DNA of 42,547 nucleotides from Archangiaceae bacterium (lineage in GTDB: Bacteria > Myxococcota > Myxococcia > Myxococcales > Myxococcaceae), in the NCBI GenBank assembly GCA_016879935.1, contig JAACJQ010000108.1, positions 1 through 42,547 of the forward strand, read 5' to 3'. The position numbers and the translations under genes were made by a program. Shown piece after piece: positions 1 to 42,547 of the stretch. Each line of letters begins with the position of its first letter. The stretch's first letter is position 1. The notes under the pieces are model-generated. The model ran no database searches, had not been told where the DNA came from, and worked only from the letters and a program-made list of their open reading frames with translations.

Positions 1-1
1 G

Positions 2-634
2 TACACCTCGGCGAAGCCGGTCTCGTTCGCGACGGTGAACGCCATCGTGCAGTCGCGCTGCGTCTCGTGCCACGCGGCGAAGCCGGGCACCGCGATGTTC
101 ACCGCGCCGCCACAGGGCATCATGCTCGAGACGAGGGAGCAGATTGGCCAGCACGCCGAGCGCGTCTACCTGCGCGCGGTGGCGACGAAGACGATGCCGC
201 TGGGCAACCTCACCGGCATCACGCAGGCGGAGCGCGACCTGCTCGGCGCGTGGATGGCGCAGGGCGCGAACGTCGACGCGCCAGGCCCGGTCGAGCTGCC
301 GGGCGCGCCTGTTCCAACGACTCCTGCCGCTGAGCCGACGACACCCGAAGCGAAGGCCGACGCGCTCTTCACCGGGCTGTGCGCGAGCTGCCATGGCCTC
401 GACGGCCGCGCCGAGACCGACACCGCGAAGGCGCTCACGCCGCACCCGCGCGCGTACGTCGACGGCGAGTGGCAGAAGAGCGTGACCGACGAGCACCTCG
501 CGAAGGTCATCGTCGAAGGTGGCGCGGCCGTGGGGAAGAGCCCGCTGATGCCCGCGAACCCCGACCTCGCCTCGCAGCCAGAGGTCGTTCGAGCCCTCGT
601 GAAGCGAGTGCGCTCGTTCGCTCCGGCGCCGTGA
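2..634 (+). CDS. puuD: C-terminal part of a urate hydroxylase PuuD-type protein with two cytochrome c domains (5' truncated)
   Basis: The reading frame is open to the left window edge, so the real start lies outside; a GTG at 35 is internal. The visible part begins with a cytochrome c domain (CVSCH near position 65) followed by a segment with MPLGNLTG and an RDLLGAWMAQGA helix. That pattern is typical of the C-terminal cytochrome domain of membrane-bound PuuD, which oxidises urate in purine breakdown and passes electrons to the respiratory chain. The PuuD membrane part (DUF989) is not in the window, so the name is an inference from this tail. A Pro/Thr/Ala linker then leads to a second cytochrome c domain (CASCHG, with a candidate Met ligand in SPLMPANP) that PuuD proteins do not usually carry. 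The stop codon overlaps the GTG start of the next gene, which suggests translational coupling. Confidence 0.72.
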   Translation, partial: YTSAKPVSFATVNAIVQSRCVSCHAAKPGTAMFTAPPQGIMLETREQIGQHAERVYLRAVATKTMPLGNLTGITQAERDLLGAWMAQGANVDAPGPVELPGAPVPTTPAAEPTTPEAKADALFTGLCASCHGLDGRAETDTAKALTPHPRAYVDGEWQKSVTDEHLAKVIVEGGAAVGKSPLMPANPDLASQPEVVRALVKRVRSFAPAP

Positions 635-1482
635 AGGTCTGTACCTGGAACATCAACGGCGTTCGTGCTCGTGAGGGCGACGTGTACGAGCTGCTGCGCG
701 AGGAGCGGCCTGACGTGCTGTGCCTCCAGGAGGTGAAGGCCTCCATTCACCACGTGCCCGCGAGCCTGGCCGGCCACGAGGGGTACTGGTCGTACTGGCA
801 CGGGAACAAGGGCTACTCGGGCGTCGCGATTCTCGTGCGCAAGGCGTGCTGCCCGGTGCGGCCCCGCTTCACGCACCCTGGCTTCGACTTCGAGCAGCGC
901 ATCGTGGTGGCCGAGCTCGGCAAGCTGCGCCTCGCCTCCATCTACGTGCCCAACGGCGGCAAGGACCTCGCGGCCAAACACACCTTCCTCGAGGCGATGG
1001 CCACGTGGGCGCAGGCCGAGCTGCGGAGCGGACACGACCTGGTGCTGTGCGGCGACCTCAACGTCACGCGTACCGCGAACGACGTGCACGCCTCGGAGCG
1101 CAACGAGACCCTCGTCGGGCAGACAGCGCACGAGCGCGGGCTCTTCGAGCGCCTGCTGGCGAATCAGCTCACCGACCTCGGCCGGCACTTCGCGCCTGAC
1201 GATGCGTCACTCTTCACGTGGTGGGCGCCGTGGCGCGAGCACCGGGAGCGGAACATCGGCTGGCGCATCGACTACGTGCTGACGAGCCCCGCGATGTCGG
1301 CGCTCGCGAAGACGTGCACGGCCCAGCGGCAGTTTGGAAGCAGCGACCACGGGCCCGTCAGCGCCACCTTCGAGCGTGCGCTGTTCGACCCCGCGATGGT
1401 CGAGGCTGGCCCAGAGCAGGTGGTCGCGGCGGAGCCCGAAGCGCGAGGGCCTCAGCTCGACCTCTTCGGCAACAAGCTCTGA
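631..1482 (+). CDS. xthA: Exodeoxyribonuclease III / AP endonuclease family protein
   Basis: A 283-residue protein of the exonuclease III (EEP) fold, which cleaves DNA at abasic sites and removes 3' blocks in base-excision repair. The start is the GTG at 631, inside the stop of the preceding gene (GTGA), because the protein then opens directly with the family's first strand and Asn motif (KVCTWNINGVRA). Family motifs follow in order: the metal-binding Glu in DVLCLQEVKA, GYSGVAIL, the Asp/Asn pair in CGDLNV, IDYVLTS, and the catalytic Asp-His in SSDHGPV. Length is normal for XthA/ExoA. A short extension ends in QLDLFGNKL, which resembles a beta-clamp binding motif (QLxLF) and could tether the enzyme to the replication clamp; this last point is inference. 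It converges on the next gene with only 4 bases between stops. Confidence 0.93.
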   Translation: MKVCTWNINGVRAREGDVYELLREERPDVLCLQEVKASIHHVPASLAGHEGYWSYWHGNKGYSGVAILVRKACCPVRPRFTHPGFDFEQRIVVAELGKLRLASIYVPNGGKDLAAKHTFLEAMATWAQAELRSGHDLVLCGDLNVTRTANDVHASERNETLVGQTAHERGLFERLLANQLTDLGRHFAPDDASLFTWWAPWREHRERNIGWRIDYVLTSPAMSALAKTCTAQRQFGSSDHGPVSATFERALFDPAMVEAGPEQVVAAEPEARGPQLDLFGNKL

Positions 1483-1486
1483 CGGG

Positions 1487-1951
1487 TCAACGGCCCGCGC
1501 CCGAGAGGTCGATCTTCAGCGCATCGCTCGCGAACTGGCCGATGCGGGTGACGAGCTTCTCCATCGCCGGGCGAACGCTCGCGCCGGTGCGATTGGCGAC
1601 CTCTTCGAGCTTCTCGCGGCAGCTCAAGTCCGTGCACACGTGCACGCCCGCGCGCTTGTTTCCGTTGACGGTCGCGGTCAGCAGACCCACGCCAGTGCCT
1701 GCGACCGAGGAGTGACACCACGAGCACATCGCCGGCACCGAGGCCCCGGCGCCGTTGGTGTCGAAGGCGATTCCCGTCGGAGCTCCACCCGGTGTCGCGA
1801 AGACGAGGAACACCTTGCCCCCGCCCGGGTGCGGCCAGGCGACGTAGTCCTTCACCACGAGGGGATACGTCAGGGTGGTCAGGTCGACCGTCTTGCGGTC
1901 CTTCGGGCGAAAGGCGTCGAGCAGGTCGTCGGCGGTATCGAGCTTGAACAC
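1487..1951 (-). CDS. FBP-domain (FusB-like) treble-clef zinc finger protein
   Basis: A 154-residue protein whose second half matches the FBP C-terminal treble-clef zinc finger seen in FusB/FusC-type EF-G-binding proteins. The four likely zinc ligands are in MCSWCH and VCTDLSC. In the FusB family this finger contacts elongation factor G and frees it from stalled ribosomes; in environmental bacteria the role of single-domain homologues is not established. The start is GTG at 1951, the only start codon in the frame after an upstream stop. The first 75 residues (VDLTTLTYPLVVKDYVAWPH) are typical of the bacterial FBP-domain proteins. No partner gene is overlapped. Assignment to the family is firm; a role in translation is inference. 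Confidence 0.75.
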   Translation of the reverse strand: MFKLDTADDLLDAFRPKDRKTVDLTTLTYPLVVKDYVAWPHPGGGKVFLVFATPGGAPTGIAFDTNGAGASVPAMCSWCHSSVAGTGVGLLTATVNGNKRAGVHVCTDLSCREKLEEVANRTGASVRPAMEKLVTRIGQFASDALKIDLSGAGR

Positions 1952-2125
1952 GACGCCATCATTTCACCGCGGCCCATGCCGCGAAAAGCGCAGCGGAGGC
2001 AATCGGCGAACGCCGTGGAACCACTCGCGGAACCGAGCACGAGTTCAACTACCCGGGCGGTGGACCGACCTGGGCTCGCGAGGCCGTGAACGCCTGTCGA
2101 GGTGCGCGATGGCTGAAAGTCGCCG

Positions 2126-2542
2126 TCAAGGCAGGAGCGAGATGCCGAGCACCCCGGTCAGCCCTGCCGCGAAGAGCGAGAGCAGCCCGAGCACGCCGTG
2201 GGTGTTGGCGAGGTGCTTCTTGCCCGAGGTGAGCTGCCGGCCGAGCAGCCACAGGCCAACGAAGACCAGCGTGCTCACGATGCCGAGAATGCCGTGAAAC
2301 GTCGCCAGCGGCTTCATGTCACGAAGGAAGACGGCCGAGCCCAGACCGCCGATGGCCGAGGCGACGAACAGCGCCACGCTCAGAGGGCCGAGCTTGAGGT
2401 GCCGCGCGAGGCTGCCGGGCGGAGCCGTCACCCGCCGCAGCCGCTGAATGCGTTGATGAAACCCGGCACGAAAGACGAACCACGCGAGCAGGAGCGTCAC
2501 GGTGGCGAGCGCCGGGTGGCCGTACACGAGCAGCGCGTTCAC
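2126..2542 (-). CDS. Small four-helix integral membrane protein, DUF4079/cytochrome b561-like
   Basis: A 138-residue protein with four hydrophobic segments, at about residues 8-25, 55-72, 83-101 and 115-136. Histidines lie near helix ends (GHPALATV, TFHGILGI, ANTHGVLGLL). This spacing resembles DUF4079 and b561-type membrane proteins, which may bind haem between paired helices, but haem binding cannot be claimed from sequence alone. The start is GTG at 2542; no better start exists upstream. It is transcribed away from the truncated haemoglobin gene, and the 139-base region between them should hold both promoters, though I could not recognise a promoter motif there. Function unknown. Confidence 0.65.
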   Translation of the reverse strand: MNALLVYGHPALATVTLLLAWFVFRAGFHQRIQRLRRVTAPPGSLARHLKLGPLSVALFVASAIGGLGSAVFLRDMKPLATFHGILGIVSTLVFVGLWLLGRQLTSGKKHLANTHGVLGLLSLFAAGLTGVLGISLLP

Positions 2543-2681
2543 CGCCCGCCTCCGCTCGAAGGAACCTCACGCATGCACGGGGCCACTACCACACGAGGCC
2601 ACTGATTCGAGCGATGAGACCTGCTCGCCCGCCTGCACTGCCTTCGTCTGACGACCCGATTCACTGCGGTATGAGCGGGCC

Positions 2682-3119
2682 ATGACTTCTCTGCGCGTCG
2701 AAGGTGATGGCTCGTACATGCCCAGCGAGGCCGACCCGCCGTACGCGCGCCTCGGTGGCGTCGACGCGACGAAGGCGCTGGTCGAGGCCTTCTACGACGC
2801 GATGGAGGCCCACGAGCCCGAGTTGACGGCGCTGCACCGGTGCGACGCCCCGGGGAAGGTGAGCCGTGAGTCGCGCGACCACTTCGCGTCGTTTCTCGTC
2901 TACTGGCTGGGCGGGCCGCAGACGTATCTCGAGACGCGCGGTCACCCGAGGTTGCGCATGCGGCACGGGAAGGTGGTCGTGAACGTCGCCATGCGCGACG
3001 CGTGGCTGCGCAGCATGCAGCGGGCGCTCGACGCGAAAGGCGTGACCGGTGGGGTGCGCGCGTACCTCGACAAACGTTTCGCCGAGGTCGCCGACTTCCT
3101 GCGCAACGTCGACCACTGA
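2682..3119 (+). CDS. Group II truncated haemoglobin
   Basis: A 145-residue globin of the truncated 2-on-2 type. Diagnostic features are YARLGG at the start of helix A, FYDAM in helix B, FLVYWLGGP around the E helix, and GHPRLRMRH followed by RDAWLRSM, which give the proximal histidine (about H95) and the group II tryptophan at G8 (about W108). Such proteins bind oxygen, NO or peroxide and are usually linked to NO detoxification or redox sensing. The residue after the proximal His region (MRHGKVVVNVAM) departs from the usual RHLPF pattern. A 20-residue N-terminal extension precedes helix A. The ATG start follows a divergent intergenic region. It is monocistronic, with a convergent gene downstream. 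Confidence 0.88.
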   Translation: MTSLRVEGDGSYMPSEADPPYARLGGVDATKALVEAFYDAMEAHEPELTALHRCDAPGKVSRESRDHFASFLVYWLGGPQTYLETRGHPRLRMRHGKVVVNVAMRDAWLRSMQRALDAKGVTGGVRAYLDKRFAEVADFLRNVDH

Positions 3120-3170
3120 GCGGTCGCAGCGCGGCGGTGGTCGAACTCGTTCTCGGGCAGCGCTTCCGCG

Positions 3171-4472
3171 TCAGAGCTCGCGCGGCCCCGACCACAAGGC
3201 GCTGAGCCGCTCCCGCGCGCGAGGCACGTCGTCGAGGTACACGCTCCAGGCTTCGACGAAGCGCTGCTCGATGGCCGTCAGGAGCTCGTCGGTCTCCTTC
3301 ACGTCGTCGACCGTCTCGAAGGCGATGATGCCCGCGAGGAACTTGCCGGGAGCCTCGGTGCGCTCGGACAGCGACACCGCCTTCGCCAGCGCGCGCCGCA
3401 CACCCCGAGCTGGCATGCCGAAGGGGTTCGCCGCACGAGCGTTGCGCAGCACGTGCAGCGGCGGTTGCTCGGCGTCACACAGCCCGAGCGCTACCCGCAC
3501 GGTGAAGCCTGGCTCGTCGATGGAGAGGAGGAGGAGCCGTTCGCTCCACAGCGGTGTCGCCCCGATGACCTGTCGCGCGGCGGCCTCGAGCGTCTCGACG
3601 TGAAAGGTCGCGCCATCGAAGAAGAAGGTCGCGCGCGGGAGCAGGTTGGCCAACTGCTCCACCACCTCACGAACCTCGTCACGCCGGAGCGGCCGCTCGA
3701 ACAGCAACGGGTCTGGCTCGAACGAGAGGGTGTTGTCGAAGCGGCCCCGACGGGAGCCAGGGCTCGCCCGTCCCACCCGTCGACCGAGCCGCCAGCGCTG
3801 CTGAAGCACCTCGCCGCCGCGCACCACCTCGATGGAGAACGTGTTCGACAACGCGTTCACGACGGCGGCTTCGTCGTGCGCCCTGCCCTTCACGGTGCGC
3901 TGGTAGGTGACGTGCTCGACCAACCGCTCCACGAGCGTGTCCTCCGTGTCCTCGAGCGGTTCGAAGGCATAGCGCCCGCCGTCGTCCGAGATGCTGATGA
4001 GCCCGTCGAACGTGACCTCGACCTGCGTGGTTCGACGCGCACAGACGCCGACCCCGGGCCCCTGGAGCGCGAGCAGGAGCAACTGCTTCGCGTCGACCGG
4101 TTTCAAGAACACCTCGGGCCGCAGGCGCACGGCGTCGAGGCCATCAGCGAGACGCAGCGGGCTCGAATCGGCAGCCAGCGTCGTGAGGAGCACGACGGAC
4201 AACGCCACGCCGTGTTCGTCGTGCGCGTGGGTGACGAAGTCACGCGCCATCGCCAGCGTCACGCCCGGCGTCGCGAACGACACACCGGTGCCTGCCTTCG
4301 ACTCGATGGAGACGCCTGGCAGCCGGCGGTGGAGCGAGGCGAGCTGCTCCTCCGTGACGGCACCCGTCAGCTCGAGCCTCGGGTCGGCGCCGTCTTCGAA
4401 CATCGACACCGTGCCGCGCCTGAAGCCGCAGACCTCGAGCCCGATGGCCAGACACCGCTGGAGCAACTCCAT
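3171..4472 (-). CDS. Degenerate GyrB/ParE-like protein: GHKL and transducer regions without TOPRIM
   Basis: A 433-residue protein not recognised at first sight, but its middle follows the N-terminal half of DNA gyrase B. Residues 109-122 (ADGLDAVRLRPEVF) match the GyrB opening GLDAVRKRPGMY. Residues 151-170 (VEVTFDG..ISDDGG) match the strand ending in DDGRGIP, then AAVVNALS matches SVVNALS, and FEPDPLLF matches the end of the ATPase domain. Residues 322-363 (FTVRVALG..VLRNARAANP) match the transducer strand and the VNNINT region. The ATP-binding Glu/Asn helix and the GxHGxG lid are not preserved, so ATP binding is doubtful. There is no TOPRIM or C-terminal gyrase part. Residues 1-108 are unrecognised. 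It begins 54 bases after the Cys-rich gene and may be the last gene of the cytochrome operon. It is probably a pseudo-enzyme of unknown role. Confidence 0.68.
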   Translation of the reverse strand: MELLQRCLAIGLEVCGFRRGTVSMFEDGADPRLELTGAVTEEQLASLHRRLPGVSIESKAGTGVSFATPGVTLAMARDFVTHAHDEHGVALSVVLLTTLAADSSPLRLADGLDAVRLRPEVFLKPVDAKQLLLLALQGPGVGVCARRTTQVEVTFDGLISISDDGGRYAFEPLEDTEDTLVERLVEHVTYQRTVKGRAHDEAAVVNALSNTFSIEVVRGGEVLQQRWRLGRRVGRASPGSRRGRFDNTLSFEPDPLLFERPLRRDEVREVVEQLANLLPRATFFFDGATFHVETLEAAARQVIGATPLWSERLLLLSIDEPGFTVRVALGLCDAEQPPLHVLRNARAANPFGMPARGVRRALAKAVSLSERTEAPGKFLAGIIAFETVDDVKETDELLTAIEQRFVEAWSVYLDDVPRARERLSALWSGPREL

Positions 4473-4526
4473 GGTGAGGAGCCTACCGCGAGAGCTCAGC
4501 GCACCTTGCTGGCGCGGCTCGCGGCG

Positions 4527-5087
4527 TCAGCAATCGCGGTTGCACACCACGCGGCCGTCAGCGCACGTCTTCGGGGCGGCGCCGTTCGCGCACACCACCT
4601 TGCAGCCCGCGCCCTCACAGCGGCACTTCGAGTTCTCGTTGCACGTCACCGTACAGGCGCCGGTGCACTTCGCGTGACACTCCGCCGAGTTGTTGCAGGT
4701 GACGGTGCTGTCGGCGCCGACGCTGGTCTCGCAGTTCGCGCTGTTGCTGCAGGTCACCTTCGTCTTCGCGCCACTGGTGAAGTTGCACACCGCGCTGTTG
4801 GCGCAGCTGACGACGCTGCTCGCGCCGACGGTGCCCGAGCACGTGGCCGTCGTGTCGCACGTCACCGACGCCGCCTCTCCTGCCGACACGGCGCAGGTGG
4901 CGTTCTGAGAACAGCTCGAGGCGCAGCCCCCGCCCGTGCACGTCTGCGTACACGAACCATTGGAGCAGCCACACGCCGCGCTGGTGCACGCACAGCCCGA
5001 GCCCTGACAGACGGGGGCGACGGCGGTGCCACAGGCGGCGGTGTTCAACACGACCGAGAGGACGAGGAGTGCGGGGGTGGTTCTCAT
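4527..5087 (-). CDS. Cysteine-rich secreted protein, probable lipoprotein
   Basis: A 186-residue protein with an N-terminal signal peptide (MRTTPALLVLSVVLNTAAC). The cysteine at residue 19 could be lipidated, although the -3 residue of the lipobox is Thr instead of Leu. The mature part has about 29 cysteines. It is built from short repeats of the form VTC-x(2,3)-AxC spaced every 10-12 residues, which suggests a stack of disulphide-linked turns or a small beta-helix. No CxxCH motif is present, so it is not a cytochrome. It begins 18 bases after the last cytochrome gene and is probably co-transcribed with it. Such repeats are common in predicted myxobacterial secreted proteins; the function is unknown. 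Confidence 0.7.
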   Translation of the reverse strand: MRTTPALLVLSVVLNTAACGTAVAPVCQGSGCACTSAACGCSNGSCTQTCTGGGCASSCSQNATCAVSAGEAASVTCDTTATCSGTVGASSVVSCANSAVCNFTSGAKTKVTCSNSANCETSVGADSTVTCNNSAECHAKCTGACTVTCNENSKCRCEGAGCKVVCANGAAPKTCADGRVVCNRDC

Positions 5088-5105
5088 GAGCGTCGCTCTA
5101 CGACA

Positions 5106-5870
5106 TCACTTCTGGTGACACGACAGGCACAGCTGGCTCGACGCGGTGGGCACGCGCAAGAAGAAGCGGTTCGGCGTGCCGTGCGGGTTGTGACACGACG
5201 CGCACTCGATGCCGGCGGCGCCCGCAGCGGGAGCTCCACCTCCTCCAGTGCCGAAGATCTTCACGCCCGTCGGCCGCGCGACCCACTCGTTGAGCACCAC
5301 GTCGACGCCCGAGGTGATGCCGTTGTAGGTCGAAGCGACGTTGTTGTACGGGTACGGCACGCCCACCGGGTGGTTGCCGGTCATGTCGGCTCCCGTCGCG
5401 TCGGTGATTCGGTAGGTCGGGTTGTTCAACTGCCCTGCGGCGTTCACGTCGGGGCCCGTCATCGTGATGTTGGGGTTGGCCGTCGCGTCGCTCCAGTACA
5501 ACGAGCCGATGCTGACGGTGCCGTCGTGGCACGACAGACACTTGGCGGTCGAGCCGGTCCACGTGCGCAGGTTGGTGGGGTAGCTGGTGCCGCCCGTGGT
5601 GCGCCCGCCCGCCGCCGCGACGTCACCCCACGTGTAGTTCGACGTCGACATGCGGTGGTTCCACAAGAGCAGCGACGCCTGGCCCTTGTGCGGCGTGTGA
5701 CAGAACACGCACAGCCCGTCTTCAGCCTGGCCTGCTGCGACGCGCACGTTGTTCGTGGCGAGCTGAAAGTTGTGCTTCGTGGTGACCATCGTCTGCGCGA
5801 GCGCTGACGTACTGCACAGCATGACGACGACGAGGGCGTGGATGAGGGCACTGCTGTCTCTTCTGCTCAT
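5106..5870 (-). CDS. Periplasmic tetrahaem cytochrome c (paired CxxCH type)
   Basis: A 254-residue exported cytochrome. The ATG at 5870 is chosen because it overlaps the preceding stop as ATGA and starts a good signal peptide ending in STSALAQ. Four haem motifs are present: CVFCH, CLSCH, CASCH and CLSCH. Surrounding residues follow a fixed pattern: HNF near the mature N-terminus, CVFCHTPH, CLSCHDGT, GNHPVGVPYPY, CxSCHNPHG and a C-terminal CLSCHQK. The same pattern occurs in the tetrahaem gene at 8768-9520 and in the N-terminal third of the dodecahaem gene at 9517-11472, so the three are paralogous modules. It is the last cytochrome of the operon and likely carries electrons in the periplasm or at the outer membrane. 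Confidence 0.9.
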   Translation of the reverse strand: MSRRDSSALIHALVVVMLCSTSALAQTMVTTKHNFQLATNNVRVAAGQAEDGLCVFCHTPHKGQASLLLWNHRMSTSNYTWGDVAAAGGRTTGGTSYPTNLRTWTGSTAKCLSCHDGTVSIGSLYWSDATANPNITMTGPDVNAAGQLNNPTYRITDATGADMTGNHPVGVPYPYNNVASTYNGITSGVDVVLNEWVARPTGVKIFGTGGGGAPAAGAAGIECASCHNPHGTPNRFFLRVPTASSQLCLSCHQK

Positions 5871-6688
5871 GGAACTGCTCCTGGTGTTCCGGCGGGAGGA
5901 GCCGGTGGGTTCAACGACATGATGAAGGCGGTGAGCGACCACCGCTGTTCGACTGACAACGACGCTGCGAAGCCGGGCATCGGTGTTCCATCGAGCCCGG
6001 TGCTGATGGCGCGGAACACGTCTTCAGGGCGACGGCCGCCTTTGAACCAATCGGAGCGGTGCAGGTTCGCGGGCGACACCTTCTTGCCCTGGTGTTTGCC
6101 CGAGACGTAGACGAGGCCCGGCGCGGCTGGCCCGTCGCCTTTGCCCTGCATGCCGTGGCAGACGAAGCACGCGCCGCCCGACATGAAGACGACCTGCCCC
6201 TGCGGCGCCATCGACGCGAGGTCGGCGGGCACGGGCGGCAGGTCGACCTTCGCGCCCGGCTTCTCGGTCTTGAAGCGCGGTGAGAACGTCTTCAGGTACG
6301 CGATGACGCCCCACACCTCACGGTCCGAGAGGAACGTGAAGGCGGGCATGCCGACGCCGGGGCGGAAGCCGCGACGAATCGAGCCGAACAAGTCGGTGTC
6401 CCACGGGAGCGTGCCCAGCGGCGTGGTGCGAACGATGAACTGGCCGGTGGTGAAGTCGCGCGGCGGAATCGCGAGGAACTTTCCTTCGCGGCCCAGGCCA
6501 TCACCCTTCTCGCCGTGACAGCCGAGACACGCGCCCTTGTAGACGCGCTCTCCAACCTCGAGCAGCTCAGGCGTCGTCACCGGCTGCGCGGGAACGTCGG
6601 GCCACAAGGTAACGACGCGCTTCGGAGCAGGCGCTCCGGCAAACGCCGACGACGCAGCGAGCACGACGGCCAGCGCGAGGCGCGTCAT
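5867..6688 (-). CDS. Dihaem cytochrome c
   Basis: A 273-residue exported protein with two class I-type cytochrome c domains. The ATG at 6688 overlaps the previous stop as ATGA and begins a signal peptide (MTRLALAVVLAASSAFA). Domain one has CLGCHGEKGDG and a candidate Met ligand in GVGMPAF; domain two has CFVCHGMQGKGDG with TPMPGF. Both look like single-haem domains with His/Met coordination, unlike the bis-His style of the multihaem neighbours. It could therefore link the multihaem chain to a higher-potential acceptor or donor such as an oxidase or bc-type complex. Its stop overlaps the next start, again as ATGA. Confidence 0.9.
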   Translation of the reverse strand: MTRLALAVVLAASSAFAGAPAPKRVVTLWPDVPAQPVTTPELLEVGERVYKGACLGCHGEKGDGLGREGKFLAIPPRDFTTGQFIVRTTPLGTLPWDTDLFGSIRRGFRPGVGMPAFTFLSDREVWGVIAYLKTFSPRFKTEKPGAKVDLPPVPADLASMAPQGQVVFMSGGACFVCHGMQGKGDGPAAPGLVYVSGKHQGKKVSPANLHRSDWFKGGRRPEDVFRAISTGLDGTPMPGFAASLSVEQRWSLTAFIMSLNPPAPPAGTPGAVP

Positions 6689-7617
6689 TTCTGATGACAG
6701 GTTCGGCATAGAGATTCCCGGTTGGTGACGTCGAACTGCCAGAGGAAGCGCGACTGGGCGGCGTGGGGGTTGTGACAAGACGGGCACGAGAACTCGGTGC
6801 GGTCCTTCAGCGGGTGCGGGCGGCCACGCAGCGGGTGCGAGTCGCCGTAGACGAAGCCGACGACGACGTGCCGCTCACCGCGCTTCTCGGTGTGGCAGTT
6901 GGTGCACAGGTCGTACGCGTGCTTCTTGAGCCAGAAGGGCTGCTCGCTGCCGTGCGGGTCGTGACAGGTGGTGCAACGCCCGGCCGCTGCGGGGCCGTGA
7001 CGAAATGCCTTCGTTGCCATGGCTGCTTTGATGTCGACGTGACAGGAGAAACACGTCTCCTGAATGGGCCACCGCACCGCGTACCGGTTTGGCGTGCTGG
7101 CTTCCTGATGACAGGCCAGACACGCGCCCTGCTGCACCGGCCCGTGCATGACCTTTCGCTGGGTCACCTCGGCGTGGCACGTCGAACAGAACGCGACGGC
7201 GGAGCCACCGTCGGGCCGCTCCATCGAATGGCACTGCGCGCAGACGTTCTCGACCTCGGGCCGATGCGCGGTGCCGGGCCCGAAGCCCTGCGCCTCGACA
7301 CCCGCCGGCAGCGTGCTCGTCGTCACGTAGCGCGAGATGACGGCCTCGACCGTGAGCACCCCGCCATCGTCCGGCGTCGATGCGCTGAGCACGTTGCGCC
7401 CCGGAGCGAGCGTGAACGTGCAGTGCGCCAGCGTCGCGCCACCATCGAGCCGAAACCGTGAGTCGACCGAGCAGCCACCATCGGCGCCCGAGAGCGACAG
7501 CGGCCCATCGGTCTCGACGAAGACCCGCACGTGCTCCCGCGTCGTCTGCGCGACGGGCCCCGGCGCCAGAAAGCGCGGAGCCGCCGACACCACGATGGTG
7601 AGCAGCGCCAGCGTCAT
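6685..7617 (-). CDS. Octahaem cytochrome c with N-terminal beta-rich domain
   Basis: A 310-residue exported protein. The ATG at 7617 overlaps the preceding stop (ATGA) and starts a short signal peptide (MTLALLTIVVSAAP). Residues about 20-120 form a beta-rich, haem-free domain with a Cys pair (GGCSVD, AHCTFT). Eight CxxCH motifs follow: CAQCH, CSTCH, CLACH, CFSCH, CTTCH, CTNCH, CPSCH and CRTCH. Several are of the paired type followed by DPHG or NPHA, with HGP spacers. The density of haems and of extra histidines fits bis-His ligation and a conductive chain. The haem-free N-terminal domain could be a docking module; that is inference. Confidence 0.9.
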   Translation of the reverse strand: MTLALLTIVVSAAPRFLAPGPVAQTTREHVRVFVETDGPLSLSGADGGCSVDSRFRLDGGATLAHCTFTLAPGRNVLSASTPDDGGVLTVEAVISRYVTTSTLPAGVEAQGFGPGTAHRPEVENVCAQCHSMERPDGGSAVAFCSTCHAEVTQRKVMHGPVQQGACLACHQEASTPNRYAVRWPIQETCFSCHVDIKAAMATKAFRHGPAAAGRCTTCHDPHGSEQPFWLKKHAYDLCTNCHTEKRGERHVVVGFVYGDSHPLRGRPHPLKDRTEFSCPSCHNPHAAQSRFLWQFDVTNRESLCRTCHQK

Positions 7618-8771
7618 TTCAGGTTCTCCTGGCGCTGGTTGCGGTCGTAGCGGCGCTCGGCGTGACACCCTGGCCAGCACGAACCGCCCGTCGTCGTCTT
7701 CTTGTAGTTGAGCAGGAACTCCCAGTTCCCGAAGAAGGTGGTGGTGCGAATGTGCTTCGGGTTCTCCGACGCGTGAACGTCGTGACAGAAGCGGCAGGTG
7801 CGGCCCTTGTCGGCCTTGTTCACGTGGCGGAAGTGCAGGTTCTCGTCGCCGTTTCTGAAGCCGGTGATGCCGCCGCGAATCAGGCGCACGCCACCATCAC
7901 CACCGCTCCACGCGAGGTCGGTCGCCGGGTCTGCGTTGCTGACGGGCTTCTCGCCAAGCACCTTCTCCTGCACCAGGCGCGTGTCGTGGCAGCGGAAGCA
8001 GAGGCCGTAGTCTTCGACAGCCGCCGAGAACGGCGTGTACGGCGCCGCGGGGTACGAGCCCTTGAGCATGCGGGACTCCGAGGTGCCGTGCGGTTCGTGG
8101 CAGTCGGGGCAGCGGCCTTCGCGCACCGGGCCGTGCCGCATCGTCCCCGCGTCGTGCTGGTCGAGCCACGCCTTCAGGTTCATCAACTCCTTGTCGGGCG
8201 CCTGCTGCGGCTTGTCGTGACAGGTGACGCACACCTTCTCGGGCGGCCAGTCGTGCAGGCGCTTCTCGTGGTCAGACTGGTGCGCGTCGTGACACGAGAC
8301 ACAGACCTTCGGGTTCTGCTTCGGGTCGAGCGCGCCATGCTTCGTCGCCGACGTCTCGTTCTGCGTGCGCTTGCTCGGGTGACAGCGGGTGCACGTCTCG
8401 AAGACCGGCTGACGCAGGCGCGCGTGGTGGTCGCTCGCGTGCGGGTCGTGACACTCGAGACACAGGCCTTCGCTCACCGGCGGGTGCAGCACCTTCAGCG
8501 AGTCACGTGTCGAGTGGCACTGCGCGCAGAGGAACTTGCCGTCGGCGGCGAGGTCGAACGTGTGCTTCGTGTCGGAGGTCGAGACGTGACAGCCGAAGCA
8601 GAGACCGTTCTTCACCGGCGGGTGAATGACCTGCTTCTTCGCCCACGCGTCGGCGTGACAGGCGCGGCAGTCGTCACCCGGCCCGGCGGGCACGCCCTTC
8701 GATGGACCCGCGGCCATCGCGGCGTTCGCGACGAGCCACCCCACCACGCACCAGCGCGCGCAGGTCGTCAT
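7614..8771 (-). CDS. Multihaem cytochrome c, ten CxxCH sites plus one CxxxCH
   Basis: A 385-residue exported cytochrome. The ATG at 8771 overlaps the preceding stop (ATGA); the upstream in-frame extension belongs to the previous gene's shadow. The signal peptide ends near ANAAMAAG. Ten CxxCH motifs are visible: CRACH, CFGCH, CAQCH, CLECH, CTRCH, CVSCH, CVTCH, CPDCH, CFRCH and CRFCH. The C-terminal motif is CWPGCH, a three-residue-spaced haem site. The first half has regularly repeated HPPV-x-GLC and CHDPHxSDH units. The last third has a non-haem insertion (GGDGGVRLIRGGITGFRNGDE) before the final two sites. Eleven haems are predicted if the CxxxCH site is used. Confidence 0.9.
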   Translation of the reverse strand: MTTCARWCVVGWLVANAAMAAGPSKGVPAGPGDDCRACHADAWAKKQVIHPPVKNGLCFGCHVSTSDTKHTFDLAADGKFLCAQCHSTRDSLKVLHPPVSEGLCLECHDPHASDHHARLRQPVFETCTRCHPSKRTQNETSATKHGALDPKQNPKVCVSCHDAHQSDHEKRLHDWPPEKVCVTCHDKPQQAPDKELMNLKAWLDQHDAGTMRHGPVREGRCPDCHEPHGTSESRMLKGSYPAAPYTPFSAAVEDYGLCFRCHDTRLVQEKVLGEKPVSNADPATDLAWSGGDGGVRLIRGGITGFRNGDENLHFRHVNKADKGRTCRFCHDVHASENPKHIRTTTFFGNWEFLLNYKKTTTGGSCWPGCHAERRYDRNQRQENLK

Positions 8772-9520
8772 TTGCGGTGACAGCCCAGACACAGTTCGCT
8801 CCGTTCCTTCGGCAGGCGCAGGAAAAAGGTGTTCGTGGTGCCGTGCGGGTCGTGGCACGAGATGCACTCGACGCCCGAGGTGCCGCGCAGCACGTCGAAG
8901 CCCGAGGTATCGCTCACCAGCTTGAGGCCCTTCACGCGGGGGTCCGTGACCCACTCCAGCGTGTCGATGGGCACCGCGCGCGGGCCGAAGCCCTTGTACT
9001 CCGAGCCCGTGCCGTCGAGCGGGTACGGCACTGAGACCGGGTGGTTGCCCATGACCTCGTCGGTCCACGACTGCGGCGAAAAGAGCGCGGGCCCGTTGCG
9101 GCCGCTGCGCTGCGAGTCAGTCGACGCGATGGCGTCGGTCTTCAGCGTTCCCGACGACGCGCGCAGCACGATGTTGATGCTCGAGACGGTGCCGTCGTGA
9201 CACGACAGGCAGCGCATCGTGCTGCCAGCCCAACGCATCGCGAGCGGAGGCCCCGACGGGTCAGCGCGTACGTCGAGCGCGGCCGAGCGGCCGGCGTTCT
9301 TCGAGTCCCAGCCCGGCCCACGCTTCGGCCACTCGAGCCGGTTGGGTACGTGACACATCATGCACAGGTCAGTGCCCTCGCTCGGCGGGCGACCCATGGG
9401 CCCGAAGAAGTTGTGCGGCGACGCGTCGATGCGAGACGGCGCGGCGCTGCGCTTCGCCATGGCGAGCGTCGGTTGTTGCGAGAGCGCGAGCGCGCTCACC
9501 AGGGCGAGGAGCGCGTTCAT
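8768..9520 (-). CDS. Tetrahaem cytochrome c, paralogue of the last cytochrome in the operon
   Basis: A 250-residue protein starting at ATG 9520, which overlaps the preceding stop as ATGA. The signal peptide is MNALLALVSALALSQQP; the region after it is basic. Haem motifs are CMMCH, CLSCH, CISCH and CLGCH. The framework HNFF, CLSCHDGTVSS, GNHPVSVPYPLDG, CISCHDPHG and CLGCHRK is the same as in the cytochrome at 5106-5870, but the loops between haems 2 and 3 differ strongly. Two such paralogues in one operon suggest parallel or alternative partners for the larger cytochromes. The start codon context (GAGCGCGTTCAT on the plus strand) is nearly the same as that of the dodecahaem gene. Confidence 0.9.
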   Translation of the reverse strand: MNALLALVSALALSQQPTLAMAKRSAAPSRIDASPHNFFGPMGRPPSEGTDLCMMCHVPNRLEWPKRGPGWDSKNAGRSAALDVRADPSGPPLAMRWAGSTMRCLSCHDGTVSSINIVLRASSGTLKTDAIASTDSQRSGRNGPALFSPQSWTDEVMGNHPVSVPYPLDGTGSEYKGFGPRAVPIDTLEWVTDPRVKGLKLVSDTSGFDVLRGTSGVECISCHDPHGTTNTFFLRLPKERSELCLGCHRK

Positions 9521-11472
9521 GGGTTGGGCGGCCGATAGACGGACTTATTGCCGTCCATCGCCTCGTCTTTGTCGTGGCAGCCGGCGAAGCAGTAGTAGTC
9601 GCCAGCCGGTGTGCGGCCCCACCGCGGGCGCACCGGCGAGTCGCCGTACCAGGGGTCATTGCCTTTGCTCGCAGGGAAGCGGCGCACCGTCGGCGCGAAG
9701 TTCACGAGGTGCGTCGGCGTGCCTGCGGGAAGGTTGCGGTAGTCGGTGTTCGTCGCCGCGACGTTGCTGTGAACGTTGTTGTGGCACTCGTGGCAGCCCG
9801 CGTTCGTGCGGTCGACGAGGTGCACCTGGTGCAGGTTGCCGCGACCCGAGCCGACGCCGCCCGGTTGGAAGAAGTTGCTGCGATTGCCGCGCAGGCGCGC
9901 TTCGTCGTGACAGAGGAAACAGAGCGCGAAGTTGTTCTGGTTGTAGCCACCGAAGGGCGGCGCGTTCGCTCCGGTGGCAGTGCTGTAGTTCGCGCGCAAC
10001 ATGCGGGTGTTGGCCGAGCCATGCGGCCCCTTGGGGCTCGCGCTGCTGTTGCGCGCGCTGCCCGGCACGTTCGCCGTCGCTTCGCTGTTGTGACAGTCGG
10101 TGCACAAGACCGTGGAGAAGCGCGTGAGGCGATTGCCCTGCCAGTCGAGCCCACGCAGCTGGCCGTCTGGCGTGTCGAGCACGTTGTTCAGGTACGTCGA
10201 CGTGTTGCGACCCGGACCGGCGACGGGATGAAACGCGTCGTTCGTCGTCTGGAACTCGAGGCGCTTGTTGCTGCCCGACGGAGGCCGCGTCGCCGCCGGT
10301 GGAATCATCGTGGCGAACGAGTCGCCGTGGCAGCGGAAGCAAACCTCGTACTGCTGCACGTCGGTGCTCGCGTTGTCGACGACGACCGCACCCGACAGCG
10401 AGATGCCCTTCATGCCTTCGTGCACGTTGCCGGGCAGCGCCTGCACCTGATGCGGGTTGTGACAGTCGGCGCACTCGACGTGCTTCGAGGTGTTCACCAC
10501 CGTCTCGGGCTCGGGCACCTTCGCGGTGAACACGGGCTGGTGCTCGTCGGTCTTCAGCGCGAACGGGTGACTCACGGCCTTCGTCGACTCGGTCTGAATG
10601 TCAGGCGCCGCGCGACCACGGGAGGCATCGACGCCGGTGCCGCCCGAGCGGTGACACGAGAAGCAGACGTTCTCTTCGCTCCACGGCAGCGGAGCGCCCG
10701 ACAGATTCTGCGTCGTGAGCAGCTTCGTCGGGCCCTGACCGTTGTGCGGCTTGTGACAGGCGAGACAGCCGAGGTCGCCGACGGTCTGCGCGCCACTCGC
10801 CGGGTACGCCGCGAGCGACGCCTCGTGCCGGCTGCCCACCCAGCCCTGCTTCGCGTGACACGTGATGCACACCGCGCCGCGCAGGTTCGACTTCACGAGG
10901 AACTTCGTCGTGGCGAGGTGCGGGTCGTGACACGAGGTGCACTGCACCTGGTCCTTCACGGCCGTGGTGCCGTGCTTCAGCTCGACGGCATCTCCATTCG
11001 GAGGCGCGACGATTTCGGGGTCGCTCGCAGGAATCGGCAGTGAGATGGGGTGGTCGTTGCGCAGGTCGGTGCCGAGGTTGCGCGGACCAACGGGCATCGT
11101 GGTGACGCCGCCCTGCATCGCCACCGTCGCGGGCCGCGTCGCGTCGAGGTTGAGCAACGAGCCGATGGCGAGCGCGCCGTCGTGACACGAGAGGCAGAGG
11201 CGACTCGCGCCCGAGGGACGGTTCGGCGGCGCCTCGAGCGTGCTGGAGCCGTACAACGTGTAGATGGTTCCGCCCGCCTGGTAGCCGAGGTCGCGGTTCC
11301 AGATGGCGCGCGACTGCGAGGCCGCGTGGGGGATGTGACAGAACACGCAGACCTGCGTCTCGCTCTGCGCGCGCACGGTGTTCGCCACCATCGGCGCCGA
11401 GAGGTTGTGACGCGTGTTGCGCACGTCGGCCGTCTGCGAAACCACCACGAGCGTGAAGAGGAGCGCGTTCAT
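9517..11472 (-). CDS. Dodecahaem cytochrome c (eleven CxxCH plus one CxxxCH)
   Basis: A 651-residue exported protein, the largest cytochrome of the locus. The start at 11472 overlaps the NHL lipoprotein stop as ATGA; the signal sequence is MNALLFTLVVVSQTAD. Haem sites in order are CVFCH, CLSCH, CTSCH, CITCH, CLACH, CFSCH, CADCH, CFRCH, CTDCH, CFLCH, CHECH and the final CFAGCH. The first four sites reproduce the tetrahaem module found in two neighbours (HNL, CVFCHIPH, CLSCHDGA, NDHPISLPIP, CTSCHDPH). The remainder carries long haem-poor loops rich in Asn and Ser. Size and position directly after the beta-barrel and lipoprotein genes make it the best candidate for the conduit or extracellular cytochrome. 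Confidence 0.9.
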   Translation of the reverse strand: MNALLFTLVVVSQTADVRNTRHNLSAPMVANTVRAQSETQVCVFCHIPHAASQSRAIWNRDLGYQAGGTIYTLYGSSTLEAPPNRPSGASRLCLSCHDGALAIGSLLNLDATRPATVAMQGGVTTMPVGPRNLGTDLRNDHPISLPIPASDPEIVAPPNGDAVELKHGTTAVKDQVQCTSCHDPHLATTKFLVKSNLRGAVCITCHAKQGWVGSRHEASLAAYPASGAQTVGDLGCLACHKPHNGQGPTKLLTTQNLSGAPLPWSEENVCFSCHRSGGTGVDASRGRAAPDIQTESTKAVSHPFALKTDEHQPVFTAKVPEPETVVNTSKHVECADCHNPHQVQALPGNVHEGMKGISLSGAVVVDNASTDVQQYEVCFRCHGDSFATMIPPAATRPPSGSNKRLEFQTTNDAFHPVAGPGRNTSTYLNNVLDTPDGQLRGLDWQGNRLTRFSTVLCTDCHNSEATANVPGSARNSSASPKGPHGSANTRMLRANYSTATGANAPPFGGYNQNNFALCFLCHDEARLRGNRSNFFQPGGVGSGRGNLHQVHLVDRTNAGCHECHNNVHSNVAATNTDYRNLPAGTPTHLVNFAPTVRRFPASKGNDPWYGDSPVRPRWGRTPAGDYYCFAGCHDKDEAMDGNKSVYRPPNP

Positions 11473-12497
11473 CGCGACCCCTCCGCGACGACCGCTGGAG
11501 CAGGCTCGATGACGAACACCTGCACGCGCGCGTTCCACGTATCGGCGACGTAGAGGCGTCCTTCCGAATCGGTCGTGAGGCCAGACGGCAGCCAGAACTT
11601 CCCGTCGGTCACGCCGCTGCCACCGAAGACCCCGACGAGTTCGCCTTTCGCGTCGAAGCCCTGCACCACATCGGCTGAACCTTCGACGACCCAAAGCGTG
11701 CCCTTCGAATCGACGGCGACGCCCTTCGCGCGCGGCAGGTCTCCTGGTGAGTCACCGAGCCCACCGAGCGATTCGACGAAGGCGAGCCGCTCGTCGAAGT
11801 GCTGCACGCGGAAGTTCATGCTGTCGGCGACGAAGAGATGGCCGCGCTCGTCGACGGCGAGGTGCGTGGGGAAGTTGAACGCGCCCTGCTGCTCTCCGCG
11901 TTCACCGAGCGTCGTGGGCTCACCGCCCGACAACGAGATGACGTGCACTCGATGTTGCGCGGCGTCGACGACGAAGAGGCGCTCTCGCACCGTGTCGAGC
12001 GCGAGCCCCGTCGGCCGCGTGAACGTCGGCAGCTTCCAGCGCAGCGGCTGCGGCTCTCCCGTCGAAGGGTCGAAGCCATGCAGCGTGCCGTCAGCGACCA
12101 CCAGCAACCCGCTCACGAAGACGGCTGCGAGCGGAGCCGTGAGCCCTTCATTGACCTCGAGGTGACGGTTCTCCTTCGGCAGATAGAGCCGCACGAGCCG
12201 CGTACCTGGGTCCGTCACGGCCACGCGACCATCGCTCGAGACCGCGACGCCGAACGGCCGATACAGCGCGTGCGTCGCTTCGGTGCCGGTGAGCCAGGCC
12301 CAGAGACGCGAGAACACGTTCTGCTCGATGCCGAGGTTCGCTGGCAGCTCGAGCGAACCGACGAAGCGCACCTGTTGGTTGCCCGCCTTCAGCCACGTCG
12401 GGTCCTCGGCCTTGCGCTCTCCGATGCGACGCACGGGCACGCTCGCGCAGCTCGAGGCGAGCGTGACGGCGACGGCGATGACAGCGAGGCGGTGCAT
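11469..12497 (-). CDS. NHL-repeat beta-propeller lipoprotein (second copy)
   Basis: A 342-residue protein starting at ATG 12497 with signal peptide MHRLAVIAVAVTLASSC; the Cys at 17 is the likely lipidation site. The rest is a six-bladed NHL-type propeller: blades end in motifs such as GVAVSSDGRVAVTDPG, GLALDTVRERLFVVD, HLAVDERGHLFVADSMNFRVQ and GLTTDSEGRLYVADTWNARVQ. It has the same plan as the lipoprotein at 14229-15263, with the beta-barrel gene between them, so the pair arose by duplication. NHL propellers mediate protein contacts; here they probably assemble around the barrel and cytochromes at the outer membrane. It starts 2 bases after the barrel gene's stop. Confidence 0.85.
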   Translation of the reverse strand: MHRLAVIAVAVTLASSCASVPVRRIGERKAEDPTWLKAGNQQVRFVGSLELPANLGIEQNVFSRLWAWLTGTEATHALYRPFGVAVSSDGRVAVTDPGTRLVRLYLPKENRHLEVNEGLTAPLAAVFVSGLLVVADGTLHGFDPSTGEPQPLRWKLPTFTRPTGLALDTVRERLFVVDAAQHRVHVISLSGGEPTTLGERGEQQGAFNFPTHLAVDERGHLFVADSMNFRVQHFDERLAFVESLGGLGDSPGDLPRAKGVAVDSKGTLWVVEGSADVVQGFDAKGELVGVFGGSGVTDGKFWLPSGLTTDSEGRLYVADTWNARVQVFVIEPAPAVVAEGSR

Positions 12498-12499
12498 GG

Positions 12500-14224
12500 T
12501 CAGAAGTCGAAGGGGCGAGCGAGCGAGAGGCGAACGAGGTGCTGCGTTGTGACGAAGCCCTGCGTGTCGTTGCGCACGACGTTCCACGAGAGCGAGGAGG
12601 TGAAGCGGCCGAAGCGCGCAGTGACGCCTGCGTTGCCGGTGATGGTGGTGAGCGGCAGGTTGCTGTCGAGCACCGTCCACCCGGCGAGGCCGCCGGCATG
12701 CGCGTCGAGCCACGGCAGCACGGGCAGCATCACGTTCGCCGAGAGCTGCGTCACTTCACGCGCGGTGAGCGGCGGGCCGAGGCTGAACGGCGACGCGGGA
12801 ATCACGGAGGAGCCGCGCAGGTGGCGCAGGTCGATGTTTCCGGTGCCGCGCCCGAGCGTCGTCTGCGCGCCGCCGCCGATGGTGAAGGCCTGCTCGCGCA
12901 GCGTCGCGATGCCGCCGCTCAACAGGTCGATGTAGTCGCGGTAGCCGTCGTCGTAGCCGATGAGCGTGTACACCTCGGAGCGCGCTCCGATGCGCACGCG
13001 GGCCGTGCCCTTCGCGTGGTGCTCGGTGCGATTGCCGCCGCGACCCATGGGCGCCCGCACGAGCGCGATGCGGTAGTCGGCCTGCGCGTCGAAGCGCTCG
13101 AAGCCCACCGTCGAGATGGAGGCGCCGCTGTCGACGCTCGCCATCCACCCGTCGGTGAGGCCCACGCAGTTCGCGCAGTGCTGCGCCATCGTTCCCGCGA
13201 AGACGCCCGGCCGCACGGGGCCGATGACGCGGCCATACCCGACGCGCGCCGCACCTCCGGCCGTCGAGCCCACCTTCGTCGTGGCCGTCGTCGTCGCGAA
13301 GCCCACGTCGCCCGTCGCCGAAGCCGCGAACTCGTGCTGCTCGAAGGGCTGCCACGAGGCGCCGACGGTGGTTCCGCCCTGGGTGCCCGAGGCGTTGTCG
13401 AAGCGCACGTCACTCAGGCGACCGGTGGCGTCGGTGAAGAAGCGCGGCGTCCACCGCTGCTGGTGGGCGAACCGCACGTTGCGCTCGACCATCGACGACG
13501 CGGCGCCCGGCAACGGAACGACGAGGTGGCTGCGGTCGACGCTCTCGGCCATCAACGTGGTGGCGTGCTTCGGCGAAGTCCACGAGGTGAGCAGGTTCAC
13601 GCCCAGCCACTCGCCGACGACGGTGCGGTTCTCCTGGGTGAGACGAACGGTGGCCGTCACCTGATGCGTGTCGAGCTGCTTGTAGAGCGACGCGGTGAGC
13701 GAGCGACGCACGTCGGAGAGCGGCTTGACGGTGCCGATGCCCGTGAAGTTCAGCTGCTCGGCGTCGACGCGCAGCCCCGGCGCCCAGGCGAAGGGCTCGA
13801 GGTGAACGTTGGCTCCGAAGGCGAGCGCCTCACGGCCGCCGAGTGTCGCGATGGACTGCGGGCCGCCGTCGGTGAGCGTTCCACGCACGTAGAGTCGCAG
13901 CGGCAACGCGCGCCGCGGGACGAGCCCCACCGCGAGGTCGAGCGTCGCCGAGCGGCCCGAGATGAGCGCGCCCGCGTCACCGAACGCGTTCATGTTCATG
14001 CCCTCGAACCCCGCGCTGAGCAGCACCGCGTTGGGGCCGAACGGCGTGCCGGCGTAGTGCAGCCCGAGGTTCTCCGAGATGAGCAGCGAGCGAACCGACT
14101 GCGTGGTGCCGTTCGGCGTCGTGGCGTCGAGCGTCTGCGCCTGGCCCTCGGCAGCGACGTTGCCGAACACGCCGGCCTGCGCCACCGAAGCCATCAGCAC
14201 GCTGCTCGCCACCACGCGCCACAC
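12500..14224 (-). CDS. Outer-membrane beta-barrel protein, putative porin of the cytochrome conduit
   Basis: A 574-residue protein with a signal peptide (cleavage after ASVAQA) and alternating polar and hydrophobic strands over its full length. It ends in Phe (RPFDF), the usual last residue of outer-membrane barrels recognised by the Bam machinery. The many short amphipathic strands (for example SLTASLYKQLD, QVTATVRLTQE, HLVRLSLARPF) would suit a large barrel of 20 or more strands. There is no CxxCH; one CxxC (HCANC) lies in a loop. In known porin-cytochrome systems (MtrB, OmbB, ExtB types) such a barrel sheathes a multihaem cytochrome. The start is uncertain: GTG at 14224 follows GAGG closely, and GTGs at 14215 and 14212 are alternatives. 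Specific family membership was not recognised. Confidence 0.75.
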   Translation of the reverse strand: MWRVVASSVLMASVAQAGVFGNVAAEGQAQTLDATTPNGTTQSVRSLLISENLGLHYAGTPFGPNAVLLSAGFEGMNMNAFGDAGALISGRSATLDLAVGLVPRRALPLRLYVRGTLTDGGPQSIATLGGREALAFGANVHLEPFAWAPGLRVDAEQLNFTGIGTVKPLSDVRRSLTASLYKQLDTHQVTATVRLTQENRTVVGEWLGVNLLTSWTSPKHATTLMAESVDRSHLVVPLPGAASSMVERNVRFAHQQRWTPRFFTDATGRLSDVRFDNASGTQGGTTVGASWQPFEQHEFAASATGDVGFATTTATTKVGSTAGGAARVGYGRVIGPVRPGVFAGTMAQHCANCVGLTDGWMASVDSGASISTVGFERFDAQADYRIALVRAPMGRGGNRTEHHAKGTARVRIGARSEVYTLIGYDDGYRDYIDLLSGGIATLREQAFTIGGGAQTTLGRGTGNIDLRHLRGSSVIPASPFSLGPPLTAREVTQLSANVMLPVLPWLDAHAGGLAGWTVLDSNLPLTTITGNAGVTARFGRFTSSLSWNVVRNDTQGFVTTQHLVRLSLARPFDF

Positions 14225-14228
14225 GACC

Positions 14229-15263
14229 TCATGCTCCCGACGGCGGCGGCGAGGTGCTGTCGCTCGCCGTGGTGTTCACCAGCTCGTAGACCTCGACGCG
14301 GAAGTTGAGGCCGTTGGTGACGTAGATGCGGTTCTTCGAGTCGATGGCGATGCCGGCCGGGTTCGAGAGGAAGCCCGCCGAGTCACCGCGCCCACCGAAG
14401 AAGAGGAGCAGCTTGCCGTCGCGGTTGAAGATTTGAACGACCGAGAAGAACGAGTCGACGACGTAGACGTTGCCGAACGAGTCGGTGGCGACGCCCTTGG
14501 GCTTGTCGAACTGGCCGAACTGGTCGCCGCGCTCACCGAACTGCCGCACGAAGGCGCCGTCGGCTGCGAGCTCCTGCACGCGCGCGTTCATGGTGTCGGC
14601 GACGAGCAGGTTCCCCGACGAGGTGACGTTCACGAACGTGGGAAAGAAGAGCTCGCCCGGCCCATCGCCCTTCTTGCCGAGCGCCGCCTGGTGCTCGCCG
14701 GTCGACAGCTTGTACGCGTGCACCGCGTGGGTGCCGCCAGTCGGCGTCGAGGTGTCGGTGACGTAGAGCAGGTCGTGGCTCGCATCGACGCCGATGCCGA
14801 CGGGGCGCTCACAGTCCGACAGGTCGATGCGGCGCAGCGGCACGCCGAGGCGCGAGAAGTTGATGGCGGCTTTCAGCTGCGGCACCACCACCCACGGGCG
14901 GTCGGCTTCGAGCGCGATGCCGACGGGCACTCCACCGAGCGCCTCCTTCGCGATGGTCTGCACCGAGCCCTTCTCGACGTCGAAGAGGAACACCTGCGCG
15001 AGCGCCTGGTCGGTCACCGCGACCAGGTCGCCCGCCGGCGTCACCGCCACACCCACCGGGTGAAACAGCTGCGTCGGCGCTTCGGCGCCAGAGAGCTTGC
15101 GGAAGAACTTCGCTGCGCCCGACTCGAAATCGGCGGGGCCGCTGAGCGACTTCACGAAGCGAATGCGCTCCGTCGCCGGAGGGCCGGGCCACGCGATGTT
15201 CGCGCGCGCCGTCACGCAGCCCGTGGCGAGCGACGCGATGATGATCAGCACCCAACGGCTCAT
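14229..15263 (-). CDS. NHL-repeat beta-propeller lipoprotein (first copy), first gene of the cytochrome operon
   Basis: A 344-residue lipoprotein starting at ATG 15263 with signal peptide MSRWVLIIIASLATGC; Cys16 is the likely lipidated residue. Six NHL blades follow, with motifs such as GVAVTPAGDLVAVTD, GIGVDASHDLLYVTD, NLLVADTMNARVQEL, GVATDSFGNVYVVDSF and GIAIDSKNRIYVTNGLNFRVE. The front of the mature protein (IRFVKSLSGPADF) matches the other propeller lipoprotein (VRFVGSLELPANL), and both have a FxRLxxWL/FFRKLSG element before the first blade. It is probably anchored at the outer membrane next to the beta-barrel. The region upstream (15264-15539) contains the operon's control sites. Confidence 0.85.
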   Translation of the reverse strand: MSRWVLIIIASLATGCVTARANIAWPGPPATERIRFVKSLSGPADFESGAAKFFRKLSGAEAPTQLFHPVGVAVTPAGDLVAVTDQALAQVFLFDVEKGSVQTIAKEALGGVPVGIALEADRPWVVVPQLKAAINFSRLGVPLRRIDLSDCERPVGIGVDASHDLLYVTDTSTPTGGTHAVHAYKLSTGEHQAALGKKGDGPGELFFPTFVNVTSSGNLLVADTMNARVQELAADGAFVRQFGERGDQFGQFDKPKGVATDSFGNVYVVDSFFSVVQIFNRDGKLLLFFGGRGDSAGFLSNPAGIAIDSKNRIYVTNGLNFRVEVYELVNTTASDSTSPPPSGA

Positions 15264-15310
15264 GACGTGGCTCAGTTCAAGGCGTGTGCCCCATGAGCGC
15301 GTGAGCGCGA

Positions 15311-15326
15311 CGCAGAAGGTGCAGCG
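15311..15326. promoter_or_regulatory. Direct repeat copy 1, candidate activator site
   Basis: CGCAGAAGGTGCAGCG, identical over 16 bases to 15373-15388. The two copies lie 62 bases apart (about six helix turns) in the divergent region between the cytochrome operon and the sigma-54 activator gene. Each copy is itself an imperfect dyad (CGCAG and CAGCG). Confidence 0.5.
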
Positions 15327-15352
15327 GTCGGGTGGTCGACGAAAATCGTTCA

Positions 15353-15369
15353 ATCCACACCGCGTGGAT
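15353..15369. promoter_or_regulatory. Inverted repeat between the two direct repeats
   Basis: ATCCAC, five bases, GTGGAT: perfect 6-base arms. It sits midway between the two copies of the 16-base direct repeat, consistent with a regulator-binding site. No protein is assigned. Confidence 0.4.
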
Positions 15370-15372
15370 CAG

Positions 15373-15388
15373 CGCAGAAGGTGCAGCG
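15373..15388. promoter_or_regulatory. Direct repeat copy 2, candidate activator site
   Basis: Second exact copy of CGCAGAAGGTGCAGCG. Spacing on the same helix face suits cooperative binding by an oligomeric activator such as the adjacent FHA/sigma-54 protein. That link is inferred. Confidence 0.5.
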
Positions 15389-15406
15389 TCAGCTCCGACC
15401 CGTGTC

Positions 15407-15422
15407 GTCAGGTCGACCTGAC
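15407..15422. promoter_or_regulatory. Perfect 16-bp palindrome
   Basis: GTCAGGTCGACCTGAC reads the same on both strands. It lies about 118 bases before the activator's start codon and 144 bases before the cytochrome operon's first start codon. A perfect 16-base palindrome in a non-coding divergent region is a strong candidate operator. Confidence 0.5.
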
Positions 15423-15539
15423 ACTCCGAGCGCAGGGCGTCTGCTCTTCCAGACATGGCAGACCACTCAACCCCACGAGGTGGCTGCGATAGGGTGGCTC
15501 GTGCCCTCGCGTTCGCGGGAGCCACGGAGCGATTCACCG

Positions 15540-16898
<1,359 letters not shown>

Positions 16899-16911
16899 AG
16901 TCGCGGGCTCC

Positions 16912-17880
16912 ATGCCCAGACCGCAAACCCTCAGCGTGCTCCGTTGGGACGTTCGGGAGCTGCAGAAGAAGTTGAAGAAGCTCGGCGTGACGCCGCCTCC
17001 GCCGAAGGGCGCGAAGGCGCTGGCCGACATCATGAAGCCGGGGAAGTTCTACGTGGCCCAGAACGCGCGTGAGCCGACGGCCGAGTACCTCGCCCAGCTG
17101 CAGGCGTTGGTCGACGCGCAAGAGACACGGTGGACGCCCGAGGCGTACCTGCACAACGTGATGGCGGCAGCGCTCGCGGTGGCTCCACCCTCGGAGCAGC
17201 TCGACGCACCCCACGGCCGCGTTCCTGCCCGGCCCGTCATCGACAACCACGGCTATCTCGCGCTGGCGCTGCTCGCGGCCGAGCACGTGTCGAAGAAGGT
17301 TCCAGAGGCCGAGCGCGCGCGGTTCACGCGGTGGGTCGAGCTCGGTCAACGCGTCGCAAAACGGCAGGCACTGAGCGCGAGAGACGAAGCGCTGCTTACC
17401 GAAGAGCTGCCGTACGTGCGCTTGCCGTCACGCGCCATCTCTCGCGCCTTCACAGCGACGTCGCCGTGTTTGCGGGTGGCCCAGGGCGTGGGCCTCGAGG
17501 CTGAAGAGGCCGATGCGCACAACGTCGGAGGCAAGGGCGCACGCGAGGCATGTGCACGGGCGGTGGAGGTGCTCTCGAAGTCGTCCGGAGCGGCGAAGAA
17601 GTTCCTCACGGCGCTCGATGCGTTGATTCTGCTCGAAGACGCGAAGTTGCGGTTCGGCGAGGTGAGCGCGAAGCCGTCGGCTGCGGTGGTGGCGAGCCGG
17701 TGGCGGGGCGCGGAGAAGGGAAAGGGCTCTCACTGGGTCGTCGAGCTCACGAATGGGAACTTTGCGCTGCTGTGGAAGGTGAAGGGGAAGTGGCGGCTCG
17801 TCGAGGGCGGGAGGGACGAGGTGCTCGCCTCGGTTCCTGATGCGCACTTCAAGGCCGCGACGCAGGCACTGCTCGGCTGA
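16912..17880 (+). CDS. Hypothetical protein, mostly helical
   Basis: A 322-residue protein I do not recognise. It starts 13 bases after the activator stop and is probably co-transcribed with it. The N-terminus is basic and helical (WDVRELQKKLKKLGV), followed by a Pro-Lys turn. The middle is long alpha-helix with many Ala, Leu and Arg residues. The last 75 residues have a small beta-rich region (SHWVVELTNGNFALLWKVKGKWRLVEGG). There is no signal peptide or membrane segment, so it is probably cytoplasmic. No catalytic motif is apparent. Confidence 0.7.
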   Translation: MPRPQTLSVLRWDVRELQKKLKKLGVTPPPPKGAKALADIMKPGKFYVAQNAREPTAEYLAQLQALVDAQETRWTPEAYLHNVMAAALAVAPPSEQLDAPHGRVPARPVIDNHGYLALALLAAEHVSKKVPEAERARFTRWVELGQRVAKRQALSARDEALLTEELPYVRLPSRAISRAFTATSPCLRVAQGVGLEAEEADAHNVGGKGAREACARAVEVLSKSSGAAKKFLTALDALILLEDAKLRFGEVSAKPSAAVVASRWRGAEKGKGSHWVVELTNGNFALLWKVKGKWRLVEGGRDEVLASVPDAHFKAATQALLG

Positions 17881-18012
17881 GGTCGCCTCCACGAGTCCGC
17901 CACCGGGTCGACGTCGTGCTCGTCGCCGGCCAGCGAGGGCGAACACGAGTCCGGCTACCGAGGCGAGGTCGCGGGCGCCGAAGAGCCGCAATGAGAGAAG
18001 GAGCGCTGCGAC

Positions 18013-18031
18013 GGGATCACCGAATGATCCC
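18013..18031. terminator. Perfect hairpin at the end of two convergent genes
   Basis: GGGATCA, five bases, TGATCCC: a 7-base-pair perfect stem that overlaps the stop codon of the minus-strand gene. It could act as a bidirectional terminator for convergent transcription. No T-tract follows on either strand, so an intrinsic terminator is not proven. Confidence 0.35.
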
Positions 18032-18568
18032 CTCGCGAGCGATGCCCGTCACCGGCGCGTTCAGTTTGCCCAGCACCACGAGCACTGCATCACCGCGAAC
18101 GACCCGCTTCGCGGAGAGATCTCCAGTCACGACGTAGATCGATCTCGTGTCGCGACCGAGCCGCAGAACTCCGTCGACGATGAGATCACCATCGATGAGC
18201 AGATATTCGGCGGCTCCTTTCGCGCGTTCGCGCTTCGCGACATCGAAGCTGCGCAAGCGCAGGCCGCCCGCCGCAATCTCGACGCGCCGAGCGTAGCCCG
18301 TGAACCAGCGCCCTTTTGCGCGTCGATCGGCCTGACCGGGCGTGAGCGTCGAACCAGACCGCCGAGCGACCGTCGGTGCGTCGGGGCGCACGACCAGATC
18401 GATCCACTTCGAGGTGAGTTTGGCGAATCGAAGTGCCTCAGCTCCCTTTCGCTCGAGAATCACCTCGCGCTTGCGCCGCAACTGCGTCTTGTGGAGTTTC
18501 GACACTCCGCGCGAGCGGCGGAGGAGCGTGTCGACGCGCTCGAGGACGGCGGCCACGGTTGGTTGCAT
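18017..18568 (-). CDS. Hypothetical protein with a C-terminal repetitive beta region
   Basis: A 183-residue protein, start ATG at 18568. Residues 1-80 are basic and helical (VDTLLRRSRG, KTQLRRKREVILERKG). Residues 105-180 are a run of short beta strands with turns (EYLLIDGDLIVDGVLRLG, SIYVVTGDLSAKRVV, AVLVVLGKLNAPV), each turn carrying a Gly-Asp or Gly-Lys. This resembles the right-handed coil of bactofilin-like or polymer-forming proteins, but the match is by pattern only. No signal peptide or membrane helix is seen. It stands alone, with the neighbouring genes at both ends in other transcription units. Confidence 0.6.
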   Translation of the reverse strand: MQPTVAAVLERVDTLLRRSRGVSKLHKTQLRRKREVILERKGAEALRFAKLTSKWIDLVVRPDAPTVARRSGSTLTPGQADRRAKGRWFTGYARRVEIAAGGLRLRSFDVAKRERAKGAAEYLLIDGDLIVDGVLRLGRDTRSIYVVTGDLSAKRVVRGDAVLVVLGKLNAPVTGIAREGIIR

Positions 18569-18620
18569 GCCGCATCATGTACCGCAGCGCGATCAGGGTT
18601 CGAGGTCGGGCGTCGACGAG

Positions 18621-20750
18621 TCAGCTCGTCGCCTGTGGCTCGCGTGCCGAAGACCGTCTGCGCATCACGAGCGCCCCGAGCGCGAGCAAGAGCGGCAGTG
18701 GCGAACTCGCCGTGCAACCGCATCCCGTCGGCGGTTCCATCGAATCTGCGGATCCACCAGCGACTGCGGTTCCACCAGCGACTGCGGTTCCACCAGCGAC
18801 TGCGGATCCACCTGCGACTGCGGATCCACCTGCGACTGCGGATCCACCTGCGACTGCGGATCCACCTGCGACTGCGGATCCACCGGCGACTGCGGAGCCA
18901 CCTGCGACTGCGGAGCCACCTGCGACTGCGGATCCACCTGCGGCTGCAGATCCACCTGCGGCTGCGGATCCACCAGCGACTGCGGTTCCACCAGCGACTG
19001 CGGAGCCACCTGCGGCTGCGGATCCACCTGCGAATCCACCTGCGAATCCACCTGCGGCTCCGCCGCCCGCACTTCCTCCACCTGCTCCACCATCAGGCGT
19101 CGACACGCACTGCCCCGACGCATTGCACGACCCGACCGCGCACGTGCCACACGACGTCCCACACTGATCAACTCCGCACTGCTTCCCACTGCAGAAACTC
19201 ACCGGAGCCTGATTCGTTGGCGTGCCATTCAACAACGAACGCGTCAGCCCGAGCCCAAGCGACGCTCCGGTGCAGAACTCGCCCATCGTCGTGAACCCCT
19301 CGAGGAAGCTCGAGTACGGCGCCGTCGCCTGCGCCGCGGTGTACCAACTGAACGAGCCGAGCGGATTGAGCGAGTAGAGGTAGCACGGGCCCATGTCGAG
19401 CCCGCCGCCGTACAGCGCGAGCGTGTCGTAGTTGGCGTCGCGCAGATGTTCTTCGGGCGACTTCGTGTTGCCGGGAGAGGCGAGAAGGCACGCACCAAGC
19501 GACGACGTGGGAAAGCCCGCAGCCTGCTGCCGCCCGCGGTCCGTCATCTGCACGAGGTCGTAGTACGCGTCCTGGTTGTCTTCGGCTGGCGCGCTCGGGT
19601 TCATGTACGTGCCCATGTCCATCCACGAGCCCCAGCCGTCGAACAGGTTGCAATAGATGGAGTCGGCCGCGCGCTCGCCCACGGTCGTGCCATTCGCGAT
19701 GCGTGCAATCTCGCGAAACGGCCGACGCGCGTAGAAGGTTCGCGCGTTCTGCGTCATGCCGAGCACGATGAGCCCGCCGCCGCGCAGGCGCCAGTAGACG
19801 CCTCCGAGCCAGAACGCGACGAACTCACGCTCTTCATCGGTGAGCGACGGATACGGCAACACCGGCCGCGTTCGCGATCGCGCGCCAAGACACTGCTGCT
19901 GCACGAGCGCTCTTGCCGTGCCTGCTGCGATCGTCTGAGTGACGTGCGCATCGATGGCGTCAAGCTCGGTCGACAACTGCGTCACCTCCAGGCGCAGCGC
20001 GGGCCCGCGGGTCGCGTCGAAGCACGAGGCATCGCTCGTCAGCCGCGAGATGACCGACTGAAACGCCGTGCGCGCCGTCGTCACCCGTGCGCTCTGCGAA
20101 GGCCGCACCTTCCACAACACGCGCCGCATCGTCGGCACCCAATCGCCGGGCAGCATTCCTTCGGGCACCGGCACACGAGCGAGCCCCGCGCCTGCGAGCC
20201 CAAGCTGCTGCTCGAGCGTGTTCGTGTGCGCGTCGACGTACGAGTTCAACTGCGACTGGCTCAACCCCGATGGAATCGTGCTGGCTGACACGAACCGCTC
20301 GGGCTCTTCCAGCTCGAGACACGTCGCGAGGTTCGTCGCGTTCAGGCTCTGCCGAATCGTGGCCTCGTACTGCTGACACGTCGTCGACGCTCCCGCCGCG
20401 AGGAACGAGGTCGCCGGCACCACGAACGTCGCGCTCGTCGAACAGAACACCGGAGCTGGCCACGTCATCGGCGCCGTGCCCGCATCGAGCGTGCGCAGAA
20501 ACTGAGCCTTCATCTCGGGCGCGAACCACAACGTCACTGTCGGCGTCGTGGCACCCTGCGGGCCAGCCTCGAGCGACTCGAACGTCGACGGCAGTCGCAC
20601 CCACGACGGCATCGCTCCGTTCAATGCCGTCACCTTCTGCGCCGTGAGCGTCGGGTTCTGCGGCAGCCCGGCATCGAACTCGAACGGCAGCCGTCGCTGC
20701 GCCCACGCGACGCACGGGAGGACCACGAGAAGGCTGAGCAGGTTCCGCAT
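18621..20750 (-). CDS. Secreted protein with repetitive linker and MYXO-CTERM-like C-terminal anchor
   Basis: A 709-residue exported protein; ATG at 20750 starts the signal peptide MRNLLSLLVVLPCVAWAQ. Residues 20-540 are a unique region with scattered Cys pairs, not recognised. A Cys-rich knot follows (CSGKQCGVDQCGTSCGTC..CNASGQC), then a low-complexity linker of about 16 repeats of Gly-Gly-Ser-Ala-Val-Ala. The end is a Cys-Gly-Cys motif, a hydrophobic stretch (PLPLLLALGALVM) and an Arg cluster. That is the layout of MYXO-CTERM sorting signals, which anchor proteins at the myxobacterial cell surface. It is divergent from the DUF1592-like gene and shares an 85-base intergenic region with it. 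Confidence 0.8.
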   Translation of the reverse strand: MRNLLSLLVVLPCVAWAQRRLPFEFDAGLPQNPTLTAQKVTALNGAMPSWVRLPSTFESLEAGPQGATTPTVTLWFAPEMKAQFLRTLDAGTAPMTWPAPVFCSTSATFVVPATSFLAAGASTTCQQYEATIRQSLNATNLATCLELEEPERFVSASTIPSGLSQSQLNSYVDAHTNTLEQQLGLAGAGLARVPVPEGMLPGDWVPTMRRVLWKVRPSQSARVTTARTAFQSVISRLTSDASCFDATRGPALRLEVTQLSTELDAIDAHVTQTIAAGTARALVQQQCLGARSRTRPVLPYPSLTDEEREFVAFWLGGVYWRLRGGGLIVLGMTQNARTFYARRPFREIARIANGTTVGERAADSIYCNLFDGWGSWMDMGTYMNPSAPAEDNQDAYYDLVQMTDRGRQQAAGFPTSSLGACLLASPGNTKSPEEHLRDANYDTLALYGGGLDMGPCYLYSLNPLGSFSWYTAAQATAPYSSFLEGFTTMGEFCTGASLGLGLTRSLLNGTPTNQAPVSFCSGKQCGVDQCGTSCGTCAVGSCNASGQCVSTPDGGAGGGSAGGGAAGGFAGGFAGGSAAAGGSAVAGGTAVAGGSAAAGGSAAAGGSAVAGGSAVAGGSAVAGGSAVAGGSAVAGGSAVAGGSAVAGGSAVAGGTAVAGGTAVAGGSADSMEPPTGCGCTASSPLPLLLALGALVMRRRSSAREPQATS
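18748..19060 (-). repeat. 18-bp tandem repeat encoding Gly-Gly-Ser-Ala-Val-Ala
   Basis: About sixteen units of an 18-base sequence (plus-strand form GATCCACCTGCGACTGCG) within the MYXO-CTERM protein's linker. Several neighbouring units are identical, so the array is recent or still changing in length. Units at the 19040 end shorten to GGFAGGFA. Confidence 0.85.
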
Positions 20751-20763
20751 GGCGTGGCGCGTC

Positions 20764-20780
20764 CACCACAGTGTGTGGTG
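20764..20780. promoter_or_regulatory. Inverted repeat in a divergent intergenic region
   Basis: CACCACA, three bases, TGTGGTG: perfect 7-base arms, between the MYXO-CTERM protein gene and the DUF1592-like gene. A related CCACCACC follows at about 20786. It could be a shared operator or an RNA hairpin. Confidence 0.35.
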
Positions 20781-20835
20781 CTGATCCACCACCTTGGCCC
20801 ACGCGTGACGCCCATTCGAGGCACGGTGCGTTGGC

Positions 20836-22677
20836 ATGACTCGTGGTCTGATGCGGCTCCGCATGTTCTTCCCCCGCCTGTGTCTCGCGCTCGTTGCGCT
20901 CGGCCCGCTGTTGGCCCACGCGCAGCAGCAGTGCAGCGCTCCACCCGGTCCACGCCCTGCGCCGACCGACATCATCTCTGACACGCGCGCGCTGCGTCGC
21001 ATCGCGCTCACGCTCGAAGGCACCACGCCCGACATTGCAGAGCTCGAAGCGCTGGCAGCAGAGGCCTCGGCCGAAGCGCGCCAATCGATGTTGCAGCAGG
21101 CCATCGACCGGCGGCTTCAGTCACCAGCCTTCTACGACCAGATGGTCCGCTTCGGTCACGAGTGGATCAGCATCGGCACGTACACGAAGGGCGCGCAGGG
21201 CGACGCGTACCAGGGCGACATGGCGGGCCACCTGTTCCGCTGCAACACGGGCACGGCGCACGCGAACGCGTACTTCATCAACGACGACCCTGACGCGAAC
21301 ATGCAGAACGTCTGCAAGGACCTCGACAAGAACGGCGCCGCGAAGACGCAGGCGACGTTGCAGGTCGAGCCGTGGTGGGCACCCGGCACGCAAGTCACCG
21401 TCGTCGGCGTCGCCGCGAGCTCGACCGCCACCACCGTTCCCGGCCCGAACAACACCACCGTCGACTGCGGGCGCGCGAACGGCGGCTACTACGACCCGTC
21501 GGTGCCCGATGGCTGCGGGTGCGGACCGAACCTCGTGTGGTGCGCTCCGCTCAGCGGGCTCGGCGCAGGGAGCGTCTACGACCTCTACGGCTCGCAACGT
21601 CGTCATCCGTTCGAAGAGCCCGCGCGGCTGCTCGGTCACCTCGCGTGGCACGACCGCGACCTCTCCGACCTCGTGCTGGGCAACTACTCCGTCGGCACGA
21701 ACTGGCTGCGTCATCTCTATGTGCGGCACGGTCGACAGCACGGCAGCACCGCGACCGACGCGAACACCACGTGGTGGAAGCCGGCCGCCGACACGAGCGC
21801 GCGCGACCCGCGCCACCCCGACGCGAACGACCCGCAGGCCTGGCGTGAGTTCGTCGTCGAAGACCTGAACCCCTTCTTCCTCTCGCTCACGAACAAGCAG
21901 CCCGGCGGTGGTTTCGGCCGCACGTACCACTACGACCCGCGCACCACGACGACGCCACCCGAAGGGCTGCCCTCGGCCGGCGTGCTGACGATGATGGGCC
22001 CGAACTCGTCGTGGCCGCGTGAGCGGGTTCGCGCCGCGCGGTTCCTCGAGGTGTTCGCGTGCTCGGCGTTCTCTCCGCCTGCAGCAGGCTCCACCTTTCC
22101 GCCGTACCAGAACGACCCCGCGACGGGCGGCACCTGTCTGCACTGCCACACCACGCTCGACCCCGCGGCCATCTTCTTCAAGCGCTGGGACTTCGACCCG
22201 CAGTCCTCGTACTACGTGCCGTGGCCGTTCCTCGGAGGCATCGGCCGCTACCGCATCACCGCCGCGTGGATCAGCGGGCGCTACCCGTTCTCCGCCGCCG
22301 ACGGCAGCCCGGGCTTCCGCTGGAAGAACGCGTTCGTGCCCAACACGGTGATGACGCCGGTAACGCCCGAGCAGATTGCGGCGAACCCCGAAGCGGTGCT
22401 GCTCGACACGATGCCGCAGACGTACTCGCTCCTCGGAGAATCGGGCGACGGCACCATGGGGCCGCTCGGCTTCGGCAAGATTCTCGTCAGCTCTGGCGCC
22501 TTCGACCGCTGCGCCGTCAGAAAGCTGTACGCGCGTTTCGTGGGCCGTGAGCTGCACCCCGCCGACGAGCGCCCGTACATCGACGCGCTGGTGAAGCAGT
22601 TCGTGAACGACGGTCGCAAGGTGAGGCCGTTCATTCGCTACCTGATGACGCAGACCGAGTTCCGGAGGGGCCTCTAA
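20836..22677 (+). CDS. Secreted DUF1592/DUF1588/DUF1585-like cytochrome-containing protein
   Basis: A 613-residue exported protein. The signal peptide ends at LLAHAQ; ATGs at 20836, 20851 and 20863 are all possible starts and no clear ribosome binding site decides. The N-terminal region (ALRRIALTLEGTTPDIAELEAL) resembles the opening of DUF1592. The middle holds CLHCHTTLDPAAIFFKRWDF, matching the DUF1588 pattern of a CxxCH followed by Asp-Pro and Phe-Asp. The C-terminus (LYARFVGRELHPADERPYIDAL..FIRYLMTQTEFR) resembles DUF1585. These modules occur in Planctomycetes and myxobacteria beside DUF1501 or DUF1552 proteins; their reaction is not known. It is the first gene of a three-gene cassette, with a one-base gap to the next. 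Confidence 0.7.
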   Translation: MTRGLMRLRMFFPRLCLALVALGPLLAHAQQQCSAPPGPRPAPTDIISDTRALRRIALTLEGTTPDIAELEALAAEASAEARQSMLQQAIDRRLQSPAFYDQMVRFGHEWISIGTYTKGAQGDAYQGDMAGHLFRCNTGTAHANAYFINDDPDANMQNVCKDLDKNGAAKTQATLQVEPWWAPGTQVTVVGVAASSTATTVPGPNNTTVDCGRANGGYYDPSVPDGCGCGPNLVWCAPLSGLGAGSVYDLYGSQRRHPFEEPARLLGHLAWHDRDLSDLVLGNYSVGTNWLRHLYVRHGRQHGSTATDANTTWWKPAADTSARDPRHPDANDPQAWREFVVEDLNPFFLSLTNKQPGGGFGRTYHYDPRTTTTPPEGLPSAGVLTMMGPNSSWPRERVRAARFLEVFACSAFSPPAAGSTFPPYQNDPATGGTCLHCHTTLDPAAIFFKRWDFDPQSSYYVPWPFLGGIGRYRITAAWISGRYPFSAADGSPGFRWKNAFVPNTVMTPVTPEQIAANPEAVLLDTMPQTYSLLGESGDGTMGPLGFGKILVSSGAFDRCAVRKLYARFVGRELHPADERPYIDALVKQFVNDGRKVRPFIRYLMTQTEFRRGL

Positions 22678-23709
22678 ATGAACGCGCGCCTCCTCTGCTT
22701 CCTCTCGCTCGCGGCGTGCACCGGCAACATCGGCTCGTCGACGAACCCAAACCCGTTCTCCTCCGATGGTGGGCTGCTGGCCGATGGCGGCTGTGCTCCC
22801 GTGAGCCGCAACGACGAGATGCGCCTCGCGCTCGCCGGAGCCTGTGCGGGCTGTCACGTCGCCGGCTCCAAGCCGTACTGGGCGTCGCTGACTGCGTTCG
22901 AGGGCCTCGTCTACGACCCGAAGTACGTCGTGCGCGGCGACCCCGACAACAGCCTCTTGCTCAAGCTCTTCAAGGCCAACGCGCCGGGCTCGTTCACGCA
23001 GATGCCGCCGGGCGAGAAGTACGAAGCGATGCTGGCCCGCGGCGGAGCGACCGTGACCATCGCCGACCTCGAGCAGTGGATTCGCGATTTGCCACCGCAA
23101 GGCAGCGTCGTCGCCGAGCCGATTCCCGAGCGCTTCACCGTGAGACGCCTCACCGCCGAAGAGATGGTCGTCTCGGCGATGGCGCAGCTCGGGCTCACGC
23201 TCGAAGACTTCATCGACACCTCGAACATGAACTGGCGCCAGCAGGAGTACACCGTCAACGGCGGCAAGTTCTTCATCTGGCCGAAGGACTGGGCGCCGGG
23301 CATCTCGCGACAGTACGTCTCCGACTCGCGCACCATCGAACGCTACGAAGCACTCGGCGGCATGGCGGCGCTCGACAACCGCGGCAAGGACTTCGCCCTC
23401 GGGCCCGCGGCGGTGCAGACGCTCGTGCAGATGTCTCAGGCCTGGTGCAAACGCGCCATCGAGAAGCCGGGCAACACCGCCGTGCTCCGTTACGTCACGC
23501 TCGCCGACAAGAGCGCGACGAAGGCGGCCGACATCAAGAAGAACATCGCCGCGCTGCACCTGCGCATGCTGGCCGAGCCGGCGACCGACGACACCGTCGA
23601 GGCGCTCTACACGAAGGTCTACCTGCCCCTCGAAGCGACGAACACGAAGGCCGCGTGGACGGCCGTGTGCGCGAGCTTCATGCGTCACCCTCAGTGGCTG
23701 AGCTTCTGA
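22678..23709 (+). CDS. Planctomycete-type cytochrome c lipoprotein
   Basis: A 343-residue lipoprotein: signal MNARLLCFLSLAAC with a good lipobox (Leu-Ala-Ala-Cys). A single cytochrome c domain at residues about 40-140 has CAGCH and ends in DLEQWIRDLPPQG, typical of Planctomycete cytochrome C domains (GDPDNSLLLKLFK, QMPPG with a candidate Met ligand). The remaining 200 residues (FTVRRLTAEEMVVSAMAQLG and on) resemble the DUF1587/1592 region that follows such cytochromes in larger proteins. The start follows the previous stop directly (TAA, ATG), so the two are co-translated. It is probably the redox partner of its neighbours. Confidence 0.75.
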   Translation: MNARLLCFLSLAACTGNIGSSTNPNPFSSDGGLLADGGCAPVSRNDEMRLALAGACAGCHVAGSKPYWASLTAFEGLVYDPKYVVRGDPDNSLLLKLFKANAPGSFTQMPPGEKYEAMLARGGATVTIADLEQWIRDLPPQGSVVAEPIPERFTVRRLTAEEMVVSAMAQLGLTLEDFIDTSNMNWRQQEYTVNGGKFFIWPKDWAPGISRQYVSDSRTIERYEALGGMAALDNRGKDFALGPAAVQTLVQMSQAWCKRAIEKPGNTAVLRYVTLADKSATKAADIKKNIAALHLRMLAEPATDDTVEALYTKVYLPLEATNTKAAWTAVCASFMRHPQWLSF

Positions 23710-23718
23710 AGAGGCCCC

Positions 23719-25302
23719 ATGCGAAATTCCTCACGACGACAGCTGCTCAAGTGGTCTCTCGGCGCTTCTCAGCTCGCGCTGCTCGAGCGCTTCAACCTGC
23801 TCGGCTCGTCTCGGGCGCACGCCCAGACGATGGACACGCCGACGCGCCTGGTCGTGCTCTACGTGCCCGGCGGTTTCCGCCCGCAGTACGCCTTCTGGCC
23901 CGGCACCGACGCGCAGGTCGAACAGAACGTGCCCGACCCGGGTGGCTTCGCCGGTGAGCCGACGTTCTTCCGCGCGAGCGACTTGATGGACCTCGCTCCG
24001 GGAGATGGGCGCTTTCCCGCGCTGCGTGTGTGGCGCTCGTGGAACCCCGCGATGCCGCAGCAGCGAAACGGCACACCGTACACGCCGTCGATGTACGGCT
24101 ACGTGAACTGGGCGCTGCACGAGAACGTCGCCATCGCGCACGGCATCGACCAGGGCACGGCCGACCACGCGAGCGCGTTCGTCTCTGCGATGTGCGGCGT
24201 GCCGAGCCCCGACTTTCGCGCGCCGGCGTTGCACTCGGTCGTCGCCAATCACTTCTTCGCGCAGACAAAGGAGCAGCGTCCCCTGCCCTTCGTCACCATC
24301 ACCAGCGAGCGTGGGCTCCCTCAAGCGACGGGGCTCCCTTCACACGCGGCGCCCGTGCGCGTGCCCAGCATCGAGGCGCTCAAACCGCAGCTGTCGACGA
24401 AGCCAGCCGACAACCCGTGGTGGGCCGGGCTCGAAGCGCGCACCGCGAAGCCCGAGCTCAACTTCGACGGCTCTCCCAACGGCTCGATGATTCAGACGAC
24501 CGCGCTCGAGGACTACACGCTCGGCGTGCCCGGCGCGTTCAAGGGCAAGTCGTCGCCGAAGACCGACGCGTTTCTCGAGCAGCTGCACGGGTCGCTGCGC
24601 AGCGTCTCTCGGGTGCTCGCGGCCGACGTGGTGACGGTGCTCGAGCGCACGAAGGGCATCGACGCGCTGACGACGTCACGGCCGGCGTACCTCTCGGGCT
24701 ACTTGAACTCTGCGTTCAGCTACACGTTCGGGCTCGCGAACTTCCACATGACGGGGCTCGAGCCGCGCTTCGACATGGCGCTGCGATTGTTGAAGGCCGA
24801 CCTCGCGACGGCGGTGCACGTGTCGATGGGCCTCGACTTCGACACGCACAGCGGGCTCGGCCACGCCTTCTCGTGCGCGCACGGCCGCAACATGTTCGAC
24901 CTGGTCGCGCGCTTCCTCGGAGAGCTCAAGAGCACGCCGCTGCCGAACAAGCCCGGCAAGACGCTGCTCGACGACACGCTGGTGGTGATGATGAGCGAGT
25001 TCGGCCGCTCGTGGGCCAGCAAGGGCGCGTCTGGCTACAACCTGCCCGACGACCACCACCCGTTCACGTCGGTGATGTTCGCGGGCGGCAACGTCGCCAA
25101 CAACCGCATGGTGGGCACCTACGACACGCGCGGCTTCGGGTTGCCGACCGACATCATCGAAGAGAACGAGCAGCCGAGCCGCCGGGTGCCGCGGGCGGCA
25201 GACGTGACCACGACCGCGCTGCGCATCATGGGCCTCGGGTTTCACGACTTCTTCATTCCCGGCGGGTTCGGCGAAATCGTGGGGCTGCGGAAGAACGCCT
25301 GA
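23719..25302 (+). CDS. Tat-exported DUF1501 family protein
   Basis: A 527-residue protein with a Tat-like N-terminus (SRRQLLKWSLGAS) followed by a hydrophobic region and an AHAQ cleavage site. The C-terminal half matches DUF1501, an alkaline-phosphatase/sulfatase-like fold: DTHSGLGHAF, LLDDTLVVMMSEFGRS, DDHHPFTSVMFAGG, DVTTTALRIMGL. The conserved Asp, His and Glu residues are in place, so metal binding is plausible; no substrate is known. It has a GAGG ribosome site before the ATG and follows the cytochrome lipoprotein by 9 bases. DUF1501 proteins routinely pair with DUF1592/1588/1585 or PSD proteins, as here. Confidence 0.85.
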   Translation: MRNSSRRQLLKWSLGASQLALLERFNLLGSSRAHAQTMDTPTRLVVLYVPGGFRPQYAFWPGTDAQVEQNVPDPGGFAGEPTFFRASDLMDLAPGDGRFPALRVWRSWNPAMPQQRNGTPYTPSMYGYVNWALHENVAIAHGIDQGTADHASAFVSAMCGVPSPDFRAPALHSVVANHFFAQTKEQRPLPFVTITSERGLPQATGLPSHAAPVRVPSIEALKPQLSTKPADNPWWAGLEARTAKPELNFDGSPNGSMIQTTALEDYTLGVPGAFKGKSSPKTDAFLEQLHGSLRSVSRVLAADVVTVLERTKGIDALTTSRPAYLSGYLNSAFSYTFGLANFHMTGLEPRFDMALRLLKADLATAVHVSMGLDFDTHSGLGHAFSCAHGRNMFDLVARFLGELKSTPLPNKPGKTLLDDTLVVMMSEFGRSWASKGASGYNLPDDHHPFTSVMFAGGNVANNRMVGTYDTRGFGLPTDIIEENEQPSRRVPRAADVTTTALRIMGLGFHDFFIPGGFGEIVGLRKNA

Positions 25303-25344
25303 CGTGAAGGTGCGCGCGGGCAGGAGCTTGTGTAGATCGACCGC

Positions 25345-26247
25345 ATGCCCGCTCCAGTGAACGGCTCCGGCCGCACGCCCCAGGTTCCGCAGACGACGCC
25401 CTCCACCACGCCGAACACGCCGACGGCTCCGAGCACGACGCCCGCGCAGCCGGGGTGGACGCCAGCGGTTCGTGACGGCAACGGCCGCTCGACGCCGTCG
25501 CTGCTCAACCAGCGCTTCGCCGGAGACGGTCAGCTCGGCCAGGTGCTCGGTGGCGGCGCAGCGCTCGGCACCGGCGCGAAGGGCGACGGCGTGAAGAAGT
25601 TCCAGCAGGCGATGAGCGACATGGGCTTCGCGCTGCCCGACTCGGCCGACGGCAGCTTCGGCCCGATGACCGCGAAGGCGGTGCGGAACTTCCAGGTGAA
25701 CGCGTCGAAGATGTTCCCCGACGTGAAGCCGACCGGCAGCATCGACGCCGCCACGCTGCGCGCTCTCGACCAGCTCGCGCCCGCGCCGGGGCAGCACGGC
25801 CAGACGAAGAACATTCCTTCGCCGTTCTACGACGGCAAGCCGGTGCGCGTGGTGGTGCTGAAGGACGAGCACCGCACGTTCCTCTTCGACAAGAACGGCA
25901 AGCTCGAGAGCATCTTCCAGAACGCGGTGGGCGCGAAGGCGACCTCGACCGACGAGGGCCTCAAGAAGGTGACGACGAAGCTCGACGAGCGCGCGGCCCT
26001 CGATGCGGGGCAGCGGCTGTGGGGCGGGCCGGTGTTCGGGCCGCGCATTCTCGACCTGTCGTGGGCCGACGGCCGTCGCTCGGGTGAAGAGCTGCACGGC
26101 ACGAGCGCGCCGAAGCAGCTCGGCGAAGACGTGAGCCACGGCTGCGTTCGCCACTCCAACACCGACATCGTGAAGCTCTACGATGCACTGTCGGTGGGCG
26201 ACCAGGTCGCCATCGTCAGCGGCCTCAAAGACGCGCACCTGCGCTGA
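25345..26247 (+). CDS. L,D-transpeptidase (YkuD) with peptidoglycan-binding domain
   Basis: A 300-residue protein. Residues 1-45 are a Pro/Thr-rich segment, about 78-145 a peptidoglycan-binding type 1 domain (GDGVKKFQQAM, DGSFGPMTAKAVRNFQ), and 166-295 a YkuD L,D-transpeptidase domain. The catalytic motif is complete: HGT at 251-253 and SHGC at 264-267, followed by VRHSN. Such enzymes make 3-3 crosslinks in peptidoglycan or attach proteins to it. An in-frame TAG lies just before the ATG at 25345 and no signal peptide is visible, which is odd for a wall enzyme. Its last 23 bases overlap the 3' end of the convergent DUF4345 gene. Confidence 0.88.
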   Translation: MPAPVNGSGRTPQVPQTTPSTTPNTPTAPSTTPAQPGWTPAVRDGNGRSTPSLLNQRFAGDGQLGQVLGGGAALGTGAKGDGVKKFQQAMSDMGFALPDSADGSFGPMTAKAVRNFQVNASKMFPDVKPTGSIDAATLRALDQLAPAPGQHGQTKNIPSPFYDGKPVRVVVLKDEHRTFLFDKNGKLESIFQNAVGAKATSTDEGLKKVTTKLDERAALDAGQRLWGGPVFGPRILDLSWADGRRSGEELHGTSAPKQLGEDVSHGCVRHSNTDIVKLYDALSVGDQVAIVSGLKDAHLR

Positions 26248-26647
26248 GTGGAGCGCTCGGCACCAGCCGGCGCAACCACCAGATGAAGAGCGGCGCTCCG
26301 ACGAGCTCGAGCGCCGTGAAGAAGATGAAGGGCGCGGGTGGCAGGCCCACCTGCAGCATGGCGAGCGCGCGGCCGAGGCCGCCGACGCCAATCACGACCC
26401 AGAGCCAGATGATGAAGGTCGCGCGCCGGTCGAGCTGACGCAGGCCCCAGATCATCAACAGTCCGAGCCCCAGCCACACGCCGCCGAAGAAGCGCAGGTT
26501 GCTGTCGAGCACCCGGTGCGCGGGAGACGAGAGGTCGAGCTGCGGCGCGAGGAGCGACGTGCCGAAGAGCAGCTCCACCGCGCCGGTGAGCAGGGGCACC
26601 AGGGTCAACACCGCCATCAACACCACGAAGACGCGCCGTGAGTTCAT
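26225..26647 (-). CDS. DUF4345 family membrane protein
   Basis: A 140-residue protein starting at ATG 26647, with four hydrophobic helices at about residues 7-25, 50-68, 76-95 and 103-122. The stretch LDSNLRFFGGVWLGLGL before helix two is characteristic of DUF4345. The function of this family is unknown; members often sit next to a TetR regulator that controls them. Here a TetR gene diverges 37 bases away and the intergenic region contains a 19-base inverted repeat, so this gene is the likely target of that repressor. Its 3' end overlaps the L,D-transpeptidase gene. Confidence 0.8.
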   Translation of the reverse strand: MNSRRVFVVLMAVLTLVPLLTGAVELLFGTSLLAPQLDLSSPAHRVLDSNLRFFGGVWLGLGLLMIWGLRQLDRRATFIIWLWVVIGVGGLGRALAMLQVGLPPAPFIFFTALELVGAPLFIWWLRRLVPSAPLSAGARL

Positions 26648-26659
26648 GCTCGGCACGCT

Positions 26660-26678
26660 ATCTGAGCACTGCTAAGAT
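26660..26678. promoter_or_regulatory. Candidate TetR operator
   Basis: ATCTGAGCA, C, TGCTAAGAT: 9-base arms matching at 8 of 9 positions. It fills half of the 37-base gap between the divergent DUF4345 and TetR genes, so one bound repressor could block both. Confidence 0.6.
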
Positions 26679-26684
26679 GTCATC

Positions 26685-27284
26685 ATGACCTACCACCATG
26701 GGGCGCTGTTCGACTCGTTGGTCGAGGCGGCCGGGGAGCTCCTCGAGGCTGACGGGCTCGAGGCGTTGTCGCTGCGGGAGGTCGCGCGACGCGCCGGGGT
26801 CAGCACGGCGGCGCCGTACCATCACTTCACCGACAAGCAGGCGCTGCTGGTCGCGCTCGCGACCGATGGCTTCGACGACCTCGAGGCCGCGCTCACCCGG
26901 GCGACGGCGAAGGTGAAGAACCCCCGCGCGCGACTTCAGGCCATGGCCGACGGGTACCTTCGGTTCGCGAAGCAGCGCCCCGCCCTCTACCAGCTCATGT
27001 TCTCGCCGCTGCTCGCCGGCGCTCGGGGCGCGGGGCCGCTCTTCGAGGCGAGTCAGCGCGCCTTGGCGGTGCTCCGCGGCGCGGTACTCACCGGAAAGCC
27101 GGGAGCCGATGGCGTCGACGTGCTGCTCGCCTGGGCGCTCGGTCACGGCGTCGCGTCTCTGGTCGAGCTCGGGCTCTTCGACGGCCCCTCACTCGGCGCA
27201 CCGGAGAACGTCGACGCGTTGGTGATGGCGCGTCTCGTGGGACTTCTGTCGGCACGCGGAGGGCGGAAACCGCCCCTGAAATGA
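26685..27284 (+). CDS. TetR family transcriptional regulator
   Basis: A 199-residue repressor. Residues 8-52 form the TetR helix-turn-helix (LVEAAGELLEADGLEALSLREVARRAGV followed by STAAPYHHFTDKQALL). The ligand domain carries FAKQRPALYQLMFSP, a motif of the WHG/TetR_C_33 C-terminal type. The ATG follows a 37-base divergent region containing an inverted repeat, so autoregulation together with control of the DUF4345 gene is likely. The inducer is unknown. Its last codons include a short GC hairpin (GGGCGG, AAA, CCGCCC), and the stop overlaps an ATG belonging to a possible longer form of the next gene. Confidence 0.92.
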   Translation: MTYHHGALFDSLVEAAGELLEADGLEALSLREVARRAGVSTAAPYHHFTDKQALLVALATDGFDDLEAALTRATAKVKNPRARLQAMADGYLRFAKQRPALYQLMFSPLLAGARGAGPLFEASQRALAVLRGAVLTGKPGADGVDVLLAWALGHGVASLVELGLFDGPSLGAPENVDALVMARLVGLLSARGGRKPPLK

Positions 27285-27320
27285 CACTCGTTCTGCACTT
27301 TGGAGGCCCGCGGAGTGTCA
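27282..27320. promoter_or_regulatory. Inverted repeat before the RCC1 lipoprotein gene
   Basis: TGACACTC, 23 bases, GAGTGTCA: perfect 8-base arms just upstream of the start at 27329. It could be two half-sites for a dimeric regulator or a long-loop hairpin around the ribosome site. No T-tract follows. Confidence 0.3.
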
Positions 27321-27328
27321 GGCCGATC

Positions 27329-30136
27329 ATGCGAGTGTGGCAGTGGGTGGCGGTGGTGAGTCTGGTCGCTGCGTGCGACCGACCCGTGGTGATGACGCAG
27401 CGTGGGCAGGTTGGAGCAGAGCCCGGCTCGGTCGACTTCGGGGTGCTGTCTCCCGGTGGGGTGGTGCGGAAGAGCGTCGCGCTGGTGAATCGGGGCGAGG
27501 CGCCGGTGACCGTTTCGCGCGTCGCCTTGCGCGACGGCGCCGTCGGGTTCTCGGTCATGTCGTCGCCGGCGCGGCTCGAGGCGGGAGCGAGTGGGGCTCT
27601 CGAACTCGTCTTCGTGGCTCCCGCGGATGAAGGAGTTCGCTCGACGGTGCTGTTGATTGACTCCGATGCCGCGAACGCTCCGACGTTGGAGGTGCCGCTG
27701 ACTGCGCGGGTGCTGCTCGCAAACCTCATGGATGCAGGTGTTGTCGATGCGGGCGTCCTCGTCGATGCGGGCGTCCTCGTCGATGCGGGTGTCGTCGTCG
27801 ATGCGGGTGTCGTCGTCGATGCGGGTGTCGTCATCGATGCGGGTGTCGTCGTCGATGCAGGTGTCGTCGTCGATGCAGGTGTCGTCGTCGATGCGGGTGT
27901 CGTCGTCGATGCAGGTGTCGTCGTCGATGCGGGTGTCATCGTCGATGCGGGTGTCATCGTCGATGCGGGCGTCGTTGATGCGGGCGCCGTCGTCGATGCG
28001 GGTGCCCTGGTCGATGCAGGAGTCGACGCAGGAGCGGTCGACGCTGGCCCGGCGTGGACGCAGCTCGCTGGAGGCGACTTTCACACCTGTGGGCTGCGCT
28101 CCGATGGCTCGATCTGGTGCTGGGGCTTCCCGCAAGATGGGCGCCTCGGCTTCGACGCCGGCGCTCTCGACTTCGTCGCGACGCCCACGCTCGTGCCGCC
28201 CTTCGTTCCCGTCACGCAGCTCGCCTCGGGAGGCAACACCACCTGCGCGCGCTCCACGACCGGCGCCGTCTGGTGCTGGGGCGAGAACCTCTACGGCCAG
28301 CTCGGCGACGGAACCGTCAACCCGAGCTTCACGCCTCGTCAGGTGCAGAACCTCTCTGACGCCGTCGAGGTCGCCGTCGGTTACGGCTTCGCGTGTGCTC
28401 GTCGCGCCACCGGCACCGTCGTCTGCTGGGGCAAGAACAGCCAGGGAGAGCTGGGCGCGGGCAGCACCGCCTCCACGTCGCCCACGCCGCTCGCCGTCGT
28501 CGGCCTCACGCAAGTCGAGCAGCTCGTCGCCGGCTACTCCACCGTTTGCGCGCGCAGCGGCACCGCGGCGTGGTGCTGGGGCTCGAACACCAGCGGCCAG
28601 CTCGGCGTCACGGGAGGCAACCGCAACAGCCCGGTCGCGATGAGCACGCTCACCAACGTCGCAGGCATCGCCGTCGGCTACGGGCACGTGTGCAGCGTGC
28701 AGACGGCCGGCACGGCGCAGTGCCTCGGTCACGGCTCGTCGGGTCAGCTGGGCGACGGAGTCGACACCCTCGGCTCGTCGCTCACTCCGAGACAGGTCAC
28801 CGGGCTCGTCGACGCGGCCGAAATCTCTGCCGGCAACAACCACACCTGCGCGCGTCGACGCAACGGCGCCATCGTGTGCTGGGGCTCGAGCTCCAACGGC
28901 CAGCTCGGCATCGGCATCACGGGCCATTCGAACTCGCCGGTCGCCGTCGCCATCACTGACGCCACCGCGCTCGACCTCGGCGCCGACTTCTCGTGCGTGG
29001 TGCGCGCAAATGGCGACGCGGCCTGCTGGGGGCAGAACGTCGGCGGAAACCTGGGCTTCGGCGCGGCGGGCCTCGTGCTCGCTCCCACGGTGGTCGCGCT
29101 TCCCCCGGTCACGGCCTTCGGCGCAGGCGGCGACACCTCGTGCGCCGTCACGCAGGGTGGCTCGGTCTCGTGTGGGGGAGGACACGCGGCGGGAGCCGTG
29201 GGCGACGGCACGACGAACCATCGCTTCAGCCCCGTCGCGGTCGCCGGTGTCTCGGGAGCGACCGCAGTCGACGTTCACGACGTGCACGGCTGCGCCATCG
29301 TCGCGAACGGCGCGGTGCAGTGCTGGGGCAACAATGGCAGCGGCTCGCTCGGCAATGGATCGATGACGGGCACGGGCCCCGCGATGGTGTCGGGCCTCAC
29401 CGGAGTCGTCGAGCTCGCCGTCGGCGCGGGCCACACCTGCGCGCGCATTGCTGGGCAGGTCGCTTGCTGGGGCCGCAACGACATGGGGCAGCTCGGAGAT
29501 GGCAGCCAGATGGCGCGCAGCACGCCGGTCTTCATTCCCGGTCTCACCGACGCGGTCAGCGTGACGGCGGGCTTCTGGCACACGTGCATCGCCCGGGCGA
29601 GCGGCGCGGCGTGGTGCTGGGGCGCTGCGGTCGCAGGTCAGCTCGGCAATGGAGTCTCGATGACGCCGCGCACGACGCCCTTCGTGGTGCCCTTCATCTC
29701 CAACGCCGTCAGCGTCGCGGCGGGAGACCACTTCAGCTGCGCGCGGCTCGCGACCAACGAGGTGCGGTGCTGGGGTGCGAACAGCTTCGGTCAGCTTGGT
29801 GATGCCTCACAGGTCGACCGGCCGAACGGCGTGATGTTCGGAATCAACAGCGACGCGCAGACGCTCTGGGCGAACGGGTACCACACCTGCGTGAAGCGGC
29901 CCTCGGGCGTCATCGAGTGCGCCGGCCGTAACAACCGCGGAGAGCTCGGCTTCGGCACGCTGCAGTACCTGGCGAGCACGCCGACCCCGACGCCGTACGT
30001 GGGCAGCGTCGCCATCGGCAACGCGCACCTCTGCGGCCTGTCGGCTGGTGTCGTGCGCTGCGCAGGGCTCAACGACCGTGGCCAGGTGGGCGACGGCTTC
30101 GACCCACGAGTTCCGCGTCGCGTCTTGCGGCCCTGA
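27329..30136 (+). CDS. RCC1-repeat lipoprotein with N-terminal Ig-like domain and VDAG linker
   Basis: A 935-residue surface protein. The ATG at 27329 gives a compact lipoprotein signal (MRVWQWVAVVSLVAAC); an ATG at 27281 overlapping the TetR stop would add 16 residues. Residues 30-130 are an Ig-like ASPM-SPD-2-Hydin (DUF1573-like) domain (VDFGVLSPGG, KSVALVNRGEAPVTV). A linker of about 19 Val/Asp/Ala/Gly units follows. Residues 240-935 form at least a dozen RCC1-type repeats (HTCAR..GAVWCWGEN..GQLGDG), enough for about two seven-bladed propellers. In myxobacteria these are surface or secreted proteins, presumably in binding or adhesion; no enzyme motif is seen. The Cys residues in each blade (TCAR, VCWG) may form disulphides. 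Confidence 0.88.
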   Translation: MRVWQWVAVVSLVAACDRPVVMTQRGQVGAEPGSVDFGVLSPGGVVRKSVALVNRGEAPVTVSRVALRDGAVGFSVMSSPARLEAGASGALELVFVAPADEGVRSTVLLIDSDAANAPTLEVPLTARVLLANLMDAGVVDAGVLVDAGVLVDAGVVVDAGVVVDAGVVIDAGVVVDAGVVVDAGVVVDAGVVVDAGVVVDAGVIVDAGVIVDAGVVDAGAVVDAGALVDAGVDAGAVDAGPAWTQLAGGDFHTCGLRSDGSIWCWGFPQDGRLGFDAGALDFVATPTLVPPFVPVTQLASGGNTTCARSTTGAVWCWGENLYGQLGDGTVNPSFTPRQVQNLSDAVEVAVGYGFACARRATGTVVCWGKNSQGELGAGSTASTSPTPLAVVGLTQVEQLVAGYSTVCARSGTAAWCWGSNTSGQLGVTGGNRNSPVAMSTLTNVAGIAVGYGHVCSVQTAGTAQCLGHGSSGQLGDGVDTLGSSLTPRQVTGLVDAAEISAGNNHTCARRRNGAIVCWGSSSNGQLGIGITGHSNSPVAVAITDATALDLGADFSCVVRANGDAACWGQNVGGNLGFGAAGLVLAPTVVALPPVTAFGAGGDTSCAVTQGGSVSCGGGHAAGAVGDGTTNHRFSPVAVAGVSGATAVDVHDVHGCAIVANGAVQCWGNNGSGSLGNGSMTGTGPAMVSGLTGVVELAVGAGHTCARIAGQVACWGRNDMGQLGDGSQMARSTPVFIPGLTDAVSVTAGFWHTCIARASGAAWCWGAAVAGQLGNGVSMTPRTTPFVVPFISNAVSVAAGDHFSCARLATNEVRCWGANSFGQLGDASQVDRPNGVMFGINSDAQTLWANGYHTCVKRPSGVIECAGRNNRGELGFGTLQYLASTPTPTPYVGSVAIGNAHLCGLSAGVVRCAGLNDRGQVGDGFDPRVPRRVLRP
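27731..28048 (+). repeat. 18-bp tandem repeat encoding Val-Asp-Ala-Gly-Val-Val
   Basis: About nineteen DAG-containing units, mostly 18 bases (GATGCGGGTGTCGTCGTC), between the Ig-like and RCC1 domains. Inner units are near-identical; outer ones are shortened. It probably forms an extended, length-variable spacer. Confidence 0.85.
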
Positions 30137-30285
30137 TGGTCGCTCCGGCCATGCGATGGGTGCTCCTGCGTTGCGCTCGACGCTCCACGACCTCACCCCG
30201 AACCGGTTCCGGAGTCCCTTGCACTCAACCCTGGGCCCGAGTCGCCGTGTGCTGTGCGACCTGTGACCGCGACCAACGAGCCTGA

Positions 30286-31659
30286 TCACCGCTTCGACGC
30301 GACGACCTGGACGCCACCGAGCGGGCGCAAGGTGATGACAGGCTCGGGCGTGAACTGTTGCCCCGGCACAAGCGACAGGTGCATGCGCTGCAACACGGTG
30401 GCGAGCACCAGCGTGGCCTCGACCATCGCGAAGGTGTCTCCGATGCACTTGCGCTGCCCCATGCTGAACGGCAGGTAGGCGCCCTTCACCGGCTGCGGCG
30501 CGTCGGCGGCGAAGCGCTCGGGGTCGAAGGCCTCCGGGTCTTTCCAGAAGTCCGGGTGGCGGTGCAGCGCGTACGAGCAGATGAAGACGATGGCGTCTTT
30601 CGGCAGCGTCACGCCGTCGATGACCTCGGTCTCGACCACGCGGCGCGCGAGCGACCACACCGGCGGGTACAGGCGCATCGACTCCTTCAGCACCATCGCC
30701 GTGTACGTGAGCTTCGGCACGTCACTCATCGTGGGCACGCGGCCGCCGAGCACGTCGGTGAGCTCCTTCACGAGGCGCTGCTCGACCTGCGGTGACTTGC
30801 CCAGCAGCACCATCGTCCACGCGAGCGCGTTCGCCGTCGTCTCGTGACCCGCGAGGAAGATGGTCATCACCTCGTCGCGCAGCTGCTCGTCGCTCATGCC
30901 CTCGCCCGTCTCGGGGTCGCGCGCCTCCATCAACATCGCGAGCAGGTCGTTCTTCGGGCCCGAGCCGTCGCGGCGAGAGGCGATCATTCCCAGCACCACG
31001 CGGTCGAGCTGCGAGAGCGCCTTCTGGAAGCTGCGATTGCGCGGCGTCGGCACCCACTCGGGAAAACCGAAGGGGTGCAGCGTGCGATGAATGAGGTGCT
31101 CGAGCGCGACGGTGATGGCCTGGCCGACTTCACTGGCCGACGAGGTGACGTCGCTCGACAGCAGCGTCTCGCCCACCAGGCGCAGCGTCACGCGCATGAA
31201 CTCGTTGGCGACGTCGAAGGGCTTGCCCGGCTGCCAACCGTTCACCATGTCGGTGGTGGCGGTCGTCATCATCTCGCCGAAGGCCAGCATGCGCTCACGG
31301 TGGAAGGCGGGCTGCGCGATGCGGCGCTGGCGTTTCCAGAACTCACCCTCACTGGTGACGAGCCCGTTGCCGAGCACCTTGCGCAACATCTCGTAGCCGC
31401 GCGTCTGCTTCACGTAGTTGCGGGAGTTGCCGACGAGCACGTGCTCGACGAGCTTCGGGTCACTGATGATGAAGCCCTCGACCAGCGGCAACGGCAGCCG
31501 CACCACGGGGCTGTGCTCGAGCGTGGCGCGCTCCATCACCCGCAGCGGGTTCTTCTGCAGCTCGGGCAACACACCGAGCACTGGCACGCCAGGCAGCGAC
31601 TGCATGGGAAACGGAGTCGACATCGACGCGGGGGCTGGTGTCACGTTCATGAGCGACAT
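30286..31659 (-). CDS. Cytochrome P450
   Basis: A 457-residue P450 mono-oxygenase, full length, without a membrane anchor. Hallmarks are the oxygen-activating I-helix AGHETT (residues 270-275), the K-helix ExxR (E326 to R329), the PERF motif (380-383) and the haem loop FSMGQRKCIG with the thiolate Cys405. The overall pattern (WKRQRRIAQPAFH, GYEMLRKVLGNGL) is like bacterial CYP102/CYP110-type fatty-acid or alkane hydroxylases, but the substrate cannot be told from sequence. No ferredoxin or reductase gene is nearby. Start ATG is 31659, with ATG 31650 as alternative. It diverges from a TetR gene, which probably controls it through the inverted repeat next to its start. Confidence 0.95.
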   Translation of the reverse strand: MSLMNVTPAPASMSTPFPMQSLPGVPVLGVLPELQKNPLRVMERATLEHSPVVRLPLPLVEGFIISDPKLVEHVLVGNSRNYVKQTRGYEMLRKVLGNGLVTSEGEFWKRQRRIAQPAFHRERMLAFGEMMTTATTDMVNGWQPGKPFDVANEFMRVTLRLVGETLLSSDVTSSASEVGQAITVALEHLIHRTLHPFGFPEWVPTPRNRSFQKALSQLDRVVLGMIASRRDGSGPKNDLLAMLMEARDPETGEGMSDEQLRDEVMTIFLAGHETTANALAWTMVLLGKSPQVEQRLVKELTDVLGGRVPTMSDVPKLTYTAMVLKESMRLYPPVWSLARRVVETEVIDGVTLPKDAIVFICSYALHRHPDFWKDPEAFDPERFAADAPQPVKGAYLPFSMGQRKCIGDTFAMVEATLVLATVLQRMHLSLVPGQQFTPEPVITLRPLGGVQVVASKR

Positions 31660-31660
31660 A

Positions 31661-31680
31661 ATATGAGCCCGCGCTCACAT
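31661..31680. promoter_or_regulatory. Candidate TetR operator between P450 and TetR genes
   Basis: ATATGAGC, CCGC, GCTCACAT: 8-base arms matching at 7 of 8 positions, in the 52-base divergent gap. It lies next to the P450 start codon, so binding would block its transcription. Confidence 0.6.
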
Positions 31681-31711
31681 ATTCGACTCGCTTTCCCGAC
31701 CCGGTGCCGAC

Positions 31712-32368
31712 GTGACTTCACAGTCTGCTGATTTCGTTCGAAAACTCCCGACACAGGCGCGCGCGCAGCACACCGTGAACGCAATTCTTCGAGCGACCGC
31801 TCACATTCTCAAGACGAAGGGCTACGCGGAGTGCAGCACCAACGCGGTGGCGAAGAAGGCCGGCGTCTCCATCGGGTCGCTGTACCAGTACTTCCCCTCG
31901 AAGGAGGCGCTCATCACCGCGCTGGCCGAGGAGCACGCGCAGAAGGCCCGCGACCTGATGCTCGAGAGCATCGCCGCAGCAGCCGCGCAGCCGCGCTCGG
32001 TGGAAGAGATGGTGCGCGCCTACATCGACGCGATGGTGCGGCTGCACGCCGACGACCCCGAGCTGCATCGCGTGTTGATGGAGCAGCTGCCCGGCATTCG
32101 GGTCGGCGTGCTCGCCATGCAGCGCGCGTCGAACCAGACGGCCGGCCTGGTGCGCGCGTGGCTCGAGGCGCATCGGTCGCAGCTGCGTGAGCTCGACGTC
32201 GAGGTCGCGACCTACGTGCTCATCACGAGCGTCGAAGCGGTGACGCACCTGCGGCTGATGGACCGGCCCTCCCACCTCGACACCGAGACGCTGGTCGACG
32301 AGCTGAGTGAGCTGGTGCTGCGGTACCTGGGCATCGCGCCAACCAGGAAGGCCAGACGCCGGGGGTAA
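31712..32368 (+). CDS. TetR family transcriptional regulator (AcrR-like)
   Basis: A 218-residue repressor. The N-terminal helix-turn-helix is clear (ILRATAHILKTKGYAECSTN, then VAKKAGVSIGSLYQYFPSKEAL). The C-terminal region (HADDPELHRVLMEQLPGI) is typical of AcrR-like regulators with the TetR_C_7/C_13 type ligand domain. The start is GTG at 31712. It diverges from the P450 gene with 52 bases between starts and an inverted repeat in the gap, so it likely represses the P450 and itself. It converges with the AAA+ operon: only one base separates its stop from the end of the third AAA+ gene. Confidence 0.92.
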   Translation: MTSQSADFVRKLPTQARAQHTVNAILRATAHILKTKGYAECSTNAVAKKAGVSIGSLYQYFPSKEALITALAEEHAQKARDLMLESIAAAAAQPRSVEEMVRAYIDAMVRLHADDPELHRVLMEQLPGIRVGVLAMQRASNQTAGLVRAWLEAHRSQLRELDVEVATYVLITSVEAVTHLRLMDRPSHLDTETLVDELSELVLRYLGIAPTRKARRRG

Positions 32369-32369
32369 T

Positions 32370-34661
32370 TCAACCCGCGTGGGCGGTGATGTCGCCAGTC
32401 GGCGTGACCGAGAGGGTGATGGTCGCGGGCGGTGTGGCCGAAGCCGTGAGCAGGCTCGCGACGGCAGAGACGACATGCTGCTCCACCGCGCGTTTGAGCG
32501 GCCGCGCGCCGTACCGTGGGTCGAAGCCGAGCTGGGCGACGCGCTCGACGACGGCCTCGGTCCACGTCACCTTCACGCCGCGCCTCGCGAGCCCCTCGCG
32601 GCCGAGCGCGCGCTCCACCACGCGTGAGGCGATGAGCCCAATCTCCTTCGGCGTGAGCGGGTGGTAGGCGACCAACTGGTCGAGGCGGTTGATGAGCTCG
32701 GGCCGGAAGAACTGCGACGCCGCGGCGAGGTAGTGCGTCTGCACGTCGCGGGTGCCATCTCCAAACCCGAACGACTTGCCCGAGCTCTCGGCGCCGAGGT
32801 TGCTCGTCAGCAGCACCACCGTGTTGCGGAAGCTGACCGTGCGCCCGTGGGCATCGGTGAGCCGGCCTTCTCCCAGCAACTGCAGCAGCAGGGCGTGCAC
32901 GCTCGAGTCGGCCTTCTCGACCTCGTCGAGCAACACCACGCCGAACGGCTGCTCCCGCACCTTCGCGGTGAGCGAACCCTGCGCTGCGCCCGCCGCGATG
33001 AGCCGCCACGCGCTGCCCGGCGCCGCGTACTCCGCCATGTCGATGCGCGTGAGCCGCTTCTCGTCACCGAAGAGATAGTGCGCGAGCGAGAGCGCCGACT
33101 CCGTCTTGCCCACGCCCGTGGGGCCGAGCAGCAGGTACGCGCCGAGCGGGCGTGAGGGGTCGCACAGGCCGGTCTTCAAGGTCACGACGAGGTTGCGCAA
33201 GAGCACCATCGCCTCGTGCTGGCCGACGACGCGCTGCCCCAGCTTCGCGAGCACCTGCTCGGGGTCGAGCTTGATGGAGGGGTCGATGAGCTCGCGCGCG
33301 TAGCCGGTGCGCGCGACGAAGGCAGACGTCACCGCGTCGCCGTCGACGGTCGAGACCTTGCCGCCCGCTGGAGCCCGCGCCGCCGCACGCAGCAGGTCGA
33401 CGGCCGCACCGGGAACACCGCCCGCTTCGCCGAAGCGCTCGACGAGGTCGATGGCGCGGTCGAGGGCCTGGTCGGTGATGGTCACGCGGCGCTGCCTGGC
33501 CAGCCGTTTCGCCGATGCCGCGAGCGCCTGCTTCCCCTCGAGGGCGCCGAGCGGCCGAACGGCCAGGCTGCGGAACGCGCGCACGAACGCGCCGTGGGTT
33601 CGCTCAGCGCGCGCCACGTCTTCGGCCGTCGCCTCGATGACGACGCGCAGCTCTCCCGCTTCGATGGAAGGCAGCAGCTGCTGCGCGATGTCGAGCCCCG
33701 AGTCGCCACGACCGGTGCCCGCGTTGAGCAGCTCCGAGAGCGAATCGACGTGCAGCACCGAAGGCTCGCTGCGCAACGAACCGACCATGCGGCGAACGCG
33801 GTCTTGCCACTCGCCGAGGTAGCGCATGCCAGCGACGATTCTCGCGCCACTCGTCGAGTAGACCTCGACGCCACTCAGGACCGAGCCCTTCGGCGCGTCG
33901 GCCACGCGATGCACCAGCTCGTGCACGAGCGTCGTCTTGCCCACGAGCTGTGGCCCGACCAGCAACACACTGCCGCGGCCCGAGCCGCAGAGGGTGTCGG
34001 CGAGCAACTGCACCTCGGCGTCACGCTGAAACGCGCGCTCCACCGTCCCCACGTCCTTCTCGTCGGAGAGCCGTCGGCACGCCTCCGAGAGCCCGGGCGG
34101 CAGCGGCCTGCGACGCTTCGTCTGTTTCTCGCGCTTCGCCTTCTCCTTTCGCACCTCGGCGCGCTGGTCGAAGCGGGTGTCGACGGTGAGCGTTCGCACC
34201 GACTCCTCGCCCGAGTAGCTGACCTCGAGCAGGCGCTGCAGCGGGGCGAGGTGCAGCTCGTGACGAATGAGCTCTTCGGCGAAGCCCTCGAAGTCGGCGA
34301 GGTCTGACAGCACGTGCTCGAGGTTCAGCCGCGGCACCATGAGACGAACTGGGCTGTTCTTCTTCTCGCCCACGCCCTCGGGCCGCACGAGCACGCTGAA
34401 GCGCATCGGCACCTGAAGGAGCCGGCCACGCTGCATCGCTCTGACCTGCAGGTCGACGCGGCGCAGGGTGAACTCTCCGAGCGCGCTCAGGTGACGAAGC
34501 TGGCCACGGTCGAGCAGCCGGCGGCACACGATGGTGAGGTCGGCGTACACGTCGTTCATCGTCTCGCCGAACGACGCAAGGTGCGGCGCGCCGAGCACGT
34601 GGGCCGAGTAGCCAACCCTGGGGAAGCGGCGCACGAAGACGTTGAAGGTGCGGGTCTCCAT
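32370..34661 (-). CDS. ClpB/ClpA-like double AAA+ protein with fused N-domain (third of three)
   Basis: A 763-residue protein; ATG at 34661 shares one base with the upstream stop (TGATG). Residues 1-165 are the N-domain also found as the small protein at 37439-38008; a basic linker (KREKQTKRRR) follows. AAA+ module 1 has Walker A GPQLVGKT (236-243), a YLG pore-loop element (281-283), and a Walker B of VLHVDS with Ser where Glu is required. Module 2 has GPTGVGKT (513-520), an intact Walker B VVLLDEVEKA, TSNLG sensor and GARPLKRAVE sensor 2, but the Clp pore loop GYVG is replaced by Gly/Ala-rich sequence. There is no ClpP-docking loop, no ClpB middle domain, and the protein ends soon after module 2. 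Confidence 0.85.
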   Translation of the reverse strand: METRTFNVFVRRFPRVGYSAHVLGAPHLASFGETMNDVYADLTIVCRRLLDRGQLRHLSALGEFTLRRVDLQVRAMQRGRLLQVPMRFSVLVRPEGVGEKKNSPVRLMVPRLNLEHVLSDLADFEGFAEELIRHELHLAPLQRLLEVSYSGEESVRTLTVDTRFDQRAEVRKEKAKREKQTKRRRPLPPGLSEACRRLSDEKDVGTVERAFQRDAEVQLLADTLCGSGRGSVLLVGPQLVGKTTLVHELVHRVADAPKGSVLSGVEVYSTSGARIVAGMRYLGEWQDRVRRMVGSLRSEPSVLHVDSLSELLNAGTGRGDSGLDIAQQLLPSIEAGELRVVIEATAEDVARAERTHGAFVRAFRSLAVRPLGALEGKQALAASAKRLARQRRVTITDQALDRAIDLVERFGEAGGVPGAAVDLLRAAARAPAGGKVSTVDGDAVTSAFVARTGYARELIDPSIKLDPEQVLAKLGQRVVGQHEAMVLLRNLVVTLKTGLCDPSRPLGAYLLLGPTGVGKTESALSLAHYLFGDEKRLTRIDMAEYAAPGSAWRLIAAGAAQGSLTAKVREQPFGVVLLDEVEKADSSVHALLLQLLGEGRLTDAHGRTVSFRNTVVLLTSNLGAESSGKSFGFGDGTRDVQTHYLAAASQFFRPELINRLDQLVAYHPLTPKEIGLIASRVVERALGREGLARRGVKVTWTEAVVERVAQLGFDPRYGARPLKRAVEQHVVSAVASLLTASATPPATITLSVTPTGDITAHAG

Positions 34662-37432
34662 CACGCCCTTCCTTTCGCCCGCAGACACGCCGCGAGGTGC
34701 CGGCGCTTCTCGGAGAGGCGCAGGCCCGTCGCGCGGAAGACGCCATCGCTCTTCCACGCACGCTCGAGCACCAGCAGCGGAAAGCGGTCTGCGCTCACCT
34801 GGGCGCCGCGCCGTCGCGCTTCACGCTCGGCCGCCAGCTCCGTCTCCCACGACGTCAACCGCGCGCGGGTCGCCGCTTCGGAGCCGTCGCTCTCACCCTC
34901 GAGCGGCAGGGCACGCACGAGCGCGCGACGAACGACCCCATCGTCAGCCTGAACGTCGACGCGCCCGTAGCCGAACCACGGCGAGAGCAGCGTGCGCACG
35001 CCTGCGCCCTGGAACACGAGCGCGTGGCGACGGGGCTGTGGCGGCGTGCCGGCGTGCCAGCCGTCGAGGCCTTCGAAGAGCTGGAGCACCGGCAGCAGCG
35101 GGAGCGTCTGGGCGAACGTCGCCAACGCCCCGGGTGCGGGCGTTCCCACCACGTCGAGCAGCAGCGTCACCGTCTCTTCACGCGCGCTCTCGGCGAGCTG
35201 CACCTTCAGCACCTCGAGCTCGTCGAGAATGCCGGCGAGCTTCGGCGCCGACGAGCCCACCGCGGCCTCTTCGTTCACCGTGTACATGACGCCAGAGACC
35301 TCGACGGTGGGCCGGTTGCGCTTCGGCGTTCTCCACCCGCGGCTCTCGATTTGCCGGGGAGCGTCGACGCGCTCTTCGTACACCTCGGGGTCGAGCGGTC
35401 CTTCGACGAGCTCCTCCACTTCGGTGGAGAGCTGCTCGAGCTCGGCCAGCACCAGCGCGCGTGAAGGCACCTGCAGCCCTGCATCGAGCGCCTCACGACG
35501 GGCGACACGCAGCGCGCGGGCCGCGGGAGAACCGAGCAGGCCCGTGAGCTCATCGGTGAGCCGCCGGCCGGTCGCGCGGAGCCGGGGCAGCGTCCACTCC
35601 GTGGGCGCGTCGACGGGCACGGCCGGAGGTGGCGCGAGCAGCTTCACCGACAGCGCCGCTTCGTCACCACGCCGGAGCATCTCGATGAGCGCGAGCTCGT
35701 CGACGTCGCGGCGCACGAGGTGATGCGCGAGCGGCACGGCGAGCTGGCGCTCCAACGCGCGCTTGAGCGGGCGCGCGCCGTAGCGGGGGTCGAAGGCCTG
35801 ATCGACGAGCAACTCGAGCAGCTCGGGCTCGACGTCGACGAGCACGTTCCCGCGCTGAAGCCCGCGTCGCCGCAGCAGCGAGCCGAGCGCGTGCTCCACC
35901 ACCAATCGCAGCGCCGGCTTGTCGAGTGAACGGAACGGCACCACGCGGTCGAGGCGATTGAAGAGCTCGGGGCGGAAGAAGGCCTTCGCCGCCGAGAGGT
36001 AGTGCTGGCTGGCGGCCTGCACGTCGCCGCGCGCGAACCCGGTCTGCGTCGCCGCCTCACGCACGCCGAGATTGCTCGTCATCACCACCACGCAGTTGCG
36101 CCCGTCGGCGGTACGCCCCGTCGAGTCACTGAGCCGGCCTTCGCCGAGGAACTGCAGCAGCGCGTCGAACACGCGGGGGTGTGCCTTCTCGATTTCGTCG
36201 AAGAGCACGACACAGAACGGCTGCGTTCTCAGCGCGGTGATGAGCTCGCCCTGCGCGCCGCCGGCAGCGCCGATAAGGCGGTCGATGGAGCCGGGGTCGG
36301 CGAGCTCTGACATGTCGAAGCGCACGAGCCGCTCCGACGAGCCGAACAGCGTGCGTGCGAGCGCCTTCGCCGTCTCGGTCTTGCCGACGCCGGTCGGGCC
36401 CACGAAGAGGTAGTTCGCGAGCGGCTTCTCGGGGTCCTGCACCGAGAGTTGCAATGACAGCACCGCGTCGGTGACGGCTTCGATGGCCTCGGGCTGCCCA
36501 GCCACCTGCGCGGAGAGGTCGGCCGAAATCTCGGCGCGTGACTTCGGCGTCGCTCCGCCCAGCACGAAGTCTGGCAGGCCCGTCTCGCGACGCACGGCTT
36601 CGAACACGTCCTTCGCGCGGTAGCGGCGCACCCGCCCCTCCACCGTGCCCGCGCCCGAGAGCACCTGCTGCACCAGCCGCACGGCGCGACCAGGCAACGC
36701 GCGGCCAGCGAAGAAGCGACCCGAGAGCTCGAGCGCGAGCTGCATGACGTCTGGAGCGAGCCTCGGCGTGACGCCGGCAGACTGCTGCTCGAGCTCACGC
36801 ACGGCGGCGAGCAGGACCGGCAACGTCTCGCGCTCCGACATGGGCGGTACCTGCACGACGTCGAAGAGCGCGGCGAACGAGGGCGCTTCTTCACGAAGCC
36901 GCTCGAAGCGCTCGGGCGTGCACTCTCCGACGATGGTGAGCTCCCGGCGCGCGAGCTGCGGCTCGAGGTACATCGCGAGGTGGGTGTCGCCCTTCGCGTG
37001 CCGGCCGGCGAAGACGAGCGAGGTGAGGTCGTCGACGAAGAGCACGTCGCCCGTGTCGACCAGCTCGTTGCACAGCTCCCTGGCCCGCGCCTCCCACTGG
37101 CCCACGTACGACATGCCCGCGATGAACTGATTGCCATCGATGCGCCAGACGTCGCGGCGGGTGGTGACGGTGCGCTCGACGAGCCGGCGCGTCACCTCGT
37201 GCACGATGGCCGTCTTCCCCACGCCGCCTGCGCCGACGAGCACGATGCCCGCACCCGACCGCTTCTCGAGCGCCTCGACGACGGCGTTCACGATGGCCTC
37301 ACGGCCGCGCGCACGGCCCAGCGCGCCATCACGCGCCTGATGCGAGAGGTTGCGGCCAATCTGGCGCAGCGTTCTCACGGCGAGGCGCGCACGGGCGCGG
37401 CGCTGCTCACGGTCCTCCGCCGTCTCGGCCAC
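34661..37432 (-). CDS. ClpB/ClpA-like double AAA+ protein with PCRF-like C-terminus (second of three)
   Basis: A 923-residue protein with no N-domain; it begins with a basic helix. The GTG start at 37432 follows GGAG directly with no spacer, 6 bases after the previous stop, so initiation probably depends on coupling. AAA+ module 1 has Walker A GAGGVGKT (67-74), pore-loop SYVGQW (108-113) and Walker B VLFVDD, with Asp for Glu. Module 2 has GPTGVGKT (345-352), VVLFDEIEKA, TSNLG and GARPLKRALE, but an Ala/Gly-rich loop in place of GYVG. From about residue 700 a coiled coil leads into VTLLLDVVGTPAPGALATF..ALVFQGAGVRTLL..GYGRVDV, which follows the pattern of the release-factor PCRF domain. It is more degenerate than the neighbour's. 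Confidence 0.82.
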   Translation of the reverse strand: MAETAEDREQRRARARLAVRTLRQIGRNLSHQARDGALGRARGREAIVNAVVEALEKRSGAGIVLVGAGGVGKTAIVHEVTRRLVERTVTTRRDVWRIDGNQFIAGMSYVGQWEARARELCNELVDTGDVLFVDDLTSLVFAGRHAKGDTHLAMYLEPQLARRELTIVGECTPERFERLREEAPSFAALFDVVQVPPMSERETLPVLLAAVRELEQQSAGVTPRLAPDVMQLALELSGRFFAGRALPGRAVRLVQQVLSGAGTVEGRVRRYRAKDVFEAVRRETGLPDFVLGGATPKSRAEISADLSAQVAGQPEAIEAVTDAVLSLQLSVQDPEKPLANYLFVGPTGVGKTETAKALARTLFGSSERLVRFDMSELADPGSIDRLIGAAGGAQGELITALRTQPFCVVLFDEIEKAHPRVFDALLQFLGEGRLSDSTGRTADGRNCVVVMTSNLGVREAATQTGFARGDVQAASQHYLSAAKAFFRPELFNRLDRVVPFRSLDKPALRLVVEHALGSLLRRRGLQRGNVLVDVEPELLELLVDQAFDPRYGARPLKRALERQLAVPLAHHLVRRDVDELALIEMLRRGDEAALSVKLLAPPPAVPVDAPTEWTLPRLRATGRRLTDELTGLLGSPAARALRVARREALDAGLQVPSRALVLAELEQLSTEVEELVEGPLDPEVYEERVDAPRQIESRGWRTPKRNRPTVEVSGVMYTVNEEAAVGSSAPKLAGILDELEVLKVQLAESAREETVTLLLDVVGTPAPGALATFAQTLPLLPVLQLFEGLDGWHAGTPPQPRRHALVFQGAGVRTLLSPWFGYGRVDVQADDGVVRRALVRALPLEGESDGSEAATRARLTSWETELAAEREARRRGAQVSADRFPLLVLERAWKSDGVFRATGLRLSEKRRHLAACLRAKGRA

Positions 37433-37438
37433 CTCCGG

Positions 37439-37998
37439 CTACTCCTTCGGCGCGTTCTTCGCGCGGCGTTTGCGCATGCGCAGCGGCACGGAGTGGCGAG
37501 GCAGAATCGTGGGCGCGTCGGTGTCGACCTCGAGCACGTCGAGGCGCTGGTCGTGCTCGCAGCACCACTCGTCGAGCCGCTCCACGCGCTTGTCGAGGCA
37601 CCAGGTTCGCAGCCGGTGGGCGAGGCCTTCGTCGAGGTCGCCCGGCGTGGCGATGGCGAACGCGAGCTCCTTCGCCTTCGTCGGCGTCGCCACCCAGAAC
37701 TCGTCGTCGGGCCACTTCTCGAGCAGCACCGGCACGCGCCCCTTCAAGGCGTACGAGCGGCCATCGCTCTGGTCTCGCGCGACGGTGTCGACGTTCACGT
37801 GCTTGAGGCGCACGTGCGGCGCCATCTGCCAACGCCACGCCTCGCCGACGGCTTCACGCTCGAAGCCCAGCATCACCATGAGCGTGAGGTCGTCACGCAG
37901 CTCACTCAGGCTCGGGCCTTCGGCGGTGATGGAGGGCCAGTGCGGCAACCAGCACCGCGCGAAGTGCGCGCCGGAGCGCTCGATGACGAGCGGGAGCT

Positions 37999-38008
<10 letters not shown>
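37439..38008 (-). CDS. Stand-alone N-domain protein of the triple AAA+ operon
   Basis: A 189-residue protein starting at ATG 38008, 10 bases inside the end of the preceding gene. It opens with a short beta-sheet and helix of HicB-like pattern (LPLVIERSGAHFARCWLPHW, then SLSELRDDLTLMV). A middle region follows (HVRLKHVNVDTV, GRVPVLLEKWPDDEFWVATP), then a helical part ending in LDVLEVDTDAP and a basic tail (RMRKRRAKNAPKE). The same order is visible at the N-termini of the first and third AAA+ proteins. It therefore looks like the detached N-domain of the second AAA+ protein, which lacks one. It is presumably a substrate- or target-recognition subunit; the function is not known. Confidence 0.75.
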
Positions 38009-41514
<3,506 letters not shown>

Positions 41515-41520
41515 GTCGTG

Positions 41521-41524
41521 CTCC
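41521..41524 (-). promoter_or_regulatory. Ribosome binding site that decides the start of the first AAA+ gene
   Basis: GGAG on the minus strand, six bases before the GTG at 41514. The longer in-frame start at 41595 has no such site. This places the start 27 codons further in. Confidence 0.55.
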
Positions 41525-41628
41525 GACTGGGGGCGGGTCGCTCGAGGCGCGAGTCGTGAAGCGCTCGAGTCATCATCGGCGCGGAAGCTCGCCACGCCAG
41601 TGCAGCGCGGTCAATGACAGCGAGCGGC

Positions 41629-42546
41629 TCAGTCCCACCAGGCGAACCACCACCCCGTCATCAACTCGGCGGCGCGACGCTCGAGCACGTCGGAGGCGCC
41701 TTCGGGCGAGAAGGTGAAGTGCTCCTCGGCGAGCGTGAGGGCGTCGGCGCGCGTGAGCGTCGTCGGGCCGAGCCACTCGATGATGGCCGGACCCACCGCG
41801 ATGACCTTCGCGCCATGACGCGTCTCCCAGTGACGACTCACGGCGACGGCCTGCGCGAGCGATGGTGTCGCCTCTCCGGCCTGCGTGAGCGACGGCATGA
41901 AGGCGAGCGCCTTCCACGCAGCGTCGGTGGGCACGAGCGCGAGCTGCACCTCTGTCAGCACCTCTTTCGTGAGCGGGTCTCTCACCGCACCGAGCCAGGT
42001 CTTTGGCGCCGCCTCGGGCCACGCGCCGCTCGTCGGCACGACGTCGGGATACGAGGGATTTCCACCACGACGCAGCAACGCCTCGACGTCGACCTGCGCT
42101 GACGACGCCAACACGATGGCGGGCGTGGTCATCGGGTGCGCGCCCTGCTGGAGGCCGTTCACCCGCTCCTGCTTCCAGGCAGAGCGCACCTCGCGAAGCT
42201 CACGTGCGTCACCGCGCAACAACACCGGCCGATAGCCCGTGGTCGATGCCGCCGCGTCGAGGCGTCTCCACATCGCCTCGGCCTCACGACCCGGAACTCG
42301 CGCGACGAGGACACCGTGATTCTCGGGGTAGAGCTGGCGCAGGGAGCCCAGACGGAAGGGCACCAGCACCTCGGGCGTGGGCAGCTCCGCGACGAGAGAA
42401 CGTCGCTCTTCGAAGTCTGAGGCGCTCAACGAGTCATCGGTACGCGCCGCTTCGACTGGCGACATCACCTCGAAGAGCGAGTGCGCCCCGGTGAGACTGG
42501 GGAGGCGAAACTTCTTCCCCACGGTGAGAGATGGGTCGAGCCCACG
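41629..42546 (-). CDS. DUF4253 domain protein, first visible gene of the AAA+ operon (possibly 5' truncated)
   Basis: About 300 residues. The C-terminal 110 residues match DUF4253: VQLALVPTDAAWKALAFM, SRHWETRHGAKVIAVG, ALTLAEEHFTFSPEG and the closing GWWFAWWD. DUF4253 is a family of unknown function, often near polymorphic-toxin immunity or SUKH-like genes. The N-terminal part (VLVARVPGREAEAMWRRLDA, then YRPVLLRGD) has the beta-alpha layout usual for the family. A GTG at 42522 could start it, but it lacks a ribosome site and the frame stays open to the window edge, so the gene may extend beyond. It lies 114 bases before the first AAA+ gene's preferred start on the same strand. Confidence 0.75.
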   Translation of the reverse strand, partial: RGLDPSLTVGKKFRLPSLTGAHSLFEVMSPVEAARTDDSLSASDFEERRSLVAELPTPEVLVPFRLGSLRQLYPENHGVLVARVPGREAEAMWRRLDAAASTTGYRPVLLRGDARELREVRSAWKQERVNGLQQGAHPMTTPAIVLASSAQVDVEALLRRGGNPSYPDVVPTSGAWPEAAPKTWLGAVRDPLTKEVLTEVQLALVPTDAAWKALAFMPSLTQAGEATPSLAQAVAVSRHWETRHGAKVIAVGPAIIEWLGPTTLTRADALTLAEEHFTFSPEGASDVLERRAAELMTGWWFAWWD

Positions 42547-42547
42547 A

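Follow-up and report, generated by a model that had tools for sequence, protein, structure and literature searches.

The nine-gene operon analysed here, located in a 42,547-nt stretch of DNA from an Archangiaceae bacterium (the whole stretch is referred to as the window), appears somewhat likely to encode an electron conduit of the outer membrane to which a cytochrome filament of the OmcE type is coupled, as judged from sequence comparison and a structural model. It encodes a barrel, two propeller lipoproteins and six cytochromes, of which three are relatives of OmcE, a combination that probably serves to transfer electrons between cell and environment. A myxobacterial electron conduit had already been proposed in the initial annotation, and this part is well supported by the plugless 28-strand barrel and by the profile match of C11 to MtrA; the OmcE nanowire module, however, had been missed. 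By sequence, Geobacter OmcE has homologues in C4a, in C4b and in the N-terminal third of C12. Since three of the six cytochromes contain this module, a conduit with a filament becomes a better description than a porin-cytochrome complex alone.

Layout, haem content and upstream region of the operon

The genes are tightly packed, all located on the minus strand from position 15263 to 5106 and mostly joined by 4-nt ATGA overlaps (Table 1); the span coincides exactly with that annotated initially. ORF, motif and Pfam checks agree with the gene order described at that stage: an NHL lipoprotein, the barrel and a second NHL lipoprotein are followed by cytochromes with 12, 4, 11, 8, 2 and 4 haem motifs. 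Counting motifs on the six cytochromes gave 41, the same total as claimed before. C12 contains 11 CxxCH and one CxxxCH, C11 10 CxxCH and one CxxxCH, and the remaining motifs are distributed over C4a (4), C8 (8), C2 (2) and C4b (4). Pfam and NCBIfam detect doubled-CxxCH, class I cytochrome c and NHL domains in the operon proteins, and the genome encodes cytochrome c assembly genes. Counted from the listed places in the 9.5-Mb genome, 27 of the 218 reverse-strand matches to TGCNNNNNNTGYCAC are located within about 6.2 kb of the operon. Genome-wide, the pattern is as frequent as its reversed control. The clustering of haem motifs at the operon is far above chance.

Table 1. Features of the operon and its upstream region (positions in the window).
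Feature	Position	Strand	Evidence or remark
NHL1, beta-propeller lipoprotein, 344 aa, MSRWVLIIIASLATGC	14229..15263	-	Pfam NHL 3.6e-18; lipobox-like N-terminus; orthologues in six relatives
Outer-membrane beta-barrel, 574 aa, GTG start	12500..14224	-	Predicted 28 strands, no plug
NHL2, second beta-propeller lipoprotein, 342 aa, directly upstream of C12	11469..12497	-	Pfam NHL 1.3e-28
C12, dodecahaem cytochrome, 651 aa	9517..11472	-	OmcE 7tfs match; 12 haem motifs
C4a, OmcE-like tetrahaem cytochrome	8768..9520	-	OmcE 7tfs 1.3e-10
C11, undecahaem cytochrome	7614..8771	-	Remote MtrA/DmsE similarity
C8, octahaem cytochrome, haem-free N-terminal region of about 125 aa	6685..7617	-	Pfam Paired_CXXCH 1.8e-31
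C2, dihaem class I cytochrome c	5867..6688	-	Pfam Cytochrome_CBB3 and Cytochrom_C, 7.8e-21 and 2.4e-17
C4b, OmcE-like tetrahaem, candidate filament subunit	5106..5870	-	OmcE 7tfs 1.1e-18, full length
Divergent FHA-sigma54 enhancer-binding activator	15540..16898	+	Pfam FHA 5.3e-11, Sigma54_activat 5.7e-65
GTCAGGTCGACCTGAC, perfect 16-bp palindrome, candidate operator	15407..15422		-159 to -144 from the NHL1 ATG
TGCACCTTCTGCG, first of two direct copies	15373..15385	-	Function inferred
TGCACCTTCTGCG, second direct copy	15311..15323	-	Function inferred
GGGCACACGCCTTGAA, sigma54-like, without -12 GC	15276..15291	-	Near-identical in two same-genus relatives

The complete nine-gene block with identical haem counts is present in six relatives belonging to three families. 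All counts, including both CxxxCH motifs, are conserved; in the most fragmented relative C11 is divided between two ORFs. In three more distant relatives C4b is located between NHL1 and the barrel.

The operon is probably under the control of the divergent FHA-sigma54 activator, whose orthologue adjoins the operon in both same-genus relatives. Its probable start is the ATG at 15540, the longest ORF beginning at 15381. The palindrome in the upstream region is the sole perfect copy in the genome (control pattern: 0), and relative G136 contains two perfect copies, both at its copy of the operon. Two of the four genome-wide copies of the direct repeat are likewise situated upstream of the operon. 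A sigma54 scan of the whole window remained at chance level, so that the one argument for a promoter is conservation in the two same-genus relatives. The search for sigma70 promoters found none, and terminator-like sites occurred near chance.

Barrel, propeller lipoproteins and cytochromes

The barrel has zero Pfam matches. Its AlphaFold2 model is a plugless beta-barrel of 28 strands (pLDDT 80.3, pTM 0.65), and comparison with the PDB returned outer-membrane barrels including MtrB (Z 14.5, on a par with other barrels). We also tried to assign a family from the fold with Foldseek and VIA-align: LptD, TonB-dependent receptors, OprD-type porins and MtrB were all tied, and the fold therefore confirms a barrel but not its family. 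Homologues detected by phmmer end at the closest relatives; other phyla are linked only by profile-profile comparison, in which the barrel matches barrel-sized ORFs of other phyla (probability 97.7). The initial annotation had foreseen two objections to a conduit. Neither was borne out: the barrel was not assigned to any unrelated family of transporters, and the cytochromes do not group with periplasmic-only systems. NHL1 and NHL2, both with lipobox-like N-termini, each match the other’s orthologues, and these cross-matches bear out their description as paralogues.

In C12 an N-terminal OmcE-like tetrahaem domain of about 208 aa, roughly one third of the protein, is fused to an octahaem part. 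Residues 4–208 match OmcE 7tfs with 1.5e-27, and all 12 haem-motif His as well as the four distal His of the OmcE domain are 100% conserved among 83–84 homologues. An AlphaFold2 model of C12 built from seven sequences reached a pLDDT of 26 and was discarded. As judged by sequence, the C12-type fusion is widespread among bacteria. Considering only well-flanked C12 loci outside the genus (n = 40), an NHL gene is located directly upstream of C12 in 37, and in 36 the locus contains a pair of NHL genes together with an OmcE-like tetrahaem and a gene of barrel size.

The two tetrahaem cytochromes differ in their ligands. Residues 12–254 of C4b align with OmcE 7tfs including four CxxCH and four distal His, i.e. 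all eight ligand His. C4a does not pass the same comparison: one of the four distal His is replaced in all seven orthologues, CxxCHxxH being changed to CHVPN, CHVAN or CHVPS. With one axial ligand missing, C4a is probably a non-polymerising partner.

For C11 we found a profile match to the MtrA chain 6r2q_A of the solved Mtr complex with 1.6e-10, a value to be read with the caveat that CxxCH-rich proteins can match through the motif. Against TIGR03508 (MtrA/DmsE family, curated cut-off 192.2 bits) C11 scored 60.8 bits (1.4e-16) and C8 68.0 bits, so no cytochrome of this family was found above the cut-off. All eight CxxCH of C8 are retained across seven orthologues.

Relation to known systems and alternative readings

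Geobacter OmcE (PDB 7tfs) is a tetrahaem cytochrome that assembles into filaments outside the cell, with His ligation between subunits. C4b and the C12 domain keep its four haem motifs and four distal His, whereas C4a has lost one ligand. A further difference is that the OmcE-like units described here share an operon with a barrel, two NHL lipoproteins and an OmcE-octahaem fusion.

The gene set had not been recognised in the initial annotation. Its core (OmcE-like tetrahaem, NHL, barrel, NHL, 12-haem protein) nevertheless recurs across phyla and resembles the Uet cluster of Tenderia and Gallionellaceae, which comprises a tetrahaem, a barrel, two NHL proteins and an 11–12-haem cytochrome (PMC10734462). 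All of these are found here, UetJ being compared by description, and the betaproteobacterial locus L096, Uet-like in its gene content, encodes a C12 homologue (4.3e-64). Uet also has three trihaem cytochromes, UetDEG, and the peptidyl-prolyl isomerase UetB (PMC10734462). The present operon contains no trihaem cytochromes, and no such isomerase was found in the operon or the scanned flanking genes; in turn it adds C11, C8, C2 and a second tetrahaem. As in the Osc cluster a nanowire cytochrome would be encoded alongside export proteins, and as in OetABI alongside a porin-cytochrome conduit. In contrast, the filament candidates of Osc and OetABI are OmcS-like hexahaem proteins and OmcX, and the haem counts of the operon include no OmcS-like hexahaem cytochrome. 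With MtrCAB and MtoAB it shares a large plugless barrel and multihaem cytochromes, among them C11 with its remote similarity to MtrA. It differs by the score of C11 below the MtrA/DmsE cut-off, by a barrel lacking a Pfam match and by the additional NHL and OmcE-like parts. By sequence, the Uet, Oet and Osc clusters are the published relatives of the operon, and the present gene set is a variant.

In the proposed mechanism the periplasmic carriers C2 (dihaem) and C8 (octahaem) would exchange electrons with a multihaem protein inside the 28-strand barrel, which could be C11 or C12. C12 would link the barrel to the outside, and C4b, in which every OmcE ligand is kept, would polymerise as a wire onto or near C12. 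The two NHL lipoproteins, which the initial annotation took for scaffolds, may help to assemble or hold the complex. Tentatively, C12 might act as membrane anchor and nucleator, its OmcE-like domain being the permanent first subunit for C4b while its octahaem part joins the barrel.

Homology to OmcE is no proof of polymerisation: for close homologues of OmcS, another filament protein, no wires are known, and the physiological function of the cytochrome filaments of Geobacter is a matter of dispute. A porin-cytochrome conduit without filament, in which the OmcE-like tetrahaems are soluble or surface-bound carriers and C12 is a terminal surface cytochrome, would also agree with the different character of the two tetrahaem paralogues. 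We regard it as doubtful, given that C4b retains the complete set of OmcE ligands over its full length and that the cassette only rarely lacks an OmcE-like tetrahaem (present in 39 of the 40 well-flanked loci).

An Osc-like machine for nanowire assembly and export, with the barrel as export pore, the NHL proteins as chaperones or tethers and C12 as template, would have electrons enter the wire elsewhere. The osc operon, companion of OmcS, is reported to function in OmcS folding, secretion and morphology, and barrel, NHL genes and C12 accompany the OmcE-like tetrahaem across phyla; yet the 25 further haems in C11, C8, C2 and C4a exceed the needs of secretion and the operon lacks a peptidyl-prolyl isomerase, making this function unlikely. 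It is highly improbable that the operon encodes a redox system with a periplasmic or detoxifying function and no part in extracellular electron exchange. Doubled-CxxCH cytochromes are often periplasmic, and C11 and C8 show weak DmsE/NrfB-type matches in Pfam and NCBIfam, but the Pfam scan of the operon revealed no catalytic subunit of an oxidoreductase, and the outer-membrane barrel, the two lipoproteins and the homology to OmcE likewise argue against such a system.

Implications for nanowire anchoring and myxobacteria

Both the attachment of cytochrome nanowires to the cell and their point of electron entry have been described as unresolved (PMC12307469). The cassette of OmcE-like subunit, barrel, two propeller lipoproteins and OmcE-octahaem fusion names a candidate nanowire anchor. 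If C12 is indeed the anchor, then barrel, two NHL lipoproteins, C12 and tetrahaem would constitute a general wire-and-socket module across many bacterial phyla. Myxobacteria are predators and usually regarded as aerobic heterotrophs. The sequence of the operon suggests extracellular electron exchange in myxobacteria, apparently under FHA-sigma54 control.

Gene content and upstream region of the operon

A porin-cytochrome type locus with 41 haem sites and two beta-propeller (NHL) lipoproteins had been proposed at 5106–15263 in the initial annotation. Both location and haem content were confirmed: nine consecutive minus-strand genes were read, with 12, 4, 11, 8, 2 and 4 haem motifs in the cytochromes (named C plus motif number). 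At nearly all junctions, neighbouring genes either overlap by 4 nt (ATGA) or lie a few bases apart. C12 and C11 each contain one C-terminal CxxxCH. The 9.5-Mb genome has 218 reverse-strand matches to the DNA pattern for CxxCH, 27 of which are located at the operon (hand count of the listed places); the genome-wide count did not exceed the control. Just 3’ of the operon (4527–5087, minus strand) we noticed a small, lipoprotein-like product that is rich in Cys, has repeating Cys motifs and gave no match in the Pfam scan.

Features of the operon and its upstream region
Feature	Position	Strand	Description
NHL1	15263-14229	-	NHL gene
barrel	14224-12500	-	outer-membrane barrel gene
NHL2	12497-11469	-	NHL gene
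C12	11472-9517	-	12 haem motifs
C4a	9520-8768	-	4 haem motifs
C11	8771-7614	-	11 haem motifs
C8	7617-6685	-	8 haem motifs
C2	6688-5867	-	2 haem motifs
C4b	5870-5106	-	4 haem motifs
palindrome GTCAGGTCGACCTGAC	15407-15422		between activator and operon; sole perfect copy in genome

A divergent FHA-sigma54 activator gene adjoins the operon, likewise in both same-genus relatives, and its product may bind the palindrome as a candidate operator. In the relative G136 both perfect copies sit at the operon; in G133 two near copies are found there and perfect copies elsewhere. Closer to the NHL1 start codon TGCACCTTCTGCG occurs twice, and a conserved GGGCACACG(C/G)CTTGAA is also present.

Elsewhere the window contains repeated 15-mers matching TGGCTCCGCAGTCGC/TGGAACCGCAGTCGC (18760–19008), several at 18-nt spacing, a 951-aa protein consisting mostly of RCC1 repeats (27281–30136, plus strand), and a DUF1549/DUF1585 protein with a DUF1501 protein after it (20836–25302, plus strand), a pairing familiar from planctomycetes.

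Barrel and cytochromes

Pfam and NCBIfam scans gave no match for the barrel. Its AlphaFold2 model, based on six orthologues, has 28 strands and no plug (pLDDT 80.3, pTM 0.65), and structure searches returned outer-membrane barrels from many families, MtrB at Z 14.5 being tied with others. The predicted size would fit enclosure of a cytochrome.

OmcE (7tfs), the nanowire-forming tetrahaem of Geobacter, was matched by C4b over its full length (1.1e-18), by C4a (1.3e-10) and by residues 4–208 of C12 (1.5e-27), which precede an octahaem part; 9yuq was a further match of all three. The four distal His of OmcE are present in both C4b and C12. C4a retains three, the second His of CxxCHxxH being Asn/Ser in 7/7 orthologues. 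C11 showed a profile-level match to the MtrA chain of the Mtr complex (6r2q_A, 1.6e-10; the sequence file wrongly names the molecule ‘Cystathionine beta-synthase’). C8 has a haem-free N-terminal region followed by eight haems, and C2 is a dihaem class I cytochrome. A second C12-like protein of the source genome (G000:C305:46753-48060) matches the octahaem part only (residues 188–623).

Conservation in relatives and in other phyla

The barrel was found in 7 of 147 genomes of the class, and six genomes from three families carry all nine genes with identical haem counts; in one of these the locus lies across two contigs with C11 as two ORFs. Identity across these relatives is 70–86% for C12 and as low as 33% for the barrel. 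In the tree, the C12 proteins of the nine-gene myxobacterial operons form one group (seven rows, SH-aLRT 99). Same-genus records that bear a name are MAGs of Myxococcales and Myxococcaceae. In the three most distant relatives C4b is located between NHL1 and the barrel instead of at the 3’ end, which indicates that it is an original member. Myxococcaceae MAG-73 has, besides the nine-gene operon, a C12 homologue with 41% identity lacking an upstream NHL gene.

C12 homologues are common (at least 588 pattern matches, at least 560 confirmed, the best 80 of which were retained). Among 83–84 homologues the His of all 12 haem motifs were invariant, as were the four distal His of the OmcE domain. Forty loci among the listed matches had sufficient flanking DNA, the two same-genus records being excluded. 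An NHL gene lies directly 5’ of C12 in 37 of these, an OmcE-like tetrahaem was found in 39 and a barrel-sized ORF without haem motifs in 38; two NHL genes, tetrahaem and barrel-sized ORF occur together in 36. Phyla with C12 loci include Planctomycetota, Verrucomicrobiota, Bacteroidota, Nitrospirota, Calditrichota and Pseudomonadota. By profile comparison the window barrel was matched to the barrel-sized ORFs of other phyla (probability 97.7, single-pair E 1.8e-12). Geomonas paludis has two separate NHL-barrel-NHL-C12-tetrahaem cassettes (L128, L041), one followed by a 1490-aa protein with 20 haems. Downstream additions in three gammaproteobacterial loci (L038, L060, L074) are 8-haem, 7+1-haem, 3-haem, NHL and 18–24-haem genes.

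Relation to known conduits and proposed mechanism

The operon shares with Uet (PMC10734462) a tetrahaem, a barrel, two NHL proteins and an 11–12-haem protein. However, Uet also comprises three trihaems and a peptidyl-prolyl isomerase; haem-motif counts gave no trihaem among the nine genes, and the domain scan of operon and flanking genes no isomerase. We therefore regard the operon as Uet-like in working and do not class it as Uet. The betaproteobacterial locus L096, of Uet-like content, contains a C12 homologue, which suggests that C12 and UetJ may be related. In contrast to Osc and Oet the operon has no OmcS-like hexahaem proteins, and on the MtrA cut-off it falls outside Mtr.

The role of cytochrome filaments is contested in the literature. 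Beside the observed gene set, gene order, homologies, ligand conservation and barrel prediction, we propose a mechanism in which C8 and C2 would act as periplasmic carriers and a cytochrome, C11 or C12, would sit inside the barrel. The NHL lipoproteins may be parts for assembly or holding. C12 would form the bridge to the outside, with C4a as a putative partner that does not polymerise and C4b as the probable wire.
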